DNA from: Clostridiales bacterium
Lineage (GTDB): Bacteria; Bacillota; Clostridia; Oscillospirales; Oscillospiraceae
Reading direction: 5' to 3'
Assembly (NCBI GenBank): GCA_021201475.1
Contig: JAJQEV010000120.1
Coordinates: 1-64,000 of the forward strand
DNA length: 64,000 nt
Shown: positions 1 to 64,000 of the stretch, in pieces
Position numbering within the stretch: position 1 is the first letter of the stretch
Layout of the letters: each line of letters begins with the position of its first letter
Made by a program: the position numbers and the translations under genes
Notes under the pieces: generated by a model
The model's database searches: none
What the model saw: only the letters and a program-made list of their open reading frames with translations
Told to the model about the DNA's origin: nothing

Positions 1-2
1 AT

Positions 3-833
3 AAGGTTCACAAGCAGGTTCCAAAGCCTACTGATGAGTGGATCAGAGTGGAGAACACCCACGAGCCGCTCATCACGCAGGAGGTTTGGGAGCAGGTGCG
101 TCGGATGGACGAGCAGAATATGCGCAACCGCACAAAAAAAGATGGTACTACCGCTCTCTTTGCCGGACTTCTCTACTGTATGGACTGTGGCAGCCCCATG
201 CGTCATTGTCACGAATCCCGCAAGCACAAGGACGGCTCTGCGTCCCCGTATCATAGCTATATCTGTAACCGATATGGCTGTGGAGGCAAAACAGCGTGTT
301 CCGCTCATGTCCTCAATCAGAGGGTCATTACCAATATCGTTCTGCTGGACATCCAGTTGAAAGCGATGTGGGCGCAGAACAATCCCGAAGACTTGAAGGA
401 AAAGATTCGTCAGCAGAAGCACGCCGCCGACGCTGAGCAGGTTCGTTCCCAGAAGGCAATGCTATCTTCTATCGAGAAGCGCCTCTCCGAACTTGACCGC
501 CTGATCCAATGCACCTATGAGGACAAAGTGAAGGGAGCAATCCCGGAAACGGTCTGTGTGCAGCTTATGCACAAATATGAGGATGAGCGCCTGGAAAAGC
601 TGGAGCAGAAAGCGGAACTCGCTGCTAAGATCGAAGCCTTAGAGCAGGCTGAGAGCGGCGCTGACGAGTGGATCAGCATGATTCAGGATTACTCCCATCT
701 GGAAACGCTTGACCGTCCTACGCTGTTGCGGCTCATCAACCGGATCGAGGTTGGCGAGCGCAAGATGGTGAACGGCCAGGATGAACGTGAAATCAAGATT
801 TATTACAACTTTGTCGGATATGTAGAAGCGTGA
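3..833 (+). pseudogene. C-terminal part of a large serine recombinase, cut by window edge
   Basis: The frame is open from base 3, so the catalytic N-terminus lies outside the window or is missing. What remains is the recombinase DNA-binding half: a zinc ribbon (CMDCGSPM, then paired cysteines in NRYGCGGKTAC), a long charged coiled coil, and the tail RIEVGERKMVNGQ...IKIYYNFVGYV, which is typical of the DUF4368 C-terminus of TnpX/TndX-like recombinases. It is the only recombinase on the plus strand, facing the three intact ones. A matching catalytic-domain fragment of the same subfamily lies just beyond it on the other strand, so a rearranged older element is likely. Whether the gene is whole further left cannot be seen. 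Confidence 0.8.
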
Positions 834-840
834 GAAGCAT

Positions 841-890
841 CAACGGCAACCTTACTGGAGAACATCGTTCTTTATGTAAGGTTGTCGTTG
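841..890. repeat. 15-bp inverted repeat at recombinase fragment junction
   Basis: Bases 841-855 (CAACGGCAACCTTAC) pair with 876-890 with one G-U wobble across a 20-base loop. The hairpin begins 7 bases after the plus-strand recombinase stop, and its right arm codes the last residues of the minus-strand fragment. It could be a terminator without a clear T-run, or the scar of an inversion or duplication at the junction. Confidence 0.6.
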
Positions 891-1060
891 AACCAGTTCT
901 TGATCCCGGCAAAGTCGTTGTCAATGCTGTTTGGGTCGATGGTGTCGAAGTTATCGTTGATAGCGATAAACCGGACTCCATGCTCGGCAAATGTGAAGTT
1001 GATATACATCCCGGCCATAGCGGAGTTCCTGGCAAACCGGGACAGGTCTCCTTGTGTCAA
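872..1060 (-). pseudogene. Remnant of serine recombinase catalytic domain
   Basis: The 62-residue frame carries GDLSRFARNSAMAGMYI, GVRFIAINDNFDT and DNDFAGIKNWFN, which are the conserved second half of the catalytic domain of TndX/TnpX-type recombinases (normally ...KNWFNEFYARDTSRK). The N-terminal YxRxS motif is absent and the frame stops right after KNWFN, inside the hairpin at 876-890. It is a dead fragment of the same subfamily as the plus-strand C-terminal piece next to it. Confidence 0.75.
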
Positions 1061-1063
1061 GGA

Positions 1064-1120
1064 AAAACCAACAAAAAAGAAAGTCCAGAGAGCTGAAGGA
1101 GGACACAGCCCTCTGGATTT
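1064..1120 (-). terminator. Rho-independent terminator, minus strand
   Basis: Bases 1081-1090 (AAGTCCAGAG) and 1111-1120 (CTCTGGATTT) form a 10-bp stem with one wobble. On the minus strand the stem is followed by a T-rich run (TTCTTTTTTG, then TTTTT). It fits the end of the recombinase operon whose last gene stops at 1165. Confidence 0.6.
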
Positions 1121-1164
1121 TCTCAGTCAGTAAGCACTCTGATATTACAGCCTATGCACATCGT

Positions 1165-1491
1165 TCAGATTGAAGCCTCAGTTTCAAGAGCATCTTCACA
1201 ATATGCCATGACCCTTTCAAAACCCTCGTATCCGTTATGGATGATACCTGCCATACGGCTTTCGCTGGACAACTCCACATCTCCAATCAAGCAACCAAGC
1301 AATCGGAGCGTGTTTTTCACAGCCGTCTCATAATGGAACGGATACTCTTGTCTGTATAACCTTGCAGTCTCTCCATTGACCATACCCTCACGGCGGTTCA
1401 CATCAGCCATCATGCTCAGCGACAGCAGGATGCTGCAAACACGATCCTGTAAGTCAGCTGACTCTGTATCTTCAAAAAGAAGGTTTATCAT
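1165..1491 (-). CDS. Hypothetical protein, last gene of recombinase operon
   Basis: A 108-residue acidic protein beginning MINLLFEDTESADLQDRVCSI, with mostly helical character and no membrane segment. I do not recognise a family. The ATG at 1491 has GGAG five bases upstream. It lies 39 bases after the stop of the previous small gene and before a minus-strand terminator, so it is probably the last gene of the serine recombinase operon. It may be an accessory protein for excision or for regulating the recombinases, but only its position suggests that. Confidence 0.7.
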   Translation of the reverse strand: MINLLFEDTESADLQDRVCSILLSLSMMADVNRREGMVNGETARLYRQEYPFHYETAVKNTLRLLGCLIGDVELSSESRMAGIIHNGYEGFERVMAYCEDALETEASI

Positions 1492-1530
1492 TGTTTCTCC
1501 ATTTCTGCCGCCAGCGGCGACTCAATCAAA

Positions 1531-2052
1531 CTACCGTGGACACATCGCGCCGCCGGAAAAGGGATGCCTTGCATGATTGGCGATATAATCAGGGACGTAG
1601 GGTTCCTCCATGGGAGCGTTCATCCGCTCCTGTTCATGTTGATCTTTTATCGCTCTGCGCACCATCAGCTTCCATTGGTGTTGTTCGTATTTCTCCTGAC
1701 GCTGCACCCGTTTTCGCTCTGCGAGGATACGGTTATGCGTGTCATAGATTGCTGAGATGGCCTGATATGGATTATCAAGATACTTTCCGCAGGCAACCTC
1801 CAGCGAGTTCATGGGAACAGGGGTAAATGCCATCACGCGCGCCCAATAGCGTTTTCCGTTGATACGGACGCCCTTTGTGTCTTTCCTCCGTGTAGCGACA
1901 ACAGGTACGGTCAAGACCTGCGTATCATCGAGTTGCCGGATGACTACAAAATAATCAGCCTGGACAGACAGAAGGGATTTATCCCGGCATTCTGTGTTCA
2001 ATTTACAGATGCAGCCTCTGTAAAGGTCACATCCGGCAGTGTTCTTATCCAT
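1531..2052 (-). CDS. Hypothetical protein coupled to the third serine recombinase
   Basis: The start MDKNTAGC at 2052 is chosen because AGGAGG lies nine bases upstream; longer frames have no such site. It begins 8 bases inside the recombinase gene ending at 2045, which suggests translational coupling. The product has 173 residues with an N-terminal cysteine cluster (AGCDLYRGCICKLNTEC), a middle section with KGVRINGKRYWARVMAF, and a basic helical tail (RILAERKRVQRQEKYEQHQ). No family is recognised. The tight link to recombinase genes suggests a partner in site-specific recombination, possibly a directionality factor; that is inference. Confidence 0.75.
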   Translation of the reverse strand: MDKNTAGCDLYRGCICKLNTECRDKSLLSVQADYFVVIRQLDDTQVLTVPVVATRRKDTKGVRINGKRYWARVMAFTPVPMNSLEVACGKYLDNPYQAISAIYDTHNRILAERKRVQRQEKYEQHQWKLMVRRAIKDQHEQERMNAPMEEPYVPDYIANHARHPFSGGAMCPR

Positions 2053-3667
2053 CGTGTTGATCCTCCTGAGATTCAGCCAGCAGCGGCTCAATCAAATCTT
2101 TGAACTTCCATACAATTTCCACCTGTGAGTCAGGATACAGGTACAATTCCTGCACAAATGCCTGCACCATTTCAGCAGTCAGGGCATCAGCGCCCGTGTA
2201 TGCCGCCTCCAATGTCTGCAAGGGATTTTCCTGCGCGTTTGCCTGGCTTTCGAGACTGAGGAGCAGCTTTTCCTGCTCACCGACCTGTTCCTCGGTCATT
2301 TTAATCTCGTCTGCCAGCTTGCTCTTGCGCTTGAGATAGCTTTCTCTGGTCATGGCGTCGGCTATGTAGTCCTCATACAACCGAAGCTGCTCCCGCTGAT
2401 ACCGTTCCAGTGTCCGCTGTAGTCTGGAGATTTCTGCGGTGCAGTCCTCCATGCGTTCTTTCCGGGTGAGCCGCAGGGAGCTTTCTTTATCAGCCTGTTT
2501 CCGGTAGAGTGTCAGAATATGCTGGATCGCGTTCAACACAATCCGTTCTATATCTGGCTCCTCGAAATGCTTTGACCGGTCGCAAGTAGCGTTGGGATCA
2601 TACTTGCTCGTATCACAGAGATAGTAATACCCGTTTGCACCTTTCCGACGCGACATTGCCCTGCGGCACTCGGAACAGTGTACAATCGTCCGTAAAGGAT
2701 AATTTGTCGGCCTCTTTTTCCTTTGCTGATAATGCGTAAGCAGTTCCTGCACACGCTCAAATTCCTCTTTGGAGACAATCGCGTCGTGCATCCCCTCCAC
2801 CACAAACCAGTCCGCCTTATCATGTAAGACGGTCTTTTTGCTGGTCAGGCTGACTTTAGAACGCTTATGGCCGACAGTTGCGCCGGTATATTCATACTGG
2901 TGCAAAATATTGTGAATATTGGCGATAGTCCATCCGTTTTCGTCCTTTCGCTTCTGAAAGCGGTGGCTCTCCGGATGTTTTTGGCGGTAATACACGCCCG
3001 GCGTGACAACCTTTTCTTCGTTCAGCGTCCTGGCAATCTCGCTGGTCGTCTTTCCGGCCAGCGCCATATCAAAGATGCGGCGCACCACAGCGGCAGATTC
3101 TTTGTCAATTGCCAGCTTGTTGCGGATAGTGGGGTGAAACTTAAAGCCATACGGTTCAACACTCCCCACATATTTCCCTTGCTTCATCATCTGGTATTTG
3201 GCGGTGGTGGTCTTGATGGAAAGGTCTTTGCTATAGGAGGCGTAGACGATATTCCGCAGAACCACATCCATACCGCTGGTCATACCCTTGTAGTCGTCAC
3301 TGTCATACCCGTCATTGATGGAGATATACCGGACGCCGAGGAAGGGAAAGACGCACTCCAGATAGTTTCCCATTTCGGTATAATCACGCATCGCGCGGGA
3401 GAAGTCTTTCGTGACTGTGACATTCAGTTCGCCTGTGCGGAGCTTTTTCATCATCGCCTGAAAAGCGGGGCGGTCTGTGTTGGTGCCGGTATAACCATCA
3501 TCAACGAACTCCTCCCGCGGCGCATCTTTCAACTGCGGATGGCGATCGAGCCAGTCGTTAATCAGCATCCGCTGGTGCTGTACGCTGTCACTTTCCATTT
3601 TCCGATAACCGGTATCTTCATCAGCCAGGGAGAGGCGGATGTAAATTGCTACTTTCGGCTCATTCAT
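2045..3667 (-). CDS. Large serine recombinase (third of three)
   Basis: A 540-residue site-specific recombinase that would cut and rejoin DNA through a serine-DNA link. The resolvase domain covers about residues 5-160: IYIRLS with nucleophile Ser13, DDGYTGTNTDRPAF, KDFSRAMRDYTEMGNYLE with the conserved arginines, and GVRYISINDGYD. The recombinase domain follows (YGFKFHP...), then a zinc ribbon (CSECRRAM...CDTSKYDPNATC) and a coiled coil. DFSRAMRD departs from the usual DLSRFGRD, so this copy may be specialised. Its ATG overlaps the TGA of the preceding recombinase by 4 bases. It belongs with two sister genes in one operon and likely integrates or excises the element. Confidence 0.92.
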   Translation of the reverse strand: MNEPKVAIYIRLSLADEDTGYRKMESDSVQHQRMLINDWLDRHPQLKDAPREEFVDDGYTGTNTDRPAFQAMMKKLRTGELNVTVTKDFSRAMRDYTEMGNYLECVFPFLGVRYISINDGYDSDDYKGMTSGMDVVLRNIVYASYSKDLSIKTTTAKYQMMKQGKYVGSVEPYGFKFHPTIRNKLAIDKESAAVVRRIFDMALAGKTTSEIARTLNEEKVVTPGVYYRQKHPESHRFQKRKDENGWTIANIHNILHQYEYTGATVGHKRSKVSLTSKKTVLHDKADWFVVEGMHDAIVSKEEFERVQELLTHYQQRKKRPTNYPLRTIVHCSECRRAMSRRKGANGYYYLCDTSKYDPNATCDRSKHFEEPDIERIVLNAIQHILTLYRKQADKESSLRLTRKERMEDCTAEISRLQRTLERYQREQLRLYEDYIADAMTRESYLKRKSKLADEIKMTEEQVGEQEKLLLSLESQANAQENPLQTLEAAYTGADALTAEMVQAFVQELYLYPDSQVEIVWKFKDLIEPLLAESQEDQHDG

Positions 3668-5424
3668 GCGCCCGCCTCCTTATCCTGTGCCACGACATCA
3701 GGCAGTGCAGCATCACTCTGTACCTCGCCACTCTGCATCTCCAGAACGCTCCGGCACATATCCTGATAGACATCATCATAGCGAAGCTCGATCTGGACAA
3801 TGCCATCTTCATAGACCAGAACGCGCTCGATCATCGCGTCAACCAGTTCCTGCGTCAGTGCTTCTGCATGAGTTGCCGCCTTCATCATGTGCATCCACCG
3901 GTTATCCGGGGAGATGGATTCCAAAAAGCGGTTCCGGCGCTGAATGGCTTCATCCTGCAATGCAGTGAGACGCTCGTACTCAGCCTCATACGTCTGTTTG
4001 GCATACAGATACTCCGACTCCGTGAGCGTCCCGTCCACATAATTATCATAGAGGTGGGAGCGCTTCTGATTCAGCGCGTTCAGCTTGATGCTGACGCTGG
4101 ACACAGCAGCATTATATTTTTCCTTCATATTCGCTTCACCGGTGCTTCCTTTCAGAAGCCCCAGGAGCTTATCATAATCCAGAGCAATCTTGAGCTGATC
4201 CTGAATGGCGTGGAACACCTTTTCTTCCAAAACACCCTGCCGGATATGATGGTTGGTGCAGGTTTCATGTCTCCGCGAAGTGAATGTGCTGCAATTATAA
4301 GTGCCAGCCCATTTCTCCGGGACAACCTTGTCCACCTTATGGCGACGGAAGTACATCCGTTTTCCGCAGTCGCCACAAAAGCATCTTTTATCGAACAGGT
4401 CAATCATGGATGCCCGGATACTGGCGCTCTCAGCCTTTTTGCGCTGCTTTTCCGCGCTGGCCTCTGCAAGCATGGCCTGTACTGCATCAAAGTCTTCCTG
4501 TGATACCAGAGCAGGATGGGTGTTTTCATAAACCAGCCATTCATCCGATGGACAGTGATGCTTTTTGCGTCCCTTGTAAATCTCTGTTCTCATTTTGCCG
4601 TGTACGGTGTGGCCCAAATAAACAGGATTTTGGAGGATACCATTGATCGTTGATTTGCCCCATCCGAGGCCAACACAATCACCTTCGCGGAGTCCGTTCT
4701 CACGTTTTCTGAGTTCCGGATTGGAAACACCGGAATCCTCAAGCCGTTGTAATATCTGATTGATCGAAGCCCCTTCCAGTTTCCAGCGGAAGATGTCCCG
4801 CAGATGAACAGCTGCCTCCTCGTCGATAGCGTAGGCGGTTTTATCCTCATTCCACACATATCCATAAGGAAGGTTCCTGTTGCGGAAGGTGCCGTTTTTC
4901 TGCTGTGCGATGAGCGCAGTGGCCACTTTCCGGGATATGTCTCTGGCGTAGAGGGCGTTAATCAGGTTTTGCAGCGACACAGACAGGGACTCGGTGGAGC
5001 CGTCGCAGGTGAAGTTATCGAAATTCTCCTTGACAGAGATGAACCGTGTCCCAAGTGCCGGAAATATCTTCTCCAGATAGTTGCCGACCTCAATGTAGTC
5101 ACGGCCAAAACGACTAAGATCACGAACCACGATTGCCTCAACCTTGCCGGTTTTTACATCCTCCATCAGCCTGTTCCAAGCCGGGCGGTCAAACACCGTA
5201 CCGGTTTTGCCATTGTCCGAATAGACCTCCGTCAGCTTCAGATAAGGGCATCCGCTGATATATTCCTTGCAAACGTCGATCTGGTTATTGAGAGAGGAAC
5301 CACCGTCCTGCTTGCCGCTGTTCTCAACGGAAAGGCGGGCATAAATCGCGGTTGCGAATGTGACCTGTGCAGCCACAACCGGCTGTTCCTGCTGTACTGT
5401 GTTTTTTCTGCTCTTTCGTGCCAT
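3664..5424 (-). CDS. Large serine recombinase (second of three)
   Basis: A 586-residue recombinase. The catalytic motifs are complete: AIYARLS with Ser32, SDNGKTGTVFDRPAW, RDLSRFGRDYIEVGNYLE and GTRFISVKENFD. A recombinase domain, a zinc ribbon (CFCGDCGKRMYFRR...CTNH) and a long coiled coil follow. It has about 20 extra N-terminal residues before the catalytic domain. The ATG at 5424 follows AGGAGG by five bases and lies 14 bases after the stop of the upstream recombinase; its own stop overlaps the next start. The three are clearly divergent paralogues, not recent copies, so each probably has its own role or they act as a hetero-oligomer. Confidence 0.93.
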   Translation of the reverse strand: MARKSRKNTVQQEQPVVAAQVTFATAIYARLSVENSGKQDGGSSLNNQIDVCKEYISGCPYLKLTEVYSDNGKTGTVFDRPAWNRLMEDVKTGKVEAIVVRDLSRFGRDYIEVGNYLEKIFPALGTRFISVKENFDNFTCDGSTESLSVSLQNLINALYARDISRKVATALIAQQKNGTFRNRNLPYGYVWNEDKTAYAIDEEAAVHLRDIFRWKLEGASINQILQRLEDSGVSNPELRKRENGLREGDCVGLGWGKSTINGILQNPVYLGHTVHGKMRTEIYKGRKKHHCPSDEWLVYENTHPALVSQEDFDAVQAMLAEASAEKQRKKAESASIRASMIDLFDKRCFCGDCGKRMYFRRHKVDKVVPEKWAGTYNCSTFTSRRHETCTNHHIRQGVLEEKVFHAIQDQLKIALDYDKLLGLLKGSTGEANMKEKYNAAVSSVSIKLNALNQKRSHLYDNYVDGTLTESEYLYAKQTYEAEYERLTALQDEAIQRRNRFLESISPDNRWMHMMKAATHAEALTQELVDAMIERVLVYEDGIVQIELRYDDVYQDMCRSVLEMQSGEVQSDAALPDVVAQDKEAGA

Positions 5425-5438
5425 GGGTTCCTCCTTTC

Positions 5439-7067
5439 TCAGCCTGCCTGTCTGCCGCAGAGTTCAACGTATTCGGCAGCATAAGCGTATTCATCCCTGT
5501 ATTTGAACTGGATTTCGACTGCTTTATTGTCATAGACCAGAATGCGGTCAACCAGTGCCACCAGCACCCGGCGGTCTAATTCCTCGATATTCTGATATTG
5601 GGAAAACGCCTGCACCCAGGCACGATTGCCCATGCCGGAAGCAGCGGCCTGATTCTGTTCCTTCTTCATACGCTGGACTGCATCGGTTTTATCTTCAATC
5701 ACCTTGTTATAGGCATTGCGGAAATCCGTGTATTCTGTCTTAGTGATGATCCCGTCAGCTAAATCCTCGTACAGACGGAGCTTGCGCTTCTTGTACTGCT
5801 CAATTTCTTCCTCCAGCCGGGTGATCTGCGCTTCATAATTAAAGACGCGCCGGTCTTCCATGGGAAGGCGCTCCAGATAGGCCATGACTTCATCCAGGTG
5901 CATGACCGTCTCGATCTGGTCGTGGACGGCATGGAACACCACTTCCCGAAGTTTGGCCTCGCTGATGGAGTGAGGTGTGCAGCTGTGCGTTTTCCTGTTC
6001 CTGCTGCAATTATAATAAACGTATTTCTTGCTGCCTCTTGTGATTGTCCTGCGAACCATGCCCTGGCCGCAGTCCCCACAGTAGAGGAAGCCGGAGAATA
6101 AATAGTGCTGGCCCTGTGCGTCGGTCGCCCGCATATCCCGCTGAAGCAATTCTGCAACAGCAAGGAAATCTGCATAGGAAACCAGCGCCTCATGGGTCGC
6201 CTCCACCCGTATCCACTCACTTTCATCCTTTGGCCGGATGTCATGAACCTTGTGGTTCGGGGTGCCGCGCTTGCCCTGGGTGAGAACACCCAGATAGACC
6301 TCATTTTTTAATATCCGGGCAACCGTGTTGTACTCCCACTGGGGAAGTTCACTGCGCCGGAAAGCGGTCTGGAATTTGACTCCCTGCAAACGCTTATGTT
6401 CCATCGGTGTCGGTACGCCGCTCTGATTCAGGCGCTCCGCGATGCGCAGGATGGGAAAGCCGTCCTTGAACATCCCGAAGATCATGGTGACGACTTCGGC
6501 AGCGTCATCATCTATCACAAGACGGTTTTTGTCCTCTGCGGACTTGACATAGCCATAAGGGGCAAAGGAACCGACATATTCTCCTTTGCGCCGCTTGACT
6601 TCCAGATTGGTACGGATTTTTACCGAGATGTCCCGGCAGTAGATGTCATTGACAAGATTTTTGAAAGGCAGTGTGATCGCGTCCGACGCGCTCCCCGGCG
6701 CGAGGCTGTCATAGCAGTCGTTGACGGCGATGTAACGGATACCGAGGGACGGGAAAACCTTCTCCAGATAGTTCCCGGCGTCAATGTAATTCCTCGAAAA
6801 TCGGCTAAGGTCTTTACTGATCGCGCAGTCGATTTTGCCGGAACGCATATCGGCCAGCATACGCTGGAAGCCGGGGCGATCCATGTTGGTGCCGGTATAA
6901 CCGTCGTCCTCATCGTAAATCTCCACCAGCTCCAGGTCAGAATGGCGGCTGATGTATTCCATGCAGATCGCCTTCTGGCTGGTGATGGAATTACTTTCGC
7001 CGTTTTCGTTGTCCTCACGGGACAGACGGGCATATATCCCGGTGCGGTAAATCTTTTCAGGCATCAT
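5439..7067 (-). CDS. Large serine recombinase (first of three)
   Basis: A 542-residue recombinase and first gene of the recombinase operon. The start is set at the ATG-ATG pair 7067/7064, which follows GGAGGT by about five and eight bases; a longer frame to 7151 lacks support. Motifs: GIYARLS (Ser16), EDDGYTGTNMDRPGF, KDLSRFSRNYIDAGNYLEKVFPSLGIRYIAVNDCYD, then YGYVKSAEDKNRL, a zinc ribbon (CGDCGQGMVRR...CSRNRKTHSC) and a coiled coil. Most closely resembles TndX-type enzymes of Clostridia elements. The upstream 160 bases contain inverted repeats and would hold its promoter. Confidence 0.93.
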   Translation of the reverse strand: MMPEKIYRTGIYARLSREDNENGESNSITSQKAICMEYISRHSDLELVEIYDEDDGYTGTNMDRPGFQRMLADMRSGKIDCAISKDLSRFSRNYIDAGNYLEKVFPSLGIRYIAVNDCYDSLAPGSASDAITLPFKNLVNDIYCRDISVKIRTNLEVKRRKGEYVGSFAPYGYVKSAEDKNRLVIDDDAAEVVTMIFGMFKDGFPILRIAERLNQSGVPTPMEHKRLQGVKFQTAFRRSELPQWEYNTVARILKNEVYLGVLTQGKRGTPNHKVHDIRPKDESEWIRVEATHEALVSYADFLAVAELLQRDMRATDAQGQHYLFSGFLYCGDCGQGMVRRTITRGSKKYVYYNCSRNRKTHSCTPHSISEAKLREVVFHAVHDQIETVMHLDEVMAYLERLPMEDRRVFNYEAQITRLEEEIEQYKKRKLRLYEDLADGIITKTEYTDFRNAYNKVIEDKTDAVQRMKKEQNQAAASGMGNRAWVQAFSQYQNIEELDRRVLVALVDRILVYDNKAVEIQFKYRDEYAYAAEYVELCGRQAG

Positions 7068-7120
7068 GCCTACCTCCATTTCTTCATATCGTTTACACGG
7101 AAAGGCAGCGCCTGCGCCCG

Positions 7121-7175
7121 AAAAGCATACAGGAACAAAGCCGCAGAGCATAGCCCCGTGACCTTGTTCCTGTAT
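7121..7175 (-). terminator. 12-bp perfect inverted repeat between mazF-like operon and recombinases
   Basis: ATACAGGAACAA (7127-7138) and TTGTTCCTGTAT (7164-7175) are perfect complements around a 25-base loop. On the minus strand a short run CTTTT follows, so it can terminate the operon ending at 7228. A second inverted repeat, GGGGTGT/ACACCCC (7213-7219 and 7230-7236), overlaps the stop codon of that operon. The gap also lies just before the first recombinase gene, so one of these repeats could instead bind a regulator or recombinase. Confidence 0.5.
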
Positions 7176-7227
7176 TTGTTTTGACCCGGTTCTATCTTAC
7201 AATAAGATTGTTGGGGTGTAAAGGATG

Positions 7228-7479
7228 TCACACCCCGGCAAGATATACGCTGTTGACCCGTTCCTCAATCGTCGGCCCTTTTTCCTGAAAAGACAGCTTC
7301 ACGATCATGCCTCCGTCCAGATAGCAGTAGGGGTTTTTGATCTGCCGGATATAATCCAGCAGGCGCTCCTCATGACTGGCATCCGGATTGAGGCAGACCG
7401 AATTTCTTTCTACCAGTGACTCCCGGCTCACAGTGCGGGGGTCAGTATCTCTTAACTGTTCCATGGTCTGTACTGCCAT
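7228..7479 (-). CDS. Small DUF6870-like ICE protein
   Basis: An 83-residue soluble protein starting at the ATG at 7479, seven bases after GGAGG. The pattern DPRTVSRESLVERNSV...ERLLDYIRQIKNPYCYLDGGMIVKLSF...TIEERV matches a small conserved family found next to ParB-like and recombinase genes in Clostridia mobile elements, which I recall as DUF6870. Its function is unknown. It ends the operon that runs from the 52-residue gene through the mazF-like and parB-like genes. Confidence 0.75.
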   Translation of the reverse strand: MAVQTMEQLRDTDPRTVSRESLVERNSVCLNPDASHEERLLDYIRQIKNPYCYLDGGMIVKLSFQEKGPTIEERVNSVYLAGV

Positions 7480-7540
7480 CACATTTCCTCCATCCGTTCT
7501 AAAACCATCTACTCCATACCTATGAAAGCACGGCCTGTCC

Positions 7541-8323
7541 TTAGAACTTCATCGGCAGGGATGTCTTACGGCTCCCGCCGTTGTAGATGCGGAACACCTG
7601 AAACAGATATTTCTTGTGGCCGGGCATATTCACGCCCATGGCCTGTCCCTCCCGGTAGATGGTCAGCGGGTCATAGCTGCTCAAACGCCGCACCAGCCTC
7701 CGGCGGTTGTACTCATCATGGTAGATGGAGACGAATTTGATCACACTCTGGACGATTTCGCCGCGCATGGACTGCGGGTCGCCGTCCCATGCCTCCCGGA
7801 CAATCTCCAGCGCCTCAGTGTAAACCTCTGTGCCAACACACTGGAACTCCCGGAAAGCGGTATAGATGCAGCCCATCCGGTTGCGGCCACGTTTCTGATC
7901 GAAGTCCAGATGAATGCCTGCCGCCTCCGTCGCATGGACGAAGGCCAATGCCTCCGGGTCTTTCCCGAATACCAAGGCCCGCATCCGAATACCGGCAGTC
8001 AGTGCGGAGGACTCACCGAACTGCTGGGCGAACAGCAGCGCCTCATCCTCCTCGGTCAGATCGTAATACACCTTGCATTTCACAAGGACATCATTGCCGC
8101 CATTCAGGTTCTTCCGGGCGGCGATGGTGTGCTGGCCGTCGAACACATAGTAGTTGCCGTCCCGGTAGCTGACCTTCGGTTCATTGGCAAGATGTTCGTC
8201 GAACTTGTTGGTGATCGCCACGGCGTGTTCGGGGCGGAACGGGCGCTGGTAGGAGCTGCTGGGTACGATCAGCTCCCGGCTACTCAGCGCCATTTCCTGA
8301 TAGGTCAATGTAGTTTCATTCAT
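7541..8323 (-). CDS. ParB-fold protein (DUF6551-like)
   Basis: A 260-residue protein with a ParB-like N-terminal fold: positions about 20-75 read PSSSYQRPFRPEHAVAITNKFDEHL...YYVFDGQHTIAAR, where DGQHT stands in place of the DGxHR core of ParB/Srx domains. The rest is helical and basic. This matches DUF6551-type proteins of phages and mobile elements. The ATG has GGAGG nine bases upstream and overlaps the TGA of the preceding ParB-like gene by four bases, so the pair is translationally coupled. A role in DNA binding, segregation or regulation is likely; which one cannot be told. Confidence 0.75.
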   Translation of the reverse strand: MNETTLTYQEMALSSRELIVPSSSYQRPFRPEHAVAITNKFDEHLANEPKVSYRDGNYYVFDGQHTIAARKNLNGGNDVLVKCKVYYDLTEEDEALLFAQQFGESSALTAGIRMRALVFGKDPEALAFVHATEAAGIHLDFDQKRGRNRMGCIYTAFREFQCVGTEVYTEALEIVREAWDGDPQSMRGEIVQSVIKFVSIYHDEYNRRRLVRRLSSYDPLTIYREGQAMGVNMPGHKKYLFQVFRIYNGGSRKTSLPMKF

Positions 8324-9213
8324 AAGGGAGAGCCTCCTGTCTCTATCGTCATAATGTAGTTTTTGGGTTTCTGCATGATCTCAATGAGCTGTGCGCGGTA
8401 GTGCGGGTCATCGAGCAGATGGGGGAATTCGTGAAAGCAGCGGTTACAACTGCTCATCATGGTATCTACCAGTGCAGAAATTGAAACCAGCATACTTTCC
8501 TCCGTCACTTTTCTGGCGGTCTGTAAGCTTTCACCGATTTCCCTCATCCGTTTCAGTTCTTCATACTTTTCCTTTTTGGTCATACGGAGCCGCCTGACCA
8601 TCTCCGGGCGTTCCTCCGGTTCAGCGTCAGCGACTTCCGAGACATCCTTTGCGGTGGGAGTAATCTTGCCGGATAAAATATCCTGCCGAATACCGGGTTC
8701 GATTTCATCGGCGGCGTCCACACCTTTGGCATAATGCTCGGCGTTCAGAACATAATTCTTGCCCACATGATTTTCTTCCGCAATTCTTTCCCAAGTCTTT
8801 TCTCGCGGCCTCAAGTTCCCCCTGGGGGAACTTGAGGTGAATTGTCCTGTCTCCGCATCGCGCTGTGCGCCGCGCTCACCGCCGTGCGAAGCCTTTTCGG
8901 AATTGTACTGTTTTCCGATCAGATATTTCTTTTGCTCCTCTGTCAGATTGCGCCGTCCCAGCTGATTGTGGCAAATCCATGCCAGCACAGCGTAACGGTC
9001 TGGAAATTCCATCTCGAAGGTCTTATAAGGAATCTCCGGATGCTCCTGTAAAATGCGGTAGCGGTTATGGCCGTCTACGATGAAGCCGTTCCATGTGATG
9101 ATGGGGCTGATGATCTCGCCGTCGGAGAGAATATTTTCCTCCAGCTGTTCGAATTCCTCATCTGTCAGCGGTGGTATCTGAGTGGAAAATTCCTCGTCAA
9201 CTTGCAATTCCAT
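8320..9213 (-). CDS. ParB-like DNA-binding protein
   Basis: A 297-residue protein starting MELQVDEEFSTQIPPLTDEEF; the ATG at 9213 follows AGGAGG by nine bases, while the frame's upstream extension lies over the mazF-like gene. The N-terminal ParB domain is clear: LEENILSDGEIISPIITWNGFIVDGHNRYRILQ, then an NLTEEQKKYLIGKQY helical segment. A helix-turn-helix-like part follows (TWERIAEENHVGKNYVLNAEHYAKGVD). The C-terminus is coiled and may dimerise. It overlaps the mazF-like gene by 17 bases. A 29-base palindrome lies inside the gene. It is separate from the canonical ParB at the right edge of the window. Confidence 0.82.
   Translation of the reverse strand: MELQVDEEFSTQIPPLTDEEFEQLEENILSDGEIISPIITWNGFIVDGHNRYRILQEHPEIPYKTFEMEFPDRYAVLAWICHNQLGRRNLTEEQKKYLIGKQYNSEKASHGGERGAQRDAETGQFTSSSPRGNLRPREKTWERIAEENHVGKNYVLNAEHYAKGVDAADEIEPGIRQDILSGKITPTAKDVSEVADAEPEERPEMVRRLRMTKKEKYEELKRMREIGESLQTARKVTEESMLVSISALVDTMMSSCNRCFHEFPHLLDDPHYRAQLIEIMQKPKNYIMTIETGGSPL
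8809..8837. repeat. 29-bp perfect palindrome inside the parB-like gene
   Basis: Bases 8809-8822 (CCTCAAGTTCCCCC) and 8824-8837 are exact complements with a single central base. It codes a short stretch SSPRGNLRP between the ParB domain and the helix-turn-helix-like part, where a linker would tolerate an insert. It may be a small inserted palindromic element, a protein-binding site or an mRNA hairpin. Confidence 0.85.
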
Positions 9214-9853
9214 GGCCGGCTTCCTCCTGTGGTGCGCTGGCTGTCGGCTGTCTGTCCTCCCAATCATACGGAAGAACGTAATAGTCATAGCCCATACGGG
9301 TCTGGCAGTAGGTGCAGACATCCTTGTCTTTCTGCTTGCGGTCTGCCCGGATGATGTAATACTGTTTGGTGTCGAAGAATTTGCTCCGGCAGGTCGGGCA
9401 AAGGCAGAACAGCATGGAAGGGTCGCCCTGCGGCGAAGACCGTTTCTTCCTGACTGGCCGCGGGATTTTCACATTCCCGTCGTTCATGTCCTCCAGCCCC
9501 AGGCTGGCAGCAAGCCCCACATTGACCTTTCGCTGTTGTTCCTCGGTGATTCGACCGGCGAACCCCTTGATGCGATGTTTGTCAATCGTGTAGAGCTGCT
9601 CCAGCAGGAACATGGAATCTCCATCGTACTCCATCCCCGGAATGTGGTTTAAGATCACATGGGTGGGAAGGTAGGGCTTCTTATCCGTCCGCTTCGTTGC
9701 GGCTGCAACGACCAGTGTGGGCGAATAGCGGTTGCCGCTGTCGTTCTGGACAATGAGAACCGGACGGATGCCGCCCTGCTCACTGCCGTAGTGGGGATCG
9801 AGGTTTGCAAAATAGATGTCCCCACGGTGGTACTGCTTAAAATCTCTATCCAT
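9197..9853 (-). CDS. MazF/PemK-like endoribonuclease with zinc-ribbon tail
   Basis: A 218-residue protein. Residues about 5-115 are a MazF/PemK domain: YHRGDIYFANLDPHYGSEQGGIRPVLIVQND, then TLVVAAATKR, the classic substrate-binding loop and the strand with the catalytic threonine/arginine region. MazF enzymes cut mRNA at short motifs. About 100 extra C-terminal residues carry a zinc ribbon (CPTCRSKF...CTYCQTRMGYDYYVL), unusual for MazF. The ATG at 9853 follows AAAGGAG by eight bases and sits one base after the stop of a 52-residue gene, the usual place for an antitoxin, though that small protein resembles no antitoxin I know. It may act in element control and not in addiction. Confidence 0.85.
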   Translation of the reverse strand: MDRDFKQYHRGDIYFANLDPHYGSEQGGIRPVLIVQNDSGNRYSPTLVVAAATKRTDKKPYLPTHVILNHIPGMEYDGDSMFLLEQLYTIDKHRIKGFAGRITEEQQRKVNVGLAASLGLEDMNDGNVKIPRPVRKKRSSPQGDPSMLFCLCPTCRSKFFDTKQYYIIRADRKQKDKDVCTYCQTRMGYDYYVLPYDWEDRQPTASAPQEEAGHGIAS

Positions 9854-9854
9854 A

Positions 9855-10013
9855 TCAAAGGCTCCTTTCCTGGATATGTTCAAAGGAGCCGATACCAAGG
9901 AAATATCCTGCTACCGGCTCCGTAAATTTCATAAAGCGGTTTTTCTCACATTTGTCCTCGACACCCCTGAGAAGCGGGAAATCATCAGGCGGCGGTTTGC
10001 GGAACCGCTCCAT
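9855..10013 (-). CDS. 52-residue protein directly upstream of the mazF-like gene
   Basis: A small gene with a strong ribosome site (GGGGAGG ten bases before the ATG at 10013). The product begins MERFRKPPPDDFPLLRG and ends FLGIGSFEHIQERSL. Its TGA lies one base before the mazF-like ATG (TGATATG), so translation is coupled. It has no recognised family and no obvious DNA-binding fold. Position suggests an antitoxin or a leader peptide; two competing hairpins at its 3-prime end fit the leader idea. It is too short for routine gene calling. Confidence 0.6.
   Translation of the reverse strand: MERFRKPPPDDFPLLRGVEDKCEKNRFMKFTEPVAGYFLGIGSFEHIQERSL
9860..9921 (-). promoter_or_regulatory. Competing RNA hairpins that can hide or free the mazF-like ribosome site
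   Basis: Reading the minus strand, GGAGCCG (9921-9915) can pair with CGGCTCC (9891-9885). The same middle segment, GGCTCCTTT (9890-9882), can instead pair with AAAGGAGCC (9868-9860), which is the mazF-like ribosome binding site. The two hairpins cannot form together. This is the usual layout of a translation attenuator: a ribosome stalled on the 52-residue gene, or a bound factor, would decide which one forms. Pairing is seen; the function is inferred. Confidence 0.5.
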
Positions 10014-10333
10014 AGGCGTCTAACCTCCCCGCCTTCTTTATGGCCGGGCTGCGAATTACAGAAGTATCATTATCCCTGTGTGGTGTCGTCGCTGTGCCGG
10101 TTGCAGTCCGGCATTTCAAAGCTGGTATTGTTCGCTCGCTTCCGGCCAGAGCCGGGAGGTCATGGCGTACCGCCCATGCAGCTTGTCACACGGTAACGTA
10201 CCTGATGAATGACTATGAAATTGTCAAAGTTCCCGCCAGCCGGTGTTCCCCGGCTGTGATTAAATTGTAATTGAGCTGCCGCCGAATTTTTAGGACCTTG
10301 TAGGTCGAATTGCCGACCTCGTAGGTCGAATTC
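10014..10333. other. Intergenic region with direct repeat, no gene seen
   Basis: No convincing gene on either strand. It contains the upstream region of the mazF-like operon (minus strand), a small hairpin AGCCGG/CCGGCT near 10240-10257, and a 12-base direct repeat GTAGGTCGAATT at 10300-10311 and 10321-10332, spaced 21 bases start to start. The latter abuts the stop of the XRE gene at 10334. AGGTCG/CGACCT inside it makes a short palindrome, so it may be an operator. Confidence 0.4.
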
Positions 10334-10621
10334 TTATAAAATTTCCTCCAGCTTAGTCAACTCCTGAATCAACCAGCGCACAATTTTCTTCGATATTGGT
10401 GCCGAGCGATCCTTTCCAAGCACAAGAAAATCCAAACTGACATCAAAGTAGTTGGAAAACTCCGTCAACAGGTCAATGGAGCAACCTCGCTTGCCGCTTT
10501 CAATCCGATTAACGTGATCGAGGCAAAGACCAGTCACCTCAGCCAACTGCTCCTGTGTGATTCCCTTCATGATTCGTAACTCTCTGATTCTTTTCCCACA
10601 TAAAACTGGATCGTAATACAT
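10334..10621 (-). CDS. XRE-family transcriptional regulator
   Basis: A 95-residue protein starting MYYDPVLCGKRIREL; the ATG at 10621 follows GGAGG by nine bases. The helix-turn-helix is plain: IRELRIMKGITQEQLAEVTGLCLDHVNRIESGKRGCSIDLLTEFSNYFDVSLDFLVLG, the standard Cro/CI (HTH_3) pattern. The short C-terminal helix may dimerise. A terminator upstream separates it from the Com-like gene, so it has its own promoter. A possible target is the GTAGGTCGAATT direct repeat next to its 3-prime end or the operon to the left; not shown. Confidence 0.88.
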   Translation of the reverse strand: MYYDPVLCGKRIRELRIMKGITQEQLAEVTGLCLDHVNRIESGKRGCSIDLLTEFSNYFDVSLDFLVLGKDRSAPISKKIVRWLIQELTKLEEIL

Positions 10622-10751
10622 TTGTTCTTTCCTCCGGATTTTGAAAATGTTGATGAGTTCCAAAATCCGAAGCTCACGGATATTTCGCCGTGTACGGTTC
10701 CCAATGCTGCCGCATTTGCTTCCTCCTTCATGACGGAAGCAATCCCAGGCA

Positions 10752-10812
10752 ACAAAAAAAGAGCAGCAGATGGGCGCAATATCCCTACGGTATTGCTTCC
10801 GTCTGCTGCTCT
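10752..10812 (-). terminator. Strong Rho-independent terminator, minus strand
   Basis: AGAGCAGCAGA (10760-10770) pairs with TCTGCTGCTCT (10802-10812), with an inner CAATAT/TATTG pairing. On the minus strand the stem is followed by TTTTTTTGTT. It would stop transcription from the Com-like gene. The 130 bases to 10621 hold no clear gene apart from a 13-codon frame (10674-10715) that has AAGGAGG six bases before its ATG, a possible leader peptide for the XRE gene. No gene is seen between 10813 and 10942. Confidence 0.8.
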
Positions 10813-10942
10813 CCTCCGGCTCTCTGACCGGTACAGAACCTAATCACAAACTTTTGGCTCCTGATTCACGAACATGAGGGTTCAAGCCCAATCCGACGCC
10901 CTTACAGTTTGCCTCATTCTATTCAGTTTTGATGACCGACGC

Positions 10943-11131
10943 CTACTCTGGCCGGGTATCTTCCGACTCAGGACAATATTGAGGTGTCATTTTGATTTTG
11001 TCACCATCTACCTCAATCTTCCATGCACTTTTGCATTTACTGCAACGCAGGCAGCATACGCCGATATAGGCCCCCTCGAACAGCCGGTTCCAACAATGTA
11101 GGCAGCTGATCTTGTACATTTTTCCACTCAT
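10943..11131 (-). CDS. Small Com-like zinc-finger protein
   Basis: A 62-residue protein, MSGKMYKISCLHC..., with AGAGG nine bases before the ATG at 11131. Two cysteine pairs, SCLHC and CCLRCSKCKSAWKIEV, form one zinc site in the pattern of phage Mu Com, a small zinc-binding regulator that acts on mRNA. The longer reading frame upstream runs through tandem DNA repeats and is not coding. Its place between an iteron-like array and a terminator suggests a regulator of the element. The function in ICEs is unknown. Confidence 0.7.
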   Translation of the reverse strand: MSGKMYKISCLHCWNRLFEGAYIGVCCLRCSKCKSAWKIEVDGDKIKMTPQYCPESEDTRPE

Positions 11132-11245
11132 AACACTGTTCCTCTCTATTTGTTGCGTCTTGCGCACGCAAACAAGTATATCATAGGCTTTCCACGTGGG
11201 AGGTATCGTCAGAGGTCGAATTTTTGGAAATTTTCGAGTATGATT

Positions 11246-11383
11246 TCTGGTATGATTTTGGGAAGGAAATCGGTATCGTTTTTGGAAGAAATCCGGCATC
11301 ATTTTCGGAAGGAATCTGGCATCGTTTCTGGAAGAAATCCGGTATCATTTTTGGAAGGATTCTGGCATCATTTTCGGAAGGAT
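11246..11383. repeat. Six tandem 22-24 bp repeats, iteron-like
   Basis: Six head-to-tail units start at 11246, 11270, 11292, 11315, 11338 and 11361, with consensus TCYGGYATCRTTTTYGGAAG plus GAA/AAA/GAT. The last four are exactly 23 bases. Weaker half-units flank the array (near 11213-11245 and 11384-11395). The unit length is not a multiple of three and no frame stays conserved, so this is DNA-level repetition. About two helical turns per unit puts every copy on the same face, as in plasmid iterons or cooperative operators. It lies between a Com-like gene and a GAF/SARP-like activator gene. Confidence 0.85.
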
Positions 11384-11449
11384 TTCGGAAATTCTGAGCG
11401 CCAGAATCGTCGATTTTCCCTGATATATCAATCAAAACAAGCATCGTCA

Positions 11450-11505
11450 AAAACAAAAAAATCCCCCTGCAACACCGCTTTGTATACACAGTGTTGCAGG
11501 GGGAT
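11450..11505 (-). terminator. Strong Rho-independent terminator, minus strand
   Basis: ATCCCCCTGCAACAC (11461-11475) and its exact complement (11491-11505) form a 15-bp GC-rich stem with a 15-base loop. On the minus strand it is followed by TTTTTTGTTTTTG. It ends 13 bases from the stop of the GAF-containing regulator and separates that gene from the tandem repeats. Confidence 0.9.
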
Positions 11506-11517
11506 GGAATACCGGTT

Positions 11518-12879
11518 TTATCTGTTTTTTGCCTCTTTAATTTCATGCTCCAGCTGCTGATACATTTCTTTAGGGAGTTTTTTCTTACGTTCTTTCAAGA
11601 ACTGCCTGGCCGTATTGAGTTGATTGATACCGATATACGCTCGAATCAGCCAGATAATCAGGTCGGGATTATCATAATGGAATACAAATGCGTCCTCCTC
11701 AAGCTGTAATATTTTTCGATAATCACCAAGCGAGCAAAGTAGTTCCATACACTGGTTGAGTTTTTCCAGCCTCTCATACTCGTAATTCGCGATCACAGGT
11801 TTAATACCAGGCGTTTCACTTTGCGATGGAAGCAGTCTGCCAGGATGTTCCGACAACGCCCGGTACAGCAAATCGGCCTTCTTGCGTTTGTCTTTTTCCT
11901 GCTCCGCTGCCAGATATAATTCCTGCACCTCCTGGTAATCGGTTTTTACATGATAATAAGGGGATACCTTGTACTCTGAGTTCTCATAAACAATCAGATC
12001 GCGCTCCGGAAAATGCTGGCGCATGGCCTCGCGGATGCCGCTGCAAGCAGCCGAGACAATTTTTTTAGCATTTAACGGAGCATCGTCAGTCTCCCACAAA
12101 GAACTTACAATCTCTTCCGTAGCAAAGCCGCGCCTGTTCTTCAACAATAGGAGTGTGAGCAACCGGACATTCCTGTTGCTATTAAAATGCTCCTCGGTCA
12201 GTATGCCGTTAGCGCTATGTATCTCCAGCCCGCCAATCAGCTTGATATATACATCGCGGTCACTTGACCCCCGAATCAATCGCTCATCGCTCTGAAGAAT
12301 TTCCATCAGCCTGCTCTCGTTGATCTCTGCCACAACCACATAGGAAAGAACCTGAAGAAGATCAATCCTGTCCTGATAGCGGTGTGGATTGATAACGCCA
12401 ACAATTCCTGTATTACGTTTTTGGTATGGCACCGCCATAAACGAATACACATTTCCTTTTTGCATTCGTTTATATTCAACCGAATCCTTCGGGAACAGCG
12501 TGCTGATGTCAGAGGCAGCGACGGGCTTGTTGAGCGCTATCGTTTTCAAGAAAATCGGGTATTGAGACAAATACAATGGGTCATTGCCGCTGAGTGGGGC
12601 AAACCCATCACGGGGAAGTTCCCTCATAAGGCTACCGGCTACCTGAAGGTTCAAATCTGTATTTGCAAACAGCACACTGTCTGCATCATAGAAATCTCTG
12701 GTAGCAATCAGAGCCGCATTGATGATATAATCATAGTCATGCCCACCCCGCAGACTGGCCTCCAGGGACGAAACTGTGATCTGGTATTTGAGTGCGTGTT
12801 TCAGCGCTTCCTTATCCTCATCATTTGCATTGATTTCGTCTACAACAGTACAAAGCCGTTCAAAATCCTGTTCAGTCAT
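11518..12879 (-). CDS. GAF / winged-helix / BTAD-like transcriptional activator
   Basis: A 453-residue protein from the ATG at 12879; a GTG at 12888 is another possible start. Residues about 40-200 look like a GAF sensor domain (DYDYIINAALIATRDFYDADSVLFANTD...SFMAVPYQKRNTGIVGVINPHR). About 215-310 resemble an OmpR/SARP-type winged helix (YIKLIGGLEIHSANGILTEEHFNSNRNVRLLTLLLLKN...EIVSSLW). The last third is TPR-like helices as in bacterial transcriptional activator domains (BTAD). Such proteins sense a ligand or state and switch on operons. Flanked by terminators on both sides, so it is a single-gene unit. It is the largest regulator in the window and a good candidate to control transfer or the nearby repeats. 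Confidence 0.78.
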   Translation of the reverse strand: MTEQDFERLCTVVDEINANDEDKEALKHALKYQITVSSLEASLRGGHDYDYIINAALIATRDFYDADSVLFANTDLNLQVAGSLMRELPRDGFAPLSGNDPLYLSQYPIFLKTIALNKPVAASDISTLFPKDSVEYKRMQKGNVYSFMAVPYQKRNTGIVGVINPHRYQDRIDLLQVLSYVVVAEINESRLMEILQSDERLIRGSSDRDVYIKLIGGLEIHSANGILTEEHFNSNRNVRLLTLLLLKNRRGFATEEIVSSLWETDDAPLNAKKIVSAACSGIREAMRQHFPERDLIVYENSEYKVSPYYHVKTDYQEVQELYLAAEQEKDKRKKADLLYRALSEHPGRLLPSQSETPGIKPVIANYEYERLEKLNQCMELLCSLGDYRKILQLEEDAFVFHYDNPDLIIWLIRAYIGINQLNTARQFLKERKKKLPKEMYQQLEHEIKEAKNR

Positions 12880-12894
12880 GGAATACACCTTCCT

Positions 12895-12935
12895 CCCTCA
12901 AAAAAGCAAAAGCCGCCGGTCAAACAACCAGCGGC
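12895..12935 (-). terminator. Rho-independent terminator, minus strand
   Basis: GCCGCCGG (12912-12919) pairs with CCAGCGGC (12928-12935) with one mismatch. On the minus strand it is followed by TTTTGCTTTTTTG. It ends the XRE gene that stops at 12990. Confidence 0.65.
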
Positions 12936-12989
12936 AGATGGATAAATTATTGTATATCGTTCAGCACAATCACATAACTGCAATGGGTA

Positions 12990-13247
12990 TCAGGTAAGTA
13001 TCTTATCGGAGAGGAGATTCTCAAGTGGAACGCGCAACGCTCTGGCAAGTGATATAAAAACAGCTATAGAACAAGACTGATTATTATAACTCTCAATCCT
13101 GCCGATTGTTGAGCGACTCACACCCGACGCTTCCGCAAGCTGAATCTGATTCATTCCACGCAGGCATCTGTAATAGCGCAAGCGACTGCCAATGGCTGTA
13201 TAAACCGCATCATCTGGTGCTAAATCGTAGAAATCAAGCTGGTTCAT
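12990..13247 (-). CDS. XRE-family transcriptional regulator
   Basis: An 85-residue protein, MNQLDFYDLAPDDAVYTAIGSRLRYYRCLRG, followed by a textbook helix-turn-helix, MNQIQLAEASGVSRSTIGRIESYNNQSCSIAVFISLARALRVPLENLLS. The ATG has GGAGG ten bases upstream. It is a single-gene unit with its own terminator. It lies just beyond the end of the BREX operon and before the activator gene; what it controls is not visible. No dimerisation or sensor domain is present. Confidence 0.88.
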   Translation of the reverse strand: MNQLDFYDLAPDDAVYTAIGSRLRYYRCLRGMNQIQLAEASGVSRSTIGRIESYNNQSCSIAVFISLARALRVPLENLLSDKILT

Positions 13248-13483
13248 GACGGCATCTCCTCCTTCCCGAATTTCTTACTTAAATTATACAATCTCAGAGC
13301 CTTCCGTGCTGACCCATGTTTGACGCTTATGCGCCAATTCTGACGCATCGCTTTTTTTCAAGCTCTAAAACTGTAGATTTAAGCAGCATATGAAGCAGCA
13401 GTCATGTGATAGGCTGGCTTGACAACAGCCCATATTATCGCCCTGACTGCCTTGAGCGTCTCTGTCCCTGTAGATGAACAAGA

Positions 13484-13530
13484 ACAAAAAAATCCTGACA
13501 AGCTGATATTTTCATATCAGTCTGTCAGGA
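13484..13530 (-). terminator. Terminator of the BREX operon
   Basis: TCCTGACA (13493-13500) pairs with TGTCAGGA (13523-13530), with an inner CTGATAT/ATATCAG pairing around TTTC. On the minus strand it is followed by TTTTTTTGTT. It lies 36 bases past the last gene of the BREX operon. No gene is seen in the rest of the gap from 13248 to 13565. Confidence 0.88.
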
Positions 13531-13565
13531 CTTGACAATCAGATATAATTCGTAGTTATGCCGGA

Positions 13566-14474
13566 TCAAATTTTTCTCAAAATCACCTGTGTTTCCTCAA
13601 TAGGCGTCGGCACAGAAAATTTCATATGGTGTTCTACCGTCAATATCTCTCCAACAACCTCATTCCCGGCAATGGGAGACGGCACCAATACTGCATCGCC
13701 CTTTCGCAGAGAGCGGTCTTCGGTTCGATAGTAGACCTCCCTGTCCATATCGTGCAGCCTCACTTTGCAATAAACATAGACATGAAAATCATCATCCGCA
13801 AAGGGATCAACAGTATAACCGCAGGGAGCAGATGCTTCGTGCATGATCTCCTGGTCGGCATCCATTTCGGTGGTGTCTAAAGACTCATCATCAGAGAACT
13901 CGGCGTCTTCTTCCTCTGGCACGTCAATAGCAGATTCACGCGCCGCCTCCAGTGCCGCGTCATATTCATCCTCTGTTTCAAAGTCTTCTGGATCAGGGCC
14001 ATATTCTGAACCATCCTCGCAGAAACTGCGCCAAGCATATTTTTCAGCGCGAAGCGCCTCATTGTATTCATCACGGGTTTCGTAATCTTCAGGAGAGATG
14101 CCGTATTCAGCGCCGTCCTCGCAGTTGAGCCGCCAGGCATATCGGTTGTCGTTTGTATGTATGTACGACTCCATTGAGAACAGATCATCGTCCCCAGCTA
14201 CACCGTCATCATCGAAGGAACCCAACGCTCCAAGAACAGCGCCTGTCCTGATAATGTCATTGGTAGTTTTCATCCTGCCTGTGGCGATGCCCAGCGCAGA
14301 GACTTCATACGGATTGATTTTGCCTCTTGCCTTATAGTGATGTTTTTTCTCCATGCTGCCGGCGACAGCCGCCATAGCAAGCCCACCAGCCAGATCAATC
14401 ATGGTATTTAGCGGCTCAGGGCATTTCTTGCTCTTACGACGTTTTTTTGATGAACTTCGTTTATGCCTTGCCAT
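13566..14474 (-). CDS. Hypothetical protein with duplicated acidic repeat, last gene of BREX operon
   Basis: A 302-residue protein. It begins with a basic nuclear-localisation-like stretch (RHKRSSSKKRRKSKK), then a helical segment. At about residues 112-180 there are two copies of a 36-residue repeat: YAWRLNCEDGAEYGISPEDYETRDEY and YAWRSFCEDGSEYGPDPEDFETEDEY. An acidic linker follows, then a C-terminal beta domain (VYVYCKVRLHDMDREVYYRTEDRSLRKGDAVLVP...GEILTVEHH) like the DUF5839/PriA-N-type fold. The repeat unit occurs in many Firmicutes proteins of unknown role. It starts 21 bases after the brxL stop with AGGAGG upstream and precedes the operon terminator, so it is co-transcribed with BREX, but it is not a known BREX component. 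Confidence 0.8.
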   Translation of the reverse strand: MARHKRSSSKKRRKSKKCPEPLNTMIDLAGGLAMAAVAGSMEKKHHYKARGKINPYEVSALGIATGRMKTTNDIIRTGAVLGALGSFDDDGVAGDDDLFSMESYIHTNDNRYAWRLNCEDGAEYGISPEDYETRDEYNEALRAEKYAWRSFCEDGSEYGPDPEDFETEDEYDAALEAARESAIDVPEEEDAEFSDDESLDTTEMDADQEIMHEASAPCGYTVDPFADDDFHVYVYCKVRLHDMDREVYYRTEDRSLRKGDAVLVPSPIAGNEVVGEILTVEHHMKFSVPTPIEETQVILRKI

Positions 14475-14495
14475 AGAAACACCCCTCCTTGCGGT

Positions 14496-16559
14496 TTATT
14501 CAACCCCCAATGCCTTGAACACAGCGTCCTCCGCACTGCTGTAGAAAATCAGATTAAAGCAACTGATCAAATCAGCCGGAACGGTTCCAAGATCAGCAGC
14601 GGAGGTCATTGGGAGCAACACTTTCTTTGCGCCGCTGTCTACACATACCTGAAGCACATTGGCAAGCTCGTCCACCTTTATCATGGTGCCGCTGATGCTG
14701 ATTTCTCCAAGGACGGCCAGACTACTCAGCGCCGGTTTTCCCAGCGCAATCGAACAGATCGCGATGAGCGTGGGAAGGGCAAGCCTGTTGGTCATGCCGA
14801 TGCCCTGCAAATCCTGATAGTTGATGATATAGTCTTTCGTGGTTGTGCTGATAGCACCACTGATCCGGCTGCCGTTGGCCTTCAGGAAGTTAAATGCCGT
14901 GTTGGTCGCCTCCCGGCATCCACGGTCGGAGCCAATGCCCGTACATTCCAGCTTGCCGTTTCCGGGCAGCATCTGGCTTTCCAAACGGAAGACACCCAGC
15001 ATCCCAGACCTTCCTTGCGATACGGTATAAATCTGTCCGGGATTGCACATCCCCTCCGGAATGATTTTCCCGCCGCCCTGTTCCGGCACAGACACATAGT
15101 GTTCCTCAAAGGTTTCGTTGTCTATGTAAGAGAAGTTGACATCATAGAACTCCATGCCGCCCAGCTTTTTGAGCTGTTCCTTCACGCGGCGGCGCATCTC
15201 CAGCGAAAGCTGCAAAACTTCTTCCAGTTCCTCTTTGGTGAACTCGCCATCCGGATACATCAGCTTTATCAAACCGCCCACCATCTTGCGCACGGCAATG
15301 GTGTCGCGCTGGTTCAGGTTCTTGCCAAGATGGAAATACTGGTCTAAAGTATCCCCATACTGCTCCTTGCGCAGCTCGCGCAGAAACTCAGAGAGATAGT
15401 CAGTGATGAAGCCGTAATCATCTGTGAAATGCTCCGGGCGAAATTTGGGGATTTCCCATCCGGGGATATAGCAGTGGATGCGGTCTAAAAACGCCGTATC
15501 GGTTCCCATCTCAGGCGGGAACGGGTCAAATAGGCTGGACGTTTTCAATAGCACATCCACGCTCTGATTGATATTACCCACGAACACCATGGAAGCGGAA
15601 GCGGCCTTTTCCTCCTTGCCTCTGGCAAAGGAGCCGGAGGCCATGTAGTCCTTCATGATCTGGATGCCGTCTTTATCCTTAAAGTTGATACCGGCCACCT
15701 CGTCGAAAGCCACGCAGTCCCACAGTCCAACAAGACCGACCGTTTTCCTGGCTATATTGTAAAACAGATTGGCCACCGTCGTCTGTCCGCCGGACACCAG
15801 GATACTGTTCGGGGAGATTTCCTTGTAAATATGGGATTTACCCGTACTTCTCGGCCCCAGTTCACAGAGGTTAAAGTTGTTCTCCACGAGGGGTATCATA
15901 CGGATCAGTAGAAGCCATTTTTCCCGATAGGTCAGCGCATCCGGCTCCATGCCGATGGAGCGGAGCATGACATCCATCCATTCTTCCTTTGTGAAAGCCT
16001 TCCGTCCCTGTTTCAACTCATCAATGTCAACGTGGGGCATCTGAATCGGCGTCAGTCTGCGGATACGGATGGGAGAACCGTTCTTTTTGTCCTCCTCCAC
16101 ATACTCATACTCCAGCTGGACAATGCACCAGATGCCGCCGCAGAGCAGGCGGTCATATTTGGTCGGATACTCCTCACTGATCGGGATTTTTTTGATGCCC
16201 AGGTTAGAGAATTCCGTCTCATACCGGTCATCCTTGATGTTCAGCGTAACCGTGAGCTTGTCAATCACCGTATAGCTTCCGCGCTGGCGGAGGGTGGAGA
16301 TAATCTTTTGAGCCTCATCCGGGCGCACAAAATTATCCGCCAGAATGCGCTTCACATTGTTCACGCCCTCGGCAATGATGTCCTCATCGTCAGAGCTGCA
16401 ATACTGTCCCAGCAGGAATTCCAGAACGTAGACCGGGACATTGGCTCCCTCTTTAATTTTTTTCGTCAAATCCTTTCGGACGATCCTGCCGTCAAAGCAC
16501 TGGCGCAGCTTATTTTTAATCACCGCACGGGCGTCGTCCTTTTCCGTATATTCATCCAT
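14496..16559 (-). CDS. brxL: BREX protein BrxL (AAA+/Lon-like)
   Basis: A 687-residue protein from MDEYTEKDDARAVIKNKLRQC; the ATG at 16559 has GGGAG ten bases before it. The N-terminus holds a DNA-binding-like domain. The AAA+ core has Walker A GPRSTGKSH near residue 236 and a WDCVAFDEVAGI Walker B. The C-terminal third resembles the Lon protease domain (ISGAISTTTKDYIINYQD...GKPALSSLAVLGEISISG...AKKVLLP). BrxL forms hexameric rings on DNA and is the last core gene of type 1 BREX. It begins 26 bases after the pglZ stop in the same operon. Length is usual for the family. Confidence 0.95.
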   Translation of the reverse strand: MDEYTEKDDARAVIKNKLRQCFDGRIVRKDLTKKIKEGANVPVYVLEFLLGQYCSSDDEDIIAEGVNNVKRILADNFVRPDEAQKIISTLRQRGSYTVIDKLTVTLNIKDDRYETEFSNLGIKKIPISEEYPTKYDRLLCGGIWCIVQLEYEYVEEDKKNGSPIRIRRLTPIQMPHVDIDELKQGRKAFTKEEWMDVMLRSIGMEPDALTYREKWLLLIRMIPLVENNFNLCELGPRSTGKSHIYKEISPNSILVSGGQTTVANLFYNIARKTVGLVGLWDCVAFDEVAGINFKDKDGIQIMKDYMASGSFARGKEEKAASASMVFVGNINQSVDVLLKTSSLFDPFPPEMGTDTAFLDRIHCYIPGWEIPKFRPEHFTDDYGFITDYLSEFLRELRKEQYGDTLDQYFHLGKNLNQRDTIAVRKMVGGLIKLMYPDGEFTKEELEEVLQLSLEMRRRVKEQLKKLGGMEFYDVNFSYIDNETFEEHYVSVPEQGGGKIIPEGMCNPGQIYTVSQGRSGMLGVFRLESQMLPGNGKLECTGIGSDRGCREATNTAFNFLKANGSRISGAISTTTKDYIINYQDLQGIGMTNRLALPTLIAICSIALGKPALSSLAVLGEISISGTMIKVDELANVLQVCVDSGAKKVLLPMTSAADLGTVPADLISCFNLIFYSSAEDAVFKALGVE

Positions 16560-16585
16560 AGATAACCATCTCCCGTATCGTATAA

Positions 16586-19111
16586 TCAGAATCCGAAGCC
16601 GAAATCGTCTCCGAACGCCAAGTCCATAATAACCGGATGTCTCCATGCCTCCAATCCGGTAGATTCATCGCAGGCCACCAGATAGTATTGCCGGTTGCGG
16701 TCATACTTCTGGTTCTTAAAGGTAAAGCGTAGTCTGGTCATTCGCTTTGCAGCATCTGTTTCCCGACTGTCAGCGACAAAAGTATTCTCGTTGGAAATCC
16801 GCTCGCCATCCTCCGAAACGAAGTACAGCCGATAGGTTGTTCCCTTTACCGTGTCCGTCACGGCGTCAGACTGGATGAAGTCCATGGAGACAATCAAGTT
16901 CGTGATTTTCGGCACAATGGATACAAGCGCAATCTGCACCGGCCTTGTCTCCATGTGATATTTTTCCATCTTGATGTCGATCACCGGCACAAGCATCTCC
17001 TGGGGAGATGAACCACCGTGGACATAATTGGCTCCACCCCCGGCCACCTTGAACACATTACTGCCAACAGGGAAGGAGACGATCTTTTCATCATCATTTC
17101 CTAAAATCTGACCCATGCTCATGCTCTGAACGCCGTCGCCGGAAACCGGCTCTTTGGCGACCACAAATCGGCGGTTTACAAACGCCTTTTTGCTTCCGAC
17201 ATCAATTTTATCACTTTCCGTCAGCTTGTCACGTTTGTAGATAAAGCCGTGGTCAGCAGTCACGAGGAAACGATGAGTGTTTGCGCTGGAGGAAATTCGC
17301 CGGATCAAATCCATAATCTCCTGAATGGCTTCCTCGCAGGCTACAAAGACCTCATCTTCTGTATTTGCTTTGTCTCCGCGAGCATCTATCTGGTTGTGGT
17401 ACACATAAACCACCTGCTTGCCAGAGAACACACTGCGCAATTTTTCCCGATTTGCCGTTTTTATCTCATCGAACTGGACGCAGGTACTATCAGGGCAATA
17501 GCTCTGCAATACCGTCTGCCGTCCAGACAGGGAATCACACAGCGTATCATCTGCCAGCACCTTGTAATCGTCCGTCATGGTCAATGAGCGTTGCGGAAGC
17601 AGTGCAGCCATACCGAGCCGAGTATAGGAGGGAAGGACACTGAGCATCGCATCCAGCTTCACAGTGCTTTTCGGATCATCCTGCATCCGCAGGAACAGTT
17701 CCTGGCCTACTTCATATCGCATTGCATCAGAGATAATGACTACAGTGCGTTCCTTGCTCATAGCCGATCTTACAAAACGATTGAAGAAGTTCCGCTGCAA
17801 AGTCAACTCCGTAAGACTGTCCGGCTCCTGAATCCCTTGATTCCAGCGGGGCAGCAACTCCGTCAGATATTCATTGGTGTAGATATTCTCCACCAGCGTC
17901 CGCAGCTCCTCAAAGTCCGCTGTATCGTCCATCCGGTCATAATGGTAGTAGAAGTGCCGGTACTCCTGATCGAGAAGGCAGTCCTTCTCCCGATAGGTCT
18001 TTATGATATTTGCAAATCCGTCCGGACTGTGATAATTGCTGGCGCAGACAAGACGATAGGCGCTCTCCAGCATGAGATAGCAATCCTCATTCTGCGTCCC
18101 AAAGTGCAGCTTCATCCGGCTTTCACAAATTTGCGGAATGGTCTGTCCATTCAGTGCCGCGCCGGTGTCCTCCGCAACCAGCCGTCCAACCAGCCAATGA
18201 GAGAGAATTTCATCTACTACCCGGAAGGTATCGCACCCCATCAAATCCTCCGGCTGCATCCCGGCAAAAGCCGCACACACATTCAAACCGGCAGCAATAT
18301 GGTCAGAGAGCGCATCATATTTCTCCCGATACAGAACACTGTTCATCAGGCTGTCCAGGAACGCGATGATATTGCCGGGCTTGAGAGACACGAAAGTATT
18401 CCACGCCTTTGGCAGCGCGGCCTGGACATACTTGTCCGTGTAGGTCACAAACATGGTCACAAGCAGTTTCTCCAGCGAAGGGTCAACGTCTGTGTAGCCG
18501 AACTGCTGCTCACAGAGCTTCCAAAACGCCGCTGTCAGGCCGTACTTGCCCATCTCTGCCAGATAAGCGTTTTCCTCCAAGTCTCCATCGGTGAGTATTA
18601 CCCGGAGAGCCTCCTCAAAGGAGCAAATGCGCGTCCGGCAAATGGCGCAGATCAGTCCTGTCAGGATGGTTTCTTCGTTAAACCGCTCAATCTCCAAGTC
18701 GTAAAATCGCTTCGTCCGCTCCTTGCTGCCAAAGAACTTGACGTATTTTTCGATTACTGGCTTGTACTTTTCGGAAATGCCCAAATCCACGCACAGCAGA
18801 GAAGCCCTATCCGCATAAAAGCGGCGAGAGTACAGCAGAGTATCTTCCAGATGATTTTCCCGCACATCCGGTTTGGGGAAAGGAGCGTAGATCAGATAGT
18901 TGGTGGTGGTGTCCTCACGCTCCAACAGATACTTCGTGTAAAACTGGTTATCCGGGCGCAGAAAATACACCTTTGCGTTATCAAGCGCCACGTCCTGAAT
19001 TTCCTCCGCAAAGTCAGCGTTATCGTCATACCAGAAGACCAGCTTCCGGGTGTCGCCGGTAAACTCGGCATTGAGGCGGTCTATAATTTGTTGTAGGTTA
19101 AGTTCTGCCAT
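16586..19111 (-). CDS. pglZ: BREX phosphatase-fold protein PglZ
   Basis: An 841-residue type A PglZ, the signature protein of BREX. The N-terminus (MAELNLQQIIDRLNAEFTGDTRKLVFWYDDNADF) and the alkaline-phosphatase superfamily core are clear: VVIISDAMRYEVGQELF near residue 455 supplies the metal-binding aspartate, and VTADHGFIYKR near 617 the histidine. KPVIxxFVxNRRF-like strands and a beta C-terminus follow. PglZ is essential for BREX defence and methylation; its substrate is not known. AAAGGAT lies eight bases before the ATG. It is 49 bases downstream of the inserted AbiJ-like gene. Confidence 0.96.
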   Translation of the reverse strand: MAELNLQQIIDRLNAEFTGDTRKLVFWYDDNADFAEEIQDVALDNAKVYFLRPDNQFYTKYLLEREDTTTNYLIYAPFPKPDVRENHLEDTLLYSRRFYADRASLLCVDLGISEKYKPVIEKYVKFFGSKERTKRFYDLEIERFNEETILTGLICAICRTRICSFEEALRVILTDGDLEENAYLAEMGKYGLTAAFWKLCEQQFGYTDVDPSLEKLLVTMFVTYTDKYVQAALPKAWNTFVSLKPGNIIAFLDSLMNSVLYREKYDALSDHIAAGLNVCAAFAGMQPEDLMGCDTFRVVDEILSHWLVGRLVAEDTGAALNGQTIPQICESRMKLHFGTQNEDCYLMLESAYRLVCASNYHSPDGFANIIKTYREKDCLLDQEYRHFYYHYDRMDDTADFEELRTLVENIYTNEYLTELLPRWNQGIQEPDSLTELTLQRNFFNRFVRSAMSKERTVVIISDAMRYEVGQELFLRMQDDPKSTVKLDAMLSVLPSYTRLGMAALLPQRSLTMTDDYKVLADDTLCDSLSGRQTVLQSYCPDSTCVQFDEIKTANREKLRSVFSGKQVVYVYHNQIDARGDKANTEDEVFVACEEAIQEIMDLIRRISSSANTHRFLVTADHGFIYKRDKLTESDKIDVGSKKAFVNRRFVVAKEPVSGDGVQSMSMGQILGNDDEKIVSFPVGSNVFKVAGGGANYVHGGSSPQEMLVPVIDIKMEKYHMETRPVQIALVSIVPKITNLIVSMDFIQSDAVTDTVKGTTYRLYFVSEDGERISNENTFVADSRETDAAKRMTRLRFTFKNQKYDRNRQYYLVACDESTGLEAWRHPVIMDLAFGDDFGFGF

Positions 19112-19160
19112 ATTTCTCTATCCTTTAGCTATGCAATGTCTATAAAATAACCCCTGATGG

Positions 19161-20081
19161 TTATGCACTGTGTTTTTCACTTTCTGCTATTAAATAATTC
19201 AAGAAGGCACTACAAGTAACAAGCATGAATTTAGCCTCCTCAAATGAAACGTCGCTTTCAAATAATCCTTCGCAATGCCGTATTCCTCCTTCATCAGAAG
19301 TGTAGCCATATAAAGCAGACATTCCCCGTTCAAGTGCAGAGTGCAAATTTAGTCCATTACTTTTTAGCATTTTCAGTGCTTGTCCTAATGTTGCCTTATC
19401 GTCTCCTGTGATTATCTGGCATACCGACTCTACGGCGCTAATGCTTTCCTTAATGGAGTTTTTATAATCTCTACTCTCCCTATCGGCCAAAAACCCAACA
19501 GCCTTTTTCATATGGCTTTTACAACCGTCAAATTTACAATTACAAGCTGTGTTAATCTCCGAGATTTCATTTTCGTCGGTAATGGCCACGATTTTTGTAT
19601 CTACGAAACGATATCCAACACTTTCTTGTTCAAACACACTATTAAATATCTCGTAAAAACCATCCGTTTGAGGCACAATATTATTATAGAGCCATTCACA
19701 AACAAACCATATTACATCCAGAACCTCATTATACGGTGCTTCGGCAATAACCTTATGTATATTCTCATCGTATACTGCTCTCCAATCAAAAGAGTAGCCT
19801 TTTCTCAGGTTAATTCGCTCGGCAAATACATTTGATAAAATTGACTTGCAGAACGAATTTCCGCCCTCATTTCCAAAACCATAGGGATCATACTTATATT
19901 GACACCCATCATGCCCAAAAGCAATTTCTAATACTTGAAATGTTGTATTGCTTAATATGGTTCTCGTTCTTGTATCGAAATCCTCTATCTGTAGACCGAC
20001 ACTATACGGAGAGATTCCTGTAGAGTCGCTAAACCCGCCTCTAACCTTGAAAAAAGAATGTTTTTCCTGGCTTTTTGACAC
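19161..20081 (-). CDS. AbiJ/HEPN-like abortive infection protein inside the BREX operon
   Basis: A 306-residue protein beginning at a GTG (20081) that has GGAGG seven bases upstream. The N-terminus (FFKVRGGFSDSTGISPYSVGLQIEDFDTRTRTILSN) and the C-terminus (KNSIKESISAVESVCQIIT...LGQALKMLKSNGLNLHSALERGMSALYGYTSDEGGIRHCEG...AKFMLVTCSAFLNYLI) match what I know as AbiJ-NTD4-type proteins with a HEPN-like helical tail. The R-H pair in GGIRHC could be part of a nuclease site, but a strict HEPN RxxxxH is not seen. Base composition is clearly more AT-rich than the BREX genes on both sides. It sits between pglX and pglZ, a place where BREX loci often carry extra defence genes. Confidence 0.72.
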   Translation of the reverse strand: MSKSQEKHSFFKVRGGFSDSTGISPYSVGLQIEDFDTRTRTILSNTTFQVLEIAFGHDGCQYKYDPYGFGNEGGNSFCKSILSNVFAERINLRKGYSFDWRAVYDENIHKVIAEAPYNEVLDVIWFVCEWLYNNIVPQTDGFYEIFNSVFEQESVGYRFVDTKIVAITDENEISEINTACNCKFDGCKSHMKKAVGFLADRESRDYKNSIKESISAVESVCQIITGDDKATLGQALKMLKSNGLNLHSALERGMSALYGYTSDEGGIRHCEGLFESDVSFEEAKFMLVTCSAFLNYLIAESEKHSA

Positions 20082-20123
20082 TCTGATACCTCCATACCCT
20101 GCATTTAATTAAAAGTCCCTCTA

Positions 20124-20167
20124 TTGAAATACTCTTGACTACTTTCTTTGACAATAGAGTATTTCAA
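20124..20167 (-). terminator. Hairpin between pglX and the AbiJ-like gene
   Basis: TTGAAATACTC (20124-20134) and GAGTATTTCAA (20157-20167) are exact complements around a 22-base loop. On the minus strand it lies 10 bases past the pglX stop and is followed by ACTTTTAATT. It may be a weak or partial terminator inside the operon, or the edge of the inserted AT-rich segment. Confidence 0.45.
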
Positions 20168-20177
20168 GTTCATCCAC

Positions 20178-23100
20178 TTAAATTTTAGCTAATACTTGAT
20201 ACTTCTTCCCATCTCGCGCAGTCTGCATCTTCTCATAGTTCATCTTCACTCCATCGTCCAGGTCAAGTTCGATACGGGCTAAAGCCAGATGGCTGATCTT
20301 CTCGTCGTACTCCCGGCACTCCTTGAGTTGCTTTTGCAGCTTTTCCTTCCGCTTCGTGGCCTGGGCTACCTCACGAGCATTGCCGGAATGGTCGATAGTG
20401 TCCTGCATCCGGTTAATCTCGCTCTCGTAAACCCGCTGCATCCGGTGGAGATAGTCAATGCGCAGGTTGCCGATGGTGTCAGCGTCATAGCGGTGGAGGT
20501 AAATCAGCGCCTTGAAGCCGTTCTGCTTGCCACTATCAAACAGCCAATAGATAGGCCGCTTCTGGTAAATCTGGCAGTGATCCTTGAAGAAGTCCTTCAG
20601 GAAATAATTCCGAATGATCTCCCGGCTGGTATCACCCTTATTGCCCAAGGCACCGGCAATGAAGTCCAGATTCTGTTCAAGTGTACTCTCGCCATAGACT
20701 GCCTTCAACCACTGGCACAAGCGGAAAATAATATCGTCCTCCAGATATTCCTCATCTGTGATTGGAATCACATTGTCCGCATCTGGGATGAAACTGCTGT
20801 ATTTGCTGGCATCCCACTCGCCTCCGGCATAGGCCAGACCATCTACATCCAGTGAATACCGCCCAAACATACAGCCGACAGCATAAGAGAGCAAACTTTT
20901 TACGTCGCGGGTTTTGTCCGCCATTCGGACAGTCACATCCTTGTCGTCCACATCCGGTGTCAACTCACCCTGCAACCCATAGATGTTGATGAAGATGCGG
21001 TTTAGCTCTATCTCATTGGCTTTCACCACAGCAAAACGAGCATTGCATTCATTCTGCCATATGTCAAAAGCAGTGAACACGGTGGAAACAAGGCAGACTA
21101 ACGGATGACGCTGGAAGTCCCAAGATGTTTCAAAAGCGTCCCAGTCGTTTTTTGCCTCTTCAACATTTTGCTTTGTTAGTTCGGTAACCATTGAAAGTCT
21201 CGATTCATCAATAGTGAATGGAAGACGAGCAATATCTCCCGCTTGACTGGCAAGGGTGGGGTTGCACACTTTCATAAAAGATGTGCAGCTATTTGAACAC
21301 AAAAAAGCTAGCGCATAAAGCGAATATTTTTCATCTATAAATAGAGACATTCCGTTAATATCAAAAATGTGTCCACAAGGTTTGAACCTTGCTCCAAAAG
21401 CACTGCTATTCGTCAATGACCACGTAATTGAACTCCTAAAGTAGTAATTTAAATTTTGCGGTCTGGAGCGCAGCTTGCCAGATTTATCCTTGAAATTGCG
21501 AATTTCAAAGCCATCATTTTCCCAATTTACGATATAATCATTATTACCATACCATTTTCGGTATTCCCCGCCCTTATTGTATGGGAACCATTTTTTCTTT
21601 GATGAGACAGCATCCTCTCTACTCTGAGCATCAAATTCCACTTTCGATATATCTACTTCATACCAATTTCTCATAAAGCGATCGTTTTCACCTGTTGCTA
21701 GTCCTTGTTTGGTTTCTGCATAATCGCTTATATGAGACATAGAAAATGCTCTATTTGTACTGTCGCTTACCCAATACGCCACAGGAGAACCAGGGATTTT
21801 GGCAAAGTTGGACTGCTTGGCAGTTTTCCAATGCTCATTCTTAGTTGGGAATTCAAACGGCACACCATTTTCATCACATTCGTAATAAACGGTATACTCA
21901 TATTGGCCGTTATAATCTGGTACATAGCCTTTTTTCATTATCACAGCGGCTGTACCGAAGTTGATGCCAAGACTTGTACCACCTTTACCTAAGTAAGGCA
22001 TGTGAACCATGTTGATAACGGTCTTTGTCTGATTCACCTTGTTACGCAATTTCTCAAAGCTGGACAGGAACATCCAGCTTTCCATAGTAATCAGGGACGT
22101 ATAACCGTTTTTGATGACCAAAGAATCTGCTTTCTCCATAAAACAGGCGAACATATCGCTCTTGCTGTCGGGGTACTCCTTCTTCACAAACTCGGACAGC
22201 TTTGCTCCCATGCCAGAGGAACTCATATAGGGCGGATTCGTGACCACTGCTTGATACTTTCCCGCCAGCATCTCCGCCACGTCGATGAGCGCCAGCACCT
22301 GGGCCAGCTGTTCCTGAAGGTCATTGGTCTCTAAATCGAATTGGTCAATGCCAGCCACCTTGTCCTGAGCAAATCTCCTCAGCTCGTCATGATCCAGTAC
22401 CGGAACCGTCAATATCGAACCATACTCCTTTGCGTCCCGCATGACATCGAACAGATCCCGCATTTCCTTGTTGCCCTTCGTCCACAAGCCACTCAAGCCA
22501 TTGCTTTCTACAATGGCATAAACATGAGGCTGGATGCCCCGGCTGAAAATGCGCCGGTCATACTGCCGCGCTTTCATCATCACAGCAAAATAGGCAAGCT
22601 GCGCCGCTCGCTCGTCGATGTCCAGACCGTAGAGATTGTTTTGCAAAATGCTCTGGGCAGCATCACGCTGAGTGTAACCCTGAGACTCATAAATCTGCAT
22701 CAGCACATCAAAGGCATAGACCAAAATATGGCCGCTCCCCATACAAGGGTCGATAACGCGGATGTCTTCCGGATTTAATGTCCGATACTCCTGACGTATT
22801 TCTTCTAACTGCGCCTGCACATCCGGCTCCTGAACGGCTTCATCCAGATAATACTTCCAGCCGGATTTCAGGGCATCGTTAGGATGACCCTCCGCCCAAA
22901 GACGGCCAAGAGAGTTCTCCACCATATAGCGCACGATCCAATCCGGCGTGAACAGCTGGGTTGCGGAGGGAATACGCTCCTTTGTGATTTTTACATTCTT
23001 TTTCAGAAGCGCAAAGGTTTCGTCCTTCGGCTCAGTGTTGTAATACTGATACAGCCAGCCGATGATTTCCACCTGACCGCCGCGATTTACGTCGAAATCT

Positions 23101-23744
23101 GCCTCGTCAATGTCATGCACCAGATGCCAAACCACCCCGTCCTGGTCAATGACGGACAGGTTTAGCAGCAACTCAGTATAATGCCCGGTCACTTCAAACA
23201 GGGCAGACAGAATTTCATTCAGAACGTTGCACTGCTTGATGAACAGCAAACGGAACGCCTCGTCCAGATTGTTGTCCTGCTTCATCTGAATGAGAGAGGC
23301 TTCCTCCTGGGCAGTGAAGGGCAGGTCAGCGTCAAAGGGAGTCGTGACCAAATCAGGCTCCAGTTTACCAGTCTCAGAAGACAGGACACGAATGTGGGAG
23401 GGAAGATAGTCGTTGACTTCCATGAAGCGCACCGCGATCAGGCGATTGAACCAGGTATAGGCCACTTCCTCCATGATGTAGTTATAGGCGGTCTTGTAGT
23501 CCGTGTCCCTCTCCTTGCGGTGAATCGCCTCCACCAGTTGGCTACGCTGCGCCACCTGGTGGCCGCTGATGGAATACGGCTCGGCGGTGCCGATGTCATA
23601 GAACTCCGTTGCACCGATGGACTGGGGCAGAGGTTTCGCAATGCCGCTTTCCGTAATGCCCATCAGACCGGCACGGTAGCTGATGTCAGCAATGAGCTTA
23701 TTCCGCGCCCAAATTGCAAAATTCTTAATGGCTGTCTTATTCAT
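20178..23744 (-). CDS. pglX: BREX adenine-specific DNA methyltransferase PglX
   Basis: An 1188-residue N6-adenine methylase. PglX marks host DNA at one strand of a short non-palindromic site so that BREX attacks only unmarked phage. Motif I (IDPCMGSGHILVYAFDVL) lies near residue 335 and the catalytic NPPY (VVTNPPYMSSSGMG) near 501. The target-recognition region covers about 600-860 (including NKGGEYRKWYGNNDYIVNWENDGFEIRNF and SSITWSLTNSSAFGARFK); there the DNA, 21180-21960, is more AT-rich than the rest of the gene. A coiled C-terminus follows. GAGG lies seven bases before the ATG. Length is usual for type 1 BREX. Confidence 0.96.
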   Translation of the reverse strand: MNKTAIKNFAIWARNKLIADISYRAGLMGITESGIAKPLPQSIGATEFYDIGTAEPYSISGHQVAQRSQLVEAIHRKERDTDYKTAYNYIMEEVAYTWFNRLIAVRFMEVNDYLPSHIRVLSSETGKLEPDLVTTPFDADLPFTAQEEASLIQMKQDNNLDEAFRLLFIKQCNVLNEILSALFEVTGHYTELLLNLSVIDQDGVVWHLVHDIDEADFDVNRGGQVEIIGWLYQYYNTEPKDETFALLKKNVKITKERIPSATQLFTPDWIVRYMVENSLGRLWAEGHPNDALKSGWKYYLDEAVQEPDVQAQLEEIRQEYRTLNPEDIRVIDPCMGSGHILVYAFDVLMQIYESQGYTQRDAAQSILQNNLYGLDIDERAAQLAYFAVMMKARQYDRRIFSRGIQPHVYAIVESNGLSGLWTKGNKEMRDLFDVMRDAKEYGSILTVPVLDHDELRRFAQDKVAGIDQFDLETNDLQEQLAQVLALIDVAEMLAGKYQAVVTNPPYMSSSGMGAKLSEFVKKEYPDSKSDMFACFMEKADSLVIKNGYTSLITMESWMFLSSFEKLRNKVNQTKTVINMVHMPYLGKGGTSLGINFGTAAVIMKKGYVPDYNGQYEYTVYYECDENGVPFEFPTKNEHWKTAKQSNFAKIPGSPVAYWVSDSTNRAFSMSHISDYAETKQGLATGENDRFMRNWYEVDISKVEFDAQSREDAVSSKKKWFPYNKGGEYRKWYGNNDYIVNWENDGFEIRNFKDKSGKLRSRPQNLNYYFRSSITWSLTNSSAFGARFKPCGHIFDINGMSLFIDEKYSLYALAFLCSNSCTSFMKVCNPTLASQAGDIARLPFTIDESRLSMVTELTKQNVEEAKNDWDAFETSWDFQRHPLVCLVSTVFTAFDIWQNECNARFAVVKANEIELNRIFINIYGLQGELTPDVDDKDVTVRMADKTRDVKSLLSYAVGCMFGRYSLDVDGLAYAGGEWDASKYSSFIPDADNVIPITDEEYLEDDIIFRLCQWLKAVYGESTLEQNLDFIAGALGNKGDTSREIIRNYFLKDFFKDHCQIYQKRPIYWLFDSGKQNGFKALIYLHRYDADTIGNLRIDYLHRMQRVYESEINRMQDTIDHSGNAREVAQATKRKEKLQKQLKECREYDEKISHLALARIELDLDDGVKMNYEKMQTARDGKKYQVLAKI

Positions 23745-23805
23745 GGTTCAACCTCACGTCTCTATCTTAATCAGTCATATTGGTCGGTGAACGACCAAAC
23801 TGTTG

Positions 23806-26800
23806 TTATAATTCTATGTTTACAATGGTGTCATCGTCCAACTGAGCCAGCAGGGATTTCCGCAGTTCAGCCACATACTTTTCCACGTCCTCCGGGCTTT
23901 CCAGCCGCCAGGAAGATGTTCCGGCAACCTTCTTCATGGAGAGGTTACGGGTTGTCCGCACCTTGTATTCAACCGGCGGTTCAGAGACCATGGGCTGATC
24001 GCCGCCCTGTTTCTTTTCCTGTTCTCTCCGGCGACGAGCTTCTTCCGCAGCTTTTTTCCGGGCAAGCTCGGCATCCAGCGCATCCATCTCATTGAGAAGC
24101 CGAAGTTTCAGCGCGTCTGCCTTGTCCGCAAATCCACGGAGGAGGGAGACATTGTTGCACCGTTCAGCGCCGTCCCTAATCTCTGCAAACTGGTCAAGAT
24201 AACGCTGACGCTTAGAGGCTTCATATTCCTTGCCTTTCAGGACTTCCAGCACTCTGGCCCGCGCCTGGTCAATGGTGTCCAAAACCGGCCCGGTTTCTGC
24301 ATCCAGCACCTTCATATAGGCATTGGTGAACTTGTCGCGCAACTCTGGCAGTTTCGGAATATCCCGATAGGGGCTGGGCTTACGGACGATGGAGCGCAGC
24401 TGGGCGACCACATCCTCCAGCTCCTGATCCACGATATAGGTTTTGCTGTCCTCATAAATGGCCAGCACATCCAGCACACGGGTGAAGATTTCCTTCTGTT
24501 CGCCACCAAAGAAGGCTTTTACCGGCTCATAGTCTTCAGCAAATTCGTAAAACTCATCCTGCCGTTTAGAAACCGTCTGGAAGAACTCCAGCGGAGTCTG
24601 AATCTGGAGAACAGATTGCAACAGGCGCTTTCCGGTAGCTAACACCTCTTTGCCAGGGTACTTGTAAGCGCGATATTCTGGCTCCAGCCGCTCGATTTCA
24701 TGCAGCGTATTTCCACTGTAGCGCTGGAAGGTCTTCATCACGGTGTCCTCGTCCTCTGCGGAGGAAGTGCCATGGAACAGCTCCTTCATCACATCCCGAA
24801 CGGCCTTTTTATCTTTGTCGGAAACACGAATACGCTCCTCCATCAGCAGCTTTTCTGTGAAGGCTTTCTTCGTGATGTAGCCGATGATTTCCTCCTCGGA
24901 CTTATTCATCATGGTGACGCTGGCTCCGTTCACGGTAAATGCCAGGTCGCCCCGCTTAAACAGACGTGCCACCAGCCAGTGAACATCATCCTCCACAAAA
25001 CCATAGGGAGCCTTCATGAAGCGGTCTTTAACCGTCTTCATGGAGGTTTTCATATGTATCCGGGAGTTTCCGGCGATAAAGCTGAGTACATCGTCCAGAG
25101 CATGGCCGTTCGTCTCGGAACCGCCCTCCAGCCCAAGAGAAAGTTGATTGGTGACTTTGAACATCTTGCGGATGTCTGCCTCACCCATCGCAGCCTCAAT
25201 GTAGGACAGCTTGTGATAAACGGTCTGCACCAGACGGCCAATCGCCTCGTTGATACGGCTGTTGACTTCCTTTGCCTGCACACGCGCGATGTCGCCGTTG
25301 ACATAGATGGTGGCGTCCTTCAGGCTCTCGGTCAGGTACAGCTTAGCGTTGCCGTTGCGTTCTCGCATTTCCACGCGCTTTGCTTCTTTAATGGTTTCAT
25401 ACTTCGTCAGCTGAGTAGAAGTATTCAGCCGCAGGAACTTCTCAATTTTCAGATAGACCCGGATTTCCTCCAGGAACGCGGCGTCATTGGGCAGTACCAC
25501 CAGCACTTCACGCCCCTGGCCGGACATCATGCGCAGAGTGGCATCGTCCATGCCGCCCTCATACCAAGGAGTCAGGATGCGCAGGCCAATGTCATACTTC
25601 TGGTTTGCTTTGTAAGGCCGGTCGTCCACCGTCTGGTTAAAGGAAAAGGCGTAACGGCCTCCAAACGCAGGATACTGATACTTTTTCTCCTTGAAAATGT
25701 CCTCGAAGATCATCTCGGACACCTTATTGATGACCTCGGCCATCTCCACGTTCTGGCTGTCGATTTCCCGGTTAATTTCCTGCTCCTCATCGGTCAGGAA
25801 TACATAGAGATTGCCGTTTTTCTGCACCAGCATCTGCCGCATGAGGACTTTCAGTGCTTCTTCAACACGGCCTTTCAGCTCAATGCGGTCATCGTCAATA
25901 TGTTCGATCATCAGGCTGGTGATGTTTTCCAGGTTGGATTCGATCTCCAGCACATACTTAATCATAAACAGCGTCTTTAAGACGTTGATGGCAAATACAT
26001 CCTTCTCTTTGCCCTCCGGGTTGATCTGGCTATTGTCATAAGCCCGGATAATCACGCCCTTGTGGGAGTGGTCGAGGAAGTTCTCCAGAGCGTCATAGAA
26101 TTTATGGAACGGCACAATCGCGCCGGTTTCTTCGTTCATCAGCTGCATGGCTGATTCCTTGAACAGCGCCAGCATGGAGCGCTCACCCTCGGACAAATGC
26201 TTGCCGGATGCACCGTGAGTACGGATAGAGGTCAGAACACTGGCCAGCAGATTAAACTGGTATGGCACAAAAGGATAGACCTCGGAAAAGTTATCAGCGG
26301 AGGAGTAGAGCTTTTTCTCCACGCCGTCGTTGAAGACAATCAGGTTCTTGATAACCGTTGCTTTCTGGTCATAATACAGCCGCAGAGACTGTGCCGCCGT
26401 ATCCGTCTTTTCCAGTATTCTCTTTTTGATAACGGCATCCACGTTGGCAGAGGACAGGGACAGACGGGTGTCAAAGCGCCCCTGAATCTTAGAGAAATCG
26501 TTGCCCTTCACCTGGGTAATGGAGTCAATGTCCTGCTGGCTGGTCACGATGACCCATGCCTTACCCATACACTCCTTGCCCAATTCCTCTGTCACGGTCT
26601 GGAGGTTGAGCATGAGCTTAGAATTATCACCGATGTACTGGCCGACTTCATCCACCAGGAACACGACATGATGATTATTGCCCTTCTTGTCAATATACGA
26701 CTTAACACGCTTTGCGAAGTCTTCAATGCTGATCTGATAAGGCTCTACGGCCTTTTCACACCAATTCCGAGCAGCGGATTCGCTCATAAAGCCCATATCG

Positions 26801-27441
26801 GAAAGGACATCCACAACCGTATCCTGAATAAAATCGAAGTCCTGCCGGGAGTTTTCCCAAGCTGAACCATATTCTTCTTCAAAAGCGGCTTTGAACTCAT
26901 CCAACCGACCCTCATCAGACAGCCGACGCTCCAGATCGGCTAGATGGGGCATAGAGCCGCAGAAGCCCTGCATCTCATTGAACACCTTCAGGAAGACATT
27001 CACGATAGCATCTTTGTCCTGCTTGCTGCCCGAATCGCTCTTAGAGTCAATGTTGAACAGGATCACGTCAGTTGGAGTGTCTGCCGCCAGCTTCATATCG
27101 GCCAGCACCATGCGGTCAACGATTTTATCATCGTCAATAAAATAGTCCAGAGCCTTTTTGTCCCCAACCGCCTGATTCTTCAACAGGTAGGACAGGATTT
27201 TCAGAAAGTGAGATTTACCACTTCCGAAGAAGCCGGAAATCCATACCCCCATTTTGGGGGTCATCCCGACAATGCCCTTTTTATAAGCGGCAAAGAAATC
27301 TGCAAAATGCCGCTGCAACTCCTTTGTAACGACGTATTCCTCCAGCTCCTGCGCGACATTCGTTTCTTCTCCCTGGCCTACGATGATAACGCCCTGAATT
27401 TCACGGTCGATTTCCTTACGGAACATTTCTTTAATCAGCAT
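23806..27441 (-). CDS. brxC: BREX ATPase BrxC
   Basis: A 1211-residue P-loop ATPase (DUF499-related BrxC/PglY family). The start MLIKEMFRKEIDREIQGVI at 27441 has AGAGG seven bases upstream. Walker A GFFGSGKSHF spans residues 70-79 and a Walker B VVFLVDEVGQYIG lies near 257. The middle holds helical and winged-helix-like parts; residues about 1120-1165 are a charged coil (LARKKAAEEARRRREQEKKQ). BrxC is thought to couple ATP use to recognition of foreign DNA together with PglX and PglZ. It begins 17 bases after the brxB stop. The usual length is about 1200 residues. Confidence 0.95.
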   Translation of the reverse strand: MLIKEMFRKEIDREIQGVIIVGQGEETNVAQELEEYVVTKELQRHFADFFAAYKKGIVGMTPKMGVWISGFFGSGKSHFLKILSYLLKNQAVGDKKALDYFIDDDKIVDRMVLADMKLAADTPTDVILFNIDSKSDSGSKQDKDAIVNVFLKVFNEMQGFCGSMPHLADLERRLSDEGRLDEFKAAFEEEYGSAWENSRQDFDFIQDTVVDVLSDMGFMSESAARNWCEKAVEPYQISIEDFAKRVKSYIDKKGNNHHVVFLVDEVGQYIGDNSKLMLNLQTVTEELGKECMGKAWVIVTSQQDIDSITQVKGNDFSKIQGRFDTRLSLSSANVDAVIKKRILEKTDTAAQSLRLYYDQKATVIKNLIVFNDGVEKKLYSSADNFSEVYPFVPYQFNLLASVLTSIRTHGASGKHLSEGERSMLALFKESAMQLMNEETGAIVPFHKFYDALENFLDHSHKGVIIRAYDNSQINPEGKEKDVFAINVLKTLFMIKYVLEIESNLENITSLMIEHIDDDRIELKGRVEEALKVLMRQMLVQKNGNLYVFLTDEEQEINREIDSQNVEMAEVINKVSEMIFEDIFKEKKYQYPAFGGRYAFSFNQTVDDRPYKANQKYDIGLRILTPWYEGGMDDATLRMMSGQGREVLVVLPNDAAFLEEIRVYLKIEKFLRLNTSTQLTKYETIKEAKRVEMRERNGNAKLYLTESLKDATIYVNGDIARVQAKEVNSRINEAIGRLVQTVYHKLSYIEAAMGEADIRKMFKVTNQLSLGLEGGSETNGHALDDVLSFIAGNSRIHMKTSMKTVKDRFMKAPYGFVEDDVHWLVARLFKRGDLAFTVNGASVTMMNKSEEEIIGYITKKAFTEKLLMEERIRVSDKDKKAVRDVMKELFHGTSSAEDEDTVMKTFQRYSGNTLHEIERLEPEYRAYKYPGKEVLATGKRLLQSVLQIQTPLEFFQTVSKRQDEFYEFAEDYEPVKAFFGGEQKEIFTRVLDVLAIYEDSKTYIVDQELEDVVAQLRSIVRKPSPYRDIPKLPELRDKFTNAYMKVLDAETGPVLDTIDQARARVLEVLKGKEYEASKRQRYLDQFAEIRDGAERCNNVSLLRGFADKADALKLRLLNEMDALDAELARKKAAEEARRRREQEKKQGGDQPMVSEPPVEYKVRTTRNLSMKKVAGTSSWRLESPEDVEKYVAELRKSLLAQLDDDTIVNIEL

Positions 27442-27458
27442 TTCAGTACCTCTTTCCA

Positions 27459-28037
27459 TCACTTCACGAGCTTGAAAGCCCGATAGTAATTGTCGTCTTT
27501 TATCTCGTTAAACAGGATCAATTCCTGCTCATTGTAAGTTCCAGGGAAGAACAGCACCACCGGCACCCTGACAAATGCCTGATGCAGATTGTTCAGCACC
27601 TTATGGGAACGCAGGATAGGATAGCATTTCCCGATTCCGGTCAGAAACACAACCGCATTCTCCGGTGTATGGTCTTTGATGTACTGGACAATCAGGCTGT
27701 CATCATCGTTGATCTTCATGGAATTGTTGACCGCTTTGGTAATCCGGTCAAAGCCACGTTTCTGTTCAAAACCATAGCACTTGTCCATAAAGTTCTTATC
27801 AATCAGAAAGTCTATGATGATGTCATAGAGATCGAATACAACCAAGTCAAATCCGTCTGTTCCTTTCTGATTTTTGTTCTGTAGATACGCGATGCGCTCA
27901 CGAACCTCCAGTTCCTGTTCCGGGGGATAATCAAAAATCCAGTAATTCACTTCATTCGCACGTCCGTTGCTGCTACGAAAGGAAGGCTTCCGGATCGCCT
28001 TTTCCATTTCGTCCAGCCGTGCAGCCAGGTCTGCCAT
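27459..28037 (-). CDS. brxB: BREX protein BrxB (DUF1788)
   Basis: A 192-residue protein beginning MADLAARLDEMEKAIRKPSF. The sequence matches DUF1788: NEVNYWIFDYPPEQELEVRERIAYLQNK...FDLVVFDLYDIIIDFL...NAVVFLTGIGKCYPILRSHKVLNNLHQ...VPVVLFFPGTYNEQELILFNEIKDDNYYRAFKLV. BrxB is a small core BREX protein of unknown activity needed for defence. Its ATG overlaps the TAA of brxA (TAATG), so the two are translationally coupled. The strand order VVLFFPGTY suggests a P-loop-like or Rossmann-like fold without a Walker motif. Confidence 0.94.
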   Translation of the reverse strand: MADLAARLDEMEKAIRKPSFRSSNGRANEVNYWIFDYPPEQELEVRERIAYLQNKNQKGTDGFDLVVFDLYDIIIDFLIDKNFMDKCYGFEQKRGFDRITKAVNNSMKINDDDSLIVQYIKDHTPENAVVFLTGIGKCYPILRSHKVLNNLHQAFVRVPVVLFFPGTYNEQELILFNEIKDDNYYRAFKLVK

Positions 28038-28639
28038 TATCTCACCCCCGTCAGTGCCTTTACGAGAACACCCATGTCATGCGCATTCAGCCACCGCTCA
28101 AACACTGGGTCTAAAATCGGTCTGAATATCTTTCTTGTTTCTTTTGCCTTGTCCGTGATACCGGCTTCATAGAGCATGGTTTTATAGCAGCGCCCCAGAC
28201 GGTTCAGCGTGATGTCCGTCCATTCTGCCACCTTTTCATTCTGCTGCTGTTTGTCCTTAAAGAAAATCCGGACATCACTGTCAGCCAGCTCATTGCTGCC
28301 GATAATCATTTTTTCCCTGACGACTTCATACACAAAGTCAAAAAACAGCGTATCACTGGCCATTACAGCCGCAAGATTAAATAATTTCTGCGTGGACAGG
28401 TCGCTTTCCGAAAAAACAGAATAAAAGCTGTCATCCAGACTCTGCACCCGCGTTGTTACTGTACTACAAATCTGTTTCGCTCTCGCGGGGGTAGATGTCG
28501 CAAAAAGGTTCTCCTCCTGGCTTAGCTGTTTGATGTCCTCGTATGTTTTGCCTTCGCCACGAAGCTCGACGACCTTCCGAAATTCCATAAACCAGAAGGA
28601 CAGTTTAACGGCTCCCGCGCTGTATTCTTTCCGCTCCAT
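28037..28639 (-). CDS. brxA: BREX protein BrxA (DUF1819)
   Basis: A 200-residue protein, first core gene of the BREX operon. The pattern YSAGAVKLSFWFMEFRKVVELRGEGKTYEDIKQLSQEENLF...RAKQICSTVTTRVQSLDDSFYSVF...FNLAAVMASDTLFFDFVYEVVREKMIIGSNELADSDVRIFFKDKQQQNEKVAEW is the DUF1819 family. Known BrxA proteins bind DNA through winged-helix-like folds. GAGGAG lies eleven bases before the ATG. It starts 24 bases after the small XRE gene, which therefore shares the operon promoter. Confidence 0.94.
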   Translation of the reverse strand: MERKEYSAGAVKLSFWFMEFRKVVELRGEGKTYEDIKQLSQEENLFATSTPARAKQICSTVTTRVQSLDDSFYSVFSESDLSTQKLFNLAAVMASDTLFFDFVYEVVREKMIIGSNELADSDVRIFFKDKQQQNEKVAEWTDITLNRLGRCYKTMLYEAGITDKAKETRKIFRPILDPVFERWLNAHDMGVLVKALTGVR

Positions 28640-28662
28640 ATAGTCAGATTCTCCTCATGATG

Positions 28663-28902
28663 CTATTTTACCTGATCCGGTGTCCCATTTTCAGGACTCT
28701 CATCCGGAATAATTTCTACAATGTCCTCTATATTGCAATGCAGACTCAGGCATATCCGCTCCAGCACCTCCACCATCACGTTATCACCACTTGACAGTTT
28801 CGCTACTGTTGCAGGACTGACATTCGCCACCTGGCACAAGTCCTTTTTCTTCATGTCTCGATCAATCAGCAACTTGAAAAGTCTCTTATAAGATACAGCC
28901 AT
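28663..28902 (-). CDS. Small XRE regulator heading the BREX operon
   Basis: A 79-residue protein, MAVSYKRLFKLLIDRDMKKKDLCQVANVSPATVAKLSSGDNVMVEVLERICLSLHCNIEDIVEI, a compact YozG-like Cro/CI helix-turn-helix. The ATG at 28902 follows GAGG by seven bases; the frame also opens at a TTG two codons earlier. It lies directly upstream of brxA, in the same direction with a 23-base gap, and divergently from the DNA polymerase gene. It is well placed to autoregulate the BREX operon from the 240-base intergenic region, which is inferred from position alone. Confidence 0.87.
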   Translation of the reverse strand: MAVSYKRLFKLLIDRDMKKKDLCQVANVSPATVAKLSSGDNVMVEVLERICLSLHCNIEDIVEIIPDESPENGTPDQVK

Positions 28903-29142
28903 CGTCAAACCTCACTTATCCTTGTCTGCTATGAAAAACAATAATTGAATCTACCGCTGACCATTATAACATAGATACGAGAAAAAGCGAAGAAGGAATT
29001 TTGCGTTCTCAGAAGGTTTTTGGGCGAGCGCAACAAGAATTTCGGCGCATGAATTGATTTTTATCCTGCCAATTTTGCATTATCTATGGTATACTGTACT
29101 CGGCTACTGGACTCAGATGAAATACGATTGGAGGTGAACCGC
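28903..29142. promoter_or_regulatory. Divergent promoter region between BREX and polymerase operons
   Basis: The 240-base gap serves the BREX operon leftward and the Y-family polymerase operon rightward. On the plus strand TATACT near 29089-29094 is a good -10 box; the -35 (CTGCCA, 18 bases upstream) is weak. No gene is seen. No LexA/DinR-type box (CGAACNNNNGTTCG) was found, so an SOS response is not obvious. Confidence 0.45.
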
Positions 29143-30651
29143 TTGTCAGACCGTTCTTATATTGCCATCGACCTGAAATCTTTCTACGCATCAGTGGAAT
29201 GTGCGGAGCGTGGGCTTGATCCGTTGACCACCAATCTGGTCGTTGCAGATAAAAGCCGGACAGAAAAAACAATCTGCCTTGCGGTGTCACCATCCCTGAA
29301 ATCTTTTGGCATCTCCGGGCGCGCAAGGTTATTTGAAGTCGTCCAGCGTGTGAAGGAAGTCAACAACGACCGGCTGCGCCGCGCACCCGGACATACTTTT
29401 ACCGGTTCATCAAGCGACATCAATGAACTGAACGCAGACCCGTCCCTGTCACTTGACTATATCGTGGCCACCCCGCAGATGGCACACTACATCCAGCGCA
29501 GCACGGAGATTTATCAAGTCTATCTCCGTTACATTGCTCCGGAAGACATTCACGTTTACAGCATTGACGAGGTATTCATGGATGTAACGAATTATCTGCG
29601 GACGTATAATCTCACGCCCCACGAGTTGGCTATGAAAATGATCCAAGATGTCTTGAAAGAAACCAGCATTACTGCCACTGCCGGAATCGGCACAAACCTT
29701 TATCTCTGCAAGATCGCAATGGACATCGTGGCAAAGCACATTCCTGCCGACAAAGATGGTGTGCGCATCGCAGAGCTGGATGAGATGAGTTATCGGCAAA
29801 AGCTGTGGGCGCATCAGCCTATCACGGACTTTTGGCGCGTGGGACGTGGTTATGCCAGACGGCTGGAAAAAATGGGGCTGTACACGATGGGAGACATCGC
29901 AAGGTGTTGTCTCACCAGCTACGGAGAAAATCAGCTGTACAAGGAGTTTGGTATCAATGCAGAATTGCTGATTGATCACGCATGGGGCTGGGAGCCTTGC
30001 CGTATCTCCGACATCAAATCGTACAAGCCGGAGAATAACAGCATCAGCTCCGGGCAGGTATTGCAGTCTCCATATGAATTTGAAAAGGCGAAGCTGGTGG
30101 TCAGAGAAATGGCGGATGCACTTTCACTCGATCTTGTGGACAAGGGAATGGTGGCCGACCAGATCGTTCTCACCATTGGCTATGACATTGAAAACCTGAC
30201 TGACCCTGCGCGGCAAAAATCATATAAAGGCGAAGTCACCACTGACTATTACGGCAGAAAAATTCCGAAGCAAGCTCATGGGTCCATTAACCTGGGGAGG
30301 CAGACGGCATCCACAACACTTATCACAAAAGCGACGATGGAGCTGTTTGATCGCATTGTTGACCGGAACCTTTTAGTGCGCCGGATGTATGTGGTTGCCA
30401 ACCATGTTGTCAGTGAAGATATGGTCAACCCACCGGAGCCGGAACAGCTTGATTTATTTACTGATTACGGCGCTCTTGAGAAACAGCGTGAGAAGGAACA
30501 GGCAGAACTGGACAGAGAGAAACGCAGGCAAAAAGCGGTTCTGGAAATTCAAAAGAAGTTCGGAAAGAACGCGCTGCTGAAAGGTATGAATCTTGAGGAA
30601 GGAGCCACAGGCCGAGATCGCAATGCGCAAATCGGTGGTCACAAAAAATAG
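29143..30651 (+). CDS. Y-family DNA polymerase (UmuC/UvrX-like)
   Basis: A 502-residue translesion DNA polymerase. The start is set at a TTG (29143) because GGAGG lies eight bases before it; the frame opens earlier without a ribosome site. The catalytic carboxylates are present: AIDLKSFYASVECAERG (first aspartate) and VYSIDEVFMDVTNYL (the SIDE motif). Steric and finger motifs LVVADKS, TEKTICLAVSPSLKSFGISGRARLFEV and ATAGIGTNLYLCKIAMD follow, then the helix-hairpin-helix thumb and little finger. The tail QLDLFTDY resembles a sliding-clamp binding motif. It copies past DNA damage with low fidelity. A YolD-like gene follows at 12 bases, the usual pair on mobile elements. Confidence 0.93.
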   Translation: MSDRSYIAIDLKSFYASVECAERGLDPLTTNLVVADKSRTEKTICLAVSPSLKSFGISGRARLFEVVQRVKEVNNDRLRRAPGHTFTGSSSDINELNADPSLSLDYIVATPQMAHYIQRSTEIYQVYLRYIAPEDIHVYSIDEVFMDVTNYLRTYNLTPHELAMKMIQDVLKETSITATAGIGTNLYLCKIAMDIVAKHIPADKDGVRIAELDEMSYRQKLWAHQPITDFWRVGRGYARRLEKMGLYTMGDIARCCLTSYGENQLYKEFGINAELLIDHAWGWEPCRISDIKSYKPENNSISSGQVLQSPYEFEKAKLVVREMADALSLDLVDKGMVADQIVLTIGYDIENLTDPARQKSYKGEVTTDYYGRKIPKQAHGSINLGRQTASTTLITKATMELFDRIVDRNLLVRRMYVVANHVVSEDMVNPPEPEQLDLFTDYGALEKQREKEQAELDREKRRQKAVLEIQKKFGKNALLKGMNLEEGATGRDRNAQIGGHKK

Positions 30652-30663
30652 AGGGGACAGAAA

Positions 30664-31110
30664 ATGGCTGACAGAAAAATCGAAGACTACCAGGACATTA
30701 TCAACCTGCCGCACTACGTCTCTAAAAATCGTCCACATATGTCCATGATAGACCGGGCGGCACAGTTTTCTCCATTTGCCGCACTCACTGGCTATGATGC
30801 TGCTGTAAAAGAGACTGCACGACTGACAGATCAGCGCGTCGAGCTGAATGATGATGAACGGCAAAAGGTTTCAGACCGGCTCACTATGCTCCAGTCCTGT
30901 CTGAAGGAGTCGCCCACTGTAGAGATCACATACTTTATTCCTGATGAGAAAAAAGCAGGCGGCGAGTATAGTACCGTGACCGGCATTGTGAAGAAGCTCG
31001 ATGAATTTCAAAGACTGATTATCATGATGGACGGCACCAAGATTCCAATCGAAGAAATCATAGACGTGGGCGGTGCAATGTTCCGCTCTATAGAGGACTC
31101 GTTTGCGTGA
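30664..31110 (+). CDS. YolD-like protein
   Basis: A 148-residue protein next to the Y-family polymerase. The YolD pattern is clear: INLPHYVSKNRPHMSMIDRAAQFSPFAALTGYDAAVKETARLT...ELNDDERQKVSDRL, then ITYFIPDEKKAGGEYSTVTGIVKKLDEFQRLIIMMDGTKIPIEEIIDV. YolD-like proteins accompany UmuC/UvrX-type polymerases and have been proposed to play a UmuD-like role; the C-terminal half has an Sm/WYL-like beta fold. It is co-transcribed with the polymerase, with GAGGGGAC before its ATG. Confidence 0.9.
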   Translation: MADRKIEDYQDIINLPHYVSKNRPHMSMIDRAAQFSPFAALTGYDAAVKETARLTDQRVELNDDERQKVSDRLTMLQSCLKESPTVEITYFIPDEKKAGGEYSTVTGIVKKLDEFQRLIIMMDGTKIPIEEIIDVGGAMFRSIEDSFA

Positions 31111-31149
31111 TTGCTCTCGATAATAGAAAATCACAAGGAGGACGCTATA

Positions 31150-31641
31150 ATGTTCGAAATTAAAAATGGGCGGCTGTACCCAGACCTCAAGCCAATGTGC
31201 TTATCGTTCGAGATTCCGGAAGACTTTTGGATTGACCCCTGTACAGAGGTCGTGAAGCCTAATTTTATCTTTTTCCGTACTGCTGATAAAACTGTGTCTG
31301 TTGAAATCACCTTCACATATAAAAACTGTGACACTACCGCGGAGGAAGTCCTCGATACGCTGGAGAGCTGTCCCAAGGAGAAGCTGGATGGGCCGTATCC
31401 CATCAATGTGAATGGTATATCTGGTCACTATGCTTTTTGTGCCAACAGAATCGCACAGTATATAGTTGACCTGGACATAGGCAGACCAGTCTATGACCCT
31501 TCTGGTGAACAGCTCATTGATCTCATTGATTTTGTGGTAACAGTCAATTCAGAAGAAGGCCCAAAGGCAATGGAGGACATTCATGCCGCTGCAAAGAGAA
31601 ATGATGTTGTGACCCTGCTAAACAGTCTCCGTATGGAGTAA
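31150..31641 (+). CDS. Hypothetical protein following the YolD-like gene
   Basis: A 163-residue protein starting MFEIKNGRLYPDLKPMCLSFEIPEDFWID; the ATG at 31150 follows AGGAGG by eight bases. It is mixed alpha/beta without a membrane segment (KTVSVEITFTYKNCDTTAEEVLDTLESCP... GISGHYAFCANRIAQYIVDLDI). No family recognised. It lies 39 bases after the YolD-like gene and before a bidirectional terminator, so it is the third gene of the polymerase operon. A role in the same process is possible but unsupported by motifs. Confidence 0.75.
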   Translation: MFEIKNGRLYPDLKPMCLSFEIPEDFWIDPCTEVVKPNFIFFRTADKTVSVEITFTYKNCDTTAEEVLDTLESCPKEKLDGPYPINVNGISGHYAFCANRIAQYIVDLDIGRPVYDPSGEQLIDLIDFVVTVNSEEGPKAMEDIHAAAKRNDVVTLLNSLRME

Positions 31642-31693
31642 AATGCAGGCTTTTCGGACTTTTTTTCATTCTGAGAAGCTAAGTCGCAAGCAG

Positions 31694-31757
31694 GGCCTTT
31701 GTCTATACAAAGGCCAAAAAGCCGCCATTCCGCCCTCCGGCGGCCTGACGGTTTTTT
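31694..31757. terminator. Bidirectional terminator between convergent genes
   Basis: Two hairpins lie side by side: GGCCTTTG (31694-31701)/CAAAGGCC (31708-31715), and GCCGCC (31721-31726)/GGCGGC (31739-31744). The second is followed by TTTTTT at about 31752 on the plus strand and by TTTTTGG on the minus strand, so it can serve the polymerase operon from the left and the XRE gene from the right. Confidence 0.65.
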
Positions 31758-31854
31758 GCTTGTTGGGGCATATCCCCAATCCCCTTTTTTGAAGAACACC
31801 ACTGGCGTGGTGGCTACGCATTCCTGCGGAACGCTGATAACACAATACAGCAAA

Positions 31855-32130
31855 TCAAGAAACCTCGCTGTCAGCAACGCTTTCAACAAACCAACGATAG
31901 TCTTCTTCCTCCGGGTTAAATACTTTCACAACGTCGAGGTTCAGCGCATAGCAAAGCCTGGCGAATTTGAAAGCATTACCGTGCCTGGCATCCCGCTCGA
32001 ATATGCTGATGACGCCTTTTGAAAGTCCAATTTTCTTCCCCAGTTTCTCCTGCGACAGACCGGTTGCCTTTCTTGCTGCCCTGATACGTTGCCCTGCGAG
32101 TTTTCCGTCTCGGTCATCGTTTCTTCTCAT
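31855..32130 (-). CDS. XRE-family regulator next to the nuclease-RT gene
   Basis: A 91-residue protein, MRRNDDRDGKLAGQRIRAARKATGLSQEKLGKKIGLSKGVISIFERDARHGNAFKFARLCYALNLDVVKVFNPEEEDY, a standard Cro/CI helix-turn-helix. The frame also opens at a GTG at 32154, but a TATAAT box at 32170-32165 would put transcription start at about 32158, so the inner ATG is preferred. Upstream of that box is a tract of GTCG decamers that recurs before the nuclease-RT operon, making this protein a possible controller of both. Confidence 0.85.
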   Translation of the reverse strand: MRRNDDRDGKLAGQRIRAARKATGLSQEKLGKKIGLSKGVISIFERDARHGNAFKFARLCYALNLDVVKVFNPEEEDYRWFVESVADSEVS

Positions 32131-32164
32131 GTTGTAAACCCACCGCCTTTCCACGAAGATGTCG

Positions 32165-32238
32165 ATTATATTTTAGCGGGTTTAACGAGTAGTGTCACTG
32201 TCTGCTTCTGTCGTATTCTGTCGCCTATTGTCGCTTCC
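32165..32238 (-). promoter_or_regulatory. Promoter with phased TGTCG decamers upstream of the XRE gene
   Basis: On the minus strand a perfect -10 box TATAAT covers 32170-32165, while the -35 position (about 32193-32188, ACTACT) is poor. Directly upstream, TGTC(G) begins at 32199, 32209, 32219 and 32229 on the plus strand, exactly 10 bases apart (TGTCTGCTTC, TGTCGTATTC, TGTCGCCTAT, TGTCGCTTCC). A weak -35 next to same-face repeats is the layout of an activator-dependent promoter. Confidence 0.55.
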
Positions 32239-32276
32239 GTAAATGCCGTCCGGATTTCGTGTTCGTCTCCCTCGTA

Positions 32277-35165
32277 TCACAGACCATACTTTTTCAAGAT
32301 GTACTGGAAGTAATTCTCCAGTTCATATTTCGCCTCGTTCGGGATGCGCTGATATTTCAGAACCTCCGGGATAACAACAGCGGATGTGTTTTTGTTATCG
32401 GAAGTGATATGAAAGACAACTCTTTTCCGGCCATCCAGGTGCAGATTTTTTATCTCGTATCCATTGTCCAACCAACATTGACTGATGTTCATAAAGCCCG
32501 TCCGATACCAATACTCTTTTCGCAGCGCGGTGGCTCCGAGCGGAACCCCCATGATTTCCTCAATCTGCGAAAAGGTGAGCGTGACAGAATTTTTATCACA
32601 GGTGCGGAAAAATTCAGAGAGAGCATAATACTTCTGACCAATCGGTTTACGTTCTTCCTCCAGTTGTAAAAGCAAATCCATAACTTCATCGAGGGAAGAC
32701 GGTAGGCTTTCTGTATCGACATAATCGAACGAGGAATTCATACATCTTTTGTGGACATAGGCTTTTCGCTTCACTCTGCTCGGCTGGCTTTCGTCAACGT
32801 CCACGAGCGTTTTTTCCTCATCGCGCAGGATACTCCTGCCGCAGTAATAGCACTTTCCATTTTGCCTGTTCCAGATAGAGCGGTATACGCCTGTGACACT
32901 GAGTATTTGCCTTTCCGCAGTCCTGCTCTCCAGATAGTCAAATTCGATATATGGATTGAGATTTGTTTTGACGGGATTGTATGGATAGAAAAGAGAGTCT
33001 GACATAAATTTCACTCTGACTTCCTTTTTGTCTGTAAGGGCATAGCAATGCCGTCCCTCATAATCCACATACCAATATTTTTCCAATATCTTTTCCCGCG
33101 TCCACTTCGGATGTTTCTGCTCACAAAGCTGGAGCAGTAATGCCGATATGTAGACATCCATCTGACGAAAGGCAGCGGAAGCCTCGGATACTTTATGATA
33201 CGTCACCCAGCCATCAATCTTTTTGTTAATTTTCGCTATCAACGATTTCTGAGAACCAGTATAACCCTCTATGGTTTCCTTCATGGATGTCATGAAGCGT
33301 TCAACCGCAGAGTCCGATGGCCGCGCATATAGTTGATCCCCGCGCTTTTCATATGTCCTCGACATGAAAGTAAAACCATCTTTGATATTGATAACACGGC
33401 TTTTCTCTGTAGACAGTTCCAGACCACGTTCACCTAAAAAATCGCGAATCACTCGCTTTATAACATTCGCAGTTTCTTCACTTCGCACAGCGATGATAAT
33501 ATCATCAGCATAGCGGAGCAGATTGCCGTTGGCATAATCAATATCGCCATTGGGGTACAACCGGCTGAAAATATATTCTTGCAGACCGTCCAATACCATA
33601 TTTGCGATGATGGGGGAAATGGAGCAGCCAATGCCGATTCCCACATCCATCGGGAACAGTTCTCCCGCAAAGACATATCCCGCGCCGAGAAATTCCCTCA
33701 GTACATTCTCCGCCATGGGGATGTGCTTCAGTATCCAATCGTGGCTGATGTTTTCATAGCACTTTCGGACATCAGCAATAAAAGCCCATTCTGGTGCGCC
33801 CTCACCGGAAAATGCAGAGATGATATATTCATTCATGTCGTATTGGGAGCGCCCCTTCCGATAAGCGAAAGACTTCCTGTCTCCCCACGACTCAGCAATC
33901 GGATCAAGAGCATACGCATACAGTGTCTGCATGGCACGATCATAATAGGTTTCAACATGGACGCGGCGCTGTTTGCCTTGCTTGCTCTTAATGAGGAGCA
34001 GACGCGAAGGAAGCGCACGGTAGCCCTTTGATGTAAGCGATAGTGCAGCCGTCATCTTCTCCTCAGAAGTCATCCATTTTATACGGTCAACACCGGAACC
34101 AGCCGCCGTGCTGCATACATGACGAACAGCAAGGAGCTTTGCATCAATGGAGAATACGATTTTCTTCTGCCACTTTTCTATCAGGTCAGGGCTGTGAGTA
34201 TATGCGGATTTTGCGAGTGCCATCTGCATTGTCTGGAGATGTTCCTCCGCTGCATTCCAGTCTATGCTTTCCCACAGTCCCGCCAAATCAGTAAATTTCG
34301 TATTTCTGAAAGGAATACGTCGCGTCTCCATGTCAATGAGATCATTATATTTGTACTTTACCGGTCTGGGATTTTCCTGAACGGGTGCCTTTTCGCCTGC
34401 CGATAAATCAATATCGAGCATGATCGGGCAATGGTCTGAACCGTAAACATCGGTCAGCATTGTCGATTCATGGATATTGCCAGCAAGTGATTCCGATGCA
34501 AGAAAATAATCAAGACGCCACCCACGGTTTTCCTCACGTTTGTGGAGGCGATTTGACCACCAGGAGAACTTTCCTTTTTCATCAGGATGAATCTGCCGGT
34601 AGCAGTCAACAAAACCGCTGTTTATCAACGCTATAAGATTATCCCGTTCTTCGGAACTAAAACCTTCGGCATTCCATTCCTGCCAGTTGCTTTCACTGTA
34701 AATATCCTCATCAGCTATCGGGACATTGAAGTCCCCACATACAACAACGGGCTTTTTTCGATCCAGCCTTGTCAAATATTCCTGCAATGCTTCATCCCAG
34801 TCAGCGCGGTAATCTCTGCGCTTCCCAGACCGTTGCGAATTGGGGAAGTAGCAGTTGACGAAATAAAACGACTTGTATTCCAGAGTTATAATACGGCCTT
34901 CCGTATCAAAGTATGGATTGCCAATTCCCCGATCAACAGTCACCGGCGTGTATTTTGTGAGTATAAGGGTGCCGGAATATCCTTTTCTTCCGTCACAAAA
35001 ACTCCAGTAGGCTTCGTACCCGCCAAGTTCCGCCAGAAGGTATGGCTCATTTACCTTTGTCTCCTGGAACGCATATATGTCTGCGTCATATTTGCGAAGG
35101 AATGTCGAGAGGCCATGATTCCATGTGGCACGAAGCCCGTTGACATTCCATGATATGAATTGCAT
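32277..35165 (-). CDS. Exonuclease III - reverse transcriptase - zinc module fusion protein
   Basis: A 962-residue fusion; the ATG at 35165 (MQFISWNVNGLRATW) follows GAGGTG. Residues 1-255 are a complete exonuclease III/AP endonuclease domain: N7, E35 (FQE), D145-N147 (GDFNVP), D219 and D244-H245 (SDH). About 385-610 is a reverse transcriptase like those of group II introns: RVHVETYYDRAMQTLYAYALDPIAE, FAYRKGRS, motif A FIADVRKCY (D465), motif B GIGCSISPIIANMVLDGL and RYADDII (D554, D555). A maturase-type thumb follows (IDGWVTYHKVSEASAAFRQMD). C772/C775 with H805/C808 form a zinc site like HNH, but the first His of HNH is replaced (VDVD). The last ~110 residues (LTFSQIEEIMGVPLGATALRKEYWYRTG...WLDNGYEI) resemble the DUF7662-type domain. 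No intron RNA is seen around it. Confidence 0.9.
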   Translation of the reverse strand: MQFISWNVNGLRATWNHGLSTFLRKYDADIYAFQETKVNEPYLLAELGGYEAYWSFCDGRKGYSGTLILTKYTPVTVDRGIGNPYFDTEGRIITLEYKSFYFVNCYFPNSQRSGKRRDYRADWDEALQEYLTRLDRKKPVVVCGDFNVPIADEDIYSESNWQEWNAEGFSSEERDNLIALINSGFVDCYRQIHPDEKGKFSWWSNRLHKREENRGWRLDYFLASESLAGNIHESTMLTDVYGSDHCPIMLDIDLSAGEKAPVQENPRPVKYKYNDLIDMETRRIPFRNTKFTDLAGLWESIDWNAAEEHLQTMQMALAKSAYTHSPDLIEKWQKKIVFSIDAKLLAVRHVCSTAAGSGVDRIKWMTSEEKMTAALSLTSKGYRALPSRLLLIKSKQGKQRRVHVETYYDRAMQTLYAYALDPIAESWGDRKSFAYRKGRSQYDMNEYIISAFSGEGAPEWAFIADVRKCYENISHDWILKHIPMAENVLREFLGAGYVFAGELFPMDVGIGIGCSISPIIANMVLDGLQEYIFSRLYPNGDIDYANGNLLRYADDIIIAVRSEETANVIKRVIRDFLGERGLELSTEKSRVINIKDGFTFMSRTYEKRGDQLYARPSDSAVERFMTSMKETIEGYTGSQKSLIAKINKKIDGWVTYHKVSEASAAFRQMDVYISALLLQLCEQKHPKWTREKILEKYWYVDYEGRHCYALTDKKEVRVKFMSDSLFYPYNPVKTNLNPYIEFDYLESRTAERQILSVTGVYRSIWNRQNGKCYYCGRSILRDEEKTLVDVDESQPSRVKRKAYVHKRCMNSSFDYVDTESLPSSLDEVMDLLLQLEEERKPIGQKYYALSEFFRTCDKNSVTLTFSQIEEIMGVPLGATALRKEYWYRTGFMNISQCWLDNGYEIKNLHLDGRKRVVFHITSDNKNTSAVVIPEVLKYQRIPNEAKYELENYFQYILKKYGL

Positions 35166-35211
35166 AGTACACCTCTTCACAAAACCAGCCTAAAGCGTGG
35201 CACTCCCTCTT

Positions 35212-35625
35212 TTAAGAACAAGCCCCAAGGGAATCTAAAATGCGCATTTCAGCTACGTTTAACCCCTTTAGTGCATTTGGGAATGTGACAATCAGGGAAA
35301 AGCCGAGGTCATTACTTGGCGAATAGAAAACAGCCACCCGGCGAAGATCGGATTTATCTGTGGCAGCGACCGCCAGTACCCCATAAAGGTTGGGCATCGA
35401 GATTAATTCTTTCCACTTGCGAACATCCGGCAGGGTACCTCCGCCATATTCACCATTTCTGGAAAAAGACAGCGATGCCGCTTCCCCTGTGGCCTTGCTG
35501 CTGGTGAAAAAGGTGACTTCGGGGTTCGTGAGGTCTTCCCGCAATAAAAAAGCGTAGAGTGCGGAGAACATTTTCTCCTTCGTTTCGTACTTGACTTTGT
35601 AGCCGTTCAAATCATTTTCTTTCAT
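35212..35625 (-). CDS. Hypothetical partner of the nuclease-RT fusion
   Basis: A 137-residue soluble protein, first gene of the two-gene unit with the nuclease-RT fusion (46 bases between them, same strand). It starts MKENDLNGYKVKYETKEKMFSALYAFLLREDLTNPEVTFF with AGAGAG upstream. It looks mixed alpha/beta (YGVLAVAATDKSDLRRVAVFYSPSNDLGFSLIVTFP). No family recognised. Because nothing else intervenes and the only upstream promoter region is the phased-repeat area, it is likely made together with the fusion protein and could be its regulator, cofactor or inhibitor. Confidence 0.75.
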   Translation of the reverse strand: MKENDLNGYKVKYETKEKMFSALYAFLLREDLTNPEVTFFTSSKATGEAASLSFSRNGEYGGGTLPDVRKWKELISMPNLYGVLAVAATDKSDLRRVAVFYSPSNDLGFSLIVTFPNALKGLNVAEMRILDSLGACS

Positions 35626-35989
35626 AGCTTTCTCTCTTTCGTAATAGGAATTTGGTCGCTAAGACGATTCCGCCAGCGACCGCTAATAAATATAGCACAG
35701 CCACACGATATATGAAAGGAAATGTCTTGAAATTACGACGTTTTTCAGGCTTGAAGCACTGAATATTTTTGTCGTTTGTTGTCGAATCACCTCATAGATT
35801 GTCGAATATACTCGAATTGCCTCGAAAAGCGTCGAACGATTTGTCTTGAGCAGTAACGCCTAAAATGGTAGGATAATGTCGAAGTGTCGAAAGATGGTTC
35901 GACAGTTAAAACTGATGAACTGTTCGCTCTCCTCCATTTTGTGTTACTACATCAGAATAATTGCTGTACGCCAGCAGGAAAGGACTACC
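35626..35989. promoter_or_regulatory. Divergent control region with a helically phased GTCG decamer tract
   Basis: This gap has no gene. Seven consecutive 10-base units start at 35771: GTCGTTTGTT, GTCGAATCAC, CTCATAGATT, GTCGAATATA, CTCGAATTGC, CTCGAAAAGC, GTCGAACGAT. GTCGAA recurs at 35878 and 35886, and an inverted copy TTCGAC lies near 35898. Ten-base spacing puts all copies on one face of the helix. On the plus strand GATAAT at about 35871 could be a -10 for the gene at 35990. On the minus strand only weak boxes precede the 137-residue gene. The same motif and phase occur at 32199-32238. Confidence 0.6.
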
Positions 35990-36346
35990 ATGGAAAAGAT
36001 AAGCTGCATTTCACCAATGGGAGCAAACCCAGATTTTCGGGATCAGGTTTATGACCTGATGAACGGCTTCGTTGACCTCGATGAAGAACCCGTTCCAATA
36101 AGTCAGTACGTTGCAAACGAATACGCCGAAGGGAAAAGGTGTGAACGACTGTATGATGAGGTTTACAATATGAAGCTGCACTTGTTTACACGGCTTCGCT
36201 CTGACGACGATGAAGAATTGGAGCAGCTTGTAAACCGTCTATGCGAGATTGAGAGTATTATGAGCCGCAAGATGTTCGATTATGGCTGGTTCTTTGCGAA
36301 GCGGGATACTATGGAAAAAAGAATGACAGAGGCGACAGAGGCATAA
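35990..36346 (+). CDS. Hypothetical protein, single plus-strand gene
   Basis: A 118-residue helical protein starting MEKISCISPMGANPDFRDQVYDLMNGFVDLDEEP; the ATG at 35990 follows AGGAAAGGA. The rest is a predicted helical bundle (YVANEYAEGKRCERLYDEVYNMKLHLFTRLRSDDDEELEQLVNRLCEIESIMSRKMFDYGWFFAKR). Similar small helical proteins occur as orphan genes in Clostridia ICEs without known function. It is divergent from the nuclease-RT operon and convergent with the relaxase gene, and may share control by the phased repeats. Confidence 0.75.
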   Translation: MEKISCISPMGANPDFRDQVYDLMNGFVDLDEEPVPISQYVANEYAEGKRCERLYDEVYNMKLHLFTRLRSDDDEELEQLVNRLCEIESIMSRKMFDYGWFFAKRDTMEKRMTEATEA

Positions 36347-36361
36347 CTTCTCACCCAAAAA

Positions 36362-36413
36362 CAAAAAAAGTACCGACAGGCTATCACAGTGCTTGTGACA
36401 ACCTGCCGGGTTA
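36362..36413 (-). terminator. Terminator of the relaxase gene
   Basis: On the minus strand CCGGCAGGTTGTCAC pairs with GTGATAGCCTGTCGG (15 bp with wobbles, loop AAGCACT), followed by TACTTTTTTTGTTTTTG. It lies just past the relaxase stop at 36417 and also faces the end of the plus-strand gene at 36346. Confidence 0.85.
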
Positions 36414-36416
36414 AAA

Positions 36417-37826
36417 TTATCTGATAGGCTTCTTTTTCTGATCTTGCTGTCTATTCTGTTCTTCCTGTTCCTGTTGCATCTCGAAGAATACCTCCACATT
36501 GTGCCGTGCCTTCTGATATTCCTGCATCTCAGACCGGGCAGCGCGATATTCCGCGTAAGTCGCTTTTTTCTCCGCCAGCACCTGGGCATATTCCGCACTC
36601 AGGTCTTTGACCTTCGGCAGCTTTTTCACGCCCAGCTGGTCAAAGGCGTTTTTTGCCTCCTTGTGCAGTGTGATTTCAGTCCGGTTCGCCTCAAAGAACT
36701 TCTTGCTGTATCCGGACTTTCGATACTCTACATAGGTGTCCCTGGTCTTAGAATAGTTGATGATGTGGGTCTTGAGCGCGGCGATCTCTACCAGCCGCTT
36801 TTCGGATGCTTTCAGCCGGTCGCTGAGTTCATCAAACTGGGCGGAAGCGGCATCGGTTTTCTGTTGCAGATCATCCAGACTTTCAATGCCATGTTCCCGG
36901 ATGAAAATCATGGTCTGTGCCATCTGTTTCAGATTATAGACTGTCGCCCAGCGCTGGTAGCCGATGCCTTTGGTCTGCATCTTCTCATCAATATCCACCA
37001 GTAGATTGAACTTCGGTTTTCCATGAACCTGGCTGCTTTTGAATTTGGAGCGATGGGCTTTTTCACCCAGAAGCACCGCACGGATTTCCTCCTCGGTGTA
37101 GCCTTCTCCCAGGGAGCAGAACCGGATAAACCGCTTCTGGCCTTTGCCCCGGAGCGCGGTGTTCTTTCCTCGCTTCACCTCATAACCCTTTTGAGCAAGA
37201 AGCTGTAGAAATTCCTCGAAATCCTTCGGCTTTTGCTTCATGACAGCATCAATGTCCGCACAGATGGTATCCCGGAAGGTTTCTTTCTTTGGATACTCGG
37301 TGCGTTTCACTCGCTCCCGATAAGGCCTTTTCTCTATAATAGATAGCCCATGTTCAACACAGATAATATCACTGCATTTCTGTACGGCCAGACCGGACAG
37401 GTGGAAGTCCTTGAATTTTCGCTTGCAGTCGATGGTGGTGGAGTTGAAAATGATATGATTATGGATATGCGCCCGGTCTACATGGGTAGCCACGATGAAA
37501 GCGTGTTTCCCTTTGGTAAACCGCATGGCCAGCTCATAGCCGACCTTGTTTGCTTCCTCCGGCGTGATTTCCCCCGGCTTGAAGGATTGGCGTATCTGAT
37601 ACGCGATGACATTGCTTTTCTGCTGTCGCCCGGTGATGTGCTGGTACTGCCGTTTGGCAAGCAGAAATTCTTCATCCACGGTCATGGGGTCACAGGCATA
37701 CGCCGTGACCAGACTTCCTTTTGCCGTTTTTTCCGGGTTCTGCGCGTAGTCCGTCCGGTCACGCAGGCATTGCGCCAGCGTTTTCCCTTTATTCAGGTGC
37801 ATCGCGATCAGCCGCGTCGCCGCCAT
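36417..37826 (-). CDS. Conjugative relaxase (MOBP-like)
   Basis: A 469-residue relaxase that nicks the origin of transfer and pilots the strand. The metal-binding histidines lie in HVDRAHIHNHIIFNS (H120, H122, H124), and Y27 in RTDYAQNPEKT is a candidate catalytic tyrosine. The N-terminal domain covers about residues 1-190, then KGYEVKRGKNTALRGKGQKRFIRFCSLGEGYTEEEI and a long C-terminal coiled coil. The match is to the relaxase/mobilisation nuclease family of Clostridia ICEs. A terminator upstream means it has its own promoter or relies on read-through. It ends the transfer module before the cargo begins. Confidence 0.93.
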   Translation of the reverse strand: MAATRLIAMHLNKGKTLAQCLRDRTDYAQNPEKTAKGSLVTAYACDPMTVDEEFLLAKRQYQHITGRQQKSNVIAYQIRQSFKPGEITPEEANKVGYELAMRFTKGKHAFIVATHVDRAHIHNHIIFNSTTIDCKRKFKDFHLSGLAVQKCSDIICVEHGLSIIEKRPYRERVKRTEYPKKETFRDTICADIDAVMKQKPKDFEEFLQLLAQKGYEVKRGKNTALRGKGQKRFIRFCSLGEGYTEEEIRAVLLGEKAHRSKFKSSQVHGKPKFNLLVDIDEKMQTKGIGYQRWATVYNLKQMAQTMIFIREHGIESLDDLQQKTDAASAQFDELSDRLKASEKRLVEIAALKTHIINYSKTRDTYVEYRKSGYSKKFFEANRTEITLHKEAKNAFDQLGVKKLPKVKDLSAEYAQVLAEKKATYAEYRAARSEMQEYQKARHNVEVFFEMQQEQEEQNRQQDQKKKPIR

Positions 37827-37841
37827 ATAATCACCATCCCT

Positions 37842-37877
37842 TCAAAAAAAGAAAGAGCTGCCCGGTGAGGACAGCCC
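37842..37877 (-). terminator. Terminator between small membrane gene and relaxase
   Basis: GAGCTGCCC (37855-37863) pairs with GGACAGCCC (37869-37877) with wobbles around a 5-base loop. On the minus strand it is followed by TTTCTTTTTTT. It would reduce read-through from the membrane-protein gene into the relaxase gene, a likely control point. Confidence 0.75.
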
Positions 37878-37901
37878 ATAATAAAATCGTGTACTTTACT
37901 C

Positions 37902-38201
37902 TCATGAGTGCAGGAACCCGACCAGCGCGTCGGTCATGGTATCCAGCAATGTCTCCAATACAGCGGCGACGAACGTAACGGCCACACACAATGCCGCCAG
38001 GACAACCATCACCACAACGGAAGTCCACCACTGGTTTACAGCAGCGACCACGCCGCAGAGGATAATCACCAGGATAAAAAAGCCGATGATGTAGGAGGAA
38101 AGATTGTCCACGACCTTCAACAGCACTGATGCAACAGCGCAGATGAGGATCAGCGGAAGGGTCAGGAGCTTCAACGGGAGCTTTATGAGTGTCATCAACA
38201 T
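37902..38201 (-). CDS. Small membrane protein of the relaxase region
   Basis: A 99-residue hydrophobic protein starting MLMTLIKLPLKLLTLPLILICAVASVLL, with about three membrane segments (LLTLPLILICAVASVLLKVV; YIIGFFILVIILCGVVAAV; VVVMVVLAALCVAVTFVAAVLE). A TTG start at 38210 is also possible. Similar proteins sit between mobC and the relaxase in Clostridia ICEs; their role is unknown. It could anchor the relaxosome or belong to the secretion channel. Confidence 0.75.
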   Translation of the reverse strand: MLMTLIKLPLKLLTLPLILICAVASVLLKVVDNLSSYIIGFFILVIILCGVVAAVNQWWTSVVVMVVLAALCVAVTFVAAVLETLLDTMTDALVGFLHS

Positions 38202-38210
38202 GGCGGTCAA

Positions 38211-38357
38211 CCATCCTTTCTTTTCTTATGCCTTCATTATAAAGGCAGGGTATCAGACTGGCAATGATGTCGCCGGTCTATGTTTACGGCACAGCGGTTT
38301 GCTCCGCCATGCCGTTTTTTATAAAATCTCCGGTACAAAACCCGGACATTTGCGCTG
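38211..38357. other. Candidate origin-of-transfer region
   Basis: The 147-base gap between mobC and the small membrane gene holds a strong hairpin: ACGGCA..GCGG (38286-38297) with CCGC..TGCCGT (38304-38315), followed on the plus strand by TTTTTT. Relaxase and MobC normally act on an oriT close to their genes with such inverted repeats. No other non-coding stretch in the relaxase module is as structured. A plain plus-strand terminator is the alternative, although no plus-strand gene precedes it. No nick site can be named with confidence. Confidence 0.4.
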
Positions 38358-38696
38358 TCACTGGACAGTGGCAAGCCTTGTGAGTATCTCTTTACAGCTT
38401 ACCCACAAATCATCCAGACGGCGCTGCAAATCCTCTATATCCTCCGAATAGATACTCCCGGTTTCATGAGCCTTCTTTGTATACTGATTGAGGTTATTCG
38501 AGGCATAACGCAACAACTGCACCATCTGGGTCACATCGGTCAAATCCATATTGACACAGATGCCGTCCAGCGCCATCTTACGGATATAGGCGCTCATATT
38601 CTCCACGCCGATCTCGGCCATTTTCTCCTGTATGCGGTCACGCTCCGCCTGGGAGACGCGGAGCATGATCACTTTATCTTTCTGTTCAGTATCCAT
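38358..38696 (-). CDS. Mobilisation protein MobC
   Basis: A 112-residue relaxosome accessory protein. The ATG at 38696 follows AGGAGG by seven bases and overlaps the TGA of the giant methylase-helicase gene (ATGA). The N-terminus has the ribbon-helix-helix pattern (DKVIMLRVSQAERDRIQEKMAEIGVENMSAYIRKMALDG) followed by the MobC motif (LLRYASNNLNQYTKKAHETGSIYSEDIEDLQRRLDDLW). MobC proteins bind oriT and help the relaxase open the strands. It is coupled to the DNA-processing genes upstream and precedes the relaxase. Confidence 0.92.
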   Translation of the reverse strand: MDTEQKDKVIMLRVSQAERDRIQEKMAEIGVENMSAYIRKMALDGICVNMDLTDVTQMVQLLRYASNNLNQYTKKAHETGSIYSEDIEDLQRRLDDLWVSCKEILTRLATVQ

Positions 38697-41600
38697 CACA
38701 ATACCTCCTCGGAGTGCTGCTGTTCACCGGGCTTCCGGGGCGGCAGCGTCGCCGCCTTGCTGCGCAGGTCGGCCAGTACAGAGGGGCGGCTTTCCGTGCC
38801 GGATTCCGCATCGCGATCTCCATCCTCACGGACAGGTGCAGGACTGTCGTCCATATTCAGGGCAGCGTCCAGTTCCGCCAGCCGTGCGGATTTTTCCCGC
38901 AGCTCGGCTTCCTGGGGGAATGGTTTCCCAAGCTCCTGCTGTGCAGCTTCCATCTGGTTTTCCAGATTGGTCAGTTGTTCCTGCGCTTTCTCCAATCGCG
39001 CTGGGATACCCGCCAGGGCGTTATCCATACGGATCAGGTTGCCTCTGGCGTCAGTGCCGAGGGAAAGCCGGTGGCTCATGGCACCTTTCAGGGTCAGGTC
39101 AAATTCCTGCCGGAAGGTATCATAGGTGAGTTCCATCTGGAAGCCGCGATAGCTCCCCAGGTGCATCGGCTCCGTCCCGTGATAGGCTTTGCAGGCGGCA
39201 AGAAGCGCCTCGCCAGCTTTGAGTTTATCCGAAAACTGTTGTCCCCGAAGCTCCAGCCCGACAAATTGTTCCTTATCCTCCGGCAGCGGATGCGCTGCAA
39301 CGGTCTGGATGTCCTCTTCAAATCCGCGGATATTGCCCTTTGTCCGTTCAATCTCCTGCGGGAAGTGCTTTAACAGGCGATCTTCCAGCCGGTACTGTTG
39401 GCTCTGGTGGTCGGACTTCAATACTTTCAGCCGTGCCACCTCCACATCCAGGTCCATCTTTTCCCGGATCAGCGGATTACCAGCGCACAGCGCCTTGATC
39501 TCCGCGTAGGACAGGGCCTGCTCATCCACATCGTCACAGCTTCTCACCGGACTTTTGCTGGTCATGATCTGTGAGATGAAGCGCTGCTTGTTCTCTAGTG
39601 TCTGATACAAATAGGCATCGAAGGTGCCTTCGGTAACGTACTGGAAAATCTGTACGCGCTTGTTTCTGTTGCCTTGCCGGATAATACGCCCGTTTCTCTG
39701 GGTCATATCGGCAGGACGCCAGCCTACATCCAGATGGTGCGCAGCGATTAGCCTGTCCTGAACGTTGGTGCCAGCGCCCATTTTCTGCGTACTGCCAAGG
39801 AGAATCCGCACCTGGCCGGAGCGGACTTTGGCAAACAAGTCTTTTTTCTTCACCTCCGTGTCGGCATCATGGATAAAGGCAATCTCCTCATGGGGGACAC
39901 CCATCGCCTCCAGTTTGCCGCGAATATCGTCATAGACATTGAACGTGCCATCGCCCTTTGGCGTAGACATATCACAGAACAGAAGCTGTGTTGTCCGGTC
40001 GCCGGTGCCATCCTGCCATATCTGGAAGACGTTATTTACACAGGCGTTGAGCTTACTGCCGGGATCGTCGGGGAGCAACGGATTCATCAGCCTCTGGTCA
40101 AGACCGATCTTCCTGCCGTCTGATGTGATGCAGAGCATATTGTCAACGGAGGCATCTACTGCGCCAGCGTGAACCTTCGCCGCCCGTTCGGACAGCGACG
40201 CCACCATTTCCTTTTGAATTTCTGAGGGTTGCACCACAATCGTCTGGAAGTCGGCCTCCGGCACCGGCAGATCAAGCTGGTCGCTGGTTTTAATATCGGC
40301 CACCTCTTTGAACATGGTCATCAGTTCCGGCAGGTTGAAGAAGCGGGCAAATCTCGTCCGCGCCCGGTAGCCTGTCCCTTCGGGACTAAGCTCGATGGCT
40401 GTGGTTGTTTCCCCAAAGGTTGACGCCCAGCTGTCGAAGTGGGTCAGACCCTTTTGCTGGAGGGTGCTGTACTGGAGGTAACGCATGACGGTGTAAAGCT
40501 CTGTCATGGAGTTACTGACCGGTGTGCCGCTCGCAAAAACGACGCCGCGCCCGCCGGTAATCTCGTCCATGTAGCGACATTTCATAAACATATCTGAACT
40601 GCGTTGTGCCTCGGAGGTAGATAAACCGGCCACGTTCCGCATTTTCGTATACAAGAAAAGGTTTTTGTACGCTTGGCTCTCGTCTACAAAGAGCCGATCT
40701 ACGCCCAGCTGCTCAAAGGTAATTACATCATCCTTCCGCTCTGTAGATGTCAGTTTGTTCAGCCTGGCCTGCAAGGATTTCCGGGTTTTCTCCATCTGCT
40801 TGATGGTGAAGCTCTCGCCGCGGCTGTATTTCAGCTCCGCAATCGCGTCCTCGATGTCCTCGATTTGCTCCCTCAGCTGTCGCTCCTGACGCTCTGCGGA
40901 GATGGGGATTTTCTCGAACTGGCTGTGGCCAATGATGACCGCATCATAGTCGCCGGTAGCAATCCTGGCGCAAAACTTCTTACGCCGGGAGGTTTCAAAG
41001 TCCTTTTTGGTCGTCACCAGCAGCTTTGCGCTGGGATAGAGCCGTAAAAACTCATTCGCCCATTGCAGCGTCAGGTGGTTGGGAACCACGAACATGGACT
41101 TCTGACACAGGCCCAGGCGCTTGCTCTCCATAGCCGCCGCAGCCATCTCGAACGTCTTGCCTGCCCCCACTTCGTGCGCCAAAAGGGTGTTGCCGCCGTA
41201 AAGGACGTGTGCAATGGCGTTTCTCTGGTGTTCCCGTAGCATAATCTCAGGGTTCATCCCCACGAAATGAATGTGGGAGCCGTCGAACTCACGGGGACGG
41301 GTGCTGTTGAACAGCTCATTGTACTTCTGGCAGAGCGCCTCCCGGCGCTTCGGGTCTTTCCACACCCAATCCTGAAAGGCGTCCTTGATCGCCTGCTGTT
41401 TCTGCTGGGCGAGGGTCGTTTCCTTCTTATTCAGCACACGTTTTTGCTTTCCGTCTGCATCCTCAACGGTGTCATAGATACGGACATCCTTCAGATTTAA
41501 GGTGTCCTCCAGTATCCGGTAGGCATTGGCGCGGCTCGTGCCGAAGGTCATATTTGCCGCCACATCGTCATAGCGGGGCTGTGTCTTACCAGTGATCCGC

Positions 41601-44600
41601 CATTCTGCCGTGTGGGTGGAGTATTTTACCTCAATCGTGCGGCGCATATAGAAGGGCGTCTGGAACGTCTCGTGCATGAACTGCTGGAAATACTTCGGGT
41701 CAATCCACGTCGCGCCCAGGCGCACATCAATCTCCGAAGCATCCAAATCTTTGGGCTGCGCTTTGGTCAGCGCTTCCACGTTGACCGCAAACGCTTGATC
41801 GCGATCCGCGGCCATGGTCGCAATGCGGAGCTTATCCCTCACATTGCCGGAGAGGTATTCATCCGCAGTCTGCCAGCCTTCTTCCGGCGCATCCGGCCCC
41901 ATGGGGTCTTTGAAAATCACCCCATGAAGGCTGCTTATAATAGCATCATATTCTCCGGGGGTGCCGAGCAGCTCTGCCATAAAGGGCAAATCTACCGCGC
42001 CTTTTTCTCCGATAGAGATCGCCAGCGCCTCGCTGGGCGTGTCAACGCTGGTTACTTTCCGCTCCGGGCGAATGGTGCGCTTCGTGAACATATCCGCCTT
42101 ACCGATGAGCTGCCCGTCCTCGTCGATATTCTCCAAAGAACAGAGCAGATAGTAGGACGAGTCTTCGCTGAACGCCAGGGAGTTGCCGCGGGAGTTGATA
42201 AGGCCATACCTCTCGGTGAAGCTGTCATAGGCAGTGTTCAGTTCCTGCTGTTTTGCCGCAATATCTGCCTCGGAATAGTCCTCCAGCTGATATTCGATCA
42301 GGTCATTTACGATCTGGCGAAGCTCCACCAGACCTTTCACCCGGCCTTTGGCGGTGTCATTCAGCTCGACAGGCTTCATGACCGAGTTTTCCCGGAAGTA
42401 CACCTCGCCGTCTACAACAGTATAAGAGAAGTTTTTCACGTTGGGGTCGGCAGGGATAGGCTGCGGTCCGTCCGCAACGTCCACTTCCTCCGCTTCCAGC
42501 GCGATTGCCTGGTAGCTGCCCTGGATGTGTGTCACAGCTTCATGCAGTTGTTCCCCAAGGTCAGCGCCGGGGATGGGGATAACGGTGCATTCCTCCCGGC
42601 CATATTGGGTACTTTCGGTAGTCAGCTCGCCCAGCACCATCTCCGGGTGGTCGATGAAATAGCTGTTTAGGGTCAGGCCGTCCGGCGTTTGCCCCAGGTG
42701 TACCCACTCCGGTTCAATGTCAATGGGATGCTCCCGCTTTTGCAGGAAGATAATATCTGACACCACATCTGTACCGGCATTGGCACGAAAGGCGTTGTTC
42801 GGGAGCCGGATAGCCCCCAGCAGCTCCGCCCGTTGTGCCAGGTATTTGCGTACCTCCGGGGATTTCGCGTCCATTGTATACCGGCTGGTGACAAAGGCCA
42901 CCACGCCGCCGGGACGCACCTGATCCAAGGCTTTGGCGAAAAAGTAGTTGTGAATAGAGAAACCCAGCTTATTGTATGGCTTGTCATTAACTTTATAATC
43001 GCCAAACGGGACGTTGCCAACAGCCAGGTCGTAAAAATCGCGCCGGTCGGTACTCTCGAAACCGGCGACTTTAATATCGGCATTGGGATAGAGCTTCTGC
43101 GCGATGCGCCCGGTGATGGAATCCAGTTCCACACCGTAAAGTTTGCTGCCTGCCATGCTGTCAGGCAGAAGTCCGAAGAAGTTGCCCACACCCATGGACG
43201 GCTCTAAGATATTGCCGGTGGTAAAGCCCATCTGACCAACGGCCTCGTAAATTGCACGAATGACCACAGGACTGGTGTAATGGGCGTTCAGAGTGGACGC
43301 GCGCGCGGCGGCGTACTCGTCCTCGGAGAGTAAGCCTTTCAGTTCCCGGTACTCATTCGCCCAGGAATCCTTCTGGCTGTCAAAGGCATCGGCCAGGCTG
43401 CCCCAGCCGACATATCTCGACAAAATCTGCTGTTCCTCCGGTGTCGCGTTCCGGTGTTCGGCCTCCAGCGTCTGCAAGGTGCGTATCGCGGCCACGTTCA
43501 TCGCATACTTCTGTTTCGGCCCGCCTTCGCCCAGGTGGTCGTCCGTGATACGGAAGTTAGAGGCAGGAATGGACTGCTCTGTAACGCTTTCGAGTGCTGA
43601 TTCCGGGGTGGACGATAAAATATCCGTCTGGCTATCAGAGGGTGGCACATCACCCGGCATTTGCCCAGGTTCTGTACCGTAAATGTCCTCAAAAACAGCC
43701 GCCTCCGGGTTTTCCGGCGTTACATCCGATACCTCCGCTGCTGGTGCCTTGCGTTCTGGTTCATCGAAGTGCAGCATCCTGATCTCCACATCAAAGGGAA
43801 GACCGTTCTGCTCACCGGGATAGAAGCCGACGGTTTCCTCTGTCACGGTTGGGGCATCGGTCACTGAGGGCTGTTCAATGCTTTGTCCTTCCTGCTGATT
43901 TTGCGGATAACGCTCCATCAGCCGCAGGAAATTCTCACGGCTTTCCGCACGGAACACCGGATAGCGCAGCGCCGGGTCACGGAGCTGGACATCAAATGTA
44001 CCAATGCTCTCAATCACAAAAGGCTTGCCATCCTCCAGATAGACAGTATCACCGACATGGAAGGGAAACTCCGGCTCCGGGTGAAGCACAGCCTGCACCT
44101 GTTCCCGCAGGCCGGGGAAGTCTTTCAGCTCCGCGCTGTCGATAAAGTCATATGCGGCCTCCCAACTGTCAAAAGTAATGGGGTAGTCGTCCAAATCCCC
44201 GAAGTAGATGGGGTTGGCTTCTGTGGGACGGAACGGGAAACCGGCAGTCTCCATCGCTGCCACAATACGCTGCTGGTCTGGGGTCAGGCCGGACAGCACC
44301 TGTTCCCGGTAGGCATCCCGTTCAGCGTCAAACTGTTCAGCCTGTTCTGCAAGGGTAGGTTCTGCTTCCCGCCGGAGTGTATCAACCAGATCATCCCGGT
44401 ATTCCTCCGCGTCCCAACGGCTCACAAAGTCGATGGTCACGCCGTCGCGATCTACATAGTAGTCGCCGGTCTGGTCGTCCCAAATGGAATACGCCGGTCT
44501 GCCCGAATACCAGTCCACATCTACCACATGGAAGCGGTCTTCCGGGGCAAGGGTATCGCCAGCAGCTTCCGCAGCCGGTTCATCCTGTGCGGCTTCCGCA

Positions 44601-47368
44601 GCATCTTCCTCCGCAGCTATGCGCGCTACATCGGCCTCCACCATCTGAATAAAGGGGCTTTGCGCCAGCTTGTCCGGGTCAACCACTTCGCCGTTCACGA
44701 TACCGTGTTCAGCAAGCCGCGCCCGTACCCATTCCGGATCAATGTCTGCAAAATCATCATCATCTTCTGGCTCCGTCCGTTCTTCCTCATGGGGCGAGAG
44801 CTGGGCATAGGTTTCTTCCAGCACCGCCTGTGTCAGCCGGTTGTGGAAAGCGGTATTATCGTAAAAAAGACCGTAAAGCTGCGTGTCATACAAAGAAATG
44901 ACCGCCCGATTGATGGCAGCATTGCCCTCCGTCATGGCATTTTTCCGGTCAGAGTTCCGGCAGGCGTTCTGATAGGCTGTGTCTGCAAGGACAGCATCGC
45001 GCACAATGGGCAGATAATGCGTATAAAGATCGCCCACTGTGGGAGACGCAGCTTCTTCAACGGGGCTTGCCGCCTCCTGCACCGCCGGTTCCGGTTCTGC
45101 AGGAGTTGTCTGCGCCTGTTCCAGTTGTGCCTTTTCCTTATCTGTCAGGTAGCGGCCTGTCTTTACCAGCGTATCAATCCGTTTTACAACAGCATTCCAG
45201 GACAGTGTGACCTCCGCACAGTCCGTCTTACTCAGCCGGATACCTTTTCCGTCGTGATCTTCAAAGCTGTGCGACTTATTGGAAAGCGCACCGCTGTGAC
45301 CGCCGATGCCATATTCCTCACGGAGAAAATCTGCCCGTTCTTTGGTGCTGTGTTCATCGGAAAAGTATCTGTAAATCCTTCCTTTGCCGCCGGACACGGA
45401 ACTACCATGAGAAAGAGCTTCATCCACTTCATCCTCAGTGATAAACTGCTCGGTTTTCGGCACCGCATACATATCGGTGCTGTATTCCCTCCAGGGCATT
45501 TCCAGATTGTGCAGTCCCTCCACCAGCATCGGGACATCGTGGTAATGGAAGCGGAGGACGCCGCGCTGCTGGGCGTAAACCTGAGCGAAAAACTCCATAT
45601 CCCTTGTAATAGAGGCGAGAGTCTGCGGGTCAGAGAGCGCCTTTGCAAGACGCGCCGTTTCGTCTGGAAAGCCGCCACCCCGATACTCATCCAGGGAAGA
45701 AAGCAGCGGCACACCTTCCGTCATCTCGGAGAAATCATGCCGCAGATACCAGATGGATTGCGCCAGGGCAGAACGATAATGGTTCTGCGTTTCGGTCAGC
45801 TCCACGTTGGTGGCAAACTGCCCGGCATCCATCAGCTCCCCGATACGGTCAGTGACATCCATCCAGGGAATAAACATCCCCGGCGCAGCATCGCGCGCGT
45901 GGTCGCCGCGGGCAAGCCATACGCCCCGTTCATCGAACCATGTGGACACCTTTCCGCTGTCTGTATTCAGTCCCATGCCGCCGCGATACTCCTGTTTAAG
46001 AAATGCCGCGATCTCCTCCGTGGATTTCCCCATCATAAACTGTGCCGCGACCCTCATGCGGCTTGCGTCATCACTCCCGCCCAGCCGAAGCACCTGGTCA
46101 ATGTCATTTTTGGGCAGAGAAAAAGCGGAGGGCATTTCGCTCTCCGCCGCGTGGTCGATTGCTTCGATCTGTTCTGCTTCTGTAGGGAAGATGAAGGATA
46201 ACTGCTCAAATTCTCTGGGAATCGTATCCCCGAAGGGGTTTAGCTGTACACCAGCTCCGTCAGCACTGTCTCCTCGGCCATCGCTTTCAGGCTGTTCATG
46301 TGGCCGACCCAGGCCATCTGCTGTGTCATTTTGTCCGGGGCCGGATACTTCAAAAGCAGCTCGTCCATCAGCTGTTCCATTCTCCGGGTGGCTGTCTCCT
46401 GAATCTCCCACAGATGGGGGAACAGTTGCTCGGTCAGCACCAGGTCGCTGTACAGCATCGGATTGTGTTCCTGAAGGAAGCTCCTGCGCATCCTCCCGTA
46501 CTTGCCCATGGGCTTGCGCTCCTGTTCGGTCAGTACGAGGTTCGGGATCAGGTAATCTCCGCTCTGGGTGTAAGTCAGTTCGTTCATCATGGTTTTGGCT
46601 CCTTTCTGCCGCCTGTCGGCTGCGCTCATGGGTTCGGATAGCGACTTCAATCTCCCGGAATACCTGGCCGGATACCCCATTGACGGCAGCACCCAGATAG
46701 TTCATGGTCTGCCGGGTATTGAAATCAAAGATGGGAAGAAAGTCCTCATGCTCAAAGTAGCTGGCCGGGTCGTCCAGGCACCGGACGTATAACTGATAGG
46801 TCACGCTGACAGCGACGGCTTTCCGGAAGGCCACTTCGATGTTGTATTCATCATAACTCTCCAGATAGCTATCCGCAACGATGTCGAGGAACTGTTGGCC
46901 ATGCTCCTGCCAATAGTCCACTGCCAGGCTGTTTGCGATCTGCTCCAACTGGCTTTCCAGCGGCAGCGTCTCCGATACGCCAAACGCTTTTGCCAGCGCA
47001 GACTGCACCGGCGTTTCATAATCGTCCTGCATCTTCCACAGGTAGACCGGACGGGAGTTTCTCCTTGTGCCGGTATCCGACACATCGAAAACATAGCGCA
47101 GTCTGGGATAGTCGCCGCTGCTGTCAATGAGGGCGATTCCCCTGGCACCGCGCTTTACATAGCGGTTCATCCGCTCATTCCAAAGGTCATATTCTGCACA
47201 CGCTGTTGCATCCGGCCTCTGGGTGAAGATCATCAGCTGATCCTCATAAGGATATTTGTACAGACGGGCGGCGGTGGTCAAGAACCCTGTCCACTGGCCA
47301 ACGCTGGCATTTACAGTGCCGGCAGCGTCCCGCGCCATCTGAGAATAAATCTGTAACTTGCTCGGCAA
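38696..47368 (-). CDS. Giant DNA methylase / SNF2-like helicase protein
   Basis: A 2890-residue protein beginning at a TTG (47368) that has GGAGG six bases upstream. Residues about 1-255 are a conserved N-terminal domain (MARDAAGTVNASVGQWTGFLTTAARLYKYPYEDQLMI). About 260-376 is a low-complexity linker overlapping a tnpV gene in another frame. Polyvalent-protein-like domains follow to about 1250. An N6-adenine methylase-like domain lies near 1385 (ILEPSMGVGNFFGLLP, then AVGNVPFGDYKVND). A superfamily 2 helicase has Walker A EVGAGKTFEMA near 2066, LFVDESQAYKN near 2226 and the IIRQGNRNKRVQIFQYVTEGTFD box near 2566. A coiled C-terminus ends it. Such proteins occur in most large Clostridia ICEs and may protect or remodel DNA during transfer. 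The gene is coupled to mobC. Confidence 0.92.
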   Translation of the reverse strand: MPSKLQIYSQMARDAAGTVNASVGQWTGFLTTAARLYKYPYEDQLMIFTQRPDATACAEYDLWNERMNRYVKRGARGIALIDSSGDYPRLRYVFDVSDTGTRRNSRPVYLWKMQDDYETPVQSALAKAFGVSETLPLESQLEQIANSLAVDYWQEHGQQFLDIVADSYLESYDEYNIEVAFRKAVAVSVTYQLYVRCLDDPASYFEHEDFLPIFDFNTRQTMNYLGAAVNGVSGQVFREIEVAIRTHERSRQAAERSQNHDERTDLHPERRLPDPEPRTDRTGAQAHGQVREDAQELPSGTQSDAVQRPGADRATVPPSVGDSGDSHPENGTADGRAAFEVSGPGQNDTADGLGRPHEQPESDGRGDSADGAGVQLNPFGDTIPREFEQLSFIFPTEAEQIEAIDHAAESEMPSAFSLPKNDIDQVLRLGGSDDASRMRVAAQFMMGKSTEEIAAFLKQEYRGGMGLNTDSGKVSTWFDERGVWLARGDHARDAAPGMFIPWMDVTDRIGELMDAGQFATNVELTETQNHYRSALAQSIWYLRHDFSEMTEGVPLLSSLDEYRGGGFPDETARLAKALSDPQTLASITRDMEFFAQVYAQQRGVLRFHYHDVPMLVEGLHNLEMPWREYSTDMYAVPKTEQFITEDEVDEALSHGSSVSGGKGRIYRYFSDEHSTKERADFLREEYGIGGHSGALSNKSHSFEDHDGKGIRLSKTDCAEVTLSWNAVVKRIDTLVKTGRYLTDKEKAQLEQAQTTPAEPEPAVQEAASPVEEAASPTVGDLYTHYLPIVRDAVLADTAYQNACRNSDRKNAMTEGNAAINRAVISLYDTQLYGLFYDNTAFHNRLTQAVLEETYAQLSPHEEERTEPEDDDDFADIDPEWVRARLAEHGIVNGEVVDPDKLAQSPFIQMVEADVARIAAEEDAAEAAQDEPAAEAAGDTLAPEDRFHVVDVDWYSGRPAYSIWDDQTGDYYVDRDGVTIDFVSRWDAEEYRDDLVDTLRREAEPTLAEQAEQFDAERDAYREQVLSGLTPDQQRIVAAMETAGFPFRPTEANPIYFGDLDDYPITFDSWEAAYDFIDSAELKDFPGLREQVQAVLHPEPEFPFHVGDTVYLEDGKPFVIESIGTFDVQLRDPALRYPVFRAESRENFLRLMERYPQNQQEGQSIEQPSVTDAPTVTEETVGFYPGEQNGLPFDVEIRMLHFDEPERKAPAAEVSDVTPENPEAAVFEDIYGTEPGQMPGDVPPSDSQTDILSSTPESALESVTEQSIPASNFRITDDHLGEGGPKQKYAMNVAAIRTLQTLEAEHRNATPEEQQILSRYVGWGSLADAFDSQKDSWANEYRELKGLLSEDEYAAARASTLNAHYTSPVVIRAIYEAVGQMGFTTGNILEPSMGVGNFFGLLPDSMAGSKLYGVELDSITGRIAQKLYPNADIKVAGFESTDRRDFYDLAVGNVPFGDYKVNDKPYNKLGFSIHNYFFAKALDQVRPGGVVAFVTSRYTMDAKSPEVRKYLAQRAELLGAIRLPNNAFRANAGTDVVSDIIFLQKREHPIDIEPEWVHLGQTPDGLTLNSYFIDHPEMVLGELTTESTQYGREECTVIPIPGADLGEQLHEAVTHIQGSYQAIALEAEEVDVADGPQPIPADPNVKNFSYTVVDGEVYFRENSVMKPVELNDTAKGRVKGLVELRQIVNDLIEYQLEDYSEADIAAKQQELNTAYDSFTERYGLINSRGNSLAFSEDSSYYLLCSLENIDEDGQLIGKADMFTKRTIRPERKVTSVDTPSEALAISIGEKGAVDLPFMAELLGTPGEYDAIISSLHGVIFKDPMGPDAPEEGWQTADEYLSGNVRDKLRIATMAADRDQAFAVNVEALTKAQPKDLDASEIDVRLGATWIDPKYFQQFMHETFQTPFYMRRTIEVKYSTHTAEWRITGKTQPRYDDVAANMTFGTSRANAYRILEDTLNLKDVRIYDTVEDADGKQKRVLNKKETTLAQQKQQAIKDAFQDWVWKDPKRREALCQKYNELFNSTRPREFDGSHIHFVGMNPEIMLREHQRNAIAHVLYGGNTLLAHEVGAGKTFEMAAAAMESKRLGLCQKSMFVVPNHLTLQWANEFLRLYPSAKLLVTTKKDFETSRRKKFCARIATGDYDAVIIGHSQFEKIPISAERQERQLREQIEDIEDAIAELKYSRGESFTIKQMEKTRKSLQARLNKLTSTERKDDVITFEQLGVDRLFVDESQAYKNLFLYTKMRNVAGLSTSEAQRSSDMFMKCRYMDEITGGRGVVFASGTPVSNSMTELYTVMRYLQYSTLQQKGLTHFDSWASTFGETTTAIELSPEGTGYRARTRFARFFNLPELMTMFKEVADIKTSDQLDLPVPEADFQTIVVQPSEIQKEMVASLSERAAKVHAGAVDASVDNMLCITSDGRKIGLDQRLMNPLLPDDPGSKLNACVNNVFQIWQDGTGDRTTQLLFCDMSTPKGDGTFNVYDDIRGKLEAMGVPHEEIAFIHDADTEVKKKDLFAKVRSGQVRILLGSTQKMGAGTNVQDRLIAAHHLDVGWRPADMTQRNGRIIRQGNRNKRVQIFQYVTEGTFDAYLYQTLENKQRFISQIMTSKSPVRSCDDVDEQALSYAEIKALCAGNPLIREKMDLDVEVARLKVLKSDHQSQQYRLEDRLLKHFPQEIERTKGNIRGFEEDIQTVAAHPLPEDKEQFVGLELRGQQFSDKLKAGEALLAACKAYHGTEPMHLGSYRGFQMELTYDTFRQEFDLTLKGAMSHRLSLGTDARGNLIRMDNALAGIPARLEKAQEQLTNLENQMEAAQQELGKPFPQEAELREKSARLAELDAALNMDDSPAPVREDGDRDAESGTESRPSVLADLRSKAATLPPRKPGEQQHSEEVL
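46240..46590 (-). CDS. TnpV-like protein nested in the methylase-helicase gene
   Basis: A 116-117 residue frame wholly inside the giant gene, same strand, different frame. It starts MMNELTYTQSGDYLIPNLVLTEQERKPMGKYGRMRRSFLQ at ATG-ATG (46590/46587) with a perfect AAAGGAG eight bases upstream, and ends AMAEETVLTELVYS. This is the TnpV family of Tn4451-type elements (GDYLIPNL..., IG.WG..., ...NS.R..AEE.V..E.IY). The overlapping part of the giant protein (residues about 260-376) is a disordered, Pro/Gly/Arg/Asp-rich string, just what an out-of-frame reading gives. So tnpV looks like the older, constrained frame. Function of TnpV is unknown. Confidence 0.75.
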   Translation of the reverse strand: MMNELTYTQSGDYLIPNLVLTEQERKPMGKYGRMRRSFLQEHNPMLYSDLVLTEQLFPHLWEIQETATRRMEQLMDELLLKYPAPDKMTQQMAWVGHMNSLKAMAEETVLTELVYS

Positions 47369-47384
47369 GGTTTACCTCCATTTC

Positions 47385-47591
47385 TCATAGCTCCCGGTAC
47401 AGGTCAAGCCGGTCAAATGCCTCATCGGACATCCCGTCCAGCTTTTCCAGCACACGGTCCGTAAGCTCCAAAAGTTCCCCCTCATCGGGGGTAAGACAAC
47501 ATCGCATCTTGCGAAGCGCTGTTACAAGCCCCGACTTTGTGCCGGGGCTGTAAAGCATCATCAGAAACCGTTCATCCTGGGTAAAGTCCAT
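47385..47591 (-). CDS. Transposon-transfer assisting family protein
   Basis: A 68-residue protein, MDFTQDERFLMMLYSPGTKSGLVTALRKMRCCLTPDEGELLELTDRVLEKLDGMSDEAFDRLDL. The pattern (short N-terminus, Y..GTR.G....L, DE.EL..L....L.KL..M.D..F..LDL) matches the small family named transposon-transfer assisting proteins in Clostridia elements. It is probably helical and soluble. It lies 3 bases after the upstream stop and 16 bases before the giant methylase-helicase start, inside the transfer operon. Confidence 0.8.
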   Translation of the reverse strand: MDFTQDERFLMMLYSPGTKSGLVTALRKMRCCLTPDEGELLELTDRVLEKLDGMSDEAFDRLDLYREL

Positions 47592-47594
47592 CGC

Positions 47595-48194
47595 TCATAA
47601 CTCCCTGTCGGAAATATCTTTTGCAGACCGCTTCGGCAGTTCCGGCACCCGGCTTTCCCGCAGCTCTTTCAGCTGCTCCAGCACAGAAGGACGCTCATCG
47701 CGTTCATCCCGGCGACCATTGTTGATAATGCCATCGCCAACCATGTCGTAGTCGTCCTCCATGGCCATCTCCGCATTTTTCAGATAGCTTTCCGGTCGGA
47801 TAAAGCCCGGAACCTCCCGAAAACCAATGCTGTCTACATAGTGAGAGCTTACCACACCATTCTGGCGCAGCGCCACGATGTCACTGACGGAGAGGCTGTG
47901 ACCGCGGAAGTCCTCCGGCCTTGCCAGATTAAACTGCTCATAAAGCCCTTCCAGCAGGACATCCTGACTGGAAGGGGCGGGCAGCTCACCCACATAGGTC
48001 ACTTCATAGTGGTCGATTTCCGGCTCCCGTCCGTGCTTCTCCAGCCAGGAGTAATTCATAAAGCGATCCTGTGCCGTCTCATCCACCAGCTTTAGCTGCA
48101 AAATGGCGTAGCTGTCGGTGGTACTTTCCAGAAAGGTCTGGAGCTTTTCCTGGCTTTTTGCGCCATACACTTCATCCCATGCTTCGATCTTCAT
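47595..48194 (-). CDS. YodL/DUF4316-like protein
   Basis: A 199-residue protein starting MKIEAWDEVYGAKSQEKLQTFLESTTDSYAILQLK at an ATG (48194) with GGAGG six bases upstream. The N-terminal part resembles YodL domains of ICE proteins (YAILQLKLVDETAQDRFMNYSWLEKHGREPEIDHYEVTYVGEL, then LYEQFNLARPEDFRGHSLSVSDIVAL...SHYVDSIGFREVPGF). The tail RPSVLEQLKELRESR is the short motif that ends several proteins of this module, including the giant protein and the gene two upstream, suggesting a shared partner. It starts inside the end of the preceding gene. Confidence 0.75.
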   Translation of the reverse strand: MKIEAWDEVYGAKSQEKLQTFLESTTDSYAILQLKLVDETAQDRFMNYSWLEKHGREPEIDHYEVTYVGELPAPSSQDVLLEGLYEQFNLARPEDFRGHSLSVSDIVALRQNGVVSSHYVDSIGFREVPGFIRPESYLKNAEMAMEDDYDMVGDGIINNGRRDERDERPSVLEQLKELRESRVPELPKRSAKDISDREL

Positions 48195-48489
48195 CGTGAA
48201 CCTCCTGCTCAAAAGGATTGCCGTTTAAAGCGGCGTCCTGAATCTGCTGTTTCCGGCGCTCCTCACTGTATGGGGGACGGATGGAAACACATTTTTTCGG
48301 TATCTGGTAGGTGACAGCCCGTCCGGGGCCACGCCGCTCCATCTGAAACTGGTTCGGATATTTCTTTGCCAGTTCCTTCAGCTTTCCGATCATCCGGGCG
48401 TCGTGGGTGTAGATACTGGCGGTGTCCAGCTCGTTGTCCCATAAAATCACCGTTTCCTGCTCCGCAAGGGAGAGTCCCCGGCGGCTCAT
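48172..48489 (-). CDS. Conserved small ICE protein
   Basis: A 105-residue protein, MSRRGLSLAEQETVILWDNELDTASIYTHDARMIGKLKELAKKYPNQFQMERRGPGRAVTYQIPKKCVSIRPPYSEERRKQQ. The core (EQET.I..NE..DTASVYTH...L...L......P........G...F..PKK...IR.P) is common in Clostridia ICEs but has no known function. Its ATG overlaps the upstream TGA by four bases and it overlaps the next gene by 23 bases, so three genes are tightly coupled. The fold is probably a small beta-rich DNA- or RNA-binding domain; that is a guess from its charge. Confidence 0.75.
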   Translation of the reverse strand: MSRRGLSLAEQETVILWDNELDTASIYTHDARMIGKLKELAKKYPNQFQMERRGPGRAVTYQIPKKCVSIRPPYSEERRKQQIQDAALNGNPFEQEVHDEDRSMG

Positions 48490-49385
48490 AAACTGGCCTC
48501 CGCAACCCTGTGCTGAGTCTTTTCAGCTTTTGGCAGGCTGTCTTTTAAGGCAGAGAGTTGGTCAAGAACCGATTCCCGCTTACCGGCGAGATCGCTTTCC
48601 GCCACCACCTCGGCCTTTTCCGCGATGAAGTCATAGCCAACAGCGGTGCGGCTGCGCCGTCCTTTGCCTGCATCCTCCAGGATGGTTTCACGGGCTTCCA
48701 GCATGGACATCTCCGGGTTATCCAGCTGTCCGCCGTCCACCTCACGGAAGTTCTTATCATACAGGGTATAATCCCAGCCATCTTCGCAGGACTGGAGCGT
48801 GAGATAGTGGCTGCTTCCCAGCCGCCATCCGGCGCTTTCCCTCATGGGGTCGATTTCCGGCTCCGGGCGGCAGGTTCCGCCGCCGCGCTCCAGCATTTCC
48901 GCAAGCTGGCAGATATGCAGGCACTCCCCGTTGAGGTACAAATGATAGTCGTCGATGTATTCGCACTTTGCGGAGAAACGGCGGTCAGGATAGATCATCT
49001 CCACCGTGCCGCCATTGGGAACACGAAAGCGCTCCTGATAATCGACGGTGATGAAACGGACATCATCGTTGGGCAGCGTCTCCGGCTCCATCATTCTGCG
49101 GCGGCGAACGCCGGAAGCCCTGAACTTCTCCAGGGAATTGATAGAAACCCGCGCCGCTGGCTGTCCACCCATCCCGGCCTCCTCCATTGCCAGCACCCGC
49201 GCCGCAGTCATTGGGCTGCGGATGGGGCTGCGCTGCACATCCTCCGCAGAAATTTCCCCGCCAAAGGACTGTACCGGATTGTCGGAAAGAAAAGCGGTGT
49301 AGGCATAGCCCGTTGCCGTCTCTTTCATATGAAGAAAGTCCGTCTCCCCAATCAGAAAAACGGCCTCCTGTCTGGTATCGCTCAT
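48486..49385 (-). CDS. ICE polyvalent-domain protein of unknown function
   Basis: A 299-residue protein overlapping the topB stop by four bases (ATGA). The middle (VRFITVDYQERFRVPNGGTVEMIYPDRRFSAKCEYIDDYHLYLNGECLHICQLAEMLERGG) and the WRLGSSHYLTLQSCEDGWDYTLYDKNFREVDGGQLDNPEMSMLEARETIL segment are LPD/DUF4316-type domains seen in large polyvalent proteins of mobile elements. The end has the short motif ESVLDQLSALKDSLPK, parallel to RPSVLEQLKELRESR in a neighbour. It likely works with TopB or the giant methylase-helicase in DNA processing. Confidence 0.7.
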   Translation of the reverse strand: MSDTRQEAVFLIGETDFLHMKETATGYAYTAFLSDNPVQSFGGEISAEDVQRSPIRSPMTAARVLAMEEAGMGGQPAARVSINSLEKFRASGVRRRRMMEPETLPNDDVRFITVDYQERFRVPNGGTVEMIYPDRRFSAKCEYIDDYHLYLNGECLHICQLAEMLERGGGTCRPEPEIDPMRESAGWRLGSSHYLTLQSCEDGWDYTLYDKNFREVDGGQLDNPEMSMLEARETILEDAGKGRRSRTAVGYDFIAEKAEVVAESDLAGKRESVLDQLSALKDSLPKAEKTQHRVAEASL

Positions 49386-51457
49386 TTCGTCTTGCCTCCC
49401 TTATCAAACTCCATTGTAAATTTTGCCCGCCCGTCTGCCTCAGTGGAGAGAAGCAGTGAGGCATTATAGGTCTTGCCGGTTCTCTGGCTCTTGCAGTCCT
49501 TTAACCGGACGCGGCCATCGCGCACCAGCTTTTTCGCGATCTGCGCTGTCATGTGCTTGCCGATCTTCTGGAAATAGGCATTGTCCTTCCAGAGAACAAA
49601 GCGGCACTCCCTGTTGGCACAGAACCAGCCCTTTTCACGCTCCACAACCTCGGCCCCGCAGTGGGGGCAGTTCCCGATCACTTTCACATTCGACATCAGC
49701 GTATCTGCTCCTTTCACAACTTCGTAGGTGTTCACCATGGTTTCCATCATGCCGGAGATCTCCTGCATAAATTCTTCTGCCGGGTAAAGGCCCTTTTCGA
49801 TCTGCATCAGCTTTTCCTCCCAATCCGCTGTCATGGACGGGGACTGAATTTGTTCCGGCGTCACCGTAATTAGGGCTTTTCCCTTATCCGTGGGGATCAG
49901 GCTTTTCACCTTGCCGCTGCCTTTGCGCTCCAGAAAACCCTTTTGTACGAGCTTTTCAATGGTCGCCGCGCGGGTGGCCGGGGTGCCGATGCCTTTGCGC
50001 TCAGCCTCATCCGGGAACTCGTCTGCGCTGGCGGTCTCCATGGCCTGCAACAGCAAATCCTCCGTAAAATGCTTCGGAGGGGTCGTCTTGCCCTCCTTCA
50101 TATCCACAGAGGCAAGCGGGAGAACAGTGCCTTCGGCCAGCTCCGGCAGCGCCGCGGCCTCTTTACTTTTATCCTCAAAAAAGTGCTTCTGCACGGCTTT
50201 CCAGCCTTCCTGCAAAACAGTCTTGCCTTTAGCTGTGAACACCTGACCGGCACATTCCAGCTCCAGCGTAGTCTCCGCATACCGATACGGTTCCCCAACT
50301 GCACAGAGCAGACGGGCGGTGATCAGTTGCAATACGGCAAATTCGCCCTTCGGCAACTCTGTAAAATTACAATGCTGCAATTCCTTTGTGGGGATAATGG
50401 CGTGGTGGTCAGAAACCTTTGTGCTGTCAATCACCTGTGCTGCATGAACAGGTGGAGCTTCGTTCAATCCAAATGCAATGCTGACCTTCTCCACCAGTCT
50501 CGGCAGCATCCCGGCCATATCATCCGTCAAATAGCGGCTGTCTGTGCGGGGGTAAGTACAGAGCTTCTTTTCATACAGAGACTGCGTATAGTCCAGCGTC
50601 TGCTGTGCTGTAAATCCCAGCAGCCTATTGGCATCCCGCTGGAGGGAAGTCAGGTCATAGAGGGCAGGAGCCTTTTCCTGTTTCTCTTTTCGCTCCACAG
50701 CCTTCACTTTTGTTTCCATCTCCTTTTTGCAGGCGTCGCGCAGGGCAATCGCTTCGGATTTCTTCTTGAAACGGTCACTTGCGGCCTCACATCCATCGGC
50801 CAGCAGCCGTACTGTATAAAACGGCTCCGGCACAAAGGCGGCAATAGCAGCCTCCCGGTCAACGGTCATGCCAAGGGTCGGGGTCATGACACGGCCAACA
50901 TTCAGAGTCTGACGATACAGGCAGGAAAAAAGCCGGGTCGCGTTGATGCCGACGATCCAGTCGGCGCGCTCCCGGCAAAGGGCTGCTTCATAAAGACTGT
51001 CATATTCAGTTCCCGGCCTCAGACCAGCGAAGCCCTCCCGAATAGCGCTGTCCTCCATACTGGAAATCCAGAGCCGTTCAATGGGCTTACTGCATTTACA
51101 CTGGTGATAGACCAGACGAAAAATCAGCTCACCCTCGCGGCCAGCGTCACAAGCATTTACAGTGCTGGAGACATCATCCCGAAACATCAGGTCTTTCAGG
51201 ATGGAAAACTGCTTCTTTGTGGAACCAGACACCCGATACTGCCAGCGATCCGGCAGGATGGGCAAATCCTCTTTGCGCCATTTTGCGTATTTCTCATCAT
51301 AGGCTTCCGGTTGTGCCAGCTCTACCAGATGCCCGACGCACCAGCTGACCACATAGCCGCCGCCCTCCAGATAGCCGTCACAGCGCTTCGTCGCGCCCAG
51401 CACCTTTGCGATGCTCTGTCCAACGGAAGGCTTCTCGCAAATCACTAACTTACTCAA
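49382..51457 (-). CDS. topB: DNA topoisomerase III (TopB-like)
   Basis: A 691-residue type IA topoisomerase starting at a TTG (51457) with AAGGAG nine bases upstream. The TOPRIM domain is at the N-terminus (LVICEKPSVGQSIAKVLGA...ACDAGREGELIFRL, acidic metal site). NVGRVMTPTLGM, the catalytic tyrosine motif TYPRTDSRYL, SDHHAIIPT and GIGTPATRAATIEKLV follow. The end carries a zinc-ribbon-like piece (CPHCGAEVVEREKGWFCANRECRF). TopB of ICEs relieves strand links during transfer. Length is usual. It begins the DNA-processing block after the secretion genes. Confidence 0.95.
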   Translation of the reverse strand: MSKLVICEKPSVGQSIAKVLGATKRCDGYLEGGGYVVSWCVGHLVELAQPEAYDEKYAKWRKEDLPILPDRWQYRVSGSTKKQFSILKDLMFRDDVSSTVNACDAGREGELIFRLVYHQCKCSKPIERLWISSMEDSAIREGFAGLRPGTEYDSLYEAALCRERADWIVGINATRLFSCLYRQTLNVGRVMTPTLGMTVDREAAIAAFVPEPFYTVRLLADGCEAASDRFKKKSEAIALRDACKKEMETKVKAVERKEKQEKAPALYDLTSLQRDANRLLGFTAQQTLDYTQSLYEKKLCTYPRTDSRYLTDDMAGMLPRLVEKVSIAFGLNEAPPVHAAQVIDSTKVSDHHAIIPTKELQHCNFTELPKGEFAVLQLITARLLCAVGEPYRYAETTLELECAGQVFTAKGKTVLQEGWKAVQKHFFEDKSKEAAALPELAEGTVLPLASVDMKEGKTTPPKHFTEDLLLQAMETASADEFPDEAERKGIGTPATRAATIEKLVQKGFLERKGSGKVKSLIPTDKGKALITVTPEQIQSPSMTADWEEKLMQIEKGLYPAEEFMQEISGMMETMVNTYEVVKGADTLMSNVKVIGNCPHCGAEVVEREKGWFCANRECRFVLWKDNAYFQKIGKHMTAQIAKKLVRDGRVRLKDCKSQRTGKTYNASLLLSTEADGRAKFTMEFDKGGKTK

Positions 51458-51539
51458 ACAATCATGCTCCTTTCCATGCTGGCGATGGTGCCAGGAGCGG
51501 CAAAACGCCGCCCCTGACGTAGCCCATCTCCGTTATCAA

Positions 51540-52715
51540 TCAGACCGGCTCGTCATCTGTATAGCCGTCGTCATAGTCCTCACTATCCGCGCCGAGTTCC
51601 TCATCCTCCGGCAGAACGTACTCGTCGTCATCATCCCTGTAGTCGGCGTCCGGGTCCGGGCGCTCCTCGGTTTTCTGCTTCTTCTTTGTCTGCATGAAGA
51701 AGTATGCGCCGCCGCCACCGACCAGGAGCAGCACCACGAACACCAGCGGAAGCATACTGGAAGAACTCTTTTCCTCGTCCTCCGTGTCGGTGCTTTCATC
51801 GGCTTCTGCATCAGCGTCATCCGTATCCTCGGTTTCCTCTGCATCAGATGTGGTAGAAGTGTCAGCAAAATCCTCATCGGTATTGGTCACACCATCCGTA
51901 GACGTGTATTCCGCAGCCTCATCCTCATCCATCAGCGCCAGCAAATCCGCCTCATCCACAAGGTTCAGGAAGTAGACGTTTTCGTCTCCATCGTCGTCCC
52001 GGTCGATAATCAGGTAAAAAGTATTGCCGTCCTTGCTTTGCAGCGTGATGAACTGCTGACCGGCCTCCGTAGTGGAGCCAATGTCGTCCACCAGCGTCAG
52101 GTTCCCGTCCGGGGTCAGGCCGTCCGAAGTTGTGTCATCTGTGGTATCCATGCCGAGCATCATCATATACAGAAGCAGCGTCAGCATATCAGAGTCCAGC
52201 GATTCCTCACTGTCCGATTCAATCGTGGCTGTCCCTTCGGATACATCCAGATAGTCCCCGTAGACATAGCCGGTCATTTCCGGGACAACGATCTCATACC
52301 AGTTTCCATCCTGTCCGATGACCTCCACCTCAGTGCCGTTCAGTAGTTTGCCAAGGATAGAATAGTCCGTCCCAGCGCCGGAGCGCAGGTTCAGCCAGGA
52401 GTTGACATTCACCACCGTGCCGGTGCCGATCACCTCGGTATCATCCTCGGAAGTCTCCTCATCGGTATCTGCCTCGCTGTCCGTGCTGTCAGCAGGGAGC
52501 GTCCAGGTCATGCCTCCGTAAGTAATGGTGTAGGAGCCATCATCGGCAATGGTGACTTCCACAGAAGATGCGTCAGTCGTCTCCACATCTTCCGTGGTTT
52601 CCTCGGTTTCCGTTACGTCCTCATCATCTGTCTGCGCTGCCAGACAGGTGGTCGTCATGGTGCCAAACACCATGATCCCGGCGAGCAGCGCCGCCATCAT
52701 CCGCTTAATCCTCAT
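51540..52715 (-). CDS. Secreted/membrane DUF4366-like protein with SH3 domain
   Basis: A 391-residue protein with a signal peptide (MRIKRMMAALLAGIMVFGTMTTTCLAA), an acidic threonine-rich stretch, an SH3b domain (VNVNSWLNLRSGAGTDYSILGKLLNGTEVEVIGQDGNWYEI...GYVYGDYL) and a DUF4366-type region (LTLVDDIGSTTEAGQQFITLQSKDGNTFYLIIDRDDDGDENVYFLNLVDEADLLALM). A single C-terminal membrane segment (SSSMLPLVFVVLLLVGGGGAYFFM) is followed by an acidic cytoplasmic tail. It sits outside the cell, probably contacting the wall or the secretion channel. GGAGG lies nine bases before the ATG, which overlaps the DUF4315 gene. Confidence 0.88.
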   Translation of the reverse strand: MRIKRMMAALLAGIMVFGTMTTTCLAAQTDDEDVTETEETTEDVETTDASSVEVTIADDGSYTITYGGMTWTLPADSTDSEADTDEETSEDDTEVIGTGTVVNVNSWLNLRSGAGTDYSILGKLLNGTEVEVIGQDGNWYEIVVPEMTGYVYGDYLDVSEGTATIESDSEESLDSDMLTLLLYMMMLGMDTTDDTTSDGLTPDGNLTLVDDIGSTTEAGQQFITLQSKDGNTFYLIIDRDDDGDENVYFLNLVDEADLLALMDEDEAAEYTSTDGVTNTDEDFADTSTTSDAEETEDTDDADAEADESTDTEDEEKSSSSMLPLVFVVLLLVGGGGAYFFMQTKKKQKTEERPDPDADYRDDDDEYVLPEDEELGADSEDYDDGYTDDEPV

Positions 52716-52947
52716 GCTGAACGTCCTCCTTCATCGAAAGAATATTACCCGGTGCGTCGTGTACCATGCGAAGCAGCTCACCCAGCTGTTCCGGGGACAG
52801 CTTTGCGGCGTGAACCATCTCATGGATGTCCACGTTTTCCTGCTCATGGTACTTTTTGTCCAGTTCCTTATAACGGGCGTCCCATTCATCCCGCTTCTGG
52901 CGCGCCTTTTCACGCTCCGCGCCGATTTTGTCGAGTTTTGCACTCAT
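52705..52947 (-). CDS. DUF4315 protein
   Basis: An 80-residue protein, MSAKLDKIGAEREKARQKRDEWDARYKELDKKYHEQENVDIHEMVHAAKLSPEQLGELLRMVHDAP, a coiled coil followed by the conserved I..MV....LSPEQL..LL motif of DUF4315. The ATG at 52947 has GGAGG nine bases upstream. It lies in its usual place between the NlpC/P60 hydrolase and the DUF4366 protein. Probably a small structural partner in the secretion apparatus; activity unknown. Confidence 0.9.
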   Translation of the reverse strand: MSAKLDKIGAEREKARQKRDEWDARYKELDKKYHEQENVDIHEMVHAAKLSPEQLGELLRMVHDAPGNILSMKEDVQHED

Positions 52948-52981
52948 AAAAGATAACCTCCAATCTGTATGGTGCTGCCGG

Positions 52982-55036
52982 TTACATACCGGGCAGGCGT
53001 CCATACGCTAAAAAGTGACTTTGCCAATAGCTCGTGTTGATGCTGGTGTACTGGATGGGGTCCCCGCAGTGGATCATCATCCCGTTGCCAACGTAGATAC
53101 CCACATGAGAGGCCCCGCTGGTGTTGTACGTCCCCTGGAAAAAGATCAGATCGCCCGGCTGTGCATCCGAAGCGGAGACAACCGTGCAGAGATTTAACAG
53201 ACCGTTCGCGGTCTGCCGTCCCACACTCCATCCATTCCCGCAGTTATTGATGACCCAGCTGACGAAGCCAGAGCAGTCGAAGCTGGTACTCGGTGAGCTG
53301 CCGCCCCACACATAGGGGTAGCCGAGATATTTTTCGGCCTCCGCGATCATGTTGGCGAACGCCTCATCGCTCAATGCTTCCGAAGGAATGGTGTAAGTGG
53401 TGTAATCGGTACTGTAATAAAGGGAGACATAGCTGGAGTCCGCAAACAAGTCCGGGCGGTTTCCCAGCGTGGACATATACAGAGAATACCGTTCCAGCTG
53501 TTCCTCGCTCATAACGTACACCGGCACATGGGAGAGGTTGAAATTTTCCAGCGTCACAGTGCAGATGTAGTAGGTGTACGGCACCTGCACTTCGTACTCA
53601 TATTCCTCCTCAACCTCATATTCGTACTCCTCGCCGGTTTCCGGGTCAGTTCCCGTCTCCGTGACCGTCCGTGTTCCTGTGCGCGTCTCCGTCCTGTACC
53701 GTGTCTCGGTGGTCACAGTCTCCGTCAGGGTGTACTGCTCATCAAACAGCATCTGGATGATGTCCTGCACTTCGTCGATTGTCCAGGCGTTGCCGTCCAT
53801 CAGGGCGGTGATCGCAGAGATCAGCACATAGGCATCATGCTCGATGTCGTCCAGCTCATAGATATACTCGTCATAGTCGTGGGTGCTTTCATAGTTGTCC
53901 AGATAATCCTGAAGCTCCTGTTCCAGCGCACAGTATTGTGCCTCTGCCGCCAGCATATCGGCGTCCTCGCTGGGGTAGGTGCTGGAAGCGACGGTGGTCG
54001 CGGCTCCCTGAAACATGGCTGTGCATGAGGAGAACATCCCCATGATGACCAGAATCAGCAGAAGAAGAATCCCACCGATAATCAGGAAGTGGCTGTTCTC
54101 TGATACGAACGCGCCGATTTTTTCCACCACCGTGCCGGTTTCTTTTGCCGCCTCCTGTGCGCCCTTTGCCGTAGCGGTGGTATGGGTCGCGGTGCCTCCG
54201 GCAGCTTTTGCGGCGGCGTACTCCTTTTTGATGGCCTGTTTCTGCTTCCAGCGGGAGATCAGGTTCGACGCTGCCTCCGGGTTATCCGCCAATGACTGCT
54301 GATAGAGCGCGTTGATATTGGCCTTATCCGCTCTGCCTTCCAGCTTTGCCGCCTTGTCATAGGCTTTCAGCTTGCGGCTGTAAGAAGCGTCACTGAGAAC
54401 ATGGCCGGTAGTTTCCACCGCCTCCTCACTCTGGTGCGCCGCCTGAACGCCCACATTATCGTCCTCACCCTCGGCAATCTGCCGGTGGATGGTGCCGGAA
54501 ACAGAATCTGTGACTGCACGGGTGGCGATGTGGCTCCCCCGACTGGCGGGGGACACCACCTCCTTTGCGTCAGCATCGAAGCGGAGCCGGTCTTTCACAG
54601 TTTTTGTAGCCGTGGATTCCGTTCTCAGCTTGCTTTTGGGAGTAGTCGCAGACCTCGCTGCTGTATCTGCACTTCGGGGTGAAGTGCCTTTTGCCGCCGC
54701 GCCCCTCGGTGCTTCACCGGTCGCCGTTGTGCTGCGGGATGCCGTCCCCCTCGCTGCTTCACCTTTCGCCTCTGTGCGGCGGGCAGTAGCACCCTGGGAT
54801 TTTGCGCCGCGCGATGCGGCGCCTTTTGCCTCTGCACCATGCGATGCAGTGCCGTCTACTGGCTCCTCACGCGCCGCAGAGTCGCGCAGTTTCGATTTTT
54901 CTTTCTCTGTCCGCAGCTTTGATTTCGCTTTGTCTGCCTTATCCGCAGCCCGCTCTGCTTTGTGCGCAGCCTTTCCGACTGCGCTGTTATCCAGCTCATC
55001 CTCTGTAAACCGAAGCCGCGTCGTCTTACTTTTCAT
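52982..55036 (-). CDS. Conjugation peptidoglycan hydrolase (NlpC/P60)
   Basis: A 684-residue protein starting MKSKTTRLRFTEDELDNSAVGKAAHKAERAADKA (ATG at 55036). The N-terminal half is basic and alanine-rich with degenerate repeats (GEAARGTASRS, GEAPRGAAAKG, GATARRTEAKG). One membrane segment (HFLIIGGILLLLILVIMGMFSSCTAMFQ) precedes an extracellular part. The last ~120 residues are an NlpC/P60 domain with catalytic FDCSGFVSWVI near residue 588 and ASHVGIYVGNGMMIHC. It opens the wall for the transfer channel, a VirB1-like role. Its start overlaps the virB4 stop by 11 bases. Confidence 0.92.
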   Translation of the reverse strand: MKSKTTRLRFTEDELDNSAVGKAAHKAERAADKADKAKSKLRTEKEKSKLRDSAAREEPVDGTASHGAEAKGAASRGAKSQGATARRTEAKGEAARGTASRSTTATGEAPRGAAAKGTSPRSADTAARSATTPKSKLRTESTATKTVKDRLRFDADAKEVVSPASRGSHIATRAVTDSVSGTIHRQIAEGEDDNVGVQAAHQSEEAVETTGHVLSDASYSRKLKAYDKAAKLEGRADKANINALYQQSLADNPEAASNLISRWKQKQAIKKEYAAAKAAGGTATHTTATAKGAQEAAKETGTVVEKIGAFVSENSHFLIIGGILLLLILVIMGMFSSCTAMFQGAATTVASSTYPSEDADMLAAEAQYCALEQELQDYLDNYESTHDYDEYIYELDDIEHDAYVLISAITALMDGNAWTIDEVQDIIQMLFDEQYTLTETVTTETRYRTETRTGTRTVTETGTDPETGEEYEYEVEEEYEYEVQVPYTYYICTVTLENFNLSHVPVYVMSEEQLERYSLYMSTLGNRPDLFADSSYVSLYYSTDYTTYTIPSEALSDEAFANMIAEAEKYLGYPYVWGGSSPSTSFDCSGFVSWVINNCGNGWSVGRQTANGLLNLCTVVSASDAQPGDLIFFQGTYNTSGASHVGIYVGNGMMIHCGDPIQYTSINTSYWQSHFLAYGRLPGM

Positions 55037-57473
55037 TCTGTGACTCCCGTTCCACGATCTCACTCAGGCGGGTCGTCATAATGCTGTAAAGCTCCGTATC
55101 CTGCGGGAAGTGGTCAACGAAGGGCAAAATCACGTTGCCATAGAACAGCAGACCTTCGCCCTCGCCGGAATGGGTCACATAGGACAGCTGATGAGGTGAG
55201 ATGCCCAGCTGCTTCGCCAGTATCTGACGGTCGCCCGCAGCCTGGTTCAGCATGATGATGAAGTCGGAGTTTTCAAAGATATTCTCCACCTCACGGCTGG
55301 ACAAAAGGTCTTTGACGTTCTGCGTGATGCCGGTGGGGATGCCGCCCCACTTACGGAACCGCTTCCAAATCTCCACGCTGTAAGCAGCCGTCTGTTCCTC
55401 CTTCAGCAGAAGGTGGAACTCATCGACATAGTAGCGGGTGCTTTTCCCGGCGTTCCGGTTGGCCGTGACACGGCCCCACACCTGATCCTGAACAATGAGC
55501 ATCCCCAGCTTTTTCAGCTGCTTGCCCAGCTCCTTAATGTCATAGCAGACGAACCGGTTCTGGATGTCCACGTTGGTGTGGTGATTGAACAGGTTCAGAG
55601 AGCCTTTGACGTAGATTTCAAGAGCGGTGGCCACATGATGCGCCTCTTTTTCCTCCTGTTTCAGCAGGGCGTTATAGAGGTCTTCCAGAATCGGCATATT
55701 CTCCGGGGTGGGGTTTTCAAAATAGGGCTGATAAATCTGATGGACACAACGGTCAATGACCGTTTTTTCTACCGGCAACAGGCCATCCTTGCCGCCGACA
55801 ACCAGCTCACAGAGCGACAGGATAAAATCACTCTTTAAGGCCAGCGGCGAATCCTCCTCCGAGTAGTTGTCGGTGATGTCCATGGGGTTAATATACTGTG
55901 TACTGGTGGGGCTTATCTTTACCACCTGCCCGTGCAGCCTCTGCACCAGCGCCGAATATTCGGCCTCCGGGTCACACACGATGATGTCATCATCCGACAC
56001 CAGAAAAGCGTTGGTGATTTCCCGCTTTGCGGAGAACGACTTGCCGGAACCAGGGGTGCCGAGGATCAGGCCATTGGGGTTTTTCAGGAGCTTCCTGTCC
56101 ACCATAATCAGGTTGTTGGACAGGGCGTTCAGGCCGTAGTAGATTGCTTCTTTCCCGTCCTGATACAGCTCCTGGGTCGTGAACGGTACGAAGATCGCCG
56201 TGGAGGAAGTGGTCAGCGCCCGCTGAATCTCGATCTGGTTCATCGCCAGCGGCAGGGAGGACATCAGCCCCTGTTCCTGCTGGAAATCCAGCCGCCGCAG
56301 GTTGCAGTTGTGCTTCTGGGCAATGGAACTGGCCTGGAACACGTTGTTCTCCAGCTCCTGGGGCGTCTTCCCGGTGTTCATCACCAAAAAAGTGATGAGG
56401 AACATCCGCTCATTCTGGCTCTGCAATTCTTTCAGCAGGTCTTTAGCGTCCTTGCCGTAGGTAGCCAGGTCAGAGGGAATGATGTCCATGTCGTATCCGG
56501 AACGGACAGCCTTTTTCTGTTCCTCGATCTTGCTGCGGTCAAGCTCCGTGATGGTGTGCTTGACGGTTTTAATGGCCTTATTCTGGTCAACAGACTGAAT
56601 GTGCAGCGTGACGATCTCGCTGGAATCCATCTCTAAGAGGTCTTTCAGCAGCTGGTCACTCAAATCCGAGGCCGTGATCGCCAGATAGCTCATCGCGCCG
56701 TACATATTCCCCATCTGGAAGGTGCGCCCGCCAGGGAAGGAGAAGGACGTGGGCGCGATAAAGTCCTTGACGGAAAGCCCGGACTTCACAAGCCAGTTCC
56801 AATCGAAATAGAACTTATCGCGGCTGCCCATGTGGAACATACTGTGCATGACACGCAAGCGCTCCTTGCCGTTTAACACCCTGGCCGAGACACCCAGCCG
56901 GTGGAAGTTGTTCAGCAAATCCGTCTGCACATGGTCAAGCCGGGGCTTTGCCTGCTTCATGGAATCCGCCTGGATACTGAAAGTCAGGTATTTGGTCTTC
57001 GTCAGACCGTTGTTGCCCTGTGCCAGCTGCTTGCGGAGCATCTGGCTGAACTCGCTGCGCACGTCGTCGAAGCCGTCGCGCATGGGCGGGATGCGGACGC
57101 TCTTTTCAAACTGCTCCACATCGGTGGACATATTCATAAAGGACAGCTCAAAGTGGATGGAGCTGTCAAAGAAATTCAGGAAGCCGCACCATTCCTCAAA
57201 GATCGCGGTCTTATCTTCCTGCTGGGCAAGCTGATAGTTGATGTCCTGATATTGAATGGTTTTCGAGTAATACCTGTCCCCGGTGCGGCAGATGCCGTCC
57301 GGAAACATCCGTTCAAAGGGGATGGACTGCTGCGCGGTGCGGGGAACGCCGTCATCACGGCGCGCCTTCTCAATGACCTGCTGAATTTTCTTCTGGTCAC
57401 TGCGGGAGAGGTTCTCCGGCACCTTAACGCTTTTGTCCTTTGCCGCCTTTTTTCTCATAGGAATTGAGAACAA
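55026..57473 (-). CDS. VirB4/TraE-like conjugation ATPase
   Basis: An 815-residue ATPase that powers the type IV secretion channel. It begins at a TTG (57473) with AGGAGG nine bases upstream; an inner ATG follows five codons later but lacks such a site. Walker A NGLILGTPGSGKSFSAKREI lies near residue 475, DDIIVCDPEAEYSALVQ follows, and the distal motifs RYYVDEFHLLL and ITQNVKDLLSSREVENIFENSDF are typical of VirB4. It overlaps the PrgI gene by 50 bases. Full length for the family. Confidence 0.94.
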   Translation of the reverse strand: MFSIPMRKKAAKDKSVKVPENLSRSDQKKIQQVIEKARRDDGVPRTAQQSIPFERMFPDGICRTGDRYYSKTIQYQDINYQLAQQEDKTAIFEEWCGFLNFFDSSIHFELSFMNMSTDVEQFEKSVRIPPMRDGFDDVRSEFSQMLRKQLAQGNNGLTKTKYLTFSIQADSMKQAKPRLDHVQTDLLNNFHRLGVSARVLNGKERLRVMHSMFHMGSRDKFYFDWNWLVKSGLSVKDFIAPTSFSFPGGRTFQMGNMYGAMSYLAITASDLSDQLLKDLLEMDSSEIVTLHIQSVDQNKAIKTVKHTITELDRSKIEEQKKAVRSGYDMDIIPSDLATYGKDAKDLLKELQSQNERMFLITFLVMNTGKTPQELENNVFQASSIAQKHNCNLRRLDFQQEQGLMSSLPLAMNQIEIQRALTTSSTAIFVPFTTQELYQDGKEAIYYGLNALSNNLIMVDRKLLKNPNGLILGTPGSGKSFSAKREITNAFLVSDDDIIVCDPEAEYSALVQRLHGQVVKISPTSTQYINPMDITDNYSEEDSPLALKSDFILSLCELVVGGKDGLLPVEKTVIDRCVHQIYQPYFENPTPENMPILEDLYNALLKQEEKEAHHVATALEIYVKGSLNLFNHHTNVDIQNRFVCYDIKELGKQLKKLGMLIVQDQVWGRVTANRNAGKSTRYYVDEFHLLLKEEQTAAYSVEIWKRFRKWGGIPTGITQNVKDLLSSREVENIFENSDFIIMLNQAAGDRQILAKQLGISPHQLSYVTHSGEGEGLLFYGNVILPFVDHFPQDTELYSIMTTRLSEIVERESQNEK

Positions 57474-57828
57474 TGCGCTGTACCTCCTGTTCTGCCTCCG
57501 CCTGCCGGATCAGAGCTGCATAGTAGTTATTGGTCTGATAAGGCCGGACTTTGGGGCGAATGAATTTTGCCTGAATGAACTGCTTTGCAATGACCTCCAG
57601 CGGCTGGCCGTCCTTCTCGTACATACCGAGGAAGAACAGCGGGAGCATGACGATCATCATGCCCATCACCGCCAGGGAGACATTGCCCAGCTGACGGAGC
57701 AGAAAAAAGGTCGGAACGCCGATCAGAGCGCCCGACCCGAAGCAGATAAGCTGCCGCTTCGTCAGGTTAAAAAAGATTTTGGATTTCACCCGCGTCAAAT
57801 CGCGCGGGACGGAAATATATGCTGCCAA
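57424..57828 (-). CDS. PrgI family membrane protein
   Basis: A 134-residue protein starting at a TTG (57828) with GGAGG eight bases upstream. MAAYISVPRDLTRVKSKIFFNLTKRQLICFGSGALIGVPTFFLLRQLGNVSLAVMGMMIVMLPLFFLGMYEKDGQPLE has the PrgI pattern and two membrane segments, with a soluble tail ending in lysines. PrgI is a VirB3-like part of the secretion channel and always precedes virB4, which it overlaps by 50 bases here. Confidence 0.92.
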   Translation of the reverse strand: MAAYISVPRDLTRVKSKIFFNLTKRQLICFGSGALIGVPTFFLLRQLGNVSLAVMGMMIVMLPLFFLGMYEKDGQPLEVIAKQFIQAKFIRPKVRPYQTNNYYAALIRQAEAEQEVQRIVLNSYEKKGGKGQKR

Positions 57829-57847
57829 TCGTAAAACCTCCTTCTTA

Positions 57848-58714
57848 TCAGTGCGCCGAGAACACGGCTTTGGACAGGGAGCCTGTCTTAAACAGCGTGA
57901 AGCACAGCAGCACGGTATAACCCATCACGCCCCACAGGGAGGCAACGATGTCATCGCTGATGGAAACGCTCTGGATCAGGACTGCGTAGATACCGACGCA
58001 GATCATAATGAGAAAGCCCTGGAACGCCAGCGCCATCAACGAGCGCAGATAATTCTGCCCGATCTGGCTCTGTTCCCGGTTCCCAAAGGTGGAGAACGGG
58101 ATGGGTGCAAGGCTGACCATCAGGTAAATCTCGATCATACGCCCGTAGACAATGACAAAGATAATCAGGCCCATGATCCACATACCAAAGCTCAAAACAA
58201 GCGTCTGCATCAGGACACTCAGTAGTTCCCCGATCTCCATGGCCTCCAGCGTGGTCTGCATGGATGCCAGCGTCGTACCGTCAATGGAAGTGGAAGTGCC
58301 GATAATGCCGCTGGCACTGTTAATCACGCTCTGTGCCACATCGAACACTGCCATGGCGATATTGAAGCAGTTGGTAATCAGCATCACGGCGACGAAGGTC
58401 TTGAAAACCCATTTGAAGAAAATCCAGGTTTCAAAATTGGCGAGATTGTTGTGGTCGATAATCATCTGAATAAGCTCGTAGCAGGCGATAATCGTGAGGA
58501 AAATGCCCGCAATCGGGACGATGACTGACTCGGACACAGACTGTATCATGGAGAACACCCCCGGCGAGAAGTTCGCCGGGGTCGTCCCCACCTGTGTCGC
58601 AACATCCCCAACCTGCTGGTTGACCGAATCAAACATCCCCGACAGATTATTCATGACCGCACTGACCAGCATTTCCTTTATCCAGTCAGTGATCTGTTCG
58701 AGTATGCTGTTCAA
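57848..58714 (-). CDS. TrbL/VirB6-like conjugation membrane protein
   Basis: A 288-residue polytopic membrane protein. The TTG start at 58714 is supported by GGAGG nine bases upstream. About five to six hydrophobic segments are visible (SVIVPIAGIFLTIIACYELIQMII; WVFKTFVAVMLITNCFNIAMAVF; LVLSFGMWIMGLIIFVIVYG; ALAFQGFLIMICVGIYAVLIQ; IVASLWGVMGYTVLLCFTLF). It matches the VirB6/TrbL-type component of Clostridia ICEs (often annotated CD0411-like). It forms part of the inner channel between the pilin-like Maff2 and PrgI genes. Confidence 0.88.
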   Translation of the reverse strand: MNSILEQITDWIKEMLVSAVMNNLSGMFDSVNQQVGDVATQVGTTPANFSPGVFSMIQSVSESVIVPIAGIFLTIIACYELIQMIIDHNNLANFETWIFFKWVFKTFVAVMLITNCFNIAMAVFDVAQSVINSASGIIGTSTSIDGTTLASMQTTLEAMEIGELLSVLMQTLVLSFGMWIMGLIIFVIVYGRMIEIYLMVSLAPIPFSTFGNREQSQIGQNYLRSLMALAFQGFLIMICVGIYAVLIQSVSISDDIVASLWGVMGYTVLLCFTLFKTGSLSKAVFSAH

Positions 58715-58733
58715 AGGATATTACCTCCGCGGC

Positions 58734-58949
58734 TCAACCAAACAGGCCAGAGAGAAGCGGAACCAGAGTCGTACCGATCAGGGCGACACCGCCGCCCGCC
58801 ATGAGCTGCTTCATTCCCTGGCTCTTCGCGCCGGGGTTGTCGTTGCCGTAACCTTCCAGAAGGTTGATTGCGCCCCAGATACCGAGGCCAGCGCCAAGGG
58901 CGATAACGAGAGTCTGCAATACAGTAACTGCACTATTGAAAAATGCCAT
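58734..58949 (-). CDS. Maff2 family small membrane protein (pilin-like)
   Basis: A 71-residue protein, MAFFNSAVTVLQTLVIALGAGLGIWGAINLLEGYGNDNPGAKSQGMKQLMAGGGVALIGTTLVPLLSGLF. The ATG at 58949 follows GGAGG by eight bases; longer frames lack one. Two hydrophobic segments flank a short Gly/Asn loop, as in the Maff2 family, which has the size and topology of VirB2-type pilin subunits. It heads the secretion-channel genes after a terminator, which may set its level separately from traG. Confidence 0.92.
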   Translation of the reverse strand: MAFFNSAVTVLQTLVIALGAGLGIWGAINLLEGYGNDNPGAKSQGMKQLMAGGGVALIGTTLVPLLSGLFG

Positions 58950-59089
58950 AATGAAATCCTCCAAAAAATATAAAAGTGTAAGTGTATAAGGTGACATTTG
59001 CCCGCCTGCGTACCGACCTGAGAACCAATCGTTTTTATGCTGCTAACCGCAAAAGGTGTTCTGCTGACGGCTCCTGACCAAATCCGGGC

Positions 59090-59119
59090 AAACAAAAAGA
59101 CCGCCTGTAATAGACGGTC
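59090..59119 (-). terminator. Terminator between traG-like and Maff2 genes
   Basis: GACCGCC (59099-59105) pairs with GACGGTC (59113-59119) with one wobble, followed on the minus strand by TTTTTGTTT. A second hairpin CACGCC/GGCGTG (about 59141-59170) lies nearby. No gene is seen between 58950 and 59240. The gap probably also holds the promoter of the Maff2-VirB4 operon. Confidence 0.7.
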
Positions 59120-59240
59120 AGTTGACGGGGATATATGAAAACACGCCTGGGATAACAGATAACCGGGCGTGATCGCGATTATCTGCCGCAAATAACATTA
59201 CCCCCAAAAAGGGGGAGGGCCTCGGACGGCGCAGCTCCGG

Positions 59241-60992
59241 TCAGTCTGCTTCCACGACATGGTACACATCCTTCCCGCGCAGCTTCAGCCTGTGATCCAG
59301 GAATTTTTCCATATCAAAGGCGTTGCGCTTGTCTGCATCTGAGGTATAGCGGTAGTTTGGGTGCTGGGTGACATCGTATTTATCCGACAGGAATGGGCGG
59401 ACGCCGCGCAGCTGCAAAATACATTTGCCTCCATCCATCACAGCAAGCTCATCCTGACTCATGAGTTCATGGCCGGTCTTTTGATAATTGGTGCCGTAGG
59501 AGGGACTGTTGCCGCGGGTATCCGATGTGTTGAACATATCAATCGTTTCCTTGCCCAGCGCCGCATTTAGCTCTTTCAGCGTGGTCGGCTCAGAGCCGCC
59601 CAGAAAGAGCTGGGAGTCCATATTGCCGATGATGGTGTCCGCGTTGTCCTTGTAGATAGCTTTCAGCTGGCTCCGGGTCTGCAAAATCAGGCAGGCCGAA
59701 ATCTCACGGCTTCGGATAGTCGCCACCAGCTTTTCCAGGTTCGGTATCTGGCCGATATTGGCACACTCGTCGATCAGGCAGCGGACATGAACCGGGAGCC
59801 TGCCGCCATACACATCATCCGCTTTTTCACACAACAGATTGAACAGCTGTGTGTATGCCATGGAAATCAGGAAGTTGAAAGTGCTGTCAGTATCCGACAT
59901 GATAAGAAACAGCGCCGTTTTCCGGTCCCCGATCTTGTCCAGCTCCAGCTCATCATACGCTGTGATTTCCCGAAGCTCCTCAATATCGAAGGGAGCGAGG
60001 CGCGCACCACAGCTTATAAGGATCGATTTTAAGGTTTTGCCGGCAGCTAATTTGAAAAGACGGTATTGCCGAACTGCAAAGGAATTTGGCTTCTTTTTTG
60101 CCAGCGCCTCAAACATCAGGTCAACGGCATTCTGGAAGGTTTCATCCTCCTCGCGGACTTCCATCGAGTTGAGCAGTTCCAACAGCGCGGCGAAGTTCTG
60201 TTCCTCTTTTGGGGCTTCATAGTGGAGATATGCGATCAGCGCCGTGTACAGCAGCTTTTCAGCTTTTTCCCAGAACTCATCCCCGGCTTTGCCCTCGCCT
60301 TTGGTGTTGGCCATCAGGGTCGTGACCAGCTTCAAAATATCCTTTTCCGAATGCACATAAGCGAACGGATTGTAGTGCATGGACTTATGAAAGTTGATCG
60401 TATTCAGGAACCGTATCTGATAGCCCTGCTTCTCCAGCACATGGCCGCATTGCCCCAGCAGGCTGGATTTCGGGTCAGTGACTACATAAGAGCTGTGGCA
60501 CTGTAACAGGTTGGGCAGCACGAAGAACCGGGTTTTACCGGAACCGGAGCCGCCGACCACCAGCACGTTCTTATTCCGGGAGTCCGTCGGGTTCTTTGCC
60601 CGGCTTTCCATGGTCAGGCGCTCCGTCTGGGTCAGGATCACATTCTCCTGGAACTTTGGATTGACGAAGCGCTCAATATCCTTTGCGTTTCCCCAGCGGG
60701 CGGAACCGAACTCCTGATTGTGGCGGTATTTCTTTGCGTTCTTCCCACGCAGATACACCGCCAGTTTCAGACCGCCGCCACAACACAGGCCGACCAGTAA
60801 ATCGAACAGGTGGAAGCTGGGCAGCGGATTCCCGAATGCCTGGGGGATGGTGTACATCAGGCTCATGATCTTTTCGCCCGATGTGCTGCCCGTCGCCAGC
60901 CGCCATGCTTCACCGATATTTGTAGCGACCAGCCCCATAATGACATAAGGCAGGGCGAGGATCAGGATGCGTTTTATTTGCTTTTGGGTCAT
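59241..60992 (-). CDS. Type IV coupling protein (VirD4/TraG-like)
   Basis: A 583-residue coupling ATPase that delivers the relaxase-DNA complex to the channel. Two N-terminal membrane segments (ILILALPYVIMGLVATNIG; FHLFDLLVGLCCGGGLKLAVYL) precede Walker A VVGGSGSGKTRFF (residues 147-154) and KTALFLIMSDTDSTFNFL, VRCLIDECANIGQIPNLEKLVATIRSREISACLILQTRSQLKAIY (Walker B and the conserved glutamine motif). The ATG overlaps the pcfB TGA by four bases. Standard length. Confidence 0.95.
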   Translation of the reverse strand: MTQKQIKRILILALPYVIMGLVATNIGEAWRLATGSTSGEKIMSLMYTIPQAFGNPLPSFHLFDLLVGLCCGGGLKLAVYLRGKNAKKYRHNQEFGSARWGNAKDIERFVNPKFQENVILTQTERLTMESRAKNPTDSRNKNVLVVGGSGSGKTRFFVLPNLLQCHSSYVVTDPKSSLLGQCGHVLEKQGYQIRFLNTINFHKSMHYNPFAYVHSEKDILKLVTTLMANTKGEGKAGDEFWEKAEKLLYTALIAYLHYEAPKEEQNFAALLELLNSMEVREEDETFQNAVDLMFEALAKKKPNSFAVRQYRLFKLAAGKTLKSILISCGARLAPFDIEELREITAYDELELDKIGDRKTALFLIMSDTDSTFNFLISMAYTQLFNLLCEKADDVYGGRLPVHVRCLIDECANIGQIPNLEKLVATIRSREISACLILQTRSQLKAIYKDNADTIIGNMDSQLFLGGSEPTTLKELNAALGKETIDMFNTSDTRGNSPSYGTNYQKTGHELMSQDELAVMDGGKCILQLRGVRPFLSDKYDVTQHPNYRYTSDADKRNAFDMEKFLDHRLKLRGKDVYHVVEAD

Positions 60993-61477
60993 AGATCACG
61001 CTCCGGAGTTTTCTCCCGTACCTTCTTCGGGGTAGCAGCCACAAGTTCCTTCAGTTTCGCCAGCTCCTTCAGGACGCTCTTGCGTTCCTCTTTTTTCAGA
61101 ACAGAAGCAGAGTATTCCTTAAAGGCGGCAGTCAGCGCATCGCCGTCCCGCGCCTTGAAGAACACCAGGAACCGGGGCGAGTTCTGAGACGCATCTTTGG
61201 TGATGGCGTAATCCACACCGTATTTGTCCAAAATCCGCTTAAAGCCCTTGAGATCGGTCTTTTCAATCTCAATATTGGTCGCTCCCTGGTTCTGACCAAT
61301 GAGCTGGTCAATGGTCTGTTCGCCCGTAGGCTTTTCATTGGCTTTGGCCTGAGCGTTGGCCTTCATTTTGGAATACTGCTGGGCGAACTTCCGAAACGCC
61401 GTCAGTATTGCACGGCCTGTCAGTTTGGTCGTGCTGATCGCCAGGTTGACTGTCCGATTGGTTACTTCCTCCTCCAA
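60989..61477 (-). CDS. PcfB family conjugation protein
   Basis: A 162-residue protein starting at a TTG (61477) with AGGAGG nine bases upstream. VTNRTVNLAISTTKLTGRAILTAFRKFAQQ...GEQTIDQLIGQNQGATNIEIEKTDLKGFKRILDKYGVDYAITKD...RFLVFFKARDGDALTAAFKEY is the PcfB pattern. PcfB of enterococcal pCF10 is an adaptor between relaxosome and coupling protein. It is coupled to the TraG-like gene and overlaps the DUF3789-like frame upstream. Confidence 0.92.
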   Translation of the reverse strand: MEEEVTNRTVNLAISTTKLTGRAILTAFRKFAQQYSKMKANAQAKANEKPTGEQTIDQLIGQNQGATNIEIEKTDLKGFKRILDKYGVDYAITKDASQNSPRFLVFFKARDGDALTAAFKEYSASVLKKEERKSVLKELAKLKELVAATPKKVREKTPERDL

Positions 61478-61583
61478 TATTCACCACCTCCTCGTGGGGA
61501 CTTCCGATTTGCATCAGGCACATGATGAAAACACCACATACCGCGCCTGCAAGGAATGAACATATTCCGATTAACATCAACAT
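61335..61583 (-). CDS. DUF3789-like small membrane protein
   Basis: An 82-residue frame from the ATG at 61583, with AAGGTGG eight bases upstream. Only the first 30 residues (MLMLIGICSFLAGAVCGVFIMCLMQIGS) are typical: the single membrane helix of DUF3789, which is usually about 35-45 residues. The remaining tail is read out of frame through the pcfB gene for 143 bases and is polar and unlike the family. Either the tail is a tolerated extension or the stop was lost. Such proteins occur before pcfB in many ICEs. Confidence 0.6.
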   Translation of the reverse strand: MLMLIGICSFLAGAVCGVFIMCLMQIGSPHEEVVNIGGGSNQSDSQPGDQHDQTDRPCNTDGVSEVRPAVFQNEGQRSGQSQ

Positions 61584-62023
61584 TGCATTTCCCACCTTAG
61601 TTTCATTTCTGCCGGATACAGGTCATTTTCCGGCTGGCGCTTACCTGTCCAGCGAAGCCCTCCGGCCTTTCCTGCACAATGCCAACCGGCTGCTTTCAGG
61701 CTTGTACCTGGTTCAGATTCCAATGTGTAGGTAATGATTTTGTGGTAGCCCATAGCACGGGCGGCTCTCCATGCAGCAGCGTAAAGCATACTGCAAGCGT
61801 TTTTTGTGCCGTCCGTGCATAGGCGATTGACCTCTAGTGTCCAGCCATCATCCAGATAGCGGCTGACCGGACGCCCCACAATAGCAACGCCCACCAGCTT
61901 TTCACCGTCTGTGCATCCGATGGAAAATTTATGGCCTGTGACTGGCTTGTGATGCCGATGGTGCTGCTGGACATAAGCGTTTGCTTCCTTCAAAGATACC
62001 GGACAGAGGGACAGCGCCGACAT
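61577..62023 (-). CDS. XF1762 family (GNAT-like) protein
   Basis: A 148-residue protein, MSALSLCPVSLKEANAYVQQHHRHHKPVTGHKFSIGCTDGEKLVGVAIVGRPVSRYLDDGWTLEVNRLCTDGTKNACSMLYAAAWRAARAMGYHKIITYTL, the XF1762 family with an acetyltransferase-like fold. The family is common in ICEs and phages and may modify a small molecule or protein. The ATG shares bases with the upstream stop (TAATG-type overlap). It overlaps the DUF3789-like start by 7 bases. Confidence 0.88.
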   Translation of the reverse strand: MSALSLCPVSLKEANAYVQQHHRHHKPVTGHKFSIGCTDGEKLVGVAIVGRPVSRYLDDGWTLEVNRLCTDGTKNACSMLYAAAWRAARAMGYHKIITYTLESEPGTSLKAAGWHCAGKAGGLRWTGKRQPENDLYPAEMKLRWEMQC

Positions 62024-62658
62024 TACAGCACATCCTGTTCCGGAGCTGTCTTTGCCTTTCCGGTGACAACTTTCTCAGCTGCCTTTTCCCGTTTCCTCAT
62101 GGCCTCATCGTCAATCGGGATGGCCATGATACTGCGGCCAAGGCGGATAAACGCCTCCGGCTGGTGGAACAGCTTTTCAAACTGCTCGGCGTGTTCCGGG
62201 GACAGAGAACCAAAGTCGTCCTCGGTCAGCCCGACCACAAGGAAGTTGCCTGCTAAAATATCGTAGGTCTGGCCGTCCTCATCCCGGAGGGCGCGGTTAA
62301 GGGGAAAGCCGTTCAGCTTGCCTTCCTCATTGCAGATAATGCAGACCGGCTCCTCGAAGGGGTAGGTCGCTTGGATGTCTCCACCGACTGCTTGCTGCAT
62401 GGCCTCCAGCGTGTTCTCCATCTGGATGATCTGAGGATATTTCTCCGGTTCCACCAGCAGGACGGAAATCTGCTCCCTTTCCACGGAACGCTCGTCCTTT
62501 GTTTCAAAATCCACATGGGAAAAGTCGTCCGCATCCAGAATATAGAGCGAATCATTCCAGTTCTGTTCCACAAGCTCCTCGGCTTCCTCGCGGCTCTCAG
62601 CCTCGACCGTTACGGTTTTCTCCAGCGTCTCCGTGATTGTCACATCGTACTCTTTCAT
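62023..62658 (-). CDS. DpnD/PcfM-like plus DUF3846 protein
   Basis: A 211-residue protein starting MKEYDVTITETLEKTVTVEAESREEAEELVEQNWNDSLYILDADDFSHVDFE, a DpnD/PcfM-type N-terminal domain; the rest (ISVLLVEPEKYPQIIQMENTLEAMQQAVGGDIQATYPFEEPVCIICNEEGKLNGFPLNRALRDEDGQTYDILAGNFLVVG) is DUF3846. The ATG at 62658 has GAGGT seven bases upstream. DUF3846 proteins are frequent in ICE and phage operons; the activity is unknown. It is the second gene after the terminator, leading into pcfB and traG. Confidence 0.85.
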   Translation of the reverse strand: MKEYDVTITETLEKTVTVEAESREEAEELVEQNWNDSLYILDADDFSHVDFETKDERSVEREQISVLLVEPEKYPQIIQMENTLEAMQQAVGGDIQATYPFEEPVCIICNEEGKLNGFPLNRALRDEDGQTYDILAGNFLVVGLTEDDFGSLSPEHAEQFEKLFHQPEAFIRLGRSIMAIPIDDEAMRKREKAAEKVVTGKAKTAPEQDVL

Positions 62659-62668
62659 AGGCGATACC

Positions 62669-63157
62669 TCAGTCAATGGAAATGGCAGCGAACTTCCTGC
62701 CTTTCTCCGTGAGTGTGACAGTGTGGCTCTCCACTGCAAGGCGCACAGCATAGATTTCCTGTGAGGTCAGACTGATTTCCTCTCCATCATCGTCCACGTC
62801 ATAGAACAGGATAGGGCCAGCCACATACTGCTTGCCGCCGACCTTCCGAACATCTTTCTCGTCATAGCTCATAACGTCACAGGTTTTTCCCAGTGAGAAA
62901 TTGATAACATCGTCCTCACCGAAGCAGTGAAGGATGGAATACGCCTCCTCGACATCGACCACCTTGATGGGCTGGCCGGGGATTGCAGCGACCATGATAA
63001 CCGGCTCGTCGTTCTCATCGGCGTCCTCGCAGATGCAGCGAAGCATTTCCAATGCGCCGTCCAGAACGGAGTGAAGCCCTTCCAGAAACGCATCCGTTCC
63101 GGTCTTTTCATTCAGGGAATTGGGGATACAGTCATTTGCAATACAACAACAATTCAT
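62669..63157 (-). CDS. Hypothetical protein at the head of the transfer operon
   Basis: A 162-residue acidic protein, MNCCCIANDCIPNSLNEKTGTDAFLEGLHSVLDGALEMLRCICEDADENDEPVIMVAAIPGQPIKVVDVEEAYSILHCFGEDDVINFSLG. The ATG at 63157 has AAGGAG ten bases upstream. The N-terminal cysteine cluster could bind metal. Similar DUF3846-related ICE proteins exist, but I cannot place this one. It is the first gene after a terminator, so a promoter for the transfer operon probably lies at 63158-63195. Confidence 0.75.
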   Translation of the reverse strand: MNCCCIANDCIPNSLNEKTGTDAFLEGLHSVLDGALEMLRCICEDADENDEPVIMVAAIPGQPIKVVDVEEAYSILHCFGEDDVINFSLGKTCDVMSYDEKDVRKVGGKQYVAGPILFYDVDDDGEEISLTSQEIYAVRLAVESHTVTLTEKGRKFAAISID

Positions 63158-63190
63158 AATAAAAACTCTCCTTATAGTCTGGGGACAAAA

Positions 63191-63243
63191 CAAAAAAGGC
63201 GGCCATCCTGGCACTCCGAAATGAGAGTGCGGATGACCGCCTT
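63191..63243 (-). terminator. Terminator after the ParB gene
   Basis: AAGGCGG (63196-63202) pairs with CCGCCTT (63237-63243), with inner CATCC/GGATG and GCACTC/GAGTGC pairing. On the minus strand it is followed by TTTTGTTTTGT. It separates parB from the transfer operon. Confidence 0.85.
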
Positions 63244-63266
63244 ATGATCTGCCCGTGTTCATATAG

Positions 63267-64000
63267 TTACCTCGATTGATTGCGCTGCCGGCTTTTCTGC
63301 CACTGTTCCAGCAGCCGGATAATGGTGTCCTCCATCTGTTTGGGGGTGAAGGATTTGGGGAAATACTTCCGCAGCAGTTCCGTGGGCAGCGTCACGGTGG
63401 GAGCCAGTTCTTCCTTCTTTACCTCATCCATCAGAACCTCCATCGCCTCCGGCGAACACTGTTTCAACTGGCTGAGTTTTTTCAGTCGCTGTGCCTGTGA
63501 AAGAGAAGGAGTTGCCTGGGCGTAGTCCATGGCCTCCAGAAGATGGGACTGCTCATCGCGCGTCAGATAGGAAAGCTCCACAGCGGGCCGAAAGCCAACT
63601 TTCCCTTCATCCACCATGTCCATCAGTTCCGGAACCAGATTAGTCAGGCGAATATACCTCTGTACTTGTCGCCCGCTTTCTCCGGTGTCTTTCCCAATTT
63701 GGTCAGCGGCCTCCAACTTTCCGACCACTGGTCGGGAAGTTAAATCCGTCCTCGCTCCCTGATGCTTGATGGCGTCCATCTTCATCTTGTACGCCCAAGC
63801 CCGTTCGCTGGGGAGAATCGTCTCCCTTTGCAGATTGGAATCGACCATCGCGATGATCGCTTCATCATCATCCATCTCCCGGACAATGACCGGCAGAGTT
63901 TCCAGCCCGACTTGTTCTGCCGCGTGGCAGCGCCGGTGGCCGGAAATGATCTCATAGCCACCGTCCGGGTCAGGCCGCACCAGCAGTGGAGAAATCACTC
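63267..64000 (-). CDS. ParB/Spo0J-like partition protein, N-terminus beyond window
   Basis: At least 244 residues; the frame is open to the window edge, so the start is missing. The visible part begins in the ParB domain (VISPLLVRPDPDGGYEIISGHRRCHAAEQVGLETLPVIVREMDDDEAIIAMVDSNLQRETILPSERAWAYKMKMDAI, with the GHRR CTP-binding core). The helix-turn-helix (DQIGKDTGESGRQVQRYIRLTNL) and a C-terminal dimer part follow. Typical of ICE ParB proteins; a parA gene would be expected just to the right. It ends at a strong terminator. Confidence 0.92.
   Translation of the reverse strand, partial: VISPLLVRPDPDGGYEIISGHRRCHAAEQVGLETLPVIVREMDDDEAIIAMVDSNLQRETILPSERAWAYKMKMDAIKHQGARTDLTSRPVVGKLEAADQIGKDTGESGRQVQRYIRLTNLVPELMDMVDEGKVGFRPAVELSYLTRDEQSHLLEAMDYAQATPSLSQAQRLKKLSQLKQCSPEAMEVLMDEVKKEELAPTVTLPTELLRKYFPKSFTPKQMEDTIIRLLEQWQKSRQRNQSR

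Follow-up and report, generated by a model that had tools for sequence, protein, structure and literature searches.

Reverse transcriptases (RTs) of the group II type extend 3′ ends on RNA or DNA, and an HNH endonuclease is optional in mobile group II introns, being missing in some lineages. In APE-type LINEs, a group II-related RT is paired with a nuclease that resembles AP endonucleases. Enzymes of the exonuclease III (ExoIII) type cut abasic sites, remove 3′ blocking groups and digest recessed strands, and the ExoIII of E. coli also possesses RNase H activity. Retrons and the DRT2, DRT9 and DRT10 systems are accompanied by a conserved adjacent ncRNA. In bacteria, the G2L4 RT, which has a YIDD active site and an RT3a plug and lacks the D and En domains as well as any nuclease, repairs double-strand breaks by annealing microhomologies (PMC12337344). 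Surveys of bacterial RTs name nitrilase, primase, Cas1, HEPN and other fusion partners, and the word 'exonuclease' is absent from them (PMC8934634, PMC4244168).

Here, we describe a gene in which an ExoIII is fused to a group II-like RT, found in a stretch of 64,000 nucleotides from a Clostridiales bacterium (the window; positions are counted from its first letter). No bacterial ExoIII-RT fusion was found in Pfam, NCBIfam, PADLOC, PHROGs or open-licence papers, in agreement with an earlier sequence-only reading of this DNA, which named no characterised bacterial counterpart.

Layout of the ExoIII-RT gene and its protein

The gene is an uninterrupted 962-aa open reading frame on the minus strand, with its ATG at 35165 and its stop ending at 32277, exactly the extent that the sequence-only reading had given it (Table 1). 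The 137-aa ORF upstream is a possible operon partner of ExoIII-RT, and it was not seen upstream of ExoIII-RT in the homologous loci. Just upstream of this ORF, six of the window's 23 TTCGAC hexamers fall within 123 bp (35781-35903), a cluster that is possibly an operator array; the window-wide number of the hexamer is not above chance.

Table 1 Features of the window, in window coordinates, and forms of the gene in related loci
Feature	Position	Strand	Basis
BREX-type genes	23806-28639		Reading of translations, plasmid match to brxC
Y-family polymerase	29086-30651		PF00817
ExoIII-RT fusion gene, 962 aa	32277..35165	-	ORF, domain profiles, homologues
DUF7662-like C-terminal module, residues 846-916	32418..32630	-	E=2e-5, just below cutoff
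Degenerate HNH, residues 765-810: C772, C775, H805, C808 kept, catalytic histidines lost	32736..32873	-	
GIIM / thumb (maturase X) domain, residues 622-698	33072..33302	-	Pfam/NCBIfam
Reverse transcriptase fingers/palm, RVT_1, residues 394-600	33366..33986	-	E=4e-23
YADD active site, residues 552-555 (RYADD 551-555)	33501..33512	-	Sequence, alignment
RVT_N (N-terminal extension, NTE, of group II-type RT), residues 298-377	34035..34274	-	Pfam/NCBIfam
Linker, residues 254-297, low model confidence	34275..34406	-	Predicted structure
Exonuclease III / AP endonuclease domain, residues 1-253, catalytic residues intact by sequence	34407..35165	-	
Probable ribosome-binding site AAGAGGTG, four bases 5′ of ATG	35170..35177	-	Sequence
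137-aa ORF, no family assigned, co-directional, 46 bp upstream of ExoIII-RT	35212..35625	-	
Relaxase-type gene and very large helicase/methylase gene	36417-47368		Reading of translations
L085 (G683:C70): fused, 961 aa			
L100 (IMG/VR): fused, 932 aa from ExoIII-like start			
L121, with near-identical second sighting L123: fused, 941 aa			
L122: fused, 941 aa			
L066 and L099: ExoIII and RT as two genes, 4 nt overlap of stop/start (GTGA)			
L084: contig ends before ExoIII position			
L067/L199: partial second sighting of L066 type			

The N-terminal domain matched the NCBIfam model TIGR00633 over residues 1-253 with E=2e-76 and 257 bits, well above the cutoff of 99, and N7, E35, Y106, D145, N147, D219, D244 and H245 were invariant in an alignment that set five ExoIIIs of the family beside the host xth and a further seven bacterial ExoIIIs. 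The ExoIII domain, previously described as apparently intact, is thus complete with respect to these eight catalytic residues, and the nearest solved structures are B. subtilis ExoA and H. pylori XthA. The host genome carries its own separate xth, 46% identical to the ExoIII of the fusion, indicating that the fusion is additional to the housekeeping enzyme.

Behind the ExoIII domain, RVT_N, RVT_1 and GIIM domains were found together with RYADD, as the description of an RT with RYADD and a maturase-like thumb had anticipated. The group II RT/maturase model TIGR04416 scored 222 bits against a curated cutoff of 300, making this RT a relative of the intron proteins and, by that rule, not a member. 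The motif A aspartate and a YADD/FADD site were kept in 8/8 family RTs, with YADD in the window and FADD in the other seven. The residue five past the motif A aspartate, which is the usual steric-gate position, was tyrosine in 8/8 family RTs and phenylalanine in 12/12 intron RTs. Loss of the xQG glutamine, considered as a family signature from six members, was dropped because SQG is kept in L121 and L122.

With 386 bits, against 122 for the next best match, a profile of the RT gave an unbroken alignment to 6me0, an intron protein of the Tel4h type, running through the D region into the HNH, where 'CPVCG...IHHILPK...IHANCH' of 6me0 aligns with 'CYYCG...LVDVDES...VHKRCM' of the window. Zinc ligands were retained and the HNH catalytic histidines were missing in all eight family members, so that what had been taken for a zinc domain is instead the relic HNH of an intron protein. 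A weakened HNH was also present in some control introns (L058, L063), indicating that HNH decay is not unique to the ExoIII-RT family. On the sequence evidence, the enzyme with which intron proteins attack target DNA is dead in this family, and a nuclease of an unrelated kind is joined at the opposite end; we infer that ExoIII replaced the lost HNH nuclease. The C-terminus, read earlier as a defence-type domain, proved to be a DUF7662-like module that also occurs on a serine recombinase and is not a recognised defence domain. This large serine recombinase, whose C-terminus resembles the module, is encoded at 806-2725 of L088 (G683:C60), and the module was found on further proteins as well, which hints that enzymes of mobile elements have a DNA-binding part in common.

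AlphaFold2, run with 40 aligned sequences, returned a structure with a mean pLDDT of 84 and a pTM of 0.56, in which ExoIII, RT and thumb were modelled confidently and the linker (262-290) and much of 757-843 were not, the mutual orientation of the domains not being readable. The top Foldseek matches were the group II intron proteins 8fli and 6me0 (TMt 0.88-0.91), followed by ExoIII/APE structures (5cfe, TMt 0.94).

Relatives, phylogeny and the search for intron RNA

Residues 263-962 (RT plus C-terminus) served as the useful homologue query because the ExoIII part finds every xth, and the whole-protein query against genome contigs returned only housekeeping ExoIII. Seven further distinct relatives were recovered, four fused, two as overlapping genes and one cut by a contig end. 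The gene boundary of the two-gene loci, L066 and L099, falls at the place of the window's linker, and a 4-nt stop/start overlap of this kind is a usual sign of translational coupling. ExoIII was fused to, or overlapping with, the RT in 7/7 evaluable members, the window included. An assembly or sequencing artefact was ruled out, since the fusion recurs in the independent loci L085, L100, L121/L123 and L122; the concern that two separate genes had been fused only here by error is likewise refuted, as the halves are separate in L066 and L099 yet adjacent and overlapping. Within the order, ExoIII-RT was present in 3/394 genomes, in single copy in the genome of the window, and no copy besides that of the window was found in 391 class, 200 family and 319 phylum genomes (strict cutoffs, overlapping samples).

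Comparison of L121 with L122 gave a pN of 0.12 and a pS of 0.73 overall, with pN/pS values of 0.10/0.77 for ExoIII, 0.09/0.72 for the RT and 0.22/0.75 for the C-terminus; synonymous sites are near saturation, so the pN:pS ratio is known only to be small. At the sequence level, this points to strong purifying selection along the whole chain, with the entire chain evidently maintained as a protein.

No Rfam family was found at E<=1 in the window between 28 and 39 kb, and nothing group II-like was found by Rfam in L066, L084-L087, L097, L099, L100 or L121-L123, where L121 and L123 gave eukaryotic matches only, far under gathering scores, which were disregarded. Group II RNA was detected at 13/13 non-family RT control loci, that is, 12 intron-type relatives and the top-scoring RT outside the family in the phylum search, which carry group-II-D1D4-7 and/or domain V, so the earlier observation that no intron RNA is apparent holds. 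A pemK cis-regulatory RNA motif (RF02913) was present away from ExoIII-RT in L099 (2198-2262, minus strand) and L084 (5472-5534, minus strand).

In a maximum-likelihood tree, built without L121 and L122 (found later) and without G2L, UG and CRISPR RTs, the six family RTs formed one clade with support 100/100 and a stem of 1.67 changes per column, adjoining introns of the IIB/Tel4h type, with GsI-IIC and the E. rectale protein lying far off. L121 and L122 agree with the six tree members in having the C-terminal region, a dead HNH and the motif A tyrosine. The idea that the RT might fall inside active group II introns with an intron RNA nearby fails, as the tree and the RNA searches set the family apart from its intron-bearing relatives. 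A group II-type RT with a maturase domain and no intron RNA is a feature of the G2L type and, with NTE, palm, thumb and D region kept and IIB/Tel4h-type intron proteins nearest, this RT is best read as a domesticated group II-like RT.

A DRT/UG or retron assignment was ruled out on scores, no class model fitting over its length: the best named UG/DRT model reached 60 bits in the window and 72 bits in L100, over the shared RT core, against 222 bits for the group II model in the window, and NCBIfam Drt3a reached 40 bits against a cutoff of 200. No conserved adjacent ncRNA was visible between L121 and L122, the only informative pair, and none was matched by Rfam.

Genomic setting and candidate functions

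ExoIII-RT of the window lies between the BREX-type genes and Y-family polymerase (PF00817) on one side and the relaxase-type and helicase/methylase genes on the other, consistent with the mobile-element setting with BREX and a translesion polymerase proposed from the sequence. Serine recombinases adjoin the L066 and L084 copies, and a tyrosine recombinase lies directly downstream in L121 (Pfam) and L122 (by eye), with RecD/YqaJ-like genes upstream. Neighbours in L100 are a Y-family polymerase and a nuclease/helicase pair, and those in L099 are a LexA-like gene and an hsdM-like gene (by eye). When a constant partner gene besides ExoIII was sought across loci, a SLOG/YpsA gene was seen in three only, co-directional and 144-167 bp upstream (L099 6606-7076 and L121 4602-5090, both by Pfam; L122 4622-5113), which could encode a sensor working with ExoIII-RT or be cargo common on such elements.

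The nuclease/helicase pair downstream of the L100 fusion is accompanied, within 10479-18063, by PAPS-reductase-like and cysteine-desulfurase-like genes (by eye), and a PAPS-reductase-like gene is also found nearby in L085 (9896-10849); sulfur-based DNA modification is a possible role for such genes. In L027, L058, L063 and L118, IIB-type group II introns lie inside or beside a large helicase gene carried by integrative elements. This gene is apparently of the same kind as the helicase gene at 38696-47368 of the window, and the RT could have been recruited in elements of this sort. A Haliscomenobacter plasmid (L116, NC_015511.1 34976-39511) has the gene for a group II intron protein placed between umuD and the gene for a Y-family polymerase.

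The explanation we favour, tentatively and at a little short of an even chance, is that ExoIII-RT is a mobile-element-borne enzyme in which the domesticated RT and ExoIII would together repair ends or fill gaps in damaged or broken DNA. ExoIII would incise abasic sites, or clean or recess blocked 3′ ends, of damaged, replicating or incoming mobile-element DNA and pass a 3′-OH to the RT, which would then fill in or anneal microhomologies as the G2L4 RT does. ExoIII may additionally strip RNA from hybrids, the zinc and DUF7662 parts would bind DNA, and a single chain with both activities could make, and then use, a 3′ end. This proposal is consistent with the catalytic residues kept in both ExoIII and RT, the linkage of ExoIII in all evaluable members, the loss of the HNH histidines throughout the family, the single clade whose members, unlike the 13 controls, are missing group II RNA, and purifying selection, as well as with the DNA-metabolism neighbours, namely the Y-family polymerases in the window and L100 and the recombination genes in L121. 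Double-strand break repair by the G2L4 RT provides a precedent (PMC12337344). The RT of the family, however, has YADD/FADD in place of YIDD and retains the D region that G2L4 lacks, and ExoIII yields 5′ overhangs whereas classical microhomology end joining uses 3′ overhangs. The neighbouring repair genes may also be ordinary mobile-element cargo, and the nearby BREX and restriction genes suit defence equally.

Defence against phages or other elements is the main rival, possible if rather unlikely. As a single gene resembling the DRTs, ExoIII-RT would make cDNA or extend phage ends through its RT, while ExoIII would degrade or nick phage DNA or process the cDNA. The rare, patchy and mobile-element-borne distribution is compatible with such a role, as are BREX beside the window copy, the restriction methylase gene beside L099 and the SLOG gene directly upstream in three loci, and many bacterial RTs are defence enzymes. 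On the other hand, no DRT, UG, retron or Abi model was convincing over its own length (60-72 bits compared with 222), L121 and L122 are without a conserved neighbouring ncRNA, and mobile elements carry repair genes too.

An unlikely further role is that of a replication or transfer factor of the element itself, repairing or completing single-stranded DNA after conjugation or excision and having no general host role. Each flanked copy does lie amid mobile-element genes, these being the relaxase-type and very large helicase genes in the window and recombinases in L066, L084, L121 and L122, but the elements differ in integration type, most related elements are without ExoIII-RT, and no transfer gene is conserved beside it. 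Comparably improbable is an independently arisen bacterial counterpart of the LINE ORF2 protein (ORF2p), in which the APE-type nuclease would make the 3′ end that primes the group II-descended RT, either as a self-mobile retroelement or in an as yet undescribed RNA-to-DNA repair or defence pathway.

The narrower proposal of a bacterial LINE-like retroelement, whose ExoIII nicks target DNA and whose RT copies its own mRNA from the nick, is quite improbable. The domain order is that of LINE ORF2p (APE-type nuclease, RT, Cys-rich module), and Foldseek aligned the model to human LINE-1 ORF2p (9hdr) over 893 columns, but with poor geometry (TM 0.28, rmsd 22, 13% identity), and the ExoIII is nearest to bacterial ExoA and not to the LINE EN; as modelled, the likeness to ORF2p is a likeness of layout. 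Genome G683 holds four copies with different flanks, one intact (L085) and three of them broken mosaics. One copy is 5′-truncated, homology between intact and broken copies starts at the start codon, a 5′ leader is common to two copies, and one of the four copies runs into a gene that looks like DUF4942. Two 3′ fragments, at L086 2126-2151 and L087 about 10271-10246, are truncated at an identical point and preceded by one common 24-base leader, ATATCTGCTGCTTTTCACACCCTCGG, which the intact copy lacks; further upstream of it their sequences differ, and the L087 fragment interrupts an AraC-type-looking regulator gene. The G683 pattern might be the leavings of a moving unit. This multi-copy evidence for self-mobility is equivocal, coming from one genome and mostly broken copies, and no target-site duplication or 3′ tail was visible at the G683 copies. 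Against self-mobility also stand the single copy in the window's genome and the neighbours kept in L121 and L122, which indicate that the gene sits in a larger element.

Very improbable is an ordinary group II intron protein with a missed RNA, or a trans helper for introns elsewhere, for which the complete intron-protein domain set and the TIGR04416 score speak, since around the gene there is no Rfam match at E<=1 with the controls all positive (which rules out an intron protein in situ), the HNH is dead, the tree stem is long and separate, and the RT starts directly behind, or overlaps, ExoIII and so leaves no room for an intron 5′ half.

Comparison with known systems

Domesticated group II-like RTs are already known; the novelty here lies in the pairing with ExoIII, in the dead HNH and in the C-terminal module. 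The family, from gut bacteria and carried on mobile DNA, adds an architecture to the few such RTs described, and genome engineers might find a self-contained nuclease-RT enzyme of interest. Nuclease-RT pairing of the LINE type would seem to have arisen in bacteria too, with the HNH decaying and a bacterial ExoIII taken on, and both states are preserved in the family, as two overlapping genes and as one fused gene, making the logic of this pairing testable in a simple system.

The best fold match, the Thermosynechococcus IIB intron protein (Tel4h type, 6me0/8fli), has the same NTE, RT, thumb, D region and HNH alignment, whereas ExoIII-RT is without intron RNA, has lost the HNH histidines, carries tyrosine in place of phenylalanine in motif A, and has gained ExoIII in front and the DUF7662-like module behind. 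The G2L4 RT of Pseudomonas aeruginosa is likewise derived from group II RTs, lies outside introns, keeps the thumb and has a proposed role at DNA ends; ExoIII-RT differs in its YADD/FADD, its D region and its fused ExoIII. B. subtilis ExoA (5cfe) is 44% identical to the ExoIII half with all catalytic residues in common; the family's ExoIII differs in having an RT fused or coupled to it. RT-Cas1 and other bacterial RT fusions (nitrilase, primase, HEPN) also place an RT and a second enzymatic domain on one chain, but with a different partner, and no cas gene was recognised alongside ExoIII-RT. The ORF2 protein of APE-type non-LTR LINEs has the same order of AP-endonuclease-type nuclease, RT and Cys-rich module in one chain, so the ORF2-like layout recognised in the sequence-only reading agrees in having the AP-endonuclease-type domain N-terminal to the RT; ExoIII-RT is distinguished from it by the low identity of 13%, a bacterial ExoA-like nuclease, its additional occurrence as two overlapping genes and a mobility that is only putative.

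What the first reader, a model, noticed from the sequence alone, without database searches (positions are those of the whole stretch)
35771..35840. Seven helically phased 10-bp GTCG units upstream of the nuclease-RT operon
Units starting with G/C-TCG recur every 10 bases exactly (35771 to 35831), with further GTCGAA at 35878 and 35886. All copies face the same side of DNA. This is not coding and not a known terminator; it looks like a cooperative binding tract for a regulator or a DNA-bending or target site for the system itself.
Basis: seen in the sequence. Interest (0 to 1): 0.72.

Follow-up and report, generated by a model that had tools for sequence, protein, structure and literature searches.

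The report
Spo0A-box array on a conjugative element
A mobile DNA element in a Clostridia-type genome carries a row of evenly spaced copies of the sequence that the sporulation master switch Spo0A binds, which suggests that the element's genes are wired to the host's developmental state; no binding has been measured.

Summary
The tract is real and not chance: TCGAA recurs at 35782, 35802, 35812, 35822 and 35832 (0 of 5000 dinucleotide shuffles match). Six of seven registers carry TCG; the third (35791, CTCA) does not. In 200 genomes of the family, pairs of TGTCGAA pile up at 10 and 20 bp spacing (45 and 18 of 124 listed rows). In-phase pairs lie beside Spo0A-type genes in 13 of 45 loci, out-of-phase pairs in 0 of 40. 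A matrix trained on boxes outside the window ranks 35800 first of 127,980 positions and the tract far above everything else. The host has Spo0A with an unchanged recognition helix and a Spo0A-like paralogue with its own phased boxes. The tract is the only array of its kind in the host genome and sits on an integrative conjugative element. It is not conserved at nuclease-RT homologues (0 of 6), and its orientation points weakly to the DUF6809 gene. Best reading: a multi-box Spo0A operator captured by the element.

The parts
35770..35836 (+). Phased 0A-box array, seven 10-bp registers: TGTCGTT (35770, partial), TGTCGAA (35780, perfect), CCTCATA (35790, not a box), TGTCGAA (35800, perfect), ACTCGAA (35810), CCTCGAA (35820), CGTCGAA (35830)
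   Evidence: matrix score 48.6 for 7 units against 19.7 for the next place in the window and at most 25.2 in 100 shuffles
35877..35883 (+). Perfect 0A box, out of register with the array
   Evidence: score 11.3
35885..35891 (+). Perfect 0A box, 8 bp after the previous one
   Evidence: score 12.9
35898..35904 (-). Perfect 0A box in reverse orientation; with 35885-35891 it forms TGTCGAA-N6-TTCGACA
35872..35877 (+). Possible rightward -10 (GATAAT) with no good -35, downstream of the array and touching box 35877
   Evidence: Read by eye; not found by the consensus scan; inference only
35689..35716 (-). Possible leftward promoter (TTCATA, 16 bp, TATATT with TG) for the nuclease-RT operon
   Evidence: 1 site found against 1.2 expected in shuffles, so weak
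35990..36346 (+). Rightward gene, 118 aa, weak DUF6809 match, start preceded by AGGAAAGGA
35212..35625 (-). Leftward gene of 137 aa without any family match, first of the nuclease-RT operon
32277..35180 (-). ExoIII-like nuclease fused to a group-II-type reverse transcriptase
36417..37826 (-). Relaxase of the conjugative element

Best explanation
The tract is a multi-box operator for Spo0A (or for the host's Spo0A-like paralogue), placed in a divergent intergenic region of an integrative conjugative element. Head-to-tail 0A boxes about one helical turn apart would let several Spo0A~P molecules bind cooperatively, so that element genes follow the host's starvation or developmental state. Shown here: the array, its motif, its statistical match to the phased boxes beside Spo0A-type genes in the family, and the presence of Spo0A in the host. 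Inferred: binding, direction of control and target. The more likely target is the rightward DUF6809 gene: the array reads in its direction and ends just upstream of a poor -35, which suits activation, while boxes 35877-35904 lie over or after the likely start, which suits repression at higher Spo0A~P. Control of the leftward ORF137-nuclease-RT operon is possible but less supported.
For: TGTCGAA is the published core 0A box; Spo0A contacts G2, C4 and G5, and binding by C. difficile Spo0A-DBD depends on them (PMC3485338, passages). TGTCGAANNNTGTCGAA occurs in 53 of 200 family genomes, against control matches in 5. Listed pair spacings without G095, G163 and G000: 45 at 10 bp, 18 at 20 and 6 at 30, of 124. 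Pairs near a Spo0A_C gene: 9 of 30 at 10 bp, 4 of 15 at 20/30 bp and 0 of 40 out of phase; Fisher p 1e-4. Four-unit arrays elsewhere: 5 of 25 loci sit just upstream of spo0A; two others lie at histidine-kinase genes. Matrix from other loci: box 35800 ranks 1 of 127,980, tract 48.6 against a shuffle maximum of 25.2. Own genome: two Spo0A_C proteins; Spo0A matches 1LQ1/1FC3 with an identical TTASRVERAIRHAIEVAW stretch; the paralogue has phased boxes about 95 bp upstream. Element: relaxase, TraG, TrbL, topoisomerase, serine recombinases.
Against: No binding or expression data. Three of the seven registers lack the contacted G2 and one of those is not a box at all. The canonical spo0A of this host has no phased box upstream, so the strongest local evidence comes from its paralogue and from relatives. 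DUF6809 homologues (6 other genomes of 250) have no array. Of 80 loci with TGTCGAA triples from named genomes only 4 lie near Spo0A_C genes, and some of those 80 are from phyla without Spo0A. SpoIVB was not found in the host although SpoIIID was, so it is open whether the host sporulates.
Confidence: 0.78

Rival explanations
1. The array is the operator of an element-encoded regulator, such as the XRE protein at 31855-32154, which controls the nuclease-RT operon.
For: The XRE gene lies 123 bp after the RT gene on the same strand and matches HTH_31 and HTH_3.
Against: The same phased motif occurs in many family genomes, often beside Spo0A genes. XRE proteins usually read palindromes (recalled).
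Confidence: 0.08
2. The array is a structural site of the element, such as a centromere, iteron or transfer site bound by a partition, replication or mobilisation protein.
For: Phased direct repeats are typical of such sites (recalled); a ParA gene lies beside one array (L112), a primase beside another (L101), and a ParB-like protein appears to be encoded further along the same contig (read by eye).
Against: Linkage to Spo0A_C genes in other genomes is strong and depends on phase; the array does not recur at DUF6809 or RT homologues.
Confidence: 0.08
3. The array is a sponge that titrates Spo0A and delays sporulation of the host, rather than an operator of element genes.
For: It is the only such array in the genome. 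Much longer phased arrays occur beside phage late genes in genus g95. ICEBs1 is known to delay sporulation by devI, likely through Spo0A (PMC8032392, passages).
Against: Only about five to eight usable boxes per copy; placement between two divergent genes fits an operator better.
Confidence: 0.06

Closest known systems
Spo0A 0A-box operators (abrB, spoIIG, spo0A promoters)
   Same: Core TGTCGAA with the contacted G2, C4, G5; tandem boxes at 10 bp (for abrB recalled; for the family); control depends on position relative to the promoter (PMC4168254, passage)
   Different: Seven registers in a row on a conjugative element, more than the two to four seen beside most Spo0A genes of the family
Phage phi29 promoters repressed by Spo0A (Meijer et al. 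2005; title seen in a reference list; content recalled)
   Same: A mobile element that carries 0A boxes and so reads the host's sporulation state
   Different: phi29 is a virulent Bacillus phage; here it is an integrative conjugative element in a Clostridia-type host with a phased array
ICEBs1 devI (PMC8032392; passages)
   Same: A conjugative element coupled to Spo0A and sporulation
   Different: ICEBs1 acts on Spo0A through a protein; here Spo0A would act on the element through DNA boxes

Membership tests
Spo0A 0A-box operator | Core TGTCGAA with G2, C4, G5 | tested here: met
   Two perfect boxes in the array, three more at 35877-35904; registers 35770 and 35830 keep G2, C4, G5; 35810 and 35820 lack G2
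Spo0A 0A-box operator | Tandem boxes in one helical register | tested here: met
   10-bp registers; same spacing preferred in the family
Spo0A 0A-box operator | Spo0A with an intact DNA-binding domain in the same cell | tested here: met
Spo0A 0A-box operator | Lies at a promoter | tested here: inconclusive
   Divergent intergenic region; only weak promoter matches
Spo0A 0A-box operator | Bound by Spo0A~P and changes transcription | not testable with these tools
   Needs footprinting and reporters
Operator or target of the ExoIII-RT system | Array conserved upstream of homologues | tested here: not met
   0 of 6 loci have an array (best 4-unit match 7-8 mismatches of 20)

The most novel reading that the evidence does not exclude
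Mobile elements of gut-type Clostridia repeatedly acquire phased 0A-box arrays that couple them to Spo0A: small arrays as operators, as in this element, and arrays of at least 26-33 units beside phage late genes in genus g95 that act as Spo0A sensors or sponges, for example to time lysis or transfer, or to enter spores.
Probability: 0.3. Interest if true: 0.78.

Novelty: new variant of a known kind. Interest (0 to 1): 0.55.

Why it matters
If true, a conjugative element with BREX and nuclease-RT cargo reads the host's starvation switch directly through DNA boxes, so its expression would change as cells enter development. The helical phasing gives a simple genome-wide signature of Spo0A operators in poorly studied gut Clostridia, and the much longer arrays next to phage genes make Spo0A titration by phages a testable idea.

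Tried and rejected
Chance: rejected. Conservation at nuclease-RT homologues: tested on six loci (G275 C19, G368 C13, G368 C167, G284 C97, G337 C11, G234 C44) and not found. Conservation at DUF6809 homologues: six loci, none. RNA element: no Rfam match in 27000-38000. Plasmid relatives of the region: none; similar DNA in 400 family genomes: outside the own genome only a 46-bp match in one. First search of genome contigs with the nuclease-RT protein found nothing. The array in the viral contig L182 looked similar but is another minisatellite and was not counted. Viral-contig arrays of three or more TGTCGAA: 0 of 18 loci scanned had a Spo0A_C gene nearby; two of the 20 loci (L087, L097) were not in that scan. 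The share of sites inside long stop-free frames did not separate classes (22 of 30, 34 of 40, 12 of 15). Two 1-mismatch pairs in the own genome (L003, L005) lie in or near coding starts and were judged chance; with up to 2 mismatches the pair itself is not enriched in the own genome (10 matches against 21 for the control). One search lists only its first 150 rows; the spacing count uses those.

Full report
What is there. The 364-bp region between two divergent genes (starts at 35625 and 35990) carries a row of 10-bp units. TCGAA stands at 35782, 35802, 35812, 35822 and 35832; register 35772 has TCGTT and register 35792 has TCATA. The chance test is decisive: 0 of 5000 shuffles, and no other place in the window has any 4- or 5-mer five times in seven registers at periods 7-15.

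What the unit is. Read from 35770 the unit is TGTCGAANNN. TGTCGAA is the core 0A box of Spo0A, whose G2, C4 and G5 are contacted by the protein; mutation of these bases weakens binding by C. difficile Spo0A-DBD (PMC3485338, passages). Boxes 35780 and 35800 are perfect; 35770 and 35830 keep all three contacted bases; 35810 and 35820 have C at position 2; 35790 is not a box.

Is the phased motif really Spo0A's in this family of bacteria? I tested this on other genomes. (a) The pair TGTCGAANNNTGTCGAA occurs in 53 of 200 family genomes, while the reversed control pattern has matches in 5 genomes. (b) With spacing left free from 7 to 33 bp, the 124 listed rows outside G095, G163 and G000 show 45 pairs at 10 bp, 18 at 20 and 6 at 30; most other peaks are multiples of three, as in coding repeats. 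(c) Of 30 loci fetched for the 10-bp pair, 9 lie next to a gene with a Spo0A_C domain; of 15 loci with 20- or 30-bp pairs, 4 do; of 40 out-of-phase loci, none does (Fisher one-sided p 1e-4). The control used 40 of the out-of-phase rows listed, not all, and the 20/30-bp set 15 of the 24 such rows outside G095, G163 and G000. (d) Four-unit arrays with up to 2 mismatches occur in 25 of 400 genomes, the own one included, against 3 genomes for the control; in 25 loci fetched from the other 24 genomes, 5 are just upstream of spo0A, and two lie at the start of histidine-kinase genes (L109, L111). (e) Families found among 44 neighbouring proteins of the loci were led by HATPase_c (6) and Spo0A_C (5). 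(f) A matrix built from 49 boxes beside Spo0A-type genes in 16 other loci puts box 35800 first and 35780 fourth of 127,980 positions in the window; the tract's seven-unit score is 48.6, the next place in the window 19.7, the highest in 100 shuffled windows 25.2. Those 16 loci were found through the motif, so the matrix is independent of the window but not of the motif.

The host. Its genome has a full Spo0A and a 242-aa Spo0A-like paralogue, both on contig 37. Spo0A aligns to the solved DNA-binding domains 1FC3 and 1LQ1 with an identical TTASRVERAIRHAIEVAW stretch. The paralogue has boxes TGTCGGA, TATCGAA and TGTCGAA at 11- and 10-bp spacing about 95 bp before its start. Canonical spo0A has no such boxes in the stretch read upstream of it. 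SpoIIID is present and SpoIVB was not found, so sporulation itself is uncertain.

The surroundings. The window is an integrative conjugative element: three large serine recombinases at 2045-7151, a topoisomerase, NlpC/P60, TraG-type ATPase, TrbL, coupling protein, relaxase and MobC/NikA, and BrxA/BrxB of a BREX system at 27459-28639. To the left of the tract lies an operon of a 137-aa protein without family match and an ExoIII nuclease fused to a group-II-type RT. To the right is a 118-aa DUF6809-like gene. The ends of the element were not mapped.

Which gene is controlled? Of 17 distinct arrays beside Spo0A_C genes (L100 and L125 are one site), 13 run on the strand of that gene (two-sided p 0.049). 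In the window the array runs on the strand of the DUF6809 gene. The array ends 154 bp before that gene and lies 145 bp from the leftward start. Promoter matches are weak on both sides. The rule that upstream sites activate and sites over the start repress is taken from a passage in PMC4168254, which states it for another regulator and says that Spo0A control also depends on position. So a rightward, activated promoter with downstream repressing boxes is the best guess, and it is only a guess.

Against the nuclease-RT reading. Six loci with homologues of the nuclease or RT, including the one where a separate ExoIII gene directly precedes the RT gene (G275), have no array; best 4-unit matches have 7-8 mismatches of 20.

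Novelty. I found no report of 0A boxes on an integrative conjugative element in the searches made (open-licence papers only; for, 10 of 37 papers were listed and none was read further). Known neighbours are phi29 (recalled) and ICEBs1 devI. The tract is a variant of a known kind of operator in a new place.

Noticed in passing
L102:78-424 (G095 C24), L104:5967-6223 (G163 C56), L103:5975-6041 (G163 C47), L101:4043-4199 (G257 C58): Very long 10-bp phased arrays of TGTCGAA-like units (33, 26, 7 and 15 units) in genus g95; L102 and L104 lie beside terminase, portal, capsid and endolysin genes; those of G095 and G163 end near contig ends, so they may be longer.
   Followed up: partly
window 32277-35180; L045:7414-10259: Fused ExoIII nuclease and group-II-type RT; in G275 the two are separate adjacent genes, with the RT 43% identical. 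No other fused copy was listed among 400 family genomes.
   Followed up: partly
L338:4291-4755, L339:1365-1856 (G046, same genus): Two nearly identical short genes with a Spo0A_C domain and boxes at 10 and 20 bp upstream; one copy lies next to a phage-type lysozyme gene.
   Followed up: partly
window 27459-28639: BrxA and BrxB of a BREX defence system next to the nuclease-RT cargo.
   Followed up: no
window 11246-11382: Tandem repeat of 23/46 bp, unit TCTGGCATCATTTTTGGAAGGAA, six copies.
   Followed up: no
window 35654-35681: Inverted repeat GGTCGCT ... AGCGACC in the likely leader of the leftward operon (read).
   Followed up: no
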